Shown here: positions 1-64,000 of the stretch, piece by piece
Position numbering within the stretch: position 1 is the first letter of the stretch
Layout: each line of letters starts with the position of its first letter
Source of the DNA: Benincasa hispida
Taxonomy: Eukaryota; Streptophyta; Magnoliopsida; Cucurbitales; Cucurbitaceae
Length of the DNA: 64,000 nucleotides
Assembly: GCF_009727055.1 (NCBI RefSeq)
Contig: NC_052349.1
Coordinates: 36,113,109-36,177,108 of the forward strand
Direction: 5' to 3'
Position numbers and translations under genes: made by a program
Notes under the pieces: model-generated
What the model saw: the letters and a program-made list of their open reading frames with translations, nothing else
What the model was told of the DNA's origin: nothing
The model's database searches: none

Positions 1-986
1 CAACTAATAACAATTACTGAAATTCCAAATAATAAAGTTAGTGAAATTACATTATTACTAAAAAATGTGTGGAGTGTTACAAAATGATAAGGTACTGAAG
101 CTTAGTCTTAGATTTGAATAGCTCGATACTGAAAGACATGGAGAAGGTATCCAAGCAGCTCGATACTGAAGGACACGGAGAAGGTATTTGAGCAGTAGTA
201 ACTAAGGTATGATGGTATTTAAACTAGAATCACACGAATGAACAAAAAGTTGTTATTGGTAGTGTTGAGATCACTCCACACTAGCTATGGATTGACGTTG
301 AGGAATTAAGTAAAGGTTCTCTCTCAACTAAGGATGCAAATTATGTTTTTAGGAAGTGAACAAAAGGGTTCCTTCCCAATTAAGTAGTAATGCAGTAAAA
401 AATGATAAAGAGTGAGCAAAAGGGCCACTCTAGACTAATAGACTAAGGCATAGTCTAGCAAAGCATGAAAAAGTGCTATGTGATGTTAATGATGACACAG
501 ATAATAGTTGCCAAGTTTATGTTTTTAGTTAAAGCTTTCAGTTTTAATATCAAATTTATGTATGAAAGTTATGCTTCAGTCACTCACTAGCTTCTAGCTC
601 ATGTTTTCAAATGTTTTCCTTTTAGGTAGCGGTCAGTTCCCAAAAGACTTCTCTACTGCTGCTCTGCCACTCAAAGAGTTAGGTTGAAGGAAGCTTAATT
701 CAACCTGTATTAGTTAGTACACATGTGTCTGTCATATAGGGACTAGTATTCAAGATGGGGCTCACTAAGTTGTAATATTCATGTAAGAATAATGCTATGA
801 AACCTTGTAATGTAAATGTGTTAAGTTCTGAGTTAATTTGTTCAGTATATTGATGAAATGTACGTATTTAGGGTTTGAGCAAATTTAACAGGTTAGATAG
901 GTAGTAAGTGCCAGCAAAAGGGTTGGTAACTGCTGCAGTCACCACTCTATCCAGGTTAAGAGGGTAATCTGGAGTGGGGTGTGACA
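1..986 (+). mobile_element. Gypsy-type LTR, 3' part (starts outside window)
   Basis: The stretch ends in GGGTGTGACA, the same 3' terminus as the complete LTR at 24872-27286. The two share the block around the CACTCACT and GGTAGYGGTCAG motifs, the CACATGT segment, and the GGTAACTG...AAGAGGGTAATC tail. A short local repeat (CTCGATACTGAAG-GACA) lies near 120-190. No internal region follows 986, so this is either a solo LTR or the right LTR of an element lying to the left. Confidence 0.75.
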
Positions 987-1199
987 GTTGGGCTATTTTC
1001 TTAGTAGATTATTTGTACTATATTACTTTCTTAGTAAATGACTTGTATTTCTTTGCTTGATATTGTGGATTTGGTTTTTATAAGCTTTTTTAGTGAAATT
1101 ACTCTTGTTTTTGTGGCTTGTTGGGTATTTTTTTTATAAGGTTCATAAGATTTTCATTATTTTGCATCTACAGTTATTGGGGGTGTTTTCTTTTAATTT
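987..1199. other. Unassigned AT-rich spacer
   Basis: T-rich sequence between the Gypsy LTR end and the CACTA terminus. I see no ORF, RNA gene or repeat structure in it. Confidence 0.5.
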
Positions 1200-1505
1200 T
1201 TCAATAAAGAAACAATGACAAACGTTTAATGTCGAGCAGACCCTTTAATGTTGGTTATTGACCAACTTCAAAGGTGGACCAACAACAAAGGCAACTAACA
1301 TTGAAGAAGGTCTTATTAAAGGTGTTCGATGTCGGTTAAAATTCGACATTAAAGGTCATTGGTGGTCATGCATAATGTCGATTGAATACTAACATTAAAG
1401 ACAACCACCTTTGAAGACCTTTAATAACACCTTCATCAATAATGTCGGTTGTACGCTTATAATGTCAGCTTTCAACTGACATAATAGTCCAAGTTTGTAC
1501 TAGTG
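1200..1505. mobile_element. Orphan terminus of a CACTA DNA transposon
   Basis: The segment ends in GTACTAGTG, the reverse complement of a CACTA-type terminus (CACTAGTAC...). It is filled with subterminal repeats of the AATGTCGGTT / AACCGACATT type in both orientations (for example near 1330-1365 and 1440-1490). The same motif family fills the ends of the intact element at 28280-34128, but the terminal sequence itself differs. No matching left end is visible, so this is a truncated copy. Confidence 0.65.
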
Positions 1506-3097
1506 TAAGCATAGATGACTCAAACTAGTTAACTAAATAAAAATAAATTACAAATGTAAAAAGATCATAGTTTGATGTACATAAAACTTTTATAAATTTG
1601 AGTATTGTTTCAATTTGGTTTCTAAATTTAAAGATTTGCCCTTTTACCTCGATTTTCAACTAAATACTCACTCTCAATATCTAGCGTTAATGTTTATTAT
1701 CACTAATGAAACTTAATTAATTATAATTCTTTTAAATTAATTAATAGATATTAACACTTTGACGAAAATTGAATCTTTAGTGAAAAATTCAGGTTAAAAC
1801 TAAAAGCGTAAATCTTGGAACTTATAGACTAAATTAAATTCAAACTCAAAATTTAAGACTAAAATTGCAATATTTTGAAACTTAAGAATCAAACGAAAAC
1901 TAAATCCAAAACCCAAAGACCAAATATATATATAACATAATATAATATAATAATAATTTATAAAAGAAATTAACTTATTTTTAGAACAAGAAATTGACAT
2001 TAAAAAAGATATAGGACGAATGTAGATTTTAAAACAATCAGAGAATTGACAAACGGATTTTATTTTATTTTATTTAAAAGGGCCTTAAAAATCTGTTTCC
2101 TAAAAGGGAATAAATTAATGTCACACTGATGACTGATTGCAGCTTATATACTACGCTACGATTAATTATCACCACACGTAATTATTCAACGCACTTCCTG
2201 CAAAACATTTAACACACATTAATATAAATAATTTCAAATGCATATTAAATTATTAATTGTTCGCCATATGGTCGGATAATTGACTTCCTTAAGTTGGGAA
2301 CAACAAAACTATGTTTATTGGGTTTTTGTATTTAAAAAAAGAACTAACTAATGTACACTGCTAATCATTGAACAAAATTCTCAGTACTTACAAAACTCGA
2401 TGAATTCTAAGTTTCGTTTTCTTTTTTTTTAGTAGTTAGGATATTATGCCTCACGTCTAGGATTCAGAATTTGAATTTGACAATTGATGGTCTCGATATT
2501 TTTTTGTATCTCTTATGACCTAGCAATGTCATCCTTACTTATCCTCACTCACATGCTTCTAAAGAAAATTCTCAAAAGGTTACTCGACATAAAATTACTC
2601 TAAACTAAGCATGCTTAACTTTGAAGTTCTTATCATTGAGCTATCTAAAAGAAATGTGTACCTTTGAGGCAGGTAGTGACTTTCAATTCTTTAATCATTT
2701 CTTAACCATACTTTCATATCATTGGGATCTCTCTCATTTGAATTTGATCTCGATTTATTCATGTACTTTCCTAAACTCAGGTGTTACAAAGGGAATTTAA
2801 ATTACAGATTCGTGATCACTAACACATCTATATGCAGTTAATCCATATTCACTTTTGACTTTATTTCATTTTTATTTGAAAAGTTCTATTAATTTCGTTC
2901 TTGATACTACATGTTCTATGATTATGATTTATTAAACACATAATAAAATATTTTATAAAAAAAAAACTTTTCAAATCTAGCTTATTAGAAGGTAAAAATT
3001 GTCATAGTTATCTAAATTAAAAAAAAATGATACAACTATACATTTCAAAGTTAGAGGGTACGAATTGATATTTGTTTTATCCAAAACAGATGGTTTA
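1506..3097. other. Intergenic AT-rich region
   Basis: I see no gene. The sequence is very AT-rich with short ORFs lacking recognisable motifs. Confidence 0.5.
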
Positions 3098-5692
3098 TGT
3101 AACAACCCGACCCCCTAGGACTTAAGTTAGGTCGTTACTAAATGCATGCATGTATGGAACTTAAAACGACACTCTTTTATGATGAAATAAATGCTAAATA
3201 AATAAGGTAAGTGCAAAAGGCTTTCATTAAATTCAAATATTAAAACCAACAATAGGGTACTCATAAATCATAAATGATAATAAATAAGTCTAAAAACGAT
3301 TCTTAATAGTAAGTTTCAAACATCAAAACTGAAAGTTAAGAAAAACATGAAAAGAAATCTAAATCTCATGAGGGGAAGCATAAAACTAGTCCCAGTGGCT
3401 CGATCACGAATTCCGCTTGTCCATCGTCGGTGCATCTCTACTCTTACCTGAAACAACAACATGAGAAAGAATGAGTATAAAATACTCAGTAAGTAACTCC
3501 ACTACTAGAGTCAGGTTAGACATTTATGTTCTCTAGATGTCTACCGCTGGTGGAACATATAAACTGTCCTAGTCCTCATGGGACACATACATACATGAAA
3601 AACTGAGTTCTATGCTACTGTAGCTAAATATACCTACTACCTCTGGTGAATCCCGAAGGAAACACAATTTGATGAATCCCGAAGGAAACACAAACTGGTG
3701 AATCCCGAAGGAAACACAATATCTGGTGAATCCCGAAGGAAACACAAACTGGTGAGTCCCGAAGGAAACACAATATCTGGTGAATCCCGAAGGAAACACA
3801 AACTGGTGAATCTCGAAGGAAACACAAACTGGTGAATCCCGAAGGAAACACAATATCTGGTGAATCCCGAAGGAAACACAAACTGGTGAATCCCAAAGGA
3901 AACACAAATTGGTGAATCCCGAAGGAAACACAATATCTGGTGAATCCCAAAGGAACACAAACTGGTGAATCCCAAAGGAAATACAAACTGGTAAATCCTA
4001 AAGCAAACACAATATCTGGTGAATCCCAAAGGAAACACAAACTGGTGGGCATTCTAACTAATCATTAAAATCACTATCATAATCTCGACATCACAATTTC
4101 AACATGATTCTATAACATACATATACATCTCATCATCATGATTCTACAATATACATTTAAATTTCTTCATCATAGCTTTACAACATATGTATGCATCTCA
4201 TCCTCCTCAGATTCAGCAGGATCTCCAATAAAAATAATATACTCAAATCATACTAGTATTCAAACATCTCTATACGCAACTAGCCTTTTAAACTCTCATA
4301 TCAGCAAGAAATACATAAACATCAAACTATCAATACATCCTCAGTAAATCATATTTGTCAATTCTTGACTCCAGTCATTTCAAACCTCAGTCAATGAAGG
4401 CAAACATAAATATCATGTTAACTAATAATCCTCAATAAATCATAATTATCATTGTCGGGCATTAGGGCAGTTCCAGTAGTAAGATTACTTATCTCAACTT
4501 GGTAAAAAAAACACAAAACAAAATCTTCTTTGAACTTTTTTAGCACACTTGAATCAACCTAAAGTTGTGGCTTGGTCCAAGACAAATTCCAATACTCGAC
4601 TTAATTAGCCAATCTGATCATGAATTAAATCCAAAATCAATAACTTAATTTTTCCACTATTACTCTCAATCCAAAAGAATAACCATCCAACAACTTACAA
4701 AACTTACCGATCTTCACCAATTTTCTGCAAAACAAAATGGTATCTAGCTTGATGGTCAATGCCTAAAAACTTCCAAATCTTGAATCTAAGTTTCAAACTA
4801 AAGAGAGGTTACTAATTTAACCCAAAATCAAAGGGGTGAACTTCATCTCCCAAATTATAAGGAAAAATAAGTCTTACCCAAGGTTTTCCTCAAAATTTCG
4901 ACAAAGATCGAGCCAATGGCGGCCGACAGCGTGTCAACCTTGTGGTGCCATAGATAGGCAGCGTGTGTTGTTGTTCGGACGACATAAATTGTTTAAGGCT
5001 AGCAGCTGGTAGTGAGGGTCTTGAGGAGGGTTTGCGAGAGTGGGAGAGAAAGGGAATTCTAGTTTACAGATTTTATTCAGTAGCGATTACGAACAAACTA
5101 GAGCTTCAAACAACGATCCAACTGTTTCAAAGATGAAACTTTATATGTCTCGAACAGACTGACCAAATTTGAGCACGATTCAACAGTTCAAACTTTGGCA
5201 ATCAACAATTTTGTGGAAGTTGTCGTTAAAAAACCGAATTGCTTTTTCTCCAATTTTTGACCTCTTTTCACTCTCATTTAATTTCGAAAAAATCTCAATT
5301 CTTTTATTTTTTCCAAATTTTGAAAAGATAAATAAAATATTTTATCACAATATCTCCAAAATCTCCAAAAGTTCTATTAAATTGGCAAAAGATCCATCAA
5401 TTTGATACAAATTAAATTCTTCCAAATATTTAAATCAATTTAAATCACATGAAATTAATTATCTTTTTTAATATTTTTTTTAAGTTGGCCCTAAAATCCA
5501 AAATCAAAGAGAAGCAAAATTCAATATTTGCAAGAAAATCACTTCGAATATCTAATCAATTAAATTCAATTTAACCAATAAAAGTTTTTTAATTATTTCA
5601 ATTTAACCCCAATTTTCCAAGTGAAAGAGAAATTTTAAACTCAATAATTTTAGATAATTAACTTAAATTTTCCTGAAATTTGAGATGTTACA
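3098..5692. mobile_element. Probable solo LTR, about 2.6 kb
   Basis: It starts TGTAACAACCC and ends GAGATGTTACA, so the ends form the short TG...CA inverted repeat expected of an LTR (TGTAACA/TGTTACA). The flanking five bases are GTTTA on the left and ATTTA on the right, a near-perfect target-site duplication. There are no gag or pol motifs inside, so a solo LTR formed by LTR-LTR recombination is the simplest reading. Gypsy affiliation is inferred from length and terminal sequence only. A tandem array lies inside at 3640-4046. Confidence 0.6.
3640..4046. repeat. Tandem array of 26/28-bp units
   Basis: About 15 copies of CTGGTGAATCCCGAAGGAAA plus CACAA or CACAATAT, often alternating 26- and 28-bp forms so that a roughly 54-bp higher-order period appears. 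Units near the right end are more degenerate (AATCCCAAAG, AATCCTAAAG). The array stays open in all three minus frames, giving repetitive ORFs of 129-142 codons (the FPSGFTR / SFGIHQ type). These are a consequence of the repeat and are not called as genes. Confidence 0.9.
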
Positions 5693-6395
5693 ATTTACTT
5701 CCTAGAAATAATCAAATAACACATAATTTTAACCATGATATTAATTTTTCATTGACATGTTGCCTATATTTCCATTGTTATTTCTACATTTTTATGAATT
5801 TGACATCGACACGTGGGGTAAATGAATATAACATTATTCTATAAAACAGTTCATAAAACATTAAGGAAAACACTATAAAATGTTATTAAGGCTAATATAA
5901 TATAAATAATAAAAAATTTACACTTTTATTAATTTAGATTTTTATTATTTTTCAAAGAAACTTTCTATCACACATTCCCTCGGGCATAAAATATTCTGTT
6001 TGATATTTTCAAAATTTTTAATAAAGTGAAATATCTTTTCTGGCTGCAATAAGGTCAAAGATCTTAATAAATACGCTACGATGGATCTAAATAATAATGT
6101 TAGGTAATTAAATGGAACAACTTTTTTGTGTATTAAACTTCTAGCTGTATTCAAGAAAAGAAAGAAAAAGAATTCTAGGTGTATGGTTGAATAGATTTGA
6201 AAGGTAAGTGGTCAGAATTAATGTGCATGGGCTGCATCTCTTTTCTTCTCTATACTTTCTAACTACACAATTATTACTCTTCCATAATATATGTCATATT
6301 GATATTCAATTGCCAAAAAGTTAAACACATAAATAATCGATGGCTAAAAAGAAAGATCAACCTCATAACTTGAGGTTAAGATATAATTAACATGG
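5693..6395. other. Intergenic AT-rich region
   Basis: No gene or repeat structure recognised. It contains only short ORFs without motifs. Confidence 0.5.
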
Positions 6396-6614
6396 TAGGG
6401 TGAACATCGATCGATCGGAGTCGATTTTTTACCAAATTACCATCGAATCGACTATGGTCAGGTTAGTAAATATTTCAATCTACCTTAATCGTGAAGGAGT
6501 AAAAGTCGGTTGGTTTGTTTGGTCGATTTTATTCTTTAATTTTTTTTAATTTTCCAAACTGACACCGACCGACTTCGGTTCGATTGATTTTTCTGTCTAT
6601 CATGTTCACCCCTA
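6396..6614. mobile_element. Short hAT-like MITE
   Basis: About 219 bp bounded by inverted ends TAGGGTGAACAT (left) and ATGTTCACCCCTA (right), the TAGGGGTGAACAT-type terminus seen in plant hAT miniature elements. The interior has the inverted-looking GACCGACTTCGGTTCGAT segment. The 8-bp flanks (TAACATGG and CAAAACAC) do not match, so no target-site duplication supports the call. Confidence 0.5.
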
Positions 6615-8760
6615 CAAAACACTACATAAAACAAGCCAACGACAAAGACAAAAAAGAACTAAATATATATATAAAGTACAACAACTCGACGGAAAATGTT
6701 TCAAGGAAAAGAATCTTTTGCGTCTCCACAAGAGAAGCATGAGACCACTTAGAACAACATATCAGATCAAACATACAAACTAATTACTTAAAAAGTATGC
6801 AACGTAGGGCCATGGACATGAATATTACGCTCAAGTCAAATATGGTAAATAACAATATACTAAGCAAGTGCTCTCCAAACCGTTTAATCTTAAATATTTA
6901 AACACGATTCTTAATTAGCGAATTCAATTTAGACTATTTGTTAATGATCTATATCTATTTTTACTTGATTTCGTTGAAAATTAGGTCAAAATCATCTAAA
7001 TACAACTATTTAGTAGAATTAATGAACAACCTTAACTATCACTAAAGTAGCAAGATTGACCACATAATTCTTTCTAAATATGGGTAAACAAATAGAGGAA
7101 AATGAACAAGTAAAAATACAATCAAATTTAATGACAGTCATTACTATCTATTTCATTCTTGCATTTCTCTCTAATTTACATTAAACTTTGCCTGATGTGA
7201 AAGTTGTGTATTAATGGTTTTAAACAAAGTTATAACTGTGAGTTTAACTAAATTGATTCACTTATGTAAACTAGTTCACAACATGTCGATGCACGTGATA
7301 TTTAGTCTAAGTCATTTATACATGAGATATATTACTTCGACCTAAATAGGTGTAATGTTTAAATTAATACATCTCCGAATTTTTTTTTTTTTTGACAATT
7401 GTGAGGAGAGAGAATTGAACATTTAACTTCAAGATTGACAATACAAATACTATGTCATTTGAACCATACTTACTTGATTGTATCCCAAATTTAATAATAT
7501 AAACCGATACATCTCACTATTATTTTAATACTCATGACACAACACATTATAAAAGGACATTAGAAACTATAATAACTTAAGAAGTAAATTAAAATTTACA
7601 ATATGGTAAGCATTAAAATAATCATTTAAGTGGTGGATAACACATAAACAAATAACAAATTAATAATATGAATAAACCATATGAAGTTTATTTTCAATTT
7701 GTTTCTTCTTTTAAGCGGTAATCTTAAAATAGATAATACAATCCATTTTCTAATAACTAACTAACCACAAAACATAATTTACTGACAAAGATTAAAATAT
7801 CTAGAAGTCTATTATATATATATATAGCAATGGTTATTATGCTATATATTAACTATATTTAGCTGTATTAAATTATTAATTCGTCTTATCATATTTATTA
7901 GGTTAATTAATATAGGACTCGAGGGGGCATGCCCTCATGCCTTCTAGATTTGTTAGTTGAAATAAGATTTTTTTAGTTCACAATGACACATGAGTATATC
8001 TCTAATCTTGATTCTTTCAAAATATTTCTGATTTTTCTTGTAATTATTAATTTTGCCCCACATTAACATGTTTCTCACTAAATAATTGATACTATGTTGT
8101 GCATTTGTTTATAGTCTATAAAATTTCCAATTTTTTCATTTATACATGATTCTTATAATAACTTTTATGGGTTTGACAAGTATTAATATAATAATAATAA
8201 TGTCAAAATAAATATATCTCAAATGATATATAAGTGTGTTAGTAATCACGAGGTCAATTGTTTGAATCCTCTTATTGTGATTATACTATATATATATATA
8301 ATAACAATAAATTTTTATGGTTGAAGTCACATTAATGGTATAGTTTCTTAGTTTTATGGGTGAACTTAATCCACAACAATTAGATTCCTTTCAACCTCCT
8401 TCTCCAATGACGCAATCCAACCCATGACGATTAACAAATATCACAAACTTATAAGTCTATGTAACGGTCTCACTAATGTTTAAATAAAAAAAAAATATCA
8501 GTTTAACTTAAATTCATCGAACTACGTAATTATTGGCACATAAGGATATAAAAAACATGATTAGAGACCAACAAATTTAGTATTGAAAATTTGGGACCAA
8601 GAAGATAATTTGTCAAAAATTAAAGAGATTAAAACGAAAATTAGGGGCAATAAGCCTTTAAACCGGACATTGAAAGACCACCAACTAAACAGCACATGAA
8701 GTGTTGGGAAAATAAAAGGAAAAAAGAAAAGCACCGTCTTTCCTTTGCGAGATGCTTTCT
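6615..8760. other. Intergenic AT-rich region upstream of the fucosidase gene
   Basis: No gene found. It contains TA microsatellites near 7813-7827 and 8288-8301. A weak tRNA-B-box-like segment (GGTCAATTGTTTGAATCC) near 8253 may be a decayed SINE. Confidence 0.45.
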
Positions 8761-8767
8761 ATTGATA

Positions 8768-8777
8768 CTATATAATA
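8768..8777 (+). promoter_or_regulatory. Candidate TATA box of the fucosidase gene
   Basis: CTATATAATA lies about 260 bp upstream of the chosen ATG, in a region that becomes C/T-rich downstream as plant 5' leaders often do. It is proposed from position and motif only. Confidence 0.3.
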
Positions 8778-8985
8778 AGAAGCAAAGATAAACGATCTGA
8801 AATCATCCTGGATTTTCTCGTGAGCACTCTGCCACTAGTCCTAGTTACGCGTGCCCTGTAGCTTTTGGCCTCTATGCAGCTGTTTACACGATAAAAATGG
8901 CGTTGTACAACAGTAGAAAGCCCCACTTTCTTTGATTTCAGACCACATCGACCCACATTCAACTACCCTTCTTCTTTCCCTTCCC

Positions 8986-9025
8986 CATTCGCCATTTCCC
9001 ACTTCCATTCGCCATTTCCCACTTC
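8986..9025 (+). repeat. 20-bp tandem duplication in the presumed 5' leader
   Basis: CATTCGCCATTTCCCACTTC occurs twice head to tail just before the chosen ATG at 9034. It has no obvious coding role. Confidence 0.85.
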
Positions 9026-9033
9026 CATTCTTC

Positions 9034-12000
9034 ATGTTGCTTCCAAACTTGAAGACCCATCTCCGTGAAAATGGATTTCTTCTTGCTCTGCTTCTTCTTC
9101 CTCTCTGTTTCCCTTTTTCCATGGCGGAGAAGGACATTTGGAGGCCGAGTTTAGTGGGAATGGCGGAGTCCTCCGACCCTTTGAAGCTCACGTTTAATGG
9201 CCCTGCCAAGCACTGGACTGATGCGATTCCTATTGGGAATGGGCGGCTTGGAGCCATGGTTTGGGGTGGTGTCGACACTGAGATTCTTCAGCTCAATGGT
9301 TTGTCCCCTTTTAACTCTTGAGGTCTTTTTCGTTTTGTTTGAGCTATTTTGGAAGAAACAGAGATGTATTTGGATGCAGTATGCAGTTTGATTACTGAGA
9401 AGTCAGATGGGTGTGTTTGTGTGTAAGATGTTACAACATTTATCTGAGTTTCTGTCTCTCTCTTTCGTTCTTTATAATTTTTGCCATTACTAATTTGAGA
9501 ATATTACATTTGATTGGGAAACCCATTCCCATTGTGTTGAATTTTTGTGATTGATGTTAATTTTTTTATTTAACTACTACAATTTGTCAACTAGCTATGT
9601 AGTTGGGAGTATAATATTAACTCATTGTCTAGATTTTCCTTCCTTCATTGTTGGTAGTCTTTAGACGGTTGGTTCAACCAGATTTGTTTGAATTATAGGC
9701 TGTGTTTTGAATGGCTGTGAAGTATATACAAAAGATATAAAATATACAGACTACAGACGTGTATGTTTCTGTTCTGGCTGGATGGATCTGGTATCATTTG
9801 AACCTTTTTTTTTTTTTTTTTTTGGGAGTGGGTGGGGGGGATGGATTTGGGTATCCTACTGAACTTTACTGCTTTCATGCAAACCTAGTAAGTGATTGTT
9901 ACAGTTCAAAGTTTCAACTATGCACTCTGAAGGCTAATAAAAATTCATGCAGAGGACACACTTTGGACTGGAACTCCTGCGGACTATACAAATCCAGATG
10001 CTCCTGAGGCTCTAAGGGAGGTTAGAAAGCTTGTTGATGATGGAAAATATGCTGAAGCTACTGAAGCCGCAGTTAAGCTGTCAGGAAAGCCGTCTGATGT
10101 AATGCTTCTCAACCCCTCATAATAAGATTTCCTAGTGCACAATTTGTTCCTTAAATGAATTTAATTCCTTGTTAAAGAAGCTCTTAATGAATCATTCGTT
10201 GTAGTTCTTTGCAACCTTTTTGTTCCCAGTCTCTGCTAGGCCAATCTCCCTTCACATGTATGCGCTTCATGCTGTCTTAAACCACTATTCAGAGCTTATA
10301 AGTAACTGGTCATCAAATGCCTCGTGCTTGTTGAATAGGTTCAACTTATCCCTTACTAGGAAGGGATGCCTATTTTAGCATTTCAAAAATAAATTTTTCT
10401 TTCCCCAAAATTCTCATTTACTGTTTCTTCTCTTTTGGAGTTTTAGTTGCTTATCATACTGAAGACTTCATAGAGCATTAAAGCTGAAGCAGTTTGTATG
10501 AGTATTATGTTATACTGACAATTTTGGGATCATGCAGGTTTATCAACTTCTGGGTGACATTAAGCTAGAGTTTGATGTTTCCCATCAGTCATATACTCCA
10601 CAGACTTATCATCGGGAATTAGACTTAAATACAGCCACAGCAAGGGTGAAGTACTCTGTCGGTGATGTAGAATTTACAAGGGAACATTTTGCGTCTAACC
10701 CGGATCAAGTAATTGTAACCAAGATCGCTGCAAGCAAACCAGGATCTTTGTCATTCATTGTGTCCATTGATAGCAAGTTACATCACAGCTCACATGTAGT
10801 AGATGGTCAAAGTCTAATCGTACTACATGGAAGCTGTCGTGGTGTGAGGATTCCTCCAAAAATGGATTTAGATGACAATCCCAAAGGCATTCAATATTAT
10901 GCTGTTCTTAGTTTACAGGTTAGTGATGGCAGTGGAGTAGTACACGATTTAGATGAAAAGAAGTTGAAGGTTAATGGCTCAGATTGGGCTGTCTTGCGTC
11001 TGGTGGCTTCGTCATCTTTTGAAGGGCCATTTACAGAGCCTTCATTGTCTAGGAAGGATCCTTCTTCTGAGTCACTTGCTACAATGAAAAAGATAAAAAA
11101 TTTGTCTTATTCCGATCTTTATGCACGACATTTGAATGATTATCAGAGTCTTTTTAACCGCGTTTCATTGCATCTTTCAAAGAGCTCTAAGAACGGATCT
11201 TCTTCAACTAATTCTGGAGGAAAGGAAGTTAGAGTAGCTTCTACTGCAGAGAGGGTAAAATCTTTTCGGACTGATGAAGACCCATCTTTGGTAGAGCTGC
11301 TATTTCAATATAGTCGGTATCTACTTATCGCTTGTTCACGGCCTGGAACTCAGGTGGCAAACCTTCAGGGTATATGGAACAAGAACGTCGAACCAGCATG
11401 GGAGTAAGTTTCTAGTCTTATTCTTATTATTTTAATGTTATGTTGCTTTATATTTTCATCTAATGCATTTTAGAAGTTAGAGTTTAATAAAAATGTGGAA
11501 GAAAGTGAACTGAGCGAACCATAACTGTATCTCTCTCTATCTACCTTTCTCCTGATCCCTTCAGTTTGGAATGTTGCATAACAAGATGAAGTTCAATACC
11601 AACTGTTAATGACAAAATGTGGTAGCCTATTTTTCTCATAGACATTTTTCTTTGATTCATCTCCTTAGATGCTTATCTAGTTTCCCTTTTATTTTCTTCA
11701 GTGGTGCTCCGCACTTGAACATTAATCTTCAAATGAACTATTGGCCATCCCTTCCGTGCAACCTTAAAGAGTGCCAGGAACCATTGTTTGATTTCACATC
11801 CTTCTTGTCTATCAATGGGCGTAAAACTGCAAAAGTAAGCTTCTGTACCTTTGATACTTATTTGTTCTGTGCTGTACATAATTGTTTTAACAATCCAATT
11901 TTAGTTCTCTTTAGTGATATTAGAAAGAGATCAATAATCAAAATACATGGTTTTGTTTGAGATGAAATGCTGAAGAACAATTAGTTAACGTGTCCAAGAA

Positions 12001-14096
12001 TATGTGATTTTCGGCTCTAGCTATTTTTAGTTCTACCATTTTAATTTTGGTTAACATATATTGTGTACTGAAGATCAATAGCCTAAATCTGTCGTTTTTG
12101 GGGCTTGCCCTATGGTTTCCATTATAGGGAAAACATTCTTTACCTTGTCTGTGTCATTGTCCTCACCTGTTTTTGAATTTTATAGGTGAACTATGAAGCA
12201 AACGGTTGGGTGGCTCATCAAGTATCGGACATCTGGGCGAAAAGTTCTCCGGATCGAGGACAGGCTGTTTGGGCTTTATGGCCAATGGGTGGAGCATGGC
12301 TTTGTACCCACCTGTGGGAGCATTACACTTACACAATGGACAAAGTAAGTTCCTGCGTGCAATTGTATGGCTGTCTTTGTTCAGTGCTTAGTTTGAGCAC
12401 AGATGTTTTGTGGTACTGAAGTTGAGTATAGAACAGTGTTACTTCTAGAGAAAAATAAGTTACCTTCGTACTGCAAATTCAGTAAACTCACCTTTAATAA
12501 ATGGAAATTTCTGTTCATTATCTTATATAATTCAATCCACCTTCAGAATTTTTTAAAAAACAAGGCATATCCTCTGATGGAAGGATGCGCATCATTTCTG
12601 TTGGATTGGTTAATTAATGGCAAGGACGGATATTTGGAAACAAACCCATCAACATCCCCAGAGCACATGTTCATAGCTCCTGATGGTAAACCTGCTAGTG
12701 TGAGTTATTCAACAACAATGGATATTGCTATCATAAAGGAGGTTTTCTCATCCATCATATCTGCTGCAGAGGTGAAGCTTTTTTGCCATGCTCGTAAAAT
12801 GGAACTTTTTTACTTCATCTGCTCGATGTATTTGTTTATGTTTTCCAAAGTTTACATGTTTAATAGATTCTGGGAAAAAGCAAGGATACTTTTATCGACA
12901 AGGTCCGAAGGGCTCAAGCTAGGCTATTACCTTATAAGATAGCTAACGATGGTTCTCTTATGGAATGGGTATGTAAGTATCTCATCTCTTAACCAGGAGC
13001 ATTGAATTATCTAGACCGCCCTAACTCAACATTTCTTGTATTAGGCTCTTGACTTCGAGGACCGAGAAGTGCATCATCGACATGTATCGCACCTGTTTGG
13101 GCTGTATCCAGGGCACACCATAACTGTTGAGAAAACTCCCAACATTTCGGAAGCTGCAAACAATACTCTTCATAAAAGAGGTTTCTAATCGTCAACCAAC
13201 TTCTTGGGATTTCGTTCTACATTAGGCTTTATTAGACATAGCCACATAGGGATGAATCTTATTTAGAATCTGTTATATTTCTGACTAGCAACCAGTACTT
13301 TTTTTTATGTAATTATTTTGGTTTGTCTGTTAATAATTTGAAAGGATATAAGATAAACTTCATTTGACCACTGTGCTAAACAACAGTGCTTATAGACTTT
13401 CTCATGTGAAACAGGAGAGGAAGGTCCAGGATGGTCGACGGCATGGAAAATCGCTCTATGGGCTCGTCTTCAGAACAGCGAGCACGCATACCGGATGGTC
13501 AATCATTTGTTCGATCTCGTGGATCCAGATCATGAAAGTGATTATGAAGGGGGCCTATACAGCAATTTGTTCACTGCCCACCCCCCTTTCCAAATAGATG
13601 CCAACTTTGGGTAAGCTACATGGTTTACACATAGTGTATTCACTTTTTTTTTGTGCATGGAGGTTGCCAATGAAGTACATTTGTAAGCCAAATGAAACAA
13701 TAGTACTCTTTCTCTGGAAAATCTACAAGCAATCTAATCATATAGTTTTTTATGCTTCTTTTCTTGGGTGCTGCTGGCCTATCCAGATTCTCAGCTGCAA
13801 TTGCTGAAATGCTCGTCCAGAGCACCGTTAAGGATCTGTACTTGCTTCCTGCTCTTCCCCGCGATGTCTGGCCGTACGGTTGCGTTAAAGGATTGAAGGC
13901 GCGGGGTGGCTTGACAGTAAACATGTGCTGGACAGGAGGGGATCTTGATGAGGTCGGTCTTTGGTCGTCAGAACAAATTTCCCTTACAACATTACACTAC
14001 AGAGGGACTACAGTAGCAGCAAATTTATCATCTGGCAAAGTCTATACTTTCAATAGGCTGTTGAAATGTGTTAGAACATACTCTCAACCAAAATGA
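9034..14096 (+). CDS. FUC95A: Alpha-L-fucosidase 2 (GH95), 10 exons, intact
   Basis: Family role: glycoside hydrolase family 95 removes alpha-1,2-linked L-fucose from xyloglucan side chains in the apoplast (Arabidopsis AXY8/FUC95A). Exons from GT/AG junctions and frame: 9034-9298, 9953-10098, 10538-11403, 11702-11834, 12186-12344, 12547-12771, 12867-12968, 13045-13180, 13415-13610, 13787-14096. They join to 2538 nt, 845 codons plus TGA, close to the about 843 aa of the Arabidopsis protein. The start at 9034 adds a basic stretch then [15 protein letters not shown] (residues 15-29), which looks like a secretion signal; ATG 9121 in the same frame would omit it. The N-terminal domain opens with [20 protein letters not shown] (60-79). 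Catalytic-site equivalents: N432 and N434 in [11 protein letters not shown]562 in STSPEH, D739 in QIDANFG. No stop or frameshift interrupts it. It is the only intact host gene in the window. Confidence 0.95.
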
Positions 14097-15929
14097 TCTT
14101 CTACCTCACAACAACAGCAATTGATTTTAAAATCTGTGAAGATGTTCTTTGATTCTTTCAGAATATGAAAGATTTCAGAATCTGAACAAGAAACTTCTTC
14201 CCACCATCTGAAAGTCCACAATTTCGTTTTGTTATACAATGATTGTTGATCAACTATTCATTATCACATTTTTTTTTGGGGAGNGTGGAATTTATTGTAT
14301 TCACACATAATAGTAGTGAATAATACTATGTTCTTAGGAATGCTTTTGATAATTTTACTATTTATTATAAAGAAATGAAGAATCTTGCCAATGTTAGTTC
14401 TTTATATAAAAGTACTTTGTATATTTCTGTATTCTGTATAACTACTCAAAAGATAGAAATGTAAAATCTGTAAAATCTTCAATAATCCACTAAAATACGC
14501 CTACAAATACGTAACGACCCGACAATCCTTATAACTATTAACACTTTATTTCTTTAATATCCGTAAATATTTTGATCAGTTTGAAGAAGTTATAAGAGTA
14601 AGTTATTATTGTCACTTATACTTAAAAAAAGAAAGAAAAAAAAAAATAAATAAAAAGTTGCAATAATTGACATATACTATCTTACTTGTGATTAAAAGTT
14701 AAATTTTTGTACCACTCTTTGTTGTACTAAAAGAAAAGTACTCTCGAGTTTCAAAATTAATGAAAGGCCAAGAAATTATTACTTTAATCATTTTTTTTCC
14801 TTTTAACTTCTTTTTTCTCTCTTTTCTAGCCTTTTTTTTTCATATTTTTTTTCTCATTTTTTCTGCATTTTCCCCTTTTTTTTCATTTCTTCTTCCATTT
14901 TTTTCCTTCTTCTAACTCTTTTTTTTTTTTTTTTTTTCTTCTTCCAAGCTTTTACTCCCACCGCCGATCCATTTCACTGGAATTTCTGCATTCACCCTCT
15001 TTTCCTGTGATTTCTTCTATTTATGTCATTGCTTTCTTCCTCTTCTTAAATCAAAGATGTAAGTTGGAGCGTGAATCAAGATGTGAGGGAGACTAAGAAA
15101 CAAAAAGAAGAAGGGACATCAGGACCAAGAAGCGATAGGAAGAATTCAAATGAAGGAAAAAATCAAGGAAAAAAATTGCAATGTTTGATAAGGAACAAGA
15201 GGAAGAAGCGAGAGGAAGAAATAGGGAGCGAGAGGAAGAAACGAGAATTCATTTGAACATCAGGCCCTTGCATGCAGTTTCAGGACAAGATGATAGTTTC
15301 ATACGTGATTGATGTAAGCAAAAAACCACTTTTCGAGCAAATTTGAATCTTTAACCAAATTTCATTTGGGTCTTCCCTACAAAAAAACCCGCACTAAAAA
15401 GGGTATGTTATACTTTGAGTCATAATAGATAAAAGAAGTTTCCATTTGTGAATTTGAATCATCAATCTTGAGGTTTGAGGTTCGATCCTCTACTCCACAT
15501 AATGTAAAAGAAAAAAATAATTTTTATTTTGTTTAACAACATATATATTTATTTCTAAAAAGAGTAATTATTTTAGATGATAAAATTGCTAAAAATATTT
15601 TAAAATATAATAGATGTCTATCAATGTCTACTACATTTTGTAATATTTATAAATAAGTTACTCATTTTTCTATATTTTAAAACAAGAAAAAAAAAAACAT
15701 ATAGATTTTAACTTTTATTTTGCTTCTTTTTAAAAAACTTTTATTTTGCTTTTAATAACTTGATAGGCATGGTTGATTGTATGTGCAGTAAAGTATTAAG
15801 ATGAACTCTTATTCAAGTTAGTATGTTAGAGATGAAGGACCTGAATGCTTTTAACAGCGTTTAGATGTTTAGAAACCAGATTAATTATTTTTTTAAAAAA
15901 ATCCAAAGACAGAAATTAGTATTTCAAAA
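14097..15929. other. 3' flank and intergenic region
   Basis: The fucosidase 3' UTR and poly(A) site should lie in the first few hundred bases. One ambiguous base (N) is at 14284. A C/T-rich tract runs from about 14790 to 15050. An ORF at 15071-15256 is charged low-complexity sequence without recognisable motifs. A tRNA-B-box-like GGTTCGATCC lies at about 15480, possibly a SINE remnant. Confidence 0.45.
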
Positions 15930-17794
15930 CGAAGGAAGCTATGAAGGTCCTGAGTGAAAACATGGAGATCAGTCCCAATTTTAATTTTACGCAGAATATC
16001 AATTACATGCTAATTGAACAAGAAAAGAGAGAATTAGGGTTTCTAGAAAACTCTTACCTTTGAAGAACATTTTCTTGAACAAATCCAAATGGCCACTACC
16101 AAAAGTGTTTCCTCTGTATTTTCTAAGATGAGAATCTAAGAAATTGCATGGGCTCTTGAAATTTTGGAAGACAGGGAGATTGGGAGGAATTGATAAAAGA
16201 GAAAAACTAAAAAACAATTTCTTGCAGAGTTCTTTTTCAGAGAAAATTTCTTCTATTTAAACTCAACCAACCTCTATGCACTCTCACCCATACATGCACT
16301 AGGTACAGAGAAAAATGGGGAGTTACAACTCCCTCCCCAAAACATTTTAAAAAAATAAATTAAAATAATTTATTTTAATAAACTATTTAATATATATTTA
16401 TATGATAATCACTTTTATATTAAACTATATTTATATCAAATATAACATATAACCTATAGCTTAATATTGTATCAAATACAATATAACCTATAGTTTTAAA
16501 TTCTTTCATTAATAGTATTTAATATAAATCCCATTTATATTAAATTCAATTATATGAATCCAATTCATATAATTAATATTTGAATCATATTCAAATATTT
16601 ATTTCCTCTCAAATAAAATTTATATTATAATGTATCAAATACATTATATTAATTATATCATACATAATTAAATTAAATTAATTATATTACATATAATTAA
16701 TTCCCTCATTTAATTTGAATAATTCAAATTAATCCAAAATTGATTCTCATTAAACCCCGTTGAGCTATAGAGGGGACCTTTATGGACTTGTGGATTAAAG
16801 CTCCAATGATACTTGAATAATTAATTAAACTCCCCTTTAATCAATTTATTCAACATCCATTAACTGTCGGGTACTCCACTAAAGACCGAAAACTGCACTC
16901 TTCGTATTACAGATATATTTATGCGTCGATTGGATATAACCAATCAAAAGTACAATGACCCTTCACAAATTGCTCATAAGTACAACTAGGCCAAAATTAT
17001 CGATTTGCCCATGTAGTTACATCTAACTTTTTAAGTACTATTGATCTCTCTAATGAACAATAAGTCATAGTCCAACTATGACAAACCCTTCTCGGGCTAG
17101 GAGAGGTGTGACGTCACATTGTTCAAGCCTTGGAATCGCCCTTAAGGGAGCAATTTATCTACTTTCTCCGACGTCGAGGAATGAGTGAATTTTGTCTTGT
17201 ATAGCTGTGTTATCAGCTCCCTAATCAAACGAATCCCCAAAATGGTAGGCTTATTGAGTCAACGATCTGACCAATCTCACCCATACAAATCAAAGAACCA
17301 CCTTCATAAGCAGGAGTTCATAATTCACTCAAGATTCAGGTCATGTCACCTATGGTCATCCTGGTGAAATATAAGTCTCAATTATGAATGGCGCTATGTA
17401 ATGAGGCTAGTCATTTTGTGGTCCGGTCTTATACAACCTCCTTTATATAGAATATCCTCGCTCACATGTTACCACATGAATGATCAGGATTAAATCATTT
17501 GTAGCACTTTACAACAATTGTAACATCTACAAAGCAGGTCGTACTCAGAGTGTCACCAAGATAAGGTATCCAACCTTACCCATCTACTACAAACCATTTA
17601 GGTTATCACTTAAACATGATCCACCAGTATGTCTTTACATACATGTTTAAGCTACAGATGATAACCTTGGATGTTAGTTTATTGGTTTACGAGTTTAATG
17701 CTACTAAATGTCAAATAAAACATCTCATATTTTATTAAATAAATAAAATTACAAACTACAGGACTCTATGAGATTTAGGGCATTAACCCCAACA
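15930..17794 (-). mobile_element. Element 1, 3' LTR
   Basis: On the minus strand it runs TGTTGGGGTTAATGCCC... to ...CTTCG; the last base is changed from the usual CTTCA. Length is about 1865 bp. It aligns block by block with the split 5' LTR, for example GGGCTCTTGAAATTTTGG and CTTGCAGAGTTCTTTTTCAG near 16150-16240 and 35330-35420. The minus-strand segment AAGTGGAAGAT immediately before the LTR start is the polypurine tract. Confidence 0.85.
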
Positions 17795-17805
17795 ATCTTC
17801 CACTT
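17795..17805 (-). other. Polypurine tract of element 1
   Basis: The minus strand reads AAGTGGAAGAT directly before the LTR start TGTTGGGG, the usual position of the plus-strand primer in an LTR retrotransposon. Confidence 0.7.
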
Positions 17806-17929
17806 GTCCTAAAGCTAGTGGGGTGTACAATATACAAGTCATACTAATATACAAGTACACAAAACAATAAAGTAGGGCATAAAACACGCCTAGTACAAAA
17901 TCTCCCACTTGTCCTAGACTAAATGTGGC

Positions 17930-20900
17930 CTGTATCGTAGACCCATACTCTGCAGGTGACTCTCAAACAACTTAGCCGTGAGGGCCTTTGTAAATAGATC
18001 GGCAACGTTGTGCTCCGAAGCTATCCGTGTGACGATCACGTCCCTTCGATGCACAATCTCTCAAATGAGATGATACTTTCGTTCTATATGCTTCCCGCGC
18101 TTGTGACTCCGAGGCTCTCGGGAATTAGCCATAGCACTGCTATTATCACAATAAAGGATGATAGGTTTTGACTAGGGATGTTCAAAAAATCCGATGACCC
18201 GAAAAAACCAATCAACCCAACCTAACCCGCGCAGTTTGGGTTGGGTTAGGTTAGGTTTAAATAAATAAAAATTTTATGGGTTGAGTTGATTCAAAGGTTC
18301 ACCTAATATAACCCAAACCAACCCGAACCAGCCCGAACTTATTATTACCTTTAAAATATTTTTTTTATTACTTATAACACAATTATTTTTATATATATTG
18401 ATTTTAATTTTATTTAATTTCAATATTTTTTTAATAATCTATTCTTCAGCAACTCTTAAAAGTAGTTTCTTTGCACTTTAGAAAGAAAGTTTTCACTATA
18501 TAATTTGAAATTGAGTTGTTAATCTTAATTCAATATATGAAAATAATTAAATAAGTTTTTTTACATATTTACATTGTGCTTCTTTTTAGAACAAAATTTT
18601 AAACAAATGACTCGATTAACTCGAACCAACCCAACCCAAATATTTCATGGTTGGGTTGGGTTAGTTTAATTTTTTAATAAGGGTTATTTGGGTTGAAGAA
18701 ATTTATAACCTGAACAATTGGGTTGGGTTCAAAAAGTCTTTCAACCCAACCCAATCCAACCCATGAACACCCCTAGTTTTGACATGTCTGGAACCACTTC
18801 TAGATCAATAAAAAATTTTCTAAGCCACACAACTTCTTTAGCATCTTCACAAGCCGCTACGTACTCAGCCTCTATGGTGGAGTCAGTAATGCACCACTGG
18901 TTGGTGCTCCGCGAGACTATTGTTCCTTTGTTAAGAGTGAACACTGTTTCTGATGTGGATTTCTTAGAATCCTTATCAGTTTGAAAATTAGAGTTTGTAT
19001 ATCCTGTAAGGATCAAATCCTTAAAACCATAGACGAGCATGTAGTCCCTCGTTCTCTGTAGATACTTGAGGATATTCTTAACGGCGGTCCAGCGATCAAA
19101 TCCTAGATTAGACTGATATTTACTGATTATCCCCATTGCAGAGCAGATGTCAGGTTTAGTACATAACATCGCATATATCAAGCTGCCAATATTCAATGCA
19201 TAGGAGATCCGTCTCGTTTCCTCAACCTCTTGAGGTGTCTTAGGACACTGTTCCTTAGACAATATAACTCCATGTCTGAAAGGGAGTAAACCCCTCTTGG
19301 TGTTCTGCATCGAGAATTTGACAAGTATTTTTTCAATGTACGACATTTGAGACAGAGCTAAAGTTTTGTTCTTTCGATTTATAAAGATCTGAAGCCCAGA
19401 ACAAACTGCACCTCTCCCAAATCTTTCATTTGGAATTGGGTTGCTAGCCAATTCTTAATTTCAGTTAGTAGACCTACATCATTCTCTATGTGTAGGATAT
19501 CATCTACATACAATACTAGAAAGGCTACTAAACTGTTGATGATTCTCTTATAAACACAAGGCTCATCAACATTTTGATCAAAGTCGTAAGAAGATCGAGA
19601 AGCTTGCTTCAATCTATAGATGAACTAATTAAGCTTGCAAATATTTTGCTCTTGACCTTAGGTTATGAATCCCTTAGACTGCTCCAAATAAATGGTCTCC
19701 TCAAGATTATTATTCAAAAAGACAATTTTGACATCCATTTGTCAAATCTCATAGTTATAATATGAGGCAATGTACAGGGGGATCCAGATAGACTTCAATA
19801 TGGCAACAGGTGAGAAAGTCTCCTCATAGTCAACTCCCTCAACTTGGGTATAACCCTTTGCCACAAGTCTAGCTTTGAAGATTTGCACCTTCTTATTAGC
19901 ATCCCGTTTTCTCTTGTAGATCAATTTGCAACCTATAGGTTTAACACCATCATGTCGATCTACAAGATCCTAAAAAGAACAGAAGTACATAGATTCCAAT
20001 TCAATATCCATAGCTTTGATCCACTCATCTTTGTCAACATCCTCCATTGTCTTTTTGTAAGATAATAGACCTTCAACATCTCCATCAGCTACCATAGCTA
20101 GGATTTCTGTTAAACCCATATAAGGATAGGCATGTTCACAACCCTCCCACTACGTCGAGATTCCCTCAACACTTCAGATGGACATGACCTACTAGATGAA
20201 CCAACGTCAACAACTCTTGTTGAGGTGTTGGGTTCTTCAATAACTCTTGTTAAAGGTTCAGTAATTTCCTTAAAAAGTTCATTCAACATAATCTTACTGC
20301 GTGGCTTATGCTCTCTTATGTGGTCCTCTTATAAAAATGTAACGTTTGTCAACACAAACACTTTATTTTCTTTAGGATCGTAGAAGTATCCATCTCTCGT
20401 TCCTTTAGGGTAATCTACAAATAGGCATAATTTTGAATGAGGTTCCAATTTCTTAGGATTTTCCTCAAGCACTTGTGTTGGGCAACCCTAGATCCCGAAA
20501 TGGCATAAACTAGCTTTACGACCATTTCATAATTCCAAAGGTGTTCTCGTAGCACTCTTGGATGAAACACAGTTCAAAATTAAAGTTGCAGTCTATACTG
20601 CATAACCCCAAAACGAGTCCGATAGGAAAGCATAACTCATCATAGACCGAACCATATCCAACAAGGTTCGATTTCTCTTTTCTGATACACCATTCTGTTG
20701 AGATGTACCAAGTGCTGAATGTTGAAATACAATTCCTTGTTCTATCAAATAATTCTGGAATTTAAGATCCAAAAACTCTCCACCTCAATCAGATCGAAAT
20801 TTCTTAATTGTTTTATTTAATACATTTTCAACTTCAGTCTTAAACTCTTTGAACTTTTCAAAAACTTCAAACTTATGTTGCATTAAACAAACATACCCAT

Positions 20901-21870
20901 ATCTTGAATAATCATTATAAAAGTGATGAAATATTCAAACCCTCCTCTTACTTTAACATTCATCAGACCATAAAGGTCTAAATGTACAAACTCTAAGGGT
21001 TCTTTGGCCCTATGACCTTTTCTAGCAAAAGATCTTTTAGTCATTTTGCCTTTAAGGCATGACTCACACACAGGTAAAGAATTTTCTTCTAACTCACTTA
21101 GAAGTCTATTCTTAATCAATCTCTCAATATTATTGAGATTGATGTGTCCTAACCTTAGGTGCCAAAGACAAGCATTTTTTTAAGGAGAAATTTTAAGTCT
21201 CTTATTTTGAGTTACCACAGTTTTAAACATTTTAGTGTCTAGGAGGGTTTTGGTTGGTAACGATCTTAGCACATATAAATTATTTTCTAGCTTAGCAGAA
21301 CAAACATCTATACTATTCTTGGAAATAAACAATTTATTTACAGAGAAATATACATAATAGTGTTGTTCAATCAAACACTTTATAGAAATGAAGTTCCTCT
21401 TTAGTTTAGGAACAACAAATACATTTTCTACGAAATATATCTATTATGTAAAGTAAGCCCGAGTCCTCCCATTACCACGGCTGAGACGACGTGTCCAATT
21501 CCAACACGCATCGTCATCTCCACAACTTCTAGTTGCCGCTAGGAACTAATTCCCTGAAATGAAGAATAAACATGGTTAGTGGTATCTGAATCAATTATCC
21601 AGGCTGAATCGTCATACTTCACTAAACAACTCTCCCATACAAGTAAATCACATTTACCTTTCTTGACCTTTTTCTTTTTTGCCAAGTATTTGGGACAGTT
21701 CCTCTTCCAATGTCCCTCATGGTTGTAATGGAAATAGATTCCTTTTGCAACCTTGGCCTTCTTGCCCTTCTGGGCAACAACTGGTGGGTTAGCTTTCCCA
21801 TTTCCACCTTTCTTCTTTTTCCACTTTTTGGTGTCAGAAGAAGAAGACACAGGCTTAGTTCTAGAGGATG
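17930..21870 (-). pseudogene. Element 1 pol: protease, integrase, reverse transcriptase, RNase H (broken)
   Basis: Copia order is visible on the minus strand. A zinc knuckle near 21700-21745 is damaged: both leading Cys of CX2CX4HX4C are Tyr (YFHYNHEGHWKRNC). The protease site near 21570-21600 reads DSDTTNH instead of DSGATNH. Integrase N-terminal remnants are at about 20883-21200 (CESCLKGKMTKRSF, then HLDLYG). Reverse transcriptase pieces are at about 19379-19924, including [11 protein letters not shown] and the catalytic YVDDIL near 19500. RNase H follows from about 19060 (IEAEYVAACEDAKEVVWL) and is split by an hAT MITE at 18173-18775. Several stops and frame changes separate the blocks, so no functional polyprotein is possible. 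Confidence 0.85.
18165..18783. mobile_element. hAT MITE with perfect 8-bp target-site duplication
   Basis: The element proper is 18173-18775 (603 bp). Its ends are TAGGGATGTTCA and TGAACACCCCTA, inverted repeats of the hAT type. GTTTTGAC flanks it on both sides (18165-18172 and 18776-18783), an exact 8-bp duplication diagnostic of hAT insertion. The subterminal regions are rich in AACCCAACCC / GGGTTGGGTT. It has no coding capacity. It interrupts the RNase H domain of element 1, so it inserted after that element. Confidence 0.9.
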
Positions 21871-21875
21871 ATTCC

Positions 21876-22514
21876 CTATGCCCCTTCCTTTTGTTCCTTG
21901 ATTTTCATCAAGGACTGTAAAGTCTGTAGCTCATTAAGCAAAGTGGTTAAGTTGTAGTCAATCCTATTCATAACAGCATTGCTACGAAACTGTAGAAAAC
22001 TTTCAGGCAAAGATTCCAAGATGAAGCTAGCCTGATTGGCCTTATTGATGATAGACACATTCATCTCCGTCACGTTGAAATGGACCATTATGTTGAGAAC
22101 ATGTTCTCTAATAGATGCCCCATTTTGTATATGAGCATTGAAGATATGTTTTAGAGCGTCATGTCTGGGTTGCGCGGATGGTTGCCCAAACATCCCCCGC
22201 AGAGACTCCATGATCTCACAGGCAGTGATTATCGACTCTTACTTCTCGGTCAAGCTTTTAGAAAAACTAGCTAAGATATACATTCAGGCCTTCTCATTTT
22301 CCCGTACCCAATGCTCATATGCCTCTCAAATGTTTCGAGTGGCATTTTGAGCTGGTACAGGAGAACAATCCTCCATTAGGACAAATCTAAGGTCATCAAT
22401 GATTAAAGTTGTGTTGATTGTGTCTTTCCATGTAGTATAATTTTCGTCAGTAAGTTTGTCGGCAGCGAGTAAGTTTAGTGTCACGGAAGTCATAATGTAA
22501 TTTGCTGAAACCAT
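21876..22514 (-). pseudogene. Element 1 gag (capsid), broken
   Basis: The minus strand encodes the Copia gag N-terminus (LTDENYTTWKDTI near the start, then EIMESLRGMFGQ, then a segment matching the gag of element 2 at 40024-40617). It is split into at least two open pieces (22514-22326 and 22211-21876) by a stop in the region between. It would form the virus-like particle shell if intact. Confidence 0.8.
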
Positions 22515-22935
22515 AAAATTTATTTATATTAGTATTATATGCATTAACCCATTTGCAAAAAACCAATCAAATTTAGCAAAATAATCTAATGCACCCTAAG
22601 TTACATCTATTTTGTAATGATGTTCAAGTGAGACAGAACAAAAGCCATCGTAGGATGATCAGATGCCTCTTCACTAAAATGAGACTATCTCAACCAATAG
22701 ACAGAACAATCCCTTATTACTGTAACTATCAGTCACCATTGTTTGGTCCATAAATTGTTAAACTCGCTTAACATTTTCTTGTAAATGTAATCCCTCATTT
22801 TAGATCCTAGAGTTCCGCCTCAATGAGCCAACTATAGGGAAAAACTGATTGGGGAAAAAACTAAAGCAACCCTATCCATTTCTGGAGTTTGAAGTAAAGA
22901 ATCATGCAAATGTCATCCATAGGAGGACACAAACA
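22515..22935 (-). other. Element 1 leader, gag-proximal part
   Basis: It is alignable in reverse with 39600-40020 of element 2, for example GCAACCCTATCCATTTCT and the run up to the gag start. It is non-coding and ends at the solo LTR insertion point AAACA. Confidence 0.75.
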
Positions 22936-24795
22936 TGAAGGAGTATATCAGTATGCAGCAGAAGCAACAAAAATCAATAAGCATTCTAATTCATTAATTT
23001 TGATTGTAAATAAAGCATGCTCATACAATAATAAGAGGGTTTCAAGTAATACCTTTGTAGAACTTCTTTAATCTCAAAATCAGCTGCAAATCCTCTCCAA
23101 ATCTCGTTGTGAACCTCCTCAAGATCTTCCCCACTATTCTCTTGGAGATTTAGATTGAGTTGTGGGAATCTAGATAAGCTTGAATGAAGGGAACTTGGAG
23201 AAGAGCTCACTGCACCATCCACTTAAAGAACACCTTTCTTCAACTCAATTTTTTCAGTAAAAAAACTCTATTGATACATGCCTCAATTCCACTTCCATCT
23301 TCTCTATTTATTGCAGGACATTCATGCAAAGAAGATGGCTACATGAGATGTAGCTCATGCTTGGATTATTGAAGCCAAACTTAAGTGGGTTTAATGTGAG
23401 CTAGTTGAAGGTGTTAATGGAAAAAAACCATAATTCTATTTTGTGTTTTTCAAACTTTTCAATTTTACCAAATGATTTCAAAAATGAAAACTTTATTAAT
23501 TTTATAAAATTAATTTCACAAATTAATCTTCTAAATAAAATTAATAAATAATTAATTAAACAATTTAATTAATTCTAATTAATTTAATATCAAATATTAA
23601 ATTAATTTTACACAAATTCCACCTTCATGAATCCCTATTCATAAATTTAATATTTAAATCCTATTTAAATATTTAATTAATTCTCCAATTTCGTATAATT
23701 CTAATTTGAACATTTCAAATTAACTTATCACGCTACTTTAAAGTTAATCCATTTACGAGCTAGTAGGGGACCTCACGAACCTACAGATCATGGGCTTCAA
23801 CGGTCCGAGATTAATTGACTAAACTCTTTACACCGATTTACACTCCATTCGTTAACTAATGGATCACTCCACTAAAGGCCATAGTTGCATTCCCCTCACT
23901 GTAAATATATTATGTCCACATGATTTAACCATAATTATTAACTCGACCCTTCACAGGTTGTTCGTAATAACAGTTGGATCAAATGTTTATTTTACCATCG
24001 AGATTACATCTTGTTCTTTAAGTTCCTACTGATCCTCTAATGAACAATTTATTTTGTGATCTAGTCACTAAACCAAATTCCTCTCAACCTAGTGAGAGGG
24101 TGTAGCCTCTAGTTCAAGACTTGGATTCAGTACTTAAGAGAACAACCTTTCTCCTATTCCCAAATCGGGTAGACGTGAATTTGGTCTTACAGCCTATGTC
24201 TCCAGCTATCTACTTGGTCTTACCCCTGAAATGAGAGGCTTATTGAGCCGGCGCTGTTGAGCCAACCCTCACCTATGCAAATCTAAGGATAATCCCAAAT
24301 AAATAGGAGTTCATAGTTAGCTTAGGATTAAGAACGAATTACCTAGGTCATCTAAGTGAAATAGTCAGTCTTATACAGTAAACAACATTATAAAGTAAGA
24401 GTGACCTATTTCTTGGTCCGATCTTATGCAAACTCATTGCGTAGGATGCCCCCACTCCTCATGTCAATACATGGACGAATCTGAATCACTTCGTTTGTAG
24501 TATCTTTACAACACTTTGTAACAACTATAGAGTAGGCCGCATCCAATAGTGTTACCAGAATAAGGTACCCAACCTTAATCATGTATTATAGACTGTTTTG
24601 GTTGTTTACTCGAACTCGATCCATCTCTATGTCTCTACATAAAGTTCAAGTATTCATATAATAGCCATGGATCTTAGTTTATAGGATTTAGACTTTTACA
24701 TATGCAATTTATAGAATCAATAATAAGTTTATTAACTATCGAATATGTTTATCTTTCAAAAACTGCGAGTTTTAGACATAAAACCCAACAAAACA
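22931..24795 (-). mobile_element. Copia-type solo LTR with perfect 5-bp TSD
   Basis: The LTR proper is 22936-24790 (1855 bp). The minus strand begins TGTTGGGTTTTATGTC and ends CTCCTTCA. AAACA flanks both sides (22931-22935 and 24791-24795). The flanking leader sequence reads straight across when compared with the uninterrupted leader near 39590-39650. It is a sister family of the element 1 LTR, resembling the LTRs at 59378-60306. Confidence 0.85.
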
Positions 24796-24871
24796 AAGGT
24801 ACCTCGAGGTCGAGCATGAAACTTTACTACAAATGAATGAGAGAGACCGTGGGTTGTGTTGATACACATCC

Positions 24872-27286
24872 TGTAAAACTCGAACCTTACTTTCCCTTTT
24901 TTTTTAATATGTTTATTGTTGAGTTTAGTAAATTAAGGGGGTTTAATATTTAAGTTAGATTAGAATTGTGGAAAAATGGGTAAAGGATAAGTTTTGAAAG
25001 AAGAAACTGTTTAAGTATGGCAAACTTGGCTCTTGAGTAATTATTAAGCTAGCCTTGCAAAAAGAAATTTTGGCTAAGTGTTGGTCATGAAGAATGGTGG
25101 CTGAGCATCGAGTAAGCACAAGGCAGGCATCGAGTAAATGTCATCGAGCATCAAGTATGTGCGATCGAGGAAGGATCGTGTATCAAGTATGAGTGATCGA
25201 GGAAGGGTCGTGCATCGAGTATGAGTGATCAAGGAAGGACCGTGCATCGAGCAAGCCATCGAGCATCAAGTTTTCCATCGAGTATTCTCTAGAATACCAT
25301 TGAATTTTCCATCGAGTAATTACCAATTACCTTCGAGTTTTGCTCGAAATGTTTAGCTTTAAACTTTTCTTTTATTTATCCATACAAATGGCTTAATCTG
25401 GGCCCTTAATCTCCACTAGTGGGTGAGGTGGCTTAAGAAGATTTCATGCAAAAGGCTGGGCGGTAGTATAAAAATAAAAATGGAACTTCAAGAGCTCGAT
25501 TTGGACGATTCTTTCAGGGAAATCAAGCAATCTTGGTACCGTTGGAAAGATCTATGAGTCTAGTTTTTTAAGCTGAGCCACTAGAAGGAAGTTCTAGCCG
25601 GAAGAAGGCCGAAGAAGGAAGGAAGTGATGAAGGGTTCGTTTTCGAGCGATTCTGGGTCTTCGACGAAGAATCTTAGATCTAGGCCGAACCACATGGAAT
25701 TTCAAGCTAGAAAATTAAGGTAATAATTTTATCACCATTATAAATAAGTTTGTAGAAGGAAATTTTGCAAGATAAGGTTTGGAGTTTGAGTTACATATTT
25801 TGGAATTTAAACCTAGAAATTTTTGAACAAGCAAGCAGTTCGTGGTTTAGGGCCATTGAGGAATATTTAAAGCCCCAGATCAAACCACAAGGATTTTTAC
25901 GCTAAAATTTTAAGGTAAGTTGTTAACACAATTATGAGCATGTTTAAAAAATGCACTTTCTTAAAATGATTATGGTTTTCGAGTTATTGACATTAGAATC
26001 TGAATCTAGAATTTGTTAGACAAATTGGCAATTATTTGCTAAATGTGAGCTTGGTTTAAAAAGAGTAGTCTCAAAAGGGATACCAAGGTAGTAGCTAAAT
26101 TTTTATTCTTATGTGTAGGAGCAACATCCATTGGGGAAGTCTACCAAGCCTAAAGACCCATGAGTGACTAAATGTCTTAAAAAATTTATATATAAAAGGT
26201 CATGCATTCCAAATGATTTTCACGCTAAGGTTTATGGGTTTTCCTAGCAACTAAAGTTTATACCTATGATTTTAAAGATTTTTATAGCATTTCTTAAGTA
26301 TGATGTTTCAAGCTATTTAAATAAGTTTTACTAGTTCTAGTGCATGTCAAGACTGAATGTTAAAGTATTGTAAAAGCTAAATGTTTATATTTCGTGAAGC
26401 ATGCATGTTGAAATGTGACAATGCTCTTATGGTGAAAACTAGGTAAATACTATGCCTAAAGCTTTATTTACACATGTTTTCTATGAATGGTACGATTCTA
26501 GTAAGTCGGATGCCGAAGGTATAGAAGGTATCCGAGGAAGTACCTAAGGTGTTGATGGTACTTAGTATACACCACATGCACGTAGGTAGTTAAGTATGAG
26601 AGGCCGAAGTATGGGTCTCTTGACCACAGTTCATTATAATGGGACCGAAGTATAGGTCTCATGACCATGAATGGATGTTGAGAGCTTGAGCTACGAACGC
26701 TCATTCTCAACTAAGGTTTTTTAATATGTACGAAAAATGATGTTATGTTTAATGTATGTTTCTATGAAAGTTGCTTGAGACTAATTTCAGCATGTTTATA
26801 TGTTTATTATGTGTATGAAAGGTATGAGACGAATTGTTTTTCTATAAGTCACTCACTGGGCAACCAGCTCACGTTTCTCAATGTTTTTCTTTTTCCCAGG
26901 TAGTGGTCAGATTCCCCAAGGTTGAACCTGTTGCTGCTTGCCACTCAAGACTCGGCTAGGAAGGAGAAAGCTTAAGTTAAGGCTTGTAATTAATGTACAC
27001 ATGTTTATGAGAGGAGTGAAGGACTAGTGAATTTGTTTTTTTTTGGGACCCTTTGTATCTGTCCTCGTGTTATTTTGTTGTTTTGTTTGTCATTTCTTAG
27101 TTGTATTTGAGTTGCTTGTGCTGGTTCAAGTTACAGTTTATTGTGTCGCTAAGTCGTATTTGCATGACAGGGTTTTAAGCAGGTTATATAGATAAGTTAG
27201 GCAGTAAGTGCTGGCGAGTAGATTGGTAACTGTTGTCGTCACATCACCTTACGGTTTAAGAGGGTAATCGGGGAGGGGGTGTGACA
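24872..27286 (+). mobile_element. Gypsy solo LTR, complete
   Basis: 2415 bp, starting TGTAAAACTCG and ending GGGTGTGACA, the same family as 1-986 and 44955-49493. The flanks are CATCC and CGTTT; they differ only by transitions, and comparison with element 2 near 39520-39550 shows the leader continuing as ACACATCC then CACTCCCACTTA. A decayed 5-bp duplication is therefore likely. The region 25080-25320 carries a run of degenerate ATCGAG repeats. There is no internal domain. Confidence 0.8.
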
Positions 27287-28279
27287 CGTTTCACTCCCAC
27301 TTACTATAAACACTTTCTCTATTCACCTTGATATTAACCTATACAAACACCATCCGTAAGGGGACAAAAACAAAAGTGTCTCGAGGCCGAGTATAGATCT
27401 CATGGTGTGAACTTTTAGGAATAAATGTGAAAAAGTAAAATGAAGTATCATACACCTCATTTTCCTCCCACTGAGTGTTTTACCTACGGTTATTTAACTT
27501 AGGAAAATCTGGCCACTGATTTTTAACTAAGTGATTGTTTAAATTTGCCATAAGTAACACTTACTTTTGATAGTTAAACAACTTTGATTAATGTTTATTA
27601 AACACTTTAATAAACCACAATCAACCATTGCATGCTTGTAGCAAATCTCTCTAATTCACCTTTCTAGGTAAGTTCCCAGGTAGAAGTGTTACATATTCGT
27701 CAACTTAAATACTCTAGCCTAGATAGAATTGGACTTAGACAAAAGGTCCCTTATAGATACATTTGCTACAAATTTAATCTTTTAATCAAGTACCAATTTA
27801 ATCCTATTAAAATGATCAAAAGATTAAACTTAATTTCTAATCTTATTAAAAATGTGATCTTAGGTCTATATGAATCATATTCTAAAACTATTTAAAAAAT
27901 GATTTTAACCTAAGGTTTGCAAGCAATTCTAAATTATTGATTTTAATTTCTAATTTTATTTCATTATAACTTTTATAAAAATAAATGAAATAAATTAAAA
28001 CCATACAATTACATTCATTGACACATTTAGTAAAAATATAAAAATTATAAAATTACCCAAAGTAGTGTCATGCTTCATGCAATTCCATTTCATTACTAAC
28101 CATATATAACACTTATATAAATAAAGTAATGAAATAATTAATAACATACATCCATACATACATTCAACTATATATTATAACACTTATATAAATAAAGTAA
28201 TGAAATAATTAATAACATACATCCATACATACATTCAACTATATATTATAACACTTATAATATAAATGATGCATAGCTA
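27287..28279 (-). other. Element 1 leader, middle part
   Basis: Reverse counterpart of about 38560-39540 in element 2 (shared CTCGAGGCCGAG, ACTGAGTG and GTAGAAGTG-type blocks). It is non-coding and AT-rich toward the right end, where a 71-bp tandem duplication lies at 28100-28241. Confidence 0.7.
28100..28241. repeat. 71-bp tandem duplication in the element 1 leader
   Basis: Two nearly identical head-to-tail copies, each running from a TATATAACACTT-type start through ACATACATCCATACATACATT to CAACTA. Confidence 0.85.
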
Positions 28280-28665
28280 TACTAGAAGAAATTTGGGCTT
28301 TAATGTCGGTTGGAAAAAGTGAAATCGGATGTATAATGTCGTTTTTTTTTTAAAAAAAGAATCTTTAATGTCGGTTTTAAATCGACATTGAAGATGGGTT
28401 TTAATGTCGGTTTAAAACCGACATTAAAGTTGTAATGTTTTTTTTTATTTTATTAAATAATATGTCCCTAAATCCCTAATCCGCCGCCTCTTCAACTTGC
28501 ACTCCCCTCTTTTCACTCTCGTCATCGAAGAGACCACCGGCATATCCCCAAATCAAATCTTTCAAGCTGTCAAGTTATTAGGTAACCGAATCATCATTTT
28601 TCCTCTTCTTCATCTAGCTCTTTCGAATCGTCATTGTATTAATCTTCTATGGATGCGATATGCAG

Positions 28666-28908
28666 GTTCTAGAGTTAGCCGGAAATGCGGCGAGAGACAA
28701 CAAGAGAAACATGATCATTCCAAGACACGTTCTATTGGCGATTAGGAACGATGAAGAACTTGGAAAGTTGCTCGCTGGCATAACTATTGCTAGCGACGGC
28801 GTTCTTCCAAATATTAACTCGATTCTGTTGCCAAAAAAGATGGATAAGGCTACAAAAGAGCTAAAATCTCCATCGAAGGGTGTAAAGTCTCCGTCGAAGG
28901 TGGCTTGA
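28666..28908 (+). pseudogene. Captured exon 2 of histone H2A (H2A.W-like)
   Basis: An 80-codon open frame starts right after a splice acceptor (TATGCAG at 28659-28665) and ends with TGA. It begins [13 protein letters not shown], the point where plant H2A genes of this class are split by an intron, continues through [12 protein letters not shown] and [11 protein letters not shown], and ends in a basic tail with two SPSK motifs (KSPSK, KSPSK). SPKK-like tail motifs are characteristic of the heterochromatin variant H2A.W. The upstream exon, with the N-terminal tail and first half of the histone fold, is not found in the element. The frame is intact, but it cannot encode a full histone. Confidence 0.85.
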
Positions 28909-29070
28909 AGGTTGAATTGCAGAGTTAGGGTTGGATGAATATGTAATTTATGATCGTATTTTGGATGTCTCATTCCATCTTTTTTTTTTTTTGGTTTTTT
29001 TTTGGGTTGTAACTGTAGACGAAGAATTAGGGATTTGGGATGCAGGACTGTATTCGATATGGCTATTTTA

Positions 29071-29283
29071 CTAATTTACAAGCGAGGAATCCTCATCTTC
29101 TATAATTCTTTTGTCGATCAAATTTTCTACCGTAGGAAGGATATCATTAATAGCTCTCCAAACAAAGTGTTTTATTTTGAATCGGATATGAATATTCCAT
29201 TGAAGAGTATGATTTGGTATACATTCTTGATTTTTGATACCATCTACATCCATTATTGTTCTAATATTCACCTCTTTTATCAA
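29071..29283 (-). pseudogene. Fragment resembling the LINE zf-RVT domain
   Basis: An open minus frame contains KHFVWRAINDILPTVENLI, matching the usual pattern (K-F-WRA, then ILPT-NL) of the zinc-binding domain at the C-terminus of plant LINE reverse transcriptases. The downstream Cys residues expected in that domain are not seen. It lies between the H2A and XLG fragments. Confidence 0.55.
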
Positions 29284-29563
29284 AATGCCTTATTAATTTA
29301 GTCCCCCTAAGATCTTTCGACAGGCAAAGTGTCTCCCATTTGATCCAAGATCCCCACTGAAATCGCATTAAGATTTAATAATAAATTGTTTTGAGTTATT
29401 AAGCTTTGATATTTCCGAGCTCTTGCATCGATCAGTCAAGGTGAATCTTGTTACCTTGAGTTTTCCTCCTTTTCTTTTATTTTCAAGACGTAATTCTTGG
29501 TTATGCAATTAAACTTTCTAATCTATTTGACAAGAAGGACAAAAACCTTCAAAGATAATTACT

Positions 29564-30467
29564 CCTCATCTTAACATCGGTGGGCCTATTAAGGCAGATG
29601 CTAGCAATGGAAATACAAAGATTTTTATAAATGGCCAAGAAATTACAAAAGTAGAGCTTCGGATGCTACAAGTAAATTTTGTACCTGTAACCTTTGTCTC
29701 TAGCATAAACTTCTAAAGTTAAAAGGGAATATTTGATCGTTGTAGTTGGATGGAGTTCAATGCACTGGTAATCCACACTTTTGGGTCAATGAGGATGGAT
29801 CGTGCCAAGAGGAGGGTCAGAAGAACACCAAAGGGTACATATGGGGGAAGGTACTATCTTGTGCAAATAGACAGTTAATTTTGATTTTAGCTTACATATG
29901 TAGCTATAACTGGTCATATACTTGTTTTTAACTTCTTGATTATATTTTAGGCTGGAATGAAGCTTGTCTGTGCTTTGTTATCACTACTGGTTCCTTCTAA
30001 ATCTTCAACTTATTCTGGGGAACCAGACAATAACCTTGTTTATAGAACTTTTCCTGACTACCTTGCTCTTCAAAAGCTCCTTTTAGTTGGTTATGATGGA
30101 TCTGGGACAATTACTATATTCAAGCAGGTAGTCTCTAATTGGTCAATTGAGTATATGGTGCATCGTACCAATATCACTAGATAGTCTTTGGACAGTTCCA
30201 TTAGTGGTTATATTATGAGAAATGGTGCTCCATTTATTTTATCTCTTAGATAATGAAGTTGGCAATCTCATTTTCTAAATGCTTTTGCAGTCAAAATTCT
30301 ATATAAGGATGCACCTCTCTCTAAAGATGAACTTGAAATTATTAAGTTGAAGATCCAGATCAATGTGTACGGATATCTTGGTATAATTCTTGAAGGCCGT
30401 GAGCGATTTGAAGAGGACAGTTTGGCTGAAATAAGGAAAAAACTATCTGATGAAGTTGACCCTGCTG
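29564..30467 (+). pseudogene. Captured fragment of extra-large G protein (XLG), introns retained
   Basis: XLG proteins are plant G-alpha-like proteins with a long N-terminus. Four exon blocks are visible with GT/AG boundaries: about 29564-29671 (NGQEITKVELRMLQ), 29746-29850 (GNPHFWVNEDG then GYIWGK), 29951-30127 (MKLVCALLSL, ending LLLVGYDGSGTITIFKQ) and 30291-30467 (LEIIKLKIQINVYGYL, then LEGRERFEEDSLAEIRKKLSDEVDPAG). The third block carries the degenerate P-loop typical of XLGs, which lack the usual GKS. The introns show this was copied as genomic DNA. Upstream cysteine-rich and downstream Ras-like exons are absent. The third and fourth exons are both 177 nt and open. Confidence 0.85.
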
Positions 30468-31659
30468 GTAGGAGTTATGATTCTTGCCTCAAAATCTATT
30501 CAAGGCATTAGACAAGTTACTGTTCATGTGCTTGCTAGTTACCTTGAACATCAATTTTGGATAATGACTTAGGCTTTTTAGATTTAGCATTCCTGACCTG
30601 CTTGATTATAAAGAAAAGACCAACAATCTAGTAAATTTCCAAGGTGCAAATGGTTATATTTGTAGTTGGTTGAAGTAATATCATCGAGGCACTGGGTAAA
30701 TTTTTTTTATTTGTGCTATGTTCGTCATTTCTCCTATTAGTCTTGTTAGAGATAAGCCAGTGTACTTGTAGTGTTTACTAGTAGGTGTTGAATTGTTGGT
30801 TATCTATTTTATTTTAACTAGTCTATTTTTTTATTCTACATTTTGAGTGTAAAGTGTATGTACGTTGTGCTTGGTTAATGATCCCCTCAAGTTGAATATT
30901 CAAGCATTACCAATATCCCTATGAGCAATTGTCTTGGATATAAAATATTTTTAATTACACATGCCTTTCATCCTGATGTTTGTGTTTCTATTACCTTCTA
31001 TTTGATAGTCATTTGCATCTTCCCTTGTCTTGGTAAGACAACGTACTCATGCATCATTATTTGTTTTAAAAGATTTAAAGTCGATCTCTAGGTTTTTTTT
31101 TCTGTGGAAGAATTGAAGATGGTGTACATTGAAGATGGTGTAAAAGATTAAATCTTCAATGACAACCGATCTGCACAAGATGGTGGAGGTTGAGAACAAC
31201 TTGAAGGAGCTTTTGCAACAAAATCTAGGTATAGCTCATCAAATTATGTCTATGTCTGTAGCATAGGAAGTAGGCATTTTCCCCTTGGATTTAACATTTG
31301 CTCAGCCTTTTGTATTTGTATGTTCATGTTCTTGGGTCAAAAGAATTTTGCTGGTGTGGTGTTGAGAGTTCTGATTGTATTTGTTTGGTCAAAAGTAAAC
31401 TCTGCGTAAATCTAAATATGCCTCCGCCTCCCATGTTCACCAAGTTAGCTCATGTTCCATCTTTTGATTGAGTTTCATTTGACTTATTGAGTTTTAGTTC
31501 ATGAGTTGATTTCATTAACTAAGTATATTTTAGTTCACAAGTTATTGAGCTTACTTTTTGAGTTGAGTTTATGTGCTTGTGTGTTTATTAAATTCATTTA
31601 GTTTCATGAGTTTTGTTACTTATTGAGTCTTTGTCTAAAGTGTTAAATTAGAATTTGGT

Positions 31660-32427
31660 ATGGAGTTCTTTGGTTAGAGAAGGAAACCATTCTAAACATG
31701 TTTTCCATTGAAGAACAAATAAACCAACATCACGCCGGGAGTATCACTGAGAGTATTTATTCTGACAAACTTTTGGAGGCCTACCAGTGTCTGCTCTTCA
31801 AGTGAGGCCCTAAAAGCTTCTGTTGTTCCTCCAGTTCAAGCATTTTGTTTCTAGAGATGGTTTTTATCATTAAGAGCTAAGGTTTTAGGAACTATGGGGA
31901 GCATATTAAAGCTGTTGCCAAACATTTCATATTGTATTAGTACTGACTATGGTAAGCTTGGGATAAACGATACCGCTGCCATCCATCAAATCGTGAACAA
32001 ATTTAGTAAATTATCTTTAACGTTAGAGAGGTTGTCCCATGAATTTAATCTTATTGGAACAACTTTTATTGGAATGGACACCAAGAGTTCGAACATTATT
32101 TTAGCCCTTGCATTAAATTGCTCTCTGTTGGCCTTTTGTACTGGTTTTGCCTTTCATGTTCCAAACTTGGCTACAACTCTAATGACTGAAAATGTGGATG
32201 ATTTCAGAACTAAATCACATACAATACTCATTCAAAATCTGATTGGCAGGCTATGGTTGGTAGATGATGAAACAAGTAGAATGCTTCCACAACTTTTTGA
32301 AATCAATGGAGGACCGAATAACTGCTTGCATTTGGTTTCAAGAGGCAAAATATTAGATATGGGGTACGAAGTAAGAGGTATCTTGACTCTCTGTAGGTAT
32401 GTTGTTTTTGAGTTCATCCGTTTGTAA
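31660..32427 (+). pseudogene. Captured fragment, possibly Integrator complex subunit 7
   Basis: A 177-codon open frame (31894-32427) is the longest in the element. It reads as helical ARM-repeat-like protein: LTLERLSHEFNLIGTTFIGMD, then ALNCSLLAFCTGFAF, then LIQNLIGRLWLVDDE and LTLCRYV near the end. Upstream, 31660-31890 holds related-looking but stop-interrupted coding (REGNHSKHV, KLLEAYQCLLF in shifting frames). The pattern reminds me of the C-terminal part of the plant Integrator subunit 7 homologue (EMB1895), an RNA-processing factor, but I cannot verify this from memory. An ordinary ARM-repeat protein is the alternative. Confidence 0.45.
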
Positions 32428-32636
32428 AGCAAGTCAAACAGAGTTGATGAGGGGACATTTCTCTAGGTTATCGAGGATGGCATGTGGTTTTTATAGCAGT
32501 ATGGTAAGAACATGCAAAAACATCAGGTCTTCCAATTACTTATTTACTGCAAAGTTTTCTTGATCTTTGTTGCTTTTCGATTTTTCATAGAAATGTTGGA
32601 AGTTGGAGCTTATCCTACAAGTTATACGCTCGGTTT

Positions 32637-32720
32637 ATGCACATTCCCAATAAACACGGTTAGTTGAATATGAATTCTGATAACATTTTCACTTTCAATC
32701 CTTTGTCTTAAACCTTTTTT
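32637..32720. repeat. 84-bp direct repeat, copy 1
   Basis: From ATGCACATTCCCAATAAACA through TTTGTCTTAAACCT, repeated with few changes at 33487-33568 in the same CACTA element, about 850 bp apart. Confidence 0.85.
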
Positions 32721-32738
32721 GTCTGTGTATTTTTTTAG

Positions 32739-32808
32739 GTGTTTGGAAGGGGTGAGGAGGAGATGGATTTCTTGCAACAGCAAGGGATTCAGGTGAAAAT
32801 TGTTCCTG
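32739..32808 (+). pseudogene. Captured exon of uroporphyrinogen-III C-methyltransferase (UPM1)
   Basis: A 70-nt exon bounded by TTTTTTAG and GTAAGT reads VFGRGEEEMDFLQQQGIQV then KIVPG. This is the conserved FGRGxEE block of SAM-dependent uroporphyrin-III methyltransferases, which feed siroheme synthesis in plastids. One conserved Gly of FGRGGEE is Glu here. Neighbouring exons are not evident, so only a small genomic piece was captured. Confidence 0.75.
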
Positions 32809-33486
32809 GTAAGTGCATTTTTGAATGGTTACCATTTTAAGCATTGTTTTTAAGTGTTTTCAAGTGACTCTAATGATATGAAAATTCCTGTCTGGGAAGT
32901 TATAGTGTGCTTATTTCTCTTTGGACCATATTGGATTAGAATGTAATACCTGTTTATGACTCATGGGTACTATTTATTTGTAGTTTAGATTTGATTTAAG
33001 GTGCTCGTGTTTGTAGGTCGTATTATGGTAGTTTGTGGATTATTTATGCACTATGGTAGTCTTTGTGACAACTTTTGAGGTTTGAAGTATATTGTGAGCT
33101 AAATTTGCTTATTGATGTATGTGTTCTTGAATATTCATTTTTTGGGAATTCTGATAGTTCTGTTGAGAACAAGTGGTTGTGAAATATTTTTGGGAGTGTG
33201 TTTATTTGAATAGGTTGAAGGTAACTTTTTGGTTTTGTTGTGGTAGCATCGTTATGCTGTCGAAAATTTTCCATCGTCTTCGTATCTCATATCTAGGTAA
33301 TCAAGCTTCTCTTCTTTAAGAACTTGAAAAAGAATATTCTCTCATTTATTCAACTATTGAGTTTTCTTGTTTTGCAGATGCAACAAAGGAGTAAATATTT
33401 GGTATCGCAACCTCTTTATGCTTTTTCTTGGGGAACTTTAGATCCAACACATTCACTACAAGAATTTTGCCTTGAATGTACCATTT

Positions 33487-33568
33487 ATGCACATTCCCAA
33501 TAAACACGATTAGTTGAATATGAATTCTTATCATATTTTCACTTTCAATCTTTTGTCTTAAACCTCTT
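33487..33568. repeat. 84-bp direct repeat, copy 2
   Basis: Second copy of the segment at 32637-32720, with a handful of substitutions (for example AACACGATTAG for AACACGGTTAG). Confidence 0.85.
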
Positions 33569-34128
33569 TGTGATCCTTTGAACAATAGTGGTCAGACAAA
33601 GATGTCTATAACCAGATACTGCTGAGCTAGGGGGTTGGTTCAAAAAGAATTATGAAGGGATCCATATTTACCAAGTGGAGAGAGACAGTAATCTCATAAT
33701 GTTTGTAAAATCATAATGTTTGTATTACTTGTAATTTTTGTTTTCAAGGCCTGAATTATTGTACAGCCTTTTAAATTATAATTTTATAGCAGAATTTATG
33801 GATTAAATGTAATAGATTTACAATCCATACATGAATAATATGTCATAGCCACAACGTTCAATGATAATGTGTCATGTTATACTTTTTGACCAAAAAAATG
33901 GATTCGGCAACGGAATTTGAAGAGATTCGGGCTTCAATGTCGATTAATAATTAAAAAAAAAACAGAGGCTTTAATGTCGGTTGCAACTGACATTAAAGAC
34001 CATTAATGTCGGTTGGAAATTTCACTGAAGGTCTTTAATATCGATTGCAACTGACATTGAAGGCTGTGTTATTGAAGCCCTTTAATGTCGGTTTAAAACC
34101 GACATTAAAGCCCGGATTTCTTCTAGTG

Positions 34129-35050
34129 CTATGTTATTAATGCATGCAAACATATACTATAACACTTATATTATATGATGCATGAGCATACTATAAAATT
34201 AAATCGTGTAACTATATATTATAACATTTATAATATAAATGATGCATGAATAATCCATAACCTATGGTGGGATTTTACTATATGACATACATTATGACAT
34301 ATATTAATATACAAAATAAATCATATATCATATGCAGAATTTAAAAAAATTATTGGACCGAGATTGGACTCTTAAACTATTAATTAAACTAATATTACAA
34401 TCATATTAATTTAATTAAATAAAACAACTAATTATTACATAATTAATGGTCAACCGATTCAAAACAAGCGAACCGGGTCTTGAATTGCACAAACCGGACT
34501 GCCGAGCACTTGAACTGGCCATGAATCGCTCGAACCAAGCGAACTGGACATGAACCAGCCGAGCAACAAATCGAACACCGCGCGAATCGGTTTATTCTTT
34601 TTGTCTCAGAGCGTTGCAATGTTGTGACCTACCATTGCAACTTTACGGAAAGATCATCCCAATTCGCCTTTCGCAGCATTACAACGCTAGGGCACAGGCT
34701 TGTAGTGTTGTACAATCCACCTACTAGACAGACGCGATCTTCATCGAATTTTCTCCGATTTGGGCCTCGTTTTCTCCAGAATATCAACAGGAACAACTAC
34801 GAGCGACTCAATACATTTAAATACAGACTCTATTGCAAAATATGCCAAGAAAACAAAGAGCCTTTACAAACCAATTTGTAAAATAAACAATAAATCTATA
34901 TAGTCCAATCCCACAAACATCCAAAATTGAAAACTATCATTCAACAAAACATTCATCGCATGAATAAATTTTACAGAATGAACACCCACCAAAACTGTAA
35001 TTCAATTCTGAAAAAAAAAAGGGACCGAAAGCACACTCTAATACTAATTG
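34129..35050 (-). other. Element 1 leader, LTR-proximal part, with primer-binding site
   Basis: Resumes the leader right after the CACTA insertion and corresponds in reverse to 37526-38560 of element 2 only in part: 34440-34640 is instead GC-richer sequence with CGAACC / GAACCG runs. At 35037-35050 the minus strand reads ATTAGTATTAGAG just after the LTR end, a mutated form of the TGGTATCAGAGC initiator-Met-tRNA primer site. Confidence 0.7.
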
Positions 35051-35541
35051 AAGGAACATGTGAAGGCTCTGAGTGGAAACCATGGATCGTCCAAAATCTT
35101 TATTTTCACAAAATCACAAAATACAGAAACAAACTATTCAGTGAATTAAAAATTATGGCATGCCAATTGAACAAGAAAAGAGAGAATTAAGGTTTCTAAA
35201 AAACCCTTACCTTTGAAGAACATTTTCTTCTCATGTATCATCTTTGCCAAAATGTCATGAACAAATCCAAATGGCCACCACCAAGAGTGTTTCTTTTATA
35301 TTCTCTAGGATTAGAATCCAAGAAGTTGCGTGGGCTCTTGAAATTTTGGGAGAAAGGGAGATTAAGAGGAATTGAAAGAAGAGAAAAACTGGAAAAAAAA
35401 ATTCTTGCAGAGTTCTTTTTCAGAGAAATCTTTTTTTGTTTTTTGTAAAACTAAAAGAAGAATAATAAACTCAAAAACCAACCTCTCTACACTTTCACTC
35501 GCACACACACGAAGTAGAGAGAAAAAGGAGGAGAGAGTTGT
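35051..35541 (-). mobile_element. Element 1, 5' LTR, part adjacent to the leader
   Basis: The last 491 bp of the 5' LTR (minus sense), aligning with 15930-16325. It is cut at 35541 by the insertion of element 2 and resumes at 49573. Confidence 0.85.
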
Positions 35542-37525
35542 TGTTAGGATTGATGCCCTAAATCTCGTAAGGTCCTATAGTTTGTTAACCTTGTATGAAC
35601 AAATATTTCTGTGATTAATAATATTTGATATTTTGTTTACTCTGTCTATGAAATATATGATATTTTAGTTGCATTAATCAGAAACAAATAAACTAACATC
35701 CAATTTTATCGTTGTAACTTAAACATGTACGTGAAGACATACAGATGGATCATGTTTAAGTGATAACCTAAATGGTCTGTAGTATATGGATAAGGCTGGG
35801 TACTTTATCATGGTGACAGTACGAGTATGACCCGCTTTGTAGGTGTTACAAATATTATAAAGTACTACAAATGATCTGATCCTGATCATTCATGTATTAG
35901 ACATGCGAATGGGGATATTCTACATAAAGGAGTTGGTATAAGACCGAACCACAAAATGTTTAGTCTCGTTATATAACGCTGTTCATAATAGACTTTCATT
36001 TCACTAGGATGACAATAGGTAACATGACACTAATCCTAAGGGAGTTGTGAACTCTTACCTATGAGGGCGGTTATTTGATTTTCATGGGTGAGAATGGCCA
36101 AATCGCCAACTCAATAAACCTACCATTTTGGGGAGTTGTCTGATTGGGGAGTTGGGAACTCAGCTACACAAGATGGAATTCACTCCTTCCCCGAAGCAGG
36201 GGTAAGTAGATAAATTGCTCCCTTAAGGGTTGATTCCGGGTCTTGAACAATGTGATGCCACACATTTCCTGGACCGAGAGGGGTTTAGTCATAGTGGGAC
36301 TATGATATATTGTTCATTAGAGGGGTCAATAGTACTTGAGAAGTTAGATGTAACTATAGGGACAAAACGGTAAATTGGCCTAGATGTACTTACGAGCAAT
36401 TTGTGAAGAGTCATCGTACTATTGATTGGCTATATCCAATGGACACAGAAATATATCTATAGTGTGAAGAGTGCAACTGTCGGTCTTTAATGGAGTGTCC
36501 GACAGTTAACGGATGGTGGATAAAGTAATTAAAGAGTTTAATTATTTATTCACGTATAGTTGGAGCTTCAAGCTACAGGTCTATAAGGTCCCCTTGGTAG
36601 CTCAAAGGATTTAGTTGAGAATCAATTTTTGGGTTAATTCGAAATGTTCAAATTAATATATGATATATTGAGATAATGTATATGATACATTATAGTTTAA
36701 TTGGAGGAACGAATATTTGAATATGATTCAAATATTTTTTCTATGAATGAGATTCATAATTGTTAACTTTAATATAAATATAATTTATATTAAATACCAT
36801 AAAATAGAGAAAAAAAACTATGGTTTATATATTATATATGATGCAATATTAAAACTATAGGTTATAAATATAATATGATAAATTGGTTATCATATTTATT
36901 TATAATAATTAATTATATTTGATAATTATCCATTTTTCTCTCTAACCACCTTAGTGGAAAGTTAAGTGATTTTATGGAAAAATGGGATAAATAAAATATG
37001 ATTTTATTATTCTCAATAACAAGTTACATGAACTGTGAACCTTCTACACGATTAGTTGAGAGCCTATGTGATAGAATCCTTTTACTACACGATTGGAGAG
37101 TTTATCTATGCAATAGAGATTTTCCTCCTTCATTCGTCTTCCTCCTCTAAACCACAAACTCTGTCTTAACCAAAATAGACAAAGCCCACCACTCCTAGGT
37201 TCTCACACCGAGAATACCAAGATAACTAAATGGTAGTGTCCTTTTTTTTTGTTCAAGTTTGGTTGTTGTTTGTTCGAGGAGAGTTCGTGCTTGTTCGACG
37301 CGTTCGTGAACGTACGAGGGATTTACTTGAAGAAGAGTTCTTAAAAGGTATAATCTCTTTTCTTCAAGTACAATCTCTAAACCCCTGGTTCTCATTCAAA
37401 AGCATGCTGTAATTTATGTTTTGATACATAATCTGTTTTGTTGACTATAAATGCTTGTTTCAATTGAAATGGGACTTGGACGATCCACTTTCACTCATAG
37501 GTTCTCAATAAAAAGAGTTCCTTCA
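35542..37525 (+). mobile_element. Element 2, 5' LTR
   Basis: 1984 bp, TGTTAGG...CCTTCA, aligning along its length with the inverse of 15930-17794. It includes the shared stretches around ATGATCCACC/GGATCATGTTTAAGTGATAACC and CCATTTTGGGGA. It is followed directly by a primer-binding site. Confidence 0.85.
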
Positions 37526-37543
37526 ATTTGTATCAGAGCCAGG
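37526..37543 (+). other. Primer-binding site of element 2
   Basis: ATTTGTATCAGAGCCAGG immediately follows the LTR end; the core TGGTATCAGAGC complements plant initiator Met-tRNA, with one G missing here. Confidence 0.8.
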
Positions 37544-40023
37544 TTGTGTTCTGATTTCCAAATTCCATTTGTTGTATTGAATTTATTTACAATTTTAGTG
37601 GGTTTTAAGTTCTACATTGCGTTTAACTGTTAAATATCTGTGGATGGTTTGTTCATGGATAATTTCGGGATAATGATCTCTGTTTTGGCTTTCCTTTTAA
37701 TTTAAAAAGTTATTTTTTAAGGCCCTCTGCGTTTTTTAGCATAATTCTTGCAATCGAGTCTGTATTCTTTTAAGTTTTTGAGTCGTTCGTGAAGAAGCTT
37801 TAGATGCAAAGGTTGCAGTTTGTTTCGATGGAGAAAATGAAACGGTGGTCGCATCATGTAGCTTGAGCTAAACGATTGTTTAGATTTGGCTATGCGTTCA
37901 TGTAGAATTGTCTGCATGATCTAGTATCATCTGCTAAACGATCACATAGCTAATGCTATGCGATCATGTAAAGTGTTTACACTATCGTGTTATGTTGGTC
38001 GCATGATTGCGTAGGCGCTTGAGAGGTAAATGATCATGCGACATTTGATACTCGATGCAAGGCATGCGTGCTAAACGATTATGTAGACTATCATGCTCAT
38101 CGAATAGTCAGTAGCTACACGATCACATAGTATTTGATACTTGGCGCACGCTACTTGATCGTGTAGACTATCATGCTCATCGCATAGTCAGTAGCTACAT
38201 GATCGCATGGTATGCGCTACTCGACGCACGCTGCACGATCGAATGGACTTTCATGCTCATCGCATAGTCCAAAGCTACACGAAGGATTTGTTACACGATC
38301 AAGCTGCAAGACTTCAAGGCGAGCGGTTCAAGACCCGATTCACTTATTCTGAATCGGAGGACTCAAACTTTTGTAATTGTTTAGCCTTTACTTTTCGGTT
38401 TTGAGATTTACTATCCCGGTCCATCAACTTTGTTTAAATATGCATTTGATGTATGTTTATATTATATGTCATAATATATGTCATATAGTTTTAAAATCCT
38501 CCATAGGTTATGCATTTTATTTCATGCATCATTTTATATTATAAGTGTTATAATATATTAGCATGCATGATTTAAATTACTTAAAGCATACTCATGCATC
38601 ATATAATATAAGAGTTATAATATATGCATGCATTATAGCATATCCATGCATCATTTATATTATAAATTTTATAATATAAGGTTGTACGGTGGCATGAAAT
38701 GTATGCTATAGCTTAGTTCATTACTTGTTTATATAAAAGTTATATATTTGTAATGAATGAATATTGCATGAAGAATGATACTACCTAAGGTTTATTTATA
38801 AGTGTTATAAATACCTTATATATGTCTAGCTAGCAATGTTGAATGGTTTTAATTTTTTCATTTTTTATAAAAGTTATAATTAATGAAATTGGAATTAACA
38901 TCAATAATAAAGAGTTGCATGCAATTTAATCATTTTTTAGAAGTGTTGTAAAATTTGATTGAGATAGACTTAAGATCACATTTCTAATAAGATTAGAAAT
39001 CTAAGTTTAATCTTTTAAATCGGTTTAATAGGATTAAATTGATTCTAATAAAAGATTAAATATGTAACAAATGTATATGGACCTTTTGGCTAAGGCTAGT
39101 TCTTTCTAGGTTGGGGTACTTAAGTCGATGGACATGTCGCACCCCTACCTGGGAACCTACTTGAAATGATGAATTAGATAGATTTGTTACATGCATGCAA
39201 ATTTGATGAAAGTCTATTAAAGAGTTTAATAAGACTTGAATCAAAGTTGTTTAATCATCAAAAGCAAGTATTGTTTTTTAGCAAATTAAACAAATCACTT
39301 AGTTAAAATCAGTAGTCAAATTTTCTAAGTTAATGAACCCTAGGTAGAACACTCAGTGGGAGGTAAATGGGTATATGATACTTCACTTTACCTTTACACA
39401 TTTCTCCCTAAAAGTTCACACCGTGAGATCTATCCTCGGCCTCGAGGCACCTCTGGAATGTCCCCCTACGGGTGGCATTTAGGTAGGTCAATACCAAGGT
39501 GAATGGAGATAATGTTCATAGTAAGTGGGAGTGGGATGTGTGACAGCATATCCCTCGGTCTCTCTCATTAGTTTGGATAAAGTGTTTATGCATCGCCTCG
39601 TGGCATCGTGGGTGTCCCCCTAAAGGATGGCAGTTTTGCACAACTCTTTATTTGATCTCTAGAAATGGATAGGGTTGCTTTAGTCTTTTGTCCTAATCGG
39701 CTTTTCCCTAAGGTTGGCTCATTAGGGCGGGACTCTATGACCTAAAATAAGGGGTTACACTTACACAAAATTGTTAAGGATATTAACAAATTTTGGACCG
39801 AATAATGGTGACTATTAGATTAAACTATAAGGAGTTGTTTCTGTCTAATGGTTGAGGTTGTCTTATTTCAGTGAAGAGCCACTTGATCACCCTATGGTGA
39901 CTTTTGTCCTACCTCACTGAAGTATCATTGCAAAATAGATGTCACTTAGGGTACACTAGACTATTTTGCTAAAACTTAATTGGTTTTCTAAAAGTGGTTT
40001 AATGCAAGTAGACTTAATTAAGT
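37544..40023 (+). other. Long non-coding leader of element 2
   Basis: About 2.5 kb lie between the primer-binding site and gag, with no ORF of note. 37840-38330 is a cluster of CGATCG-type palindromic motifs. 38440-38700 is AT-rich with repeated TATAATAT / GCATGCAT words. 39340-39760 has GC-richer blocks that are conserved with the leader of element 1 and with 62290-62620. Confidence 0.75.
37840..38330 (+). repeat. Cluster of ACGATCGTGTAG-like short palindromes
   Basis: Dispersed, imperfect copies of a motif centred on CGATCG / CGATCA and flanked by CTA(A/C) and (T/G)TAG (for example GCTAAACGATTGTTTAG, TAAACGATCACATAG, ACTTGATCGTGTAG), every 20-40 bp. The same motif recurs at 44260-44520, 45950-46110, 55440-55580 and 60620-61320. 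Confidence 0.75.
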
Positions 40024-40617
40024 TTGTTCATTTTCCAGCAATTTAATTATAGCTACCGCTACACTTTCTTTTTTGTCGCCAATAAACTAACTGGCGAAAA
40101 TTACGCTATTTGGAAAAACACCATTAACACGATAATAATCATCGATGATCTAAGGTTCGTCCTTATGGAGAAGTGTCCTCCTATTCTACCTCCTACCGTT
40201 GCTCAAAACATTCGAAAAGCGTATGAGCGCTGGACACGAGTGAACAAAAAGTCCCTAGCATATATCTGGGCCAGCCTTAACGAAGTTTTGGTCAAGAAGC
40301 ATGAGCCCATGATCACTGCACACGAGATCATGGAGTCCCTGAGAGGAATGTTTGGACAACCATCCGTGCAGCTTAGGCACAACGCTCTAAAGTATATCTT
40401 CAATTCACGAATGAAGAAGGGAACATTCGTTAGGGAACATAGTCTCAATATGATGGTCCACTTCAACGTAGCGGAGATGAATGGGTCGAGCATCAATGAG
40501 GCCAGCCAGGTTAGCATAATTCTGGAGTCTTTACCAGAATGCTTCCTTCATTTCATTAGCAATGCTGTTCTGAACAGGGTTGACTACAACATTACAACTC
40601 TACTTAATAAGTTGTAA
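40024..40617 (+). CDS. Element 2 gag (Copia capsid), one open frame
   Basis: A 197-codon frame. Copia gag features include LTGENYAIWKNTI near residue 22, EIMESLRGMFGQ near residue 100, and EMNGSSINEASQV, matching the broken gag of element 1 on the opposite strand. The first about 20 residues (rich in F and Y) do not look like native gag, and the true start may have been lost. The frame stops just before the nucleocapsid part, which continues in another reading block, so the gene is probably not functional. Confidence 0.75.
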   Translation: MFIFQQFNYSYRYTFFFVANKLTGENYAIWKNTINTIIIIDDLRFVLMEKCPPILPPTVAQNIRKAYERWTRVNKKSLAYIWASLNEVLVKKHEPMITAHEIMESLRGMFGQPSVQLRHNALKYIFNSRMKKGTFVREHSLNMMVHFNVAEMNGSSINEASQVSIILESLPECFLHFISNAVLNRVDYNITTLLNKL

Positions 40618-41705
40618 ACTTTCCAATCTTTGCTGAAAAGCAAGGAGAAGAAGGTTGGTGAAGCAAATGTTGCTTCATCATCTAAAAAGTTCTATAAAGA
40701 TTCAACCTCTAGAACTAAGCCTGCATCTTCTTCCTCCAGCACTAGAAAGTGGAAGAAGAAGAAGGTGGTAAGAGGAAGGCGCCTACTAACCCACAACCTG
40801 CTGCTCTAAGAGGTAGGCAACCAGTGAGGGTTGTCAAGGGAAAATGTTTGCATTGCAACCAGAATGGGCACTGGAAGCGGAACTGCCCTAGATATTTGGC
40901 TGAGAAGAAGAAGACCAAATAAGGTAAATATGATTTACTAGTTTTGGAAACTTGTTTAGTGGAGAACGATGATTCTGCCTGAATTATTGACTCTGGGGCC
41001 ACTAACCACGTTTGTTCTTCATTTCAGGAAATTAGTTCCTGGCGGCAACTTGGTGCTGGTAAGATGACGATGCGAGTCAAAATCGGGCACGTCGTCTCAA
41101 CTGTGGCAGTGAGAGGTCTCAAGTTGACTTTAAAGAATAAATTTCTCATTCTGAATGATGTATATGTAGTTCCCGATTTAAAAAGGAACTTAATTTCTAT
41201 AAAGTCTTTGCTTGAATGTAAATATCGACTATTTTTCTCTATGAATAAAGTGTTTATTTCAAAGAATGATGTTGATATTTTTTTTGCACAACTGGAAAGT
41301 AAATTGTATGTGCTAAGGCCATTAGACGAATATCGTCCATAGCATAGAGATGTTTAAAACTGTCGTAAGTCAAAATAAAAGACTTAAAATTTCTCCTAAA
41401 GAAAATGCCAACTTTGGCACCTAAGGTTAGGACACATTAATCTCAATAGGATTGAGAGGTTGATGAAGAATGGACTTTTAAATGAGTTAGAAGAAAATTC
41501 TTTACCTGTATGTGAGTCATGCCTTGAAGGCAAAATGATTAAAAGGTGTTTTACTGGAAAAGGTCATAGAGCCAAATAGCCTTTAGTGCTAGTGCATTTA
41601 GACCTTTATGGTCCGATCAATGTAAGAGCCAGAGGAGGTTATGAATATTTCATCACTTTCACTGATGATTATTCAAGATATGGATACGTTTATTTAATGC
41701 AACAT
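40618..41705 (+). pseudogene. Element 2 pol 5' part: zinc knuckle, protease, start of integrase (truncated)
   Basis: The zinc knuckle near 40848-40890 is intact (CLHCNQNGHWKRNC, CX2CX4HX4C). The protease motif DSGATNHVC at about 40990-41016 is intact, but a TGA replaces the Trp codon just before it. Further blocks are an open stretch 41064-41342 with VYVVPDLKRNLIS, and integrase sequence with CESCLEGKM and HLDLYGPINVRARGGYEYF at about 41500-41690. The block ends abruptly near 41705 at a junction with Gypsy sequence. Reverse transcriptase and RNase H are missing. Confidence 0.8.
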
Positions 41706-42360
41706 AAGTCTGAGGAACTCATCTCTTTTTGCCTCTCGAAAAGAGCTAGGGTAATACTTGTCCTCAAAGGCCTTCCTAAATTCAGGCCACAACAAAGCAC
41801 TTGAGCTATTCCGCCTAGCGGATACTACCTTCCACCACTTTTCTGCCCCTTTTTGCAACAGGAACACAACCAACCCAACCTTACGGTATTCCAGAAAGTT
41901 CATCACATTGAAGCACTTCTCTATTTGGTCCAACCATACCTCCTATTCTGTGGGGTCAGCAGTTCCCTTGAAGGTCGTAGCCCCAAAGGCTCGGAGTCAA
42001 TCAGCGTCGTACTTCTTTTCTGGGTCAGCCTATACCATACTTACACTGGTCGTCAACCTTTGGGCAATTTTGTCAAACACCCTGTCCTCCAACTGAGGAT
42101 CCACTCTGACCGGAGGAGTGCTTGACTTTCCTTCAGACATCGCCTCATAATTTACAGTCTTCGTGTCTTTCTCTTGCTCACTTTTGAGTTCCTTTCGACT
42201 TCAGGTTCAGGTCGATAAGGTCAATATTCCTATCCACTGTTTGCTTGCTTTGCCTACCACCTCTTCTCAGCATCTTTACCTAATTGATAGTACACATATT
42301 AAGGAGTCAAACCACTAGGACTTGGACATATACATGAACTCTCCTTCATTCCCAAAACCT
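41694..42360 (-). pseudogene. Gypsy gag fragment and 5' internal region
   Basis: The minus strand encodes the Retrotransposon_gag pattern: CFNVMNFLEYRKVGLVVFLL, EKWWK, then FRKAFEDKYYPSSFREAKRDEF. It is read toward the left and cut off near 41705 where Copia integrase sequence meets it, apparently through shared AGTCTGAGGAA. 42126-42360 is the untranslated internal part upstream of gag. The rest of this Gypsy element (protease to 3' LTR) is absent. Confidence 0.75.
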
Positions 42361-42840
42361 TATGCTCTGATACCAACTTGTCACACCCCCTCCCGGTTTA
42401 CCCTTTAAAATCGAAAAAGGATATGACGGCAACAGTTACCAACCTAGGTGCCAACACTTAGTGCATAACTTAAGAGAACCTGCTTAAACCTGAATATGCA
42501 AACGACTTGGCAAAACGCATCCATGAAATTAAACAGTGCAATTCTTAATTACAGTTCCAAAAACAAATATATGTCCAACAAAATACAATGACCAAAATAA
42601 ACATGCGTTTCAAAAGAAAATAAGTTTCAAAAGTCCCCGACTTCTTTCCAAATGTGTGTACATCAAAACAAGCTTAACCTAAGCTTCTTCCTAAGGTCAC
42701 CAAACTTTGGGTGGCAAGCTGCAGTGGATTTAACCGCGAGGGAACTGACCACTACCTGGGAAAAAGGAAACATTTCAAAACTGTGAGCTGGTTACCTAGT
42801 GAATGACACTTAGAAATACATTTCTTCTCAAACCTTTCAG
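42361..42840 (-). mobile_element. Gypsy primer-binding site and LTR fragment, copy A
   Basis: 42361-42378 reversed contains TTGGTATCAGAGCATA, the Met-tRNA primer site. The LTR starts (plus view) TGTCACACCCCCTCCC at 42379 and matches the inverse of 27286 downward. It stops at 42840 where a Copia LTR begins. Confidence 0.8.
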
Positions 42841-44905
42841 TGTCCTGTAGTTTGTAAACACATTTTATACGAACGCTTGTGATTTATAATATATGATATT
42901 TACTTCACTTCCTGACTTTGCACATTTAGATGTTTTATTTGGTTGACCACAAACCAATAAACTTAAAATCCCCGGTTGTCTTTATGTAACTTAAGCATGT
43001 ATGTAGTGACATACAAGTGAATCATGTCTTAAATGATAATCAAAATGGTCTATAGTATATGGATATAGGAGGGAAACCTTATCCTAGTAACACTATGGAT
43101 GCGGCCTACTTTGTGGCATAGTTGTGACTTGTCACAGTCTGATCCTGATCATTCGTGTAGGAGACATGCGAGCGAGGGCGTCCTATACAAAGAGTTTGTA
43201 TAAGACCTGACCACGAAGTGTTAACGTATCGTCATATAACTCTGTCGATGACAGAGACTTCATTTCACTAGGATGGACCATAGTAACATGACCTCAATCC
43301 TGAGTGAGTTAGAAAACTCCTGCCATGAGGGCGTCCTTTGATTTCCTATGGGTGCGAGTGACTAGAGCACCGACTCAAACCTACCACTTTGGGGATTCGT
43401 CTAGATTTGGGAGCTGGGAACTCAGCTTCACAAGATGGAGTTTCACTTCTTCCCTGAAGTAAGTAGATAGATTGCTCCCTTTAAGGGCTTGATCCCGGGG
43501 CTTGAACGATGTCGGTGCCACGCACCTTCTCATGGCCCGAGAGGTGTTCACAACATAGTAGGACTATGTTGTATTGTTTCATTAGAGGGATCAGTGTACT
43601 TAATAAGTAATTGTAACTACAGGGACAAAATGGTAAATAGCCCAATTGTACTTACAAGCATTTGTGAAGGCGTTATCATACTGATAATTGTTATAATTCA
43701 ATGGACATAGAAATATATCTATGGTTAAAAAGAGTTCACTATCGATCTTTAGTGGAATGTCTAGCAGTTACACAGATGGTGGATTATTGTGGTAAAGAGT
43801 TTAGTCAATTATTCACGTGCCGTTGGAGCTTCAAGCCATAGGTGTATATCATAAGTCCCCTTGGTAGCTTGGATATAAAGTGAGAATCAGTTTTTGGGTC
43901 AGTGTGAAATGTTCAAATTGAACAAGAGAAAGTTCGATTATATATGATATAATTCAACTAGTTAAGTATATATGATATAATTAACTTTATGTATGAGATA
44001 CATTTATTTGAGGACATTGGATATAAATATGACTTATATCTAGTGTGAGGGAAAAATTAATATATATGATATTTAACGAGAGGTTATCAATATAATGTGA
44101 TTATATTTATTATCTCTTAATATGGACAGTTATGGGATAATTGGCCGACGTCTCTTTTATTTTCATAACGGATGAGTAAGATGAAGATCACCTTTTGAGA
44201 TGCATTAAATAGCTCACGGTGTGTTAAGCACTTTAAAAGAAAAAGACAGCGTTGAAGTGCTGAACTATCAGAGCCTATATGATAGTGCTGAGCGATCGCT
44301 TACCTATACGATAGTGCTGAACGATCGCTTAACGTTACACCCGTGTGCGCTATTTACTAAACGATCGCTTACCTTTTACTAAATGATCGTTTAGCACCCG
44401 GGTTTTTCTAAACGATCGTATAGACGATCGCTTACCTTTTCCTACACGATCGTATACTTCACTTAAACGATCAAACATTTTGTCTATACAATTGACGAGC
44501 CTTTCTCCTACTTGTTTGGTCGTTGTATACGATCTTCCTTCCTCCTCCCCTCTACCAAATCCGAACAAATCCCACCATTTGGATTCTCACTTCGAGAATA
44601 CTGAGGGCTCCGAGTGGTGGTGACCTCCCCATTTCCTTCTGTTCGTGTGGAGACTATTCGAGGTAGACGATTGGGAGTTGTTGAACGATAGCTTGTCGTT
44701 CCAGCTAAAGCAAGATTTTTTATGAAGAAAAGTCTTCAACTCGTCTGATCTCTCGGTCTCTTATTTATTGATTCCCTAAGCATGCCAGTAATTTAGCGTT
44801 GTGAATGCTTATCTATATGTTTGAATGTATATGTGGAAAATCTGTCATAATGAATTAGAAAGATCCGCTTCCACTCATAGGTACTCTTGTATAAGAGTTA
44901 CTTCA
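42841..44905 (+). mobile_element. Copia LTR lacking its first about 30 bp
   Basis: It runs from TCCTGTAGTTTGTAAAC, which corresponds to about 30 bp inside the LTR start of element 2, to GAGTTACTTCA at 44905. Internally it matches the family (GGATCAGTGTACTT, CCTTGGTAGCT, ACTCATAGGTACTC near the end). It contains a cluster of CGATCG palindromes at 44260-44520. It sits between two copies of the Gypsy PBS-LTR junction. Confidence 0.75.
44260..44520 (+). repeat. CGATCG palindrome cluster within a Copia LTR
   Basis: About ten motifs such as GAGCGATCGCTTACC, CTAAACGATCGCTTACC, AAATGATCGTTTAGC and ACACGATCGTATAC lie in 260 bp. The full palindrome would be CTAAACGATCGTTTAG. Confidence 0.75.
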
Positions 44906-47900
44906 GCATGAACTCTCCCTCATTCCCAAAACGTTATGCTCTAATACCAACTTGTCACACCCTTTCCCGGTTTACCCTCTAAAATCGAAAGAGGATATGA
45001 CAGCAGCAGTTACCGACCTAGGTGCCAGCACTTAGTGCCTAACTTAAGAGAACTGCTTAAACCTGAATATGCAAATGACTTGGCAAAACGCATCCATGAA
45101 ATTAAACAGTGCAAGTCTTAATTACAGTTCCAAAAACAAACATATGTCCAACGAAATACGATGACCAAAATAAATATGTGTCCCAAAAGAAAATAAGTTT
45201 CACAAGTCTCCGTCTCTTTTCCAAATGTGTGTACATCAAACCAAGCTTAACTTAAGCTTCTTTCTAAGGTCACCAAACTTTGGGTGGCAAGTTGCAATGG
45301 ATTTAACCACTAGGGAACTGTCCTCTACCTGGGAAAAAAGAAACGTTTGAAAACTGTGAGCTGGTTGCCCAGTGAGTGACACTTAAAAATGCATTTTTTC
45401 ACAAACCTTTCATATGCTTTAATGTAGAATAAATTCAAGGAAATTGGATTCGAGATTTCTATGAGGAGCGAAAGAATGATTATTCCAAAACACAATCATG
45501 AATGAACATTACATTTACAATCATACAGAAATTATAGCATGAAAGTTACAAATGCACAAAAGGAAAAATCGTACGGGCAGAGGCGTCTCCACACTCCGTT
45601 ACGCACGAACGCTCGAACAACAGCTACCTCAAACGCTTGATCTACATGATCGCAATACCGCAACGAATACAGCACGAACACTTCATGCTCATCCACAACG
45701 ATCACCTCGGTCACGAACTCCTCAGTAATAAGAATGACCTCCACAGCACCATGAACGGTCTCCACAGAACCTTGACGGTGTCGAGTTGAGTATGACACCA
45801 CCAACAAGGCTACTTTGGTATTCTCGGTGTGAGAATCCAGAGGGTGAGCTCTGTTCGGACTTGGTATGAGGCAGATGAAGAAGGAAGCATTGATCGTGTA
45901 CACGACTTGGCAAGTGGGAGATGGCGAAAACCTATCATATAGATCGATGCCCAATCTTTTAGATAAAGCTAAGTGATCATCTAGCAAAAGCTATGTGATC
46001 GTTTAGCTCGGTCTATCGCCTACAGACTCTACACGATCGTTTACTTTGGACAAGCGATCTTCTAGTAAAACTATGCGATCGTTTACCTCACCCAGGCGTT
46101 GTTTAGTAAATCTGTATTTACTTGACGACTCCGTGAGTTTCTTTTACACGAGAGAGAAAACTAAAAATACGAAAAACTTTTCACCAGTTTGTAAATCATT
46201 TTTTTTAAAATAGGAAAACCACTTTCCTTTTAAACTTATGGTTACCATGAATCCAATAACCACCCACTCATTTGGTTATTAAAGAAAAAGAATTAATTAT
46301 CCAATAATTAATATTATTATAAATATAAATGATAACCAACTTATCATACTATATTTATAACCTATAGTTTAATATTTCATATCATGAAACATATAAACCA
46401 TAGTTCTTTTTCTATTCCATTGTGCTTAATGTAAATCTCATTTACATCAATCCTCCACTAGATGTATCTCATACATCATACCAATTATATCATATATAAC
46501 CAAAATACCTCTTGTCAATTTGAACATTTCAAATCAACACCAAGAACTGATCCTCAACTGAATCCATTCAGCTACCAAGGGGACCTTATGGACCTATAGC
46601 TCGAAGCTCCAACGATACGTGAATAACTGACTAAAACTCTCTAGTCACGGGATCCACCATCTGTTAACTGCCAGGCACTCTACTAAAGACCGACAGCTGA
46701 ACTCTCCTACAGATATATTATGTGTCCATCTTAACCAATCAGTAGTGCAATAACCCTTCACAGATCGCTCGTAAGTACAGCTAAACTAATAACCGTTATG
46801 CCCTTGTAGTTACATCTGTCTTCTTAAGTACCACTGATAACTCTAATGAACATAAGTCATAGTCCTACTTTGACTGAGTCTTCTCTTCCAAAGAGAAGTT
46901 GTGGCCACTATGTTCAAGCCCCGAAATCAGCCCTTAAGGGAGCAATCTCTCTACTTTTCCCTACTTCGGAAAAGAAGTGAATTCCATCTTGTAAATTGAG
47001 TTCCCAGCTCCCAGATCAGACAAGTCCCCAAAAAGGTAGGCATGTTGATTGGCAATCTGACCACTCTCACCCATATAATCAAAGGACCGCCCTCAAAGGC
47101 AGGAGTTCCCAAAACACTCAAGATTGAGGTCATGTCACCTATGGTCGTTTAGGTGAGATGTAAGTCTCTAGTATCAATGGCGTGATATAGAAAGTCTAGT
47201 CATCTCGTGGTCCAGGTCTTTGTATAGGACACTTCCGCTCGCACGCCTCCACATGAGTGGTCAGGATTTACTATCTGTAGGAGTTTACAACACTTGTAAA
47301 TCTCTACAAAGCGGACCATATCCATAGTGTCACCAGGATCAGGTATCCCACCTTAATCCTTATACTACAGACCTATTTAGGTTATCACTTAAGTCTTGAT
47401 CCACTTGTATATCACATATACATACTTAATTTCACATAAGATAACCAAGGAGTTTTGTTTATTGGATATAAGTAAATGCCATAATTAAATAACACTTATT
47501 TTATTCATTAAACAATGTGTATCTTTACAGAACAACGAGACTCCAGGAGAATTAGGACACTAATCCCAACATAAATAACATGTTGGAAAATAAACTCAAG
47601 CAACTTGCATAGTGTTACACATTAACCATAGCGTTATAACAATCATGCTACCAAACCTTAGTTGAGAACGAGCATTCATAGCTCAAGCTTCCAAAGTCCA
47701 TTCATGGCCATGAGACCCATACTTCGGTCCCATAAAGAACTACCTACGTGTACGTGGAGTATACTAAGTACCGTCGACACCTTAAGTACTTCCTCAGATA
47801 CCTTCTATACCTTCGATACCCGGTATATTAGAAACATACATTCATGAAAGATTCGAGCATCATAAGTTTTAGGCTTAGCACTTACTTAGCTTTCACCCTA

Positions 47901-49493
47901 AGAACATCATTACCATTCAACATGTATACTTCACAATCAATAGCATGTAGTTGCATTGCTTTTTCATACATTCTTAATATACGCTAGGATTAGTAAAACT
48001 CATTTAAAACATAAATATAAACTTTAGTTGCTTGGAAAACCCATGACATTAGTATGAAATTCATTTGGAACGCGTCCCTTTTGTGAACATATGTGAAAAA
48101 ATTTAGTCACTCACGGATCCTTGGGCTTGGTTCTTTCTAAGCTTTGTAGGCCTCCTCAATGGATGTAGCTAATACACATAAATTAATAAGAGTTTAGTTG
48201 CTACTTGGTCTCCCTTTTGAGACTACATTTTTAACTAAGCTCATACTTAGCAAGGGGTTGTCTAATCGTCCAACATTTTCCAGATTCAAATTCTAACGTA
48301 AATAACTTGAAAGCTAGAGCCATTTTAAGAGAGTTCCTTCTCCAAACATGATCAAAATTTCATTATCAATGTTACCTCAAAGTTTCAGCATTAAACTTCT
48401 TGTGGTTTAACCTGGGTCTTCAAATCTTTCCGGACAGCCCTAACTGCAACGCTCTGCTTGAATAAAGATTCGAGGTTTAAATTCCCAAAATATGTAACAT
48501 GAACCCTATACCTTTTCTTACCAAGGTTCCTTCTACAAACTTACTTGAAATGGTGTTTACCAGAATACCTTAAAGTCTCAGCTTGAAAATCCAAGTGGTT
48601 CAGTCTAGATCTACGTTTCTTCATCGAGTGCTCGAAAATGCTCAAAAATGAACCTTTGACACTTCCTTCCTTCTCCAGCCCTCTTTTCGATAAGAACTCC
48701 CTTCCAAATGCTTGATTTCATAAACTAGACTCGAAGAGCTTTCCAGTGGTACCCAGTTCATCTAGTTTGCTCGAGCAAATCATCCAAAACGAGCCCTTGA
48801 AGTTCTCTTCCTTTTTATACTACTGTCCAGCCCTTTACATGAAATCTCCTTAAGCCACCTCACCCACTAGTTAAGATGAAGGGTCGAGATTAAGCCTTTG
48901 TCCAAGTAACTAAAAGAGAAGTTTAAAACTGAGCACTTCGAGCAACTCGATACTCGCTAGGAAAACTCGATGGAGAGATGTCCTTACTCGACGGAAATTT
49001 TTTAGACTCTCTGTTAAATACTCAATGGAAGGACTCGCTACTCGATGGTGAAACTCGGCGCTAGGAGCTCTCTCGACGCATGCTCCTCACTTGGGATCGT
49101 ATTCGACATGTGACCCTTCCTCGTTTACCCTCGACACTCGACTTTTTCCTCGATCACTTATACTCGACACTCGGCAGCCTTTACTCCATGCTCGACCCTT
49201 CCTCGATTACTTATGCTCGACGCTCGACAACAATTACTCGATGCTTGCCTGGCGTTCATTCTATGCTTAAGCACCCTTCAGCACGATCAACACTTAGCCA
49301 GAATTTCTCTTATAAAGCCAGATTAGCAAATGCTGAGAGTTAAGCTTCCTTACTTAACCATTTTCCTTCTTCAAACTCATCCTTTACCTCGAAATGCACA
49401 AATCCAACCGAACTTAGGTATTTAATAGAACATTTTGCTTAACTTAACCAATAAACATAATTAAAAAGGAGAAAGTAAGGTGCGAGTTTTACA
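44906..49493 (-). mobile_element. Gypsy PBS region and complete 5' LTR, copy B, with a nested Copia LTR
   Basis: 44906-44954 repeats the internal/PBS sequence of copy A (CATGAACTCTCC...GCTCTAATACCAACTTG). The LTR runs from TGTCACACCCTTTCCC at 44955 to GAGTTTTACA at 49493. Without the nested Copia LTR (45415-47571) it is about 2.38 kb, matching the 2415-bp LTR at 24872-27286. The region 48940-49260 carries the same ATCGAG/CTCGAT-type degenerate repeats as 25080-25320. Confidence 0.8.
45415..47571 (-). mobile_element. Copia LTR nested in Gypsy LTR copy B
   Basis: In minus sense it begins TGTTGGGATTAGTGTCC at 47571 and runs to about 45415. Gypsy LTR sequence resumes on both sides (AACCTTTCATA on the left, AACATG then CTCAAGCAACTT on the right). 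The left end is diverged and no clear target-site duplication is seen. It contains CGATCG-type motifs at 45950-46110. A 151-codon minus ORF at 45532-45987 has no recognisable domain. Confidence 0.7.
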
Positions 49494-49572
49494 GTCAATG
49501 TTTGCTTCAACCGAAATGGGATTTGGACCATCTGCTTCCGCTCATAGGTTCTCTGTAAAAAGAGTTCCTTCA
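49494..49572 (+). mobile_element. Element 2, 3' LTR tail
   Basis: 79 bp matching 37447-37525 (TGTTTGCTTCAACCGAAATGGGA for TGCTTGTTTCAATTGAAATGGGA, ending GAGTTCCTTCA). It marks the right edge of element 2. The rest of the 3' LTR has been lost. Confidence 0.85.
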
Positions 49573-51068
49573 GTTACAATTCCCTCCCAAAAACATTTTT
49601 AAACAATAAATTAAAATAATTTATTTTAATAAACCATTTAATATATATTTATATGATAACCACCTTATCATATAATATATATTAAACTATATGTTATATC
49701 AAATATAACATTTAACCTATAGCTTAATATTGTATCAAATACAATATAAGCTATAGTTTTAATTCTTTCATTAATGGTATTTAATATAAATCCTATTTAT
49801 ATTAAATTCAATTATATGAATCCAACTCACATAATTAATATTTGAATCATATTCAAATATTTATTTCCCCTCAAATAAACTTTATATTATAATGTATCAA
49901 ATATATTATATTAATTATATCATATATAGTTAAATAAATTAAATATATCACATATAATTAATTCCCTCATTTAATGAACAATTCAAATTATTCAAAAATT
50001 GATTCTGATTAGACCCTACTGAGCTACAGAGGGGACCTTATGGACTTGTAAATTGAAGCTCCAATGGTACTTGAGTAATTAATCAAACTTCTTTAATTAA
50101 ATTATTCAACATCCATGAACTGTCGTGCACTCCAATAAAGACCAACAATTGCATTCTTCGTACTATAGATATATTTCTGTGTCCATTGGATATAACCAGT
50201 CAATAATGCGACAACCCTTCACAAATTGCTCGTAAGTACAGCTAGGCCAAAATTACTGCTTTGCCCCTATAATTACATCTAACTCCTTAAGTACCACTGA
50301 TTCTTCTAATGAACAATAAGTCATAGTCCAACTATGATCAAACCTCTCTCGTGCCAGGAGATGGTGTGGCACCACATTGTTTAAACCCTAGAATTAGCCT
50401 TTAAGAGAGAAATTTATCTACTTTTCCCGACCTCGGGGAAGAAGTAAATTTTGTCTTGTGTAGTTGTGTTACCAACTCCACAATCAGACGAATCCTCAAA
50501 ATGGTAGGCTTATTGAGTCGACAATTTGGCCACTCTCACCCATATAAATCAAAGGATCGCCTTTATAGGCAGACATTCACAACTCACACAAGATTCAGGT
50601 CATGTCACCTATAGTCATCTTTGTGAAATGTAAGTCTCAATTATGAACGGCGTTATATAATGAGACTATTCATTTCGCGGTTCGATGTTATACAAACTCT
50701 TTTGTATAGAACACCTCCACTCATATGTCTCCACATGAATGATCAGGATCATATCATTTGTAGCACTTTATAACAATTGTAACATCTACAAAGCGGGTCA
50801 TACTAATAGTGTCACTAGGATAAGGTATCCAGCCTTATCCATCTAGTACAGACCATTAGATTATCACTTAAACATGATACACCTGTATGTCTCTACATAC
50901 ATGTTTAAATTACATATGATAACATTTTATGTTAGTTTATTGGTTTGTGGGTTTAATGCTACTAAATGTCAAATAAAACATCTCATATTTTATTAAATAA
51001 ATAAAATGTTTGTATAATACAATTACAAATTACAGGACTCTACGAGATTTAGGGCATCAACCCCAACA
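49573..51068 (-). mobile_element. Element 1, 5' LTR, outer part
   Basis: It resumes the LTR of element 1 exactly where 35541 stopped (GTTACAATTCCCTCCC corresponds to GTTACAACTCCCTCCC at 16323). It ends, in plus view, ...GGGCATCAACCCCAACA at 51068. Together with 35051-35541 it gives an LTR of about 1.98 kb against 1.87 kb for the 3' LTR. Confidence 0.85.
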
Positions 51069-51239
51069 CAAATAAAATTTTAAAAACCAAAATAAAATCA
51101 ACTTAAAGTTTAAGAACATTTGTTTCATAAATATTCATGATTTTTATAAAATGGACATTTAGATTACTACATTTGTTTCAAGATAATATAAAATGTACAG
51201 GCATTGGAGATGCTATTACGTGGGGACATCTCAATAGTT
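51069..51239. other. Short host spacer
   Basis: AT-rich sequence between the element 1 target-site copy (CAAAT) and the next Copia LTR; nothing recognised. Confidence 0.5.
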
Positions 51240-52813
51240 TTAGATGCCTATATTGGGGTCTATATAAATAAAATGTTAGTTGTCTTTAATAAATAATTTT
51301 TATTTATTGAATCGTATAACTCAAATCCAAGTATGTGACTTTAACAGTATGTGACTGACATACAAGTGAATCATGTTCAAGCAATAACCTAAAAGGTTTA
51401 TAGTATATGGATAAGATTTGGTGCCTTATCCTGGTAATACTATGGATACGACCATTTTGTAATTATTACAAAGAATTTGATTCAAGTCGTTGATGTGGAG
51501 ACATGTGAATGGAGGTATCCTATGCAATGAGATTGTATAAGACCGGACCTCGAAATATATAGTCTCTTGTTATAACACCGTTATCTAAAGAGATTAATAT
51601 TTCAAATGATTACCGTGGAACTCATCTGAATCCTGAGTAAGTTATGAACTTCTGCTCATGAGAGTCATCCTTTGAATTGTATGGTGAGAGTGACCCTAGT
51701 TGCCAACTCGATAAACCTACCATCTTGGGGATGATACCAAGTAGGTAGCTGGGAACATAGTGTCACAAGATGGAGTTCACTCATTTCCTCCTTTAGGGTA
51801 AGTAGATCAGTTGTTAACTTAAGTGCTGACTCCATAACTTAAACAATGAGGCCTCATACTCTCACTGGCCCAAGAGAGATTTTATTTATGGTTGAACCAT
51901 AAATAGATTATTCATTAAAGGATCAATGGTACTTAAAGAGCAAGAAGTAACTACAAAGATAAAATGGTAATTTGACCTAGTTGTAGTTACAAACATGTGG
52001 GGGATTGATTTACAGGAAATAATTAAAAATCGACGGACACATAAATATTCTATCGTTCTTAAGAGTGCAAGCATGGTTTATTGTGGAGTACCACATAGTT
52101 AATGAATGTTGATTAATTTGATTAAAGAGTTTGATTAATTAATCTCATATCATTGGAGCTTATAATTGTAGGTCCATAAGGTCCCTCTACTAGCTCATAA
52201 CAGAATTAAACAAGGATTTAGGTGTTATAAATTTGAAGTGTTCAAATTTTTGTTTAAGAGAATTTTTTGTATATGATACAATTTGATATACACATTATAA
52301 TATATAGTTTATTTAAATAAGATTCGAATTTAAAACTATATAATATGAGAGAATAATATTTGAATTGGTTCATATTAAATAATATAGTAAATTGATTCAT
52401 ATTAAATTTAATGTGAATTGATTCAAATAATAAATAATATAGTAAATTTAATGTGAATGAGATTCATATTAAACAATAGGTTATGAGAGAATATATGATT
52501 CAAATATTAAATTAAATAAACATTTGATATTTAATTAAAGATTAGATAAATTTTTGCTTCAAAAAATCAAATAAATTTTAATTAGTTATTTAATTTATTT
52601 AAATGAAATAAGATTTAATTTAAATCCAAATTAAATTAATCAGTCAACTCCCCTGTAATGTAGGGGAATGGTTAATAGGGCGATGGGATTTAACTTCCCT
52701 CAAGGGTATAAAGCATGTTTAGCCTAATTTTTTATGTTTTTATTATGTAATTTTTCTGTAACAAAATTGGACAAAGCAATAAATCGCTTCCGCATTAGAA
52801 TTCAATCCCTTCA
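51240..52813 (+). mobile_element. Diverged Copia solo LTR
   Basis: It follows the LTR family order (GATGCC start region, CTTATCCTGGTAATACTATGG, CCATCTTGGGGATG, GGTCCATAAGGTCCC, GCTTCCGC near the end, terminal CCCTTCA) but is more diverged than the LTRs in the 15930-51068 nest. The left edge is approximate and no target-site duplication was found. No primer site or internal region adjoins it. Confidence 0.65.
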
Positions 52814-53825
52814 TCCTAAACATTCGTTTTCAAGATTTCCATATGGAGGCATTCTCTTTTTACTTATTTTATCCTTTTTTCCTTATGTGTATTAGAAAGG
52901 TATTCAAATTCAAATTAATATCTATTTTATAAAAAAATCTTAAATTTATATAGATTATTTTATTGAAAAATAACATATAAAAATAATATAATCTATATTA
53001 ACTTAAAAAGAAACTCAAGTTAATAAAAACAAATATATTATATAAATTCCAATTATGTTAAATTAATTGTAAAATAATGAATTATTTTAAAAGATAAATT
53101 AATTAATGAATACCTTTAATGATATTCTTGGAACAATACATATATTTAAAAAACTTTTAACTAGAAATCTTATGAAATAAACATAGTTATCCAAGTACTT
53201 TCAGTTTTTTGAAAAAATATTCTTGCAACTGTGATTTCGAGCATATATCATTACAAACGTCTAAAAACTTCAGTTATCTAACATTTTCAAAAACAAATGC
53301 TCCCTTATAAGAGTGGATGTTAAAACCTGGAAAATTGCAATGAGTGACAAAGTAGATAAGGGAAATTGGAAGTGTCTTTGAGGTTTTTCATTTTATAGAT
53401 ATAACAAAGTATTCAATTCCTAATTTTCGTTTTTTCTATATTCTAATTCTGCATTCTAACAATTGTGGAGTGGCACCTTTCTTTCTGATTTTGCTCCTGT
53501 ATTTTCTCCTTCGAATCACTACGATTGTGAGCTTCTTCGATGAGATTACTTCCCATGCCACCTCACAAATTCAAATTTGCATTCTTTTCTTTCTCACCCC
53601 TTTTACACTTTTCTTTTTTTAAAAAAAAAAAAATAGTTTTGGTCGAGAATTAAGTTGAGATAATAACAAATAAAATAAATGAACAAAACTAAAAGAGAGA
53701 ATAAAACATGTGGGTGGGAGAGGAAATTGTTTTTTTTTTAATCTAAACTTCATATATATTTTATATATATCAATGTATCATTATAAAAGTATATCGAAAT
53801 ATAAACCAATGTATCATTATCAAGT
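52814..53825. other. Intergenic AT-rich region
   Basis: No gene, RNA or repeat recognised apart from short A and T runs. Confidence 0.5.
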
Positions 53826-53845
53826 ATGTTGTTGTGGTGGTGGTC

Positions 53846-53907
53846 TTCTTCTTCTTCTTCTTCTTCTTCATCATCATCATCATCTTCATCATCATCATCA
53901 TCATCAT
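53846..53907 (+). repeat. Compound CTT / CAT microsatellite
   Basis: CTTCTTCTTCTTCTTCTTCTT passes into CATCATCATCATCAT with one CTT interruption. Overlapping ORFs here (poly-Ser, poly-His) are simple-repeat artefacts. Confidence 0.95.
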
Positions 53908-53937
53908 TCAATTCCATTCATTGCCAATTTCAATTCA

Positions 53938-54048
53938 TTTTCTTCTCCAATTTCACTTCAATTAATCATTTCATTGTCACCACACAGCTCAGTTTTCTTC
54001 TCCAATTTCAGTTCAATTGATCGTTTCATTGTCACCACACAACTCAGA
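53938..54048 (+). repeat. 55-bp tandem duplication
   Basis: Two copies of TTTTCTTCTCCAATTTCA...CATTTCATTGTCACCACACA-CTCAG differ at about five positions. The C/T-rich composition followed by ACATAGGTACATC resembles a plant 5' leader and splice donor, but no coding exon is recognisable downstream. Confidence 0.85.
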
Positions 54049-54404
54049 GGTTTTATTCTTCTTTGTCAATTCGATTGATTACATAGGTACATCTTCTTCT
54101 CCTTCTTCCATTGCCTTGTAATGTCTCACATTTTTTTCAAGTGAAGAACAGTTCTTCTTCTTCGAATTTCATAGTATTCTCTTCACTCTAATGCTTTATT
54201 CTGAAAAAAAAAATAAAAAATAAAATAAAATAAAATAACTCAGAGGACAACAACTGTTCTTGAACAAATTCATAACCAAGGTATTGAACTTTTACTCCAC
54301 AATTCCAACAAGTTGTTGCATACAATATTGCGAAGCTATTTTGGAAGCCAGTTAGTCGAAATTCCAAATTAGTACAAGATCAGATCGAAAGGGGTCGATA
54401 TAGA
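54049..54404. other. Spacer, no gene recognised
   Basis: C/T-rich to AT-rich sequence with an A-rich (AAAAT)n stretch near 54205-54238. Confidence 0.5.
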
Positions 54405-55332
54405 CAGAGATAATGCTCTAGCTCTATCTATTCAGATAGACAGGTATAGACACTTGTCTTTGTCTATCAGGGATAGACAAAGATAGAAATCTTTGTCTAT
54501 CACAGATATATAGAGATAGACATCTATTTTTGTCTATCAGGGATAGACAAAGATAGAACTCTATCTTTGATGGATCTTTCACTTCATTTGTAATAGCTTA
54601 TATGATTGAAACATTGAATTCTTAAAATTTTGGACACGACCAACATCTTATTATCGAAAGTGCATAAATGATTGATGATGTATTGTATTATTATTTGTCT
54701 ATCTTAGATAGATAGAGATAGTTAGATATAGACACATATCTTTATCTATTAGGGATAGACAAAGATAGAACTCTTTCTTTGTCTATCACAGATAGACAGG
54801 GATAGACGTTTATCTTTGTCTATCAGATAGACAAAGATAGAACTCTATCTTTGATTGATCTTCACTCTATTTATAATAGCTTATATGGTTGGAACATCGA
54901 ATTCTTGATCAACATCTTATTCAACTGAAAGTGCATAAATGATTGATGATTATTGTATTATTATTTGTCTATCTCAGATGAATAAAGATAGTGTTCTATC
55001 TTTGTCTATCTCAGATAAATAGAGATAAAACTTTATCTCTATCTATCTCATATAGACAGTGATAGACGCCTATCTTTTTCTAGGGATAAACAAAGATAGA
55101 ACTCTATCTTTGATTGATCTTTACTCGATTTATAATAGCTTATATGATTGGATCATCAGATTCTTAAAATTTCGAACGTGATCAACATCTTATTCAACTG
55201 AAAGTGCATAACTGATTTATGATGTATTATATTATTACTTGTCTCTCTCAGATGGATAGAGATAGTGCTATACCTCTGTCTATCTCAGATAGATAGATAT
55301 AGATGTCTATCTTTGTCTATCTGTGATAAACA
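54405..55332. repeat. GATAGACA hairpin minisatellite, left block
   Basis: Built from GATAGACA(A/G)AGATAG and its complement CTATCT(T/C)TGTCTATC, arranged as local inverted repeats; 54457-54483 is a 12-bp perfect stem around AGG. Blocks of these are separated by a conserved about 150-bp spacer (GATCTT-ACT..ATTTATAATAGCTTATATG..GTGCATAA-TGATT) beginning near 54569, 54853 and 55112, giving a higher-order period of about 260-285 bp. Confidence 0.85.
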
Positions 55333-55439
55333 TGAAGGAACTCATTTTAAAGAGATCCTTGAGCGGAAGCAGATCGTCCATATTCCATTTTGATTGAAAA
55401 ACAAATTTACACTGAATATACAAGATATGCATTCTTAAA

Positions 55440-55580
55440 TAAATTACAGCATACTTAAACTCTACACGATCGCGTAGCAAAAGTTATACGATCATTTAGT
55501 AGATGTTACACGATCATGTAGAAAATTCTACACGAACGCATAATAAAATCTAAACGATTGTTTAGCTCTAGCTACATGAT
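55440..55580 (-). repeat. CGATCG palindrome cluster in a Copia leader remnant
   Basis: CTACACGATCGCGTAGC, ATACGATCATTTAG, TACACGATCATGTAG and CTAAACGATTGTTTAGC follow one another within 140 bp. Confidence 0.75.
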
Positions 55581-55867
55581 GCGGCCACCATTTCCTCTTC
55601 TCCATCGAAACGCACTGCAACCTTTCTTCTAAAGCTTCACAAACGACTCAAAACTTAAACAAATATATACTTGATTGCAAGTTTAATGCCCAAAAACGTA
55701 GGGCCCTTACAAAATAACTTTGTAATTTAAACAGAAAGCCATAAACATAGACATTTATCCCGTAGGCATCCATCAACAACCATCCACAAACATTTAACAT
55801 TTAAACACAATGCAGAACTTAAAACCCACCTCTACTGTAAATGATTTCAATACAGAAATGGAAATGG

Positions 55868-56465
55868 AGAAATAAATGTACTCCAAAAATCTTCAGCAAA
55901 TCCAAAGAAGGTTTTCCTATACGTTCATCACAAAATATTTCTAGATCCCAATACACCCAATGCCAGATAACTGTTAAGAAGCACAATCCAGAAAACACAA
56001 TATGTGCTCCGGCCACACCTTCGTAACTCCAAATACCCAGATTCGTTATAGTCCCTTCTGTGATACTCCAACCCCCCTATGAATTGGTTATTCCTAAACG
56101 ATTCATGAAGGGTATAACAAACATACCTTGTCTCCACATTGGATCAAGAACAGAATCAGAGGGATCAAAAACTGCTAATTCGTATAGGGCCATTGAACCA
56201 GCCAACACAGTAACTAGTTTTATATGCATTATATGAATAGAAAGCAAACGATCAGGATCATTCAATACAACGGTGTGAACACGATACTAAGGCAAACCCA
56301 TGAAAATACCCCTTTATCAACGAAAAATAAACACTATGTAACTTTATTGTACTGAAAAAGAAACTATGCTATGGACCTCCCACTTTGAGGGATTATCTTG
56401 GCGAAAAGATTAATATTCGGTCTATTCTTTTAGTAATAATGGAACAATTCTATCCTATTTGTAGG
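55868..56465 (-). pseudogene. psbB: Plastid psbB (CP47) 5' fragment in nuclear DNA
   Basis: The minus strand from ATG at 56301 reads MGLP, a stop in place of Trp-5, then [11 protein letters not shown], later [53 protein letters not shown] and KPSLDL. This is the start of photosystem II CP47, about 144 of 508 residues, ending after HLFL. Stops also follow GITNS. About 160 nt upstream of the ATG look like the plastid psbB leader (TAGTGTTTATTTTTCGTTG, then AAAGGGGTATTTTCATG). It is a nuclear plastid-DNA insertion lying inside a Copia leader, in the element's sense orientation. It is non-functional. Confidence 0.9.
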
Positions 56466-56499
56466 AACAACAGAACGATAACCTGGGTTTGATACTAAT

Positions 56500-58450
56500 T
56501 GAAGGAACCCGTTTTAAAGGAGTGGAAGCGGATCGTCCAAAGTTCATTTTGATTGATAAACAAATTTACAGTGAACATACAAGATATGAATTCTTAAATA
56601 AATTACAACATACTTTTGTAAAGAAAAATAGTTCAAGAGATTATACCTTTGAAGAACGTTTTTTCGTGTAAATCCTTCGAACTGTCACAAATCAAAAACA
56701 GCAACTAGCTTTAAGACCTTCTTTAAGAAATCTCGAGCCAAAATAGAAGATACAACTACCAGAAACCTTCGGTATACTCTAGGTGAGAGTCCAGAAGTTA
56801 TGGGCTCTAGCTATTTTGATAAGGAAGGCGTTTTAACTTTTTGAGAAGGAAGCAGATTGAAGAAGACAGAACTCTTCTACTGTATAGAAAACTTCAATTG
56901 TGTAGTTCTCAAATGTCTGTTTGTCACGAAGAAAAGAAAATAATTCTTTTATTCCATTTGCCATAAAGCTACTTAACCACTCACTAAGGTGGTTGGAGAG
57001 AAATTAGGAATTAATTATCCAAAATAATAAATTTAATATAAATAAATATAATAACCAACTTATCATATATTATTTATATTAAACTATGTGTTATATCGAA
57101 TATAACACATAATCTATTGTTTTAATATTGTATCATATACAATATAAACTATAGTTCCCTTCCTCTATTTTATGGCATTAATATAAATCATATTTATATT
57201 AAATTTAACAACTATGAATCACATTCATAGAATATATTTGAATCTTATTGAAATATTTACTTCCTCCAAATAAACTATAATGTATCAAACACATTATAAC
57301 AATTATATCATATATAATTAAATTCCCTCTTATTAGTTTGAACAATTCAAATTAACCCAAAAACTGATTCTCAACTAAATCCTTTTGAGCTACCAAGGAG
57401 ACCTTATGTACCTGTAGCTTGAAGCTCCAACAATACGTGAATAATTAATTAAACATTTTACTTACATTATCCACCATTCGTTAATTGTCGGGCACTCCAC
57501 TAAAGATCGACAGTTGCACTCTTGGCACTACAAATATATTTCTATGTCTATTAGATATAACCAATCAACACTATGATGACCCTTTACAAATTACTCGTAA
57601 GTACAGCTGGGCTAGTTACCGTTTTTCCCCTGTAGTTACCTCTAACTTCTTAAGTACCACTGATCCCTCTAATGAACAATAGATCATAGTCTTACTATGA
57701 CTAAACCCCTCTCGGGCCAGAAGAGGGTTTGGTGTCACATTGTTCAAGATCCAAAATCAACCCTTAAGGGAGTAATTTATTTACTTATCCCTTCTTCGGG
57801 AAAGGAATGAATTCCTTCTTGTGTAGCTGTGTTCCCAGCTCCCCAATCAGACGAATCCCCAAAATGGTAGACTTGTTGAGTTGGTGATCTGGCCACTCGT
57901 ACCCATGCAAATCAAAGGACCGCTCTCATAAGCGGGAGTTCATAACTCACTTAGGATTAAGGTCATGTTACCTATAGTCATTCTGGTGAAATAAAAGTCT
58001 TTATTATAAACGGTGTTATATAATGAGACTAAACATTTCGTGCTTTGGTCTTATACAAAGTCCTTTGTATAGAATATTCCTACTCGCATATCTATACATG
58101 AATGATCAAGATCAGATCATTTGTAGCACTCTACAACATTTATAACACCTACAAAGCGAGTCATACTTGTAGTGTCACCAGGATAAGGTACCCAGTCTTA
58201 TCCATCTACTATAGACCATTTAGGTTATTTTTTAAACATGATCCACCTATATGTCTCCATATACATGTTTACGTTACAAAGATAATCTTGGATATTAGTT
58301 TATTGGTTTGTGGTTAATGAAACTAAAATATCAAATATTTTATAGACAAAGTGAATAAAATGTCATATATTATTAATTCAGATAAGAGTTTGTTCATACA
58401 AGGTTTACAAACTAAAGAACCCTACGAGATTTAGAGCATCAATCCAAACA
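56500..58450 (-). mobile_element. 5' LTR of the psbB-bearing Copia remnant
   Basis: 1951 bp; minus sense TGTTTGGATTGATGC...GGTTCCTTCA. It aligns with the LTRs of elements 1 and 2 (for example CCTTATGTACCTGTAGCTTG and GGTCATGTTACCTATAGTCA in plus view). Confidence 0.85.
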
Positions 58451-58705
58451 AGACAAAGATAGAACTCTATCTTTTTCTATTACAAGTAAACAGAGATAGA
58501 CACCTATCTTTGTGTATCAGGGATAGACAAAGATGAAACTCTACCTTTGATTGATCTTCACTCCATTTATAATAGCTTATATGGTTGAACATCGGATAGA
58601 CAGAGATAAACATAGATAGTGTCTATCAAACACTGATAGAGTTCTATCTTTGTCAATCACTTATAGACAAAGATATAACTCTATTTCTATCTATCATTAT
58701 TGGAT
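58451..58705. repeat. GATAGACA minisatellite, middle block
   Basis: Continuation of the left block interrupted at 55332/58451, again with the spacer segment (GATTGATCTTCACTCC...GCTTATATGGTTG) near 58550. Confidence 0.85.
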
Positions 58706-58789
58706 ATTTTAATTATGAGTTTCTTACAAAATTTTAGTGATAGAGTTTCATTATGAGTTGGTCATATAATCTTAATTTTTCATTTTGTG

Positions 58790-59377
58790 GAATACTATGA
58801 CTATTCCTATAGTTGTTTTTATGGAGGATAGTGGAATGATTATCACTGCTATGAGAATTATGATGTTCGTGGAATTTCGGTAGATGACTATATAGACTTT
58901 AATGGTTTAGTTCATTTAATATATGAAAAGATTCAATTGAATGGGTTGGTAGATTTGTCAATTTTATTGGATTTTGGAAAAATAGTATTGAAATCGTGGT
59001 TCTAATAAAAAAAAGGACAAAGATTTTTTTGGTATCTAACTTTGGCTAAAGATGCAATCAGTAGACATCCATTAGTTGATCATGTAAGTGTTTGTTCTTT
59101 GGAAGGTTCTTCTACTGCTATTAGTAGTGTAGGTGACGACGGTGATAGAATGTTATATTTAGGTTTCTTTTGTTCTTCAAATGATGAAGTTATAAGAGAT
59201 ATTTTTTTATGGTGATTTGAAAGTAAAGGAGTACTTTCAAAGTGTTTTTACATAAATGCAATGAAGAATAATTTTCAATTTAGGACTACAAGGTCAAATT
59301 CAAAGTCTGTTGAATTTAAATGTTTGTAAGAAGGTTGTAATTGGTATGTTAGGGCATCTTGGTATAAGAATGGAGAT
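58790..59377 (+). pseudogene. MULE (MuDR-type) transposase N-terminal fragment
   Basis: Broken coding sequence reads YDYSYSCFYGG-WNDYHCYENYDVRGISVDDYIDF, then LVHLIYEKIQLNGLVDLS, and later FYINAMKNNFQFRTTRSNSKS, VEFKC and EGCNWYVRASWYKNGD. The last part has the pattern of the plant MuDR DNA-binding domain (F-T-RSN-K, C-E-GC-W--RAS--K). Several stops and frame changes interrupt it, and it is cut at 59377 by a Copia LTR. The catalytic domain is absent. Confidence 0.65.
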
Positions 59378-62300
59378 TAATCTGGTCTAATAAATTTAGC
59401 CAATTAATTTCGGATCATTGGAATACATGATTTGTAGGTCCATGAGATCCCCTACTAGCTCGTAACGAATTAGCTCTAGAATAGCATGATGAGTTAATTT
59501 GAAACGTTCAAATTAGAATTAAGAAAATTAGTAATTATATGAGATATAATTACATATTTAATTTGAGAATTAAATGAAACAGGAGAATTTATATATATAT
59601 ATATTTAAATATGATTTAAATAAATAAAGATTGATATGTGTTAAAATTAATTTAATATGTCATATTAAATTAATTAAGTTTTATTTAATAACTAATTTTT
59701 TAAATTAATTAAAATTTTCATTTTCAAAATCAAAATAGATTTTATAAAATCAAATTCTAATTTTTGAAATAAAATTAGAAAATTAGAAAACAAAACATTT
59801 AAATGGAAAATGAAGATTTTCCATCATCCATCTTTGAAGTAGCTCACACATAATGCATCTTCTTGGCCTTGTCTTCTCCAAGCATGAGCTGCAACTCTGC
59901 AAGTCTCTCCTTTGCATGTTGACCTACAAAAAAATGAAGAGATTGGAGTGAAAATCGATGATGCAATCTACAGAGATTTTTAGAGAAAATTCGGGTTGAA
60001 GAAAGAGTTCTTCAACAAGATTACTATAGTGAGCATTTCTCCTTCATCCTTTGATTTAAGCTTGTTTTGAGTCCCACAACTCAATCTAGAGCACCAAGAG
60101 AATAGTGGAGAAGATCTTGAGGTGGTCTACAACAAGATTTGGAGAAGATAGCAGCTGGAGAAGGGGCTTTGAAGAAGTTCTACAAGAGGTATGTCTTGAA
60201 ACTCACTTGTTTTTCCGCAAGAGCATGCTTAATATTTTGCTAAAATTAATGAATTTGAATGCTTAGATGATCCTAGTGCTTCTACTGTTGCTGATACAAT
60301 CCTACAATTTGTATCAGAGCTCGAATAAGCATTCAATTCAGTTTAATTTTGGTTTGGTGGATGTTTTATATGAGAAATATGAAACTGATGCATTGATATG
60401 GTTTTTTGAGATTTGGCATTTTAATTCTCTTTAATTTCTCATTTAAATTTGTAATTGGTTCTTGTTTGATGAGCTTTTATGTGTTAGCAAAAGTCTGTAA
60501 TTTATTTAGAGTCATTAGAGTCGAAATTAAGATGTAATTGAAGAAATAAGTGAAGAAGGCCGAGTTGCTGTTCTAGTTTTTTAGCTTCTGCTCAAATTTG
60601 TTGTTAAGGTTCCAGTTGCTCAGCGATCGTCTAGTTCCAGACGCTACACGATGTGAAGAAAAGCTAGATGATCGTATAGCAATGGGTGTTGGTCGTTGTG
60701 ATGTTGAACGCTAAACGATCGTGTACCTGCGGGAGCTAAACGATGCGTTCAATTTGTTATACGATAGCATTAAGCGATTGTTTAGTTTTGGCGTGGGAAC
60801 TAAATGATACGTTGAATTTACTATACGAAGGTACTACGCGATCATTTAGCAACGACGTGTGCTAAGCGATGCGATAAAGTGCTACGCGATAATACTGAGT
60901 GATCATTTAGATGCGAAGCTAAGCGATCGTGTAGACGAAGTGCTAAGCGATGTGTTGAAGTTTCTATGATCGCTTACCTATGATGCTAAATAGCGTGATG
61001 ATGTTCTATACGATGGAACTAAGCGATCGTTTAGCTACGGCGGATATTAAAATATAACATGAAGCGCTAGACGATGGTGTTAAGCGATCGTTTAATTCTA
61101 TACGATAAAACTAAGCGATAGTTATGCGATAGCTAAAAGATGGAGTTGAACGACCATGTAGTTCTATACAATAGAGCTAAGCGATCATTTAGCTTTGGCT
61201 GACACTAAGCAATCGTCTAGTTTTATGCGATAAAGCTAAACGATCATTTAGTTGAGGCAAACACTAAGCGATCGTGTAGTTCTTTCACAACACAAGGCGA
61301 TGGAGCTAGACGATAGCTTTCAAAGTTACATGATCAACCTTTGCAAGATTTTGAGGTTGGACCAAGAGCAGCCAGTTCGACCGGTTTTCTCAAGGTCCAA
61401 TCCGGTTCAGCCTTAAAGTGTTTTTGGCTGGTCCGGTTCAGACTCATCTAGTCTGGTGCAAGATGTTTGGGTTCGGTTTGGAGTGGTTCGAGCGGTTCAA
61501 AAACGGTTTTTAAGTTGATTTGTAATAATTAGGCTTCTGTTTGCTTGTTTTCGTCAAAACTAAAACCATAGAAGTCTATGTTTAATTATTTATGTATTTG
61601 ACATATGTTATAATTAAATAAATCTTGTATGTGCATATAGTATGCCATTTAGATTTAAAATTCCACCATAGGAAACATGCTACATGCATTAAAAGTATGT
61701 TATAATTGTTATAATATATAGTATGCATGTTAGGGTTTCTTGTATTTAATATAAATGTTATATAAAAGTGTTGAATACCTCATGTATGTTATGGATGTTT
61801 AGCATGTCTAAAGTTTTATAAGTTGTTATAAAATTGGGTTAAACATTTAAAATCCATAAACAACAATTGCATGCTCACGTAGGTTGACCACCTATTTTAA
61901 TTGTTAAAACTTATAAAACATGGTTACAAACTCAACTAGTATATAATCCTATCTAAGGCTAGGGGTACTTAAGTTGACGGTTTATGGAACACCTCCTACC
62001 TGGGGATTATGGCCGAATTATTAAGCGTTGGTAACCGATTTTATGAGAATACGTGAGTGATGTGAGGTAATAAAATGGTTTATCACCTAGACATCGTAGA
62101 TAAAAACCAATTATAAGAGTTATACTTGGATAAACTACATAGACTTAGGGTTGTTTTATTAGCTGAAAAGAAACTAAGTATAAATCTACCCAATAGAACA
62201 CTTCAGTGGCCGTTTAATAATTTCTATATGATAGAGTTATTAGAAAACTTCAGTGGAGATTTATAACATATACGATACGTTACTTTTAGCTCTCACATCT

Positions 62301-63049
62301 CTAAGAGTTCATAATCTAGATTTAAGCGGTACTTCGTGTCACCCTAGGAGTGACCTCTATTCGAAAAGTATTTTTTAGCTTAAATCTAGATTTCGGTGAA
62401 TAAGAGGAAGTTGTTCAAATATAAGTCTTTTATACGATATATAGATTTCAACTGCCATGTCTCCACATAATTTACACCGTGAGATTCATACGATACTTTG
62501 TGTCAACCTGGGAGTGACCTTCATTCGAAAAGTGTTTTGTATGAGTCAATATCAAGGTAAACGGAGGAAGTAGTTCATAGTAAGTGGGTGAAGGATATGT
62601 GTCAATATATCCTACGGTCTCCTCCATTAGTATGAACCTTGAGATTCCTATGTTGCACCTGCTGGTTAGCTTTAAGCAGCCCTTTGCTAGTTGTTTAATG
62701 ACGGTTATCCCTAAGGAGGGTTGTAACATAGGATTCATGCTGAAGAAAGGGTTCTTCAACCAGATTGCTGCTGTGAGCAATTCTCCTTCATCCCTTGATT
62801 CAAACTTGTTTTGAGTCCCACAACTCAACCTATAGCACCAAGAGAATAGTGGGGAAGATCTTGAGATGGTATGCAACAAGAGTTGGAAAAGATTACAGCT
62901 GGAGATCGAGCTTTGAAGAGGTTCTACACAGGTATTTCATGAAACTCACTTGTTTTTTGCAAGAGCATGCTTTATATTTTGCCAAAATTAATGAATTAGA
63001 GTGCTTAAATGATCCTTGTTGCTTCCGTTGTTGCTGATACATTCCTACA
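59378..63049 (+). mobile_element. Copia remnant (second LTR family), plus strand
   Basis: 5' LTR (5'-truncated) 59378-60306, ending GATACAATCCTACA. Primer-binding site at 60307 (ATTTGTATCAGAGCTCG), leader 60324-62737, then a 3' LTR piece 62738-63049 that repeats 59995-60306 (TGAAGAAAGRGTTCTTCAAC...TCCTACA). gag and pol are absent. 61890-62620 matches the gag-proximal leader of element 2 (GGGGTACTTAAGTTGACGG, GTAGTTCATAGTAAGTGGG). No clear target-site duplication. Overlapping short ORFs at 62472-63037 are not genes. Confidence 0.75.
60620..61320 (+). repeat. Dense CGATCG palindrome cluster in a Copia leader
   Basis: About 25 imperfect copies of the (G/A)CTAA(A/G)CGATCGTTTAG motif in 700 bp, for example AAACGATCGTGTACC, AAGCGATCGTTTAGC, AAGCGATCGTGTAG and TACGCGATCATTTAGC, mixed with half-sites such as TATACGATAG. 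Spacing is irregular (18-45 bp), so it is not a simple tandem repeat. Confidence 0.8.
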
Positions 63050-64000
63050 TGTCTATCTCAGATAGTGCTCTATCTCTGTCTATTTCAATTTAAAGTTATC
63101 AATAATAGATCTACTCAGATAAACAAGTATGTATTGATGTTAAATTATCATTGTTTATCATAAACAAGTATGTATGATAAATAAGTGTCTACCAAAAAAA
63201 AAAAGGATATGATAGACAAAGATAGTCCTTTATCATTGTCTATCTGAGATAAACAGTGATAACCATCTATCACTATCTATCTGAGATAGACAGAGATAGT
63301 GCTCTATCTCTCTAAGATCCACTCAACTAAACAAATATAGAGTGCAAACAATATAAAAACTATAGAAACAAATATTAGTGTTTAGGGATAGTCCTCTATC
63401 ATTATCTATCTGAGATAGACAGAGATAGCCCCCTATCATTGTCTATCTAAGATAGACAAAGATAGTCCTCTATCAATGCCTATATGAGATTGACAGTGAT
63501 AACCATCTATCAATGCCTATCTAACAATATAAAAACTATAGAAACAAATATTACCATTCAAGTCTATCAATTCTATCTGAGATAGACAGAGATAGTCCTC
63601 TATCATTGTCTATCTGAGATAGGCAGTGATAACTATGTATCACTGTCTATATGAGATAGACCGAGATAGTGCTCTATCTCTATCTATCTTAATTCAAATT
63701 TATCAATAATAGCCCTCTATCACTGTCTATCTAAGATAAAGATAGCCTTTTATCACTATCTATTTAAGATAGCTATCTTAGATAGACAAAGATAATGCTC
63801 TATCTCAATTCAAAGTTATCAATAATAGATTCACTCAACTAAACAAATATAGAAATATAGAGTGCAAACAATATAGGAACTATAGAAACAGATATTGGTG
63901 TTTACCTATCATTGGCTATCTGAGATAGACAAAGATAATAATCTATCTCTATCTATCTTAATGAAAATGTATCAATAATAGATGTATTGATGTTAAAGTT
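63050..64000. repeat. GATAGACA hairpin minisatellite, right block (runs off window)
   Basis: CTATC(T/A)CTGTCTATCTGAGATAGACAGAGATAG-type inverted units with GATAGTCCTCTATCATTG variants and an interspersed spacer (AATATAGAGTGCAAACAATATA, repeated near 63335 and 63850). Related to, but more homogeneous than, the blocks at 54405-55332 and 58451-58705. Confidence 0.85.

Follow-up and report, generated by a model that had tools for sequence, protein, structure and literature searches.

The 5,849-bp segment at positions 28280-34128 of the window (the whole stretch of 64,000 nucleotides of Benincasa hispida DNA that was analyzed) is, with a probability of roughly 0.93, a non-autonomous CACTA (En/Spm) transposon presumably mobilised in trans. 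It carries exon-intron pieces from no fewer than four unrelated nuclear genes, namely an H2A.W-type histone, XLG1, INTS7 and UPM1 (uroporphyrinogen-III C-methyltransferase), probably a piece of a fifth gene, and a LINE scrap. The initial annotation had proposed a Pack-CACTA element with pieces of several unrelated genes, and this reading is now better supported than was claimed: the INTS7 piece is clear, a segment of an AAA-ATPase-associated domain has been added as probable, and an insert-free paralogue of the target was identified.

Ends and target site of the element

Inspection of the sequence showed that the coordinates of the element are exact. Both ends are flanked by CTA (28277-28279 and 34129-34131), the 3-bp target-site duplication of CACTA elements, as had been noted before. 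Terminal inverted repeats beginning with CACTA, a hallmark of the superfamily that had also been reported, are located at 28280-28316 (TACTAGAAGAAATTTGGGCTTTAATGTCGG..., plus strand) and 34092-34128 (CACTAGAAGAAATCCGGGCTTTAATGTCGG..., minus strand). They extend over 36 bp with 89% complementarity and contain a core of 31 bp with 2 mismatches; the right end is exactly CACTAGAAGAAA, and the left end differs at its first base (T for C). When random pairs of 60-mers were drawn from the window, the score of the 31-bp core was reached by 1 of 2000. At one mismatch, CACTANAAGAAA was found at 5 sites in the window with 3.42 expected, which is no rarer than chance; the matched pair of ends carries the weight, not the motif itself.

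Subterminal direct and inverted repeats (TGTCGGTT), also characteristic of the superfamily, are found on the left at 28300-28429, as TTAATGTCGGTT and its inverted copies, and on the right at 33936-34110. Allowing up to one mismatch, TTAATGTCGGTT occurs at 12 sites in the 64 kb compared with 0.41 expected, and 9 of the 12 are located within the two element ends, as the initial annotation had suggested; a count of 12 was reached in 0 of 100 shuffles.

Six-frame Pfam scans of the element identified no transposase family at E <= 1, in agreement with the earlier claim, and as these scans also missed XLG, INTS7 and UPM1, a short transposase remnant could escape them. Absence of a transposase and presence of fragments of host coding genes, two features of Pack-CACTA elements, were both observed. 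Helitrons have TC...CTRR ends without a duplication and Pack-MULEs a duplication of ~9 bp; both classes are ruled out by the 3-bp CTA duplication and the CACTA ends. Movement in trans would depend on a transposase encoded elsewhere.

On the minus strand at 38413-39425, ~4 kb from the element, lies a paralogue of the target repeat that lacks the insert; its presence indicates that the element is an insertion. When the flanks were fused at a single CTA, they matched the minus strand at 38709-38581 across the junction with 80.6% identity over 134 columns. Longer joined flanks aligned with 38744-38413 (77.7%, 350 columns) and with 39425-38522 (76%, 958 columns), both crossing the junction ungapped, each in a different register of the tandem repeat found there. 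Because the target itself is such a tandem repeat, with 71-bp units, more than one exact register is possible for the empty site.

Gene pieces within the element

The last exon of a histone H2A.W-type gene was identified at 28666-28908 on the plus strand. Its acceptor AG is kept and, counted from an ATG at 28660, its frame stays open as far as the stop. The exon, which had been recognized previously, matched PF16211 (E 1.3e-14) and, among solved structures, 'Probable histone H2A.7' (E 2.6e-29, 56 of 78 residues). A probable AAA-ATPase-associated domain piece (PF14363, AAA_assoc) lies at 28476-28574 on the plus strand; the match has an E of 7.4e-5 and, at 23.5 bits, is below the curated cut-off of 26.4, with an E of 0.011 for the whole frame. 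It probably represents a fifth gene. FragX_IP was considered for the longer frame containing this piece and was unsupported (E 0.009). On the minus strand, an open frame at 29071-29289 contains a LINE-like zf-RVT (reverse-transcriptase zinc-binding) piece with an E of 1.8e-6 and 28.9 bits (cut-off 27.5), falling to 24.5 bits, below the cut-off, in the whole-frame scan; this corresponds to the LINE-like fragment described initially.

The four XLG exons of the initial annotation could be assigned to XLG1 (extra-large G protein 1) and are located on the plus strand at 29534-29671 (a), 29746-29850 (b), 29951-30127 (c) and 30291-30467 (d). Exons b, c and d are bordered by AG and GT, exon a has its donor GT and, with the start taken here, lacks the AG, and exon d is out of frame relative to exon c. 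A protein search with these exons, in which the query additionally contained 81 residues of P0003 (LOC120079078, see below), resulted in 586 proteins at E <= 0.001, and among the best 120 of these 586 the top match was Cucumis melo XLG 1-like (E 3.3e-109).

An INTS7 coding piece, previously listed only as possible, is now clear. It is located at 31668-32493 on the plus strand, corresponds to residues 634-904 of the full-length B. hispida INTS7 (P0002) and matched it with an E of 3e-106, with 252 of 268 residues matching; against solved structures, 0 matches were obtained at E <= 1. The piece contains one frameshift near 31790 and three in-frame stops. Beyond an internal deletion of ~87 codons, INTS7 residues 992-1000 were found at 32503-32529 on the plus strand, an assignment that leans on order too, the E alone being 0.048 in a 6.3-kb region. 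The UPM1 exon at 32739-32808 on the plus strand, with AG and GT kept, was recovered as described before: 23 of 24 residues match, but the E in the pooled search was 0.03-0.65. The 114 matches of this pooled search were P0003, P0147 and 112 PF00590 proteins. Homologues of the donors were found in Benincasa for INTS7 (LOC120081531), only in other cucurbits for XLG1 and UPM1, and only among solved structures for H2A.

Two further candidates found no support. For a PPR exon at 32497-32667, PPR_2 matched with an E of 0.009, but 32587-32667, scanned in the same frame, gave no match at E <= 10. A coding-looking exon near 33626-33720 matched no Pfam family at E <= 10; these letters were included in the pooled query, and the matches there were solely P0003, P0147 and PF00590 proteins.

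As had been stated, the host gene pieces all have plus orientation. A single strand would suit an ordinary cluster of adjacent host genes, or a block copied by segmental duplication, whose CACTA-like ends arose by chance, but this explanation has a practically negligible probability. Only truncated inner pieces are present (residues 634-904 and 992-1000 of 1111 in INTS7, 209-232 of 372 in UPM1), which does not agree with a genuine gene cluster, and CTA on both sides, the matched ends and the paralogous target without insert also contradict it.

GT donors are kept in all four XLG exons and in UPM1, and AG acceptors in three of the four XLG exons, UPM1 and H2A. These mostly preserved splice edges argue against retroposition. 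Together with the open H2A frame from its ATG and the existence of a gene model that fuses INTS7 with the UPM1 exon elsewhere (LOC120079078), they could also be taken to mean that the element is a working vehicle for a transcribed and translated chimeric gene. This is very unlikely: INTS7 is broken by the frameshift, the three stops and the deletion, XLG exon d does not follow the frame of exon c, and the frame in which LOC120079078 reads the UPM1 exon, which is not that of UPM1, has a stop in the window. With such broken frames, a working chimeric protein from the element is unlikely. As cargo of a CACTA transposon, the gene pieces would most likely be decaying passengers that give no protein and occur at best in aberrant spliced transcripts.

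Relation to known elements

Capture of several genes by CACTA elements is already known from soybean Tgm-Express1 and maize Pack-CACTAs. Tgm-Express1, a member of the CACTA superfamily in the soybean wp allele, is a 5.7-kb insertion with pieces of five unrelated host genes (PMC1947982). The window element resembles it as a CACTA insertion that combines exon and intron segments of unrelated host genes, but Tgm-Express1 is inserted in F3H intron 2 and gives spliced chimeric transcripts (PMC1947982). Host and genes also differ, and the window insertion is located in a repeat. CACTA ends and host coding DNA from several loci are shared with the Pack-CACTA elements of Arabidopsis and maize, whereas the window element is from another lineage (PMC8903248). 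Gene transduction by retroelements such as maize Bs1 likewise places pieces of several host genes in one mobile element; unlike Bs1-type elements, the window element largely keeps exon-intron structure and splice edges and has DNA-transposon ends (PMC13317346).

The suggestion that the combination of genes may be undescribed stands as far as the open-licence literature goes, where no relevant report of this combination with CACTA was found, but the phenomenon itself is known. Within the open-licence literature, no comparable report on cucurbits was found. The element is a well-delimited gourd example of how a CACTA transposon can bring together exons from unrelated genes.

A second INTS7-UPM1 fusion and the assembly of the element

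LOC120079078, a wax-gourd gene model of which no mention was found in the open-licence literature, contains INTS7 and, after it, 24 residues that match window positions 32738-32809 (20 of 24). Its last 11 residues match 33147-33179 on the plus strand (10 of 11; E 0.024 alone), downstream of the UPM1 exon. Since the INTS7-UPM1 junction is common to both loci, it arose before, or apart from, the window insertion. Over 268 columns, one INTS7 residue groups the window with LOC120079078 and none supports each alternative grouping, so that the sequence by itself lends this grouping little support; the window INTS7 is nearer to P0002 (252/268) than to P0003 (243/273). The N-terminus of LOC120079078 was tried as XLG and gave no XLG match; it matched P0147 instead (55 of 98 residues), which bears PF03108, a MuDR-type domain. 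With an N-terminus that lacks XLG and resembles P0147, LOC120079078 is at most a candidate sibling of the CACTA element.

The shared junction raises the possibility that some gene pieces had been pre-joined at a rearranged locus, LOC120079078 being one copy of it, before CACTA ends came to flank the block and mobilised it in a single step instead of taking up the genes one at a time. In favour of this, LOC120079078 combines the INTS7-UPM1 junction with another, PF03108-related N-terminus and no XLG. We consider it rather unlikely, as the H2A and XLG1 pieces within the same ends are left unaccounted for. More doubtful still is the idea that the element family seeded LOC120079078 as an exon-shuffled transcribed gene, with a PF03108-related start, the C-terminal INTS7 half and the UPM1 exon in a new frame, the window element being a decayed relative. 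If this were true, the product or RNA of LOC120079078 could interfere with INTS7. Annotated genes like LOC120079078 may turn out to be transposon-born chimeras. The value of the window element lies in the nearby target paralogue without insert and in the part of the fusion at another annotated locus, and the order of capture becomes testable within one genome.

For the CACTA transposon itself, serial capture of the pieces would be plausible. Capture may have occurred at the DNA level, with related elements inserting locally, after which the outermost ends would mobilise them jointly and the inner ends would be lost. A direct repeat of 86 bp is present on the plus strand at 32634-32719 and 33484-33569 (93% between copies), and a possible internal remnant of the left terminal repeat lies at 33454-33479 on the plus strand, four bases ahead of copy 2. 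The score of this site, which is suggestive only, was reached in 7 of 300 shuffles for the left repeat, in 74 of 300 for the right repeat and in 34 of 100 in another test. The arrangement of the direct repeat and the terminal-repeat-like site fits with a fusion of related elements.

Ends of the element and a paralogue of its target without the insert

The element at 28280-34128 is established as a CACTA insertion without a recognisable transposase, which carries exon-intron pieces of several genes. Its position was exactly that of the initial annotation, with CTA on both sides (28277-28279 and 34129-34131), and, in line with its claim of an absent transposase, none was recognised here. On the minus strand, the sequence of the right end is CACTAGAAGAAATCCGGGCTTTAATGTCGG; in the left end a T stands in place of the first C. 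The proposed CACTA-type inverted ends could be confirmed, as their 31-bp core contains 2 differences and its score was matched by 1 of 2000 random 60-mer pairs drawn from the window. By a second measure, the arms of the terminal inverted repeat are 36 bp long (89%). The predicted subterminal repeats were recovered as TTAATGTCGGTT, which with at most one mismatch occurs at 12 sites in the 64-kb window compared with 0.41 expected, and 9 of the 12 are located in the two ends of the element.

For the empty-site test, the flanks of the element were joined with a single CTA and aligned to the same window. The joined flanks aligned to the minus strand at 38709-38581 (80.6%, 134 columns), spanning the junction, and longer joined flanks aligned to 38744-38413 (77.7%, 350 columns) and 39425-38522 (76%, 958 columns), both on the minus strand. 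Neither of the longer alignments has a gap at the junction; as the target is tandemly repeated, they cross it in two different registers. Since the flanks align through the junction with a minus-strand paralogue of the target that lacks the insert, the element is an insertion into a repeat and does not belong to a gene cluster.

Gene pieces carried by the element

The claimed H2A exon (28666-28908, plus strand) has an open frame that runs as far as the stop codon, and its match to 'Probable histone H2A.7' has an E-value of 2.6e-29 (56/78 residues). H2A.W chains ranked above H2A.X and canonical chains, except for chain 5z23, which was the top match on two overlapping stretches. The LINE-like fragment could be identified by zf-RVT at 29071-29289 on the minus strand. 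The stretch 28476-28574 (plus strand), absent from the initial annotation, is probably a fragment of the AAA-ATPase-associated domain (PF14363), with an E-value of 7.4e-5 when searched by itself and of 0.011 when the whole frame was scanned; both matches are under the curated cut-off.

The four expected exons of extra-large G protein 1 (XLG1) are located on the plus strand at 29534-29671 (GT donor kept), 29746-29850, 29951-30127 and 30291-30467 (AG/GT kept in each), so that GT donors are found in all four and AG acceptors in three. When spliced at these edges, the fourth exon would be out of frame with the third. The best relatives among the matches listed were cucurbit XLG 1-like proteins, at 91% for Cucumis melo and 87% for Cucurbita moschata over the aligned part.

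The INTS7 segment (31668-32493 and 32503-32529, plus strand), previously regarded as possible, was substantiated by a protein search, which returned 25 proteins with the full-length Benincasa hispida INTS7, LOC120081531 (1111 aa), as the best (E 3e-106, 252/268 residues identical). The reading frame of the piece is shifted once and interrupted by three stops, and ∼87 codons are deleted. The suggested exon of uroporphyrinogen-III C-methyltransferase (UPM1) at 32739-32808 (plus strand) shares 23/24 residues with melon, cucumber and Cucurbita pepo proteins; in the pooled search that included it, 112 of 114 matches bear PF00590, the E-values being weak (0.03-0.65) for an exon this short.

A related INTS7-UPM1 locus

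The second-best INTS7 match was LOC120079078 (593 aa), an annotated Benincasa hispida protein with the C-terminal half of INTS7, encoded on a different contig (56.1 Mb) from LOC120081531 (51.9 Mb). Its start matches P0147, a protein bearing PF03108 (55/98 residues), and is followed by INTS7 residues 547 to ∼1030, by 24 residues that match 32738-32809 (20/24) and finally by 11 residues that match 33147-33179 (10/11). It reads the UPM1 exon in another frame and lacks the stops and the deletion of the INTS7 piece in the window. Judged from its sequence, LOC120079078 is a chimera of a PF03108-related start, part of INTS7 and the UPM1 exon, and it was perhaps born from a transposon. As INTS7 is followed by the UPM1 exon in this protein, the element shares its INTS7-UPM1 junction with another locus. 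The INTS7 piece in the window is closer to LOC120081531 than to LOC120079078 (243/273), and only one residue unites it with the latter. Five INTS7 residues unite the window with the two Benincasa proteins and occur in none of the seven other aligned sequences, one of these columns having a letter in just five of the seven. Wax gourd or a close relative is accordingly the most likely host.

Possible origin and known systems

By the mechanism described in PMC8903248, neighbouring related elements may have been mobilised jointly from their outer ends, carrying along the intervening DNA. An 86-bp direct repeat is found at 32634 and 33484 (93%), and a terminal-repeat-like site (33454-33479) lies four bases ahead of its second copy. 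Both would fit a fusion of related elements, for which they give no more than a hint, as the score of this site was equalled in shuffles (7/300 for the left repeat, 74/300 for the right repeat and 34/100 in a first test).

Multi-gene capture by CACTA elements is already known, and the present element adds one more case. Soybean Tgm-Express1 is a CACTA element of 5.7 kb with pieces of five unrelated host genes that feeds aberrant transcripts from its host promoter (PMC1947982), and in maize, sequence from several loci is often contained in a Pack-TYPE element, most of all in Pack-CACTAs (PMC8903248). The element in the window resembles both in carrying several host gene pieces in one CACTA. The most probable fate of its gene pieces is decay as passengers, which might at best contribute to aberrant transcripts like those of Tgm-Express1. 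In the open-licence literature searched, no cucurbit report of such an element was listed, and nothing relevant on this gene combination with CACTA or on LOC120079078.

Other features of the window

A multi-exon glycoside hydrolase family 95 gene is located at 8917-14096 (plus strand), where four frames match Pfam GH65N/GH95; its product is presumably an alpha-L-fucosidase. Positions 1238-1505 resemble the right terminus of a further CACTA-like element, with CACTAGTACAAACTTGG on the minus strand and TGTCGGTT/TGTCAGTT repeats; no left end could be recognised for it. Inverted repeats (73-88%) are found at 20920-22725 (minus) and 39820-41659 (plus); the plus-strand copy contains copia-type gag and Pol_BBD domains, and the frame tested in the minus-strand copy gave no Pfam match at 0.01. 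A dispersed repeat is present five times or more in the window (16495-17749, 46558-47213, 49757-51007, 57376-58230 and, inverted, 35614-36606), with pieces 62-93% alike among the matches listed. Minisatellite-like repeats with a 37-bp step were identified at 54459-55359, 58439-58719 and 63034-63981, and a tandem repeat whose units are spaced by 26 and 28 bp, and in which several minus-strand frames are open, at 3616-4066.
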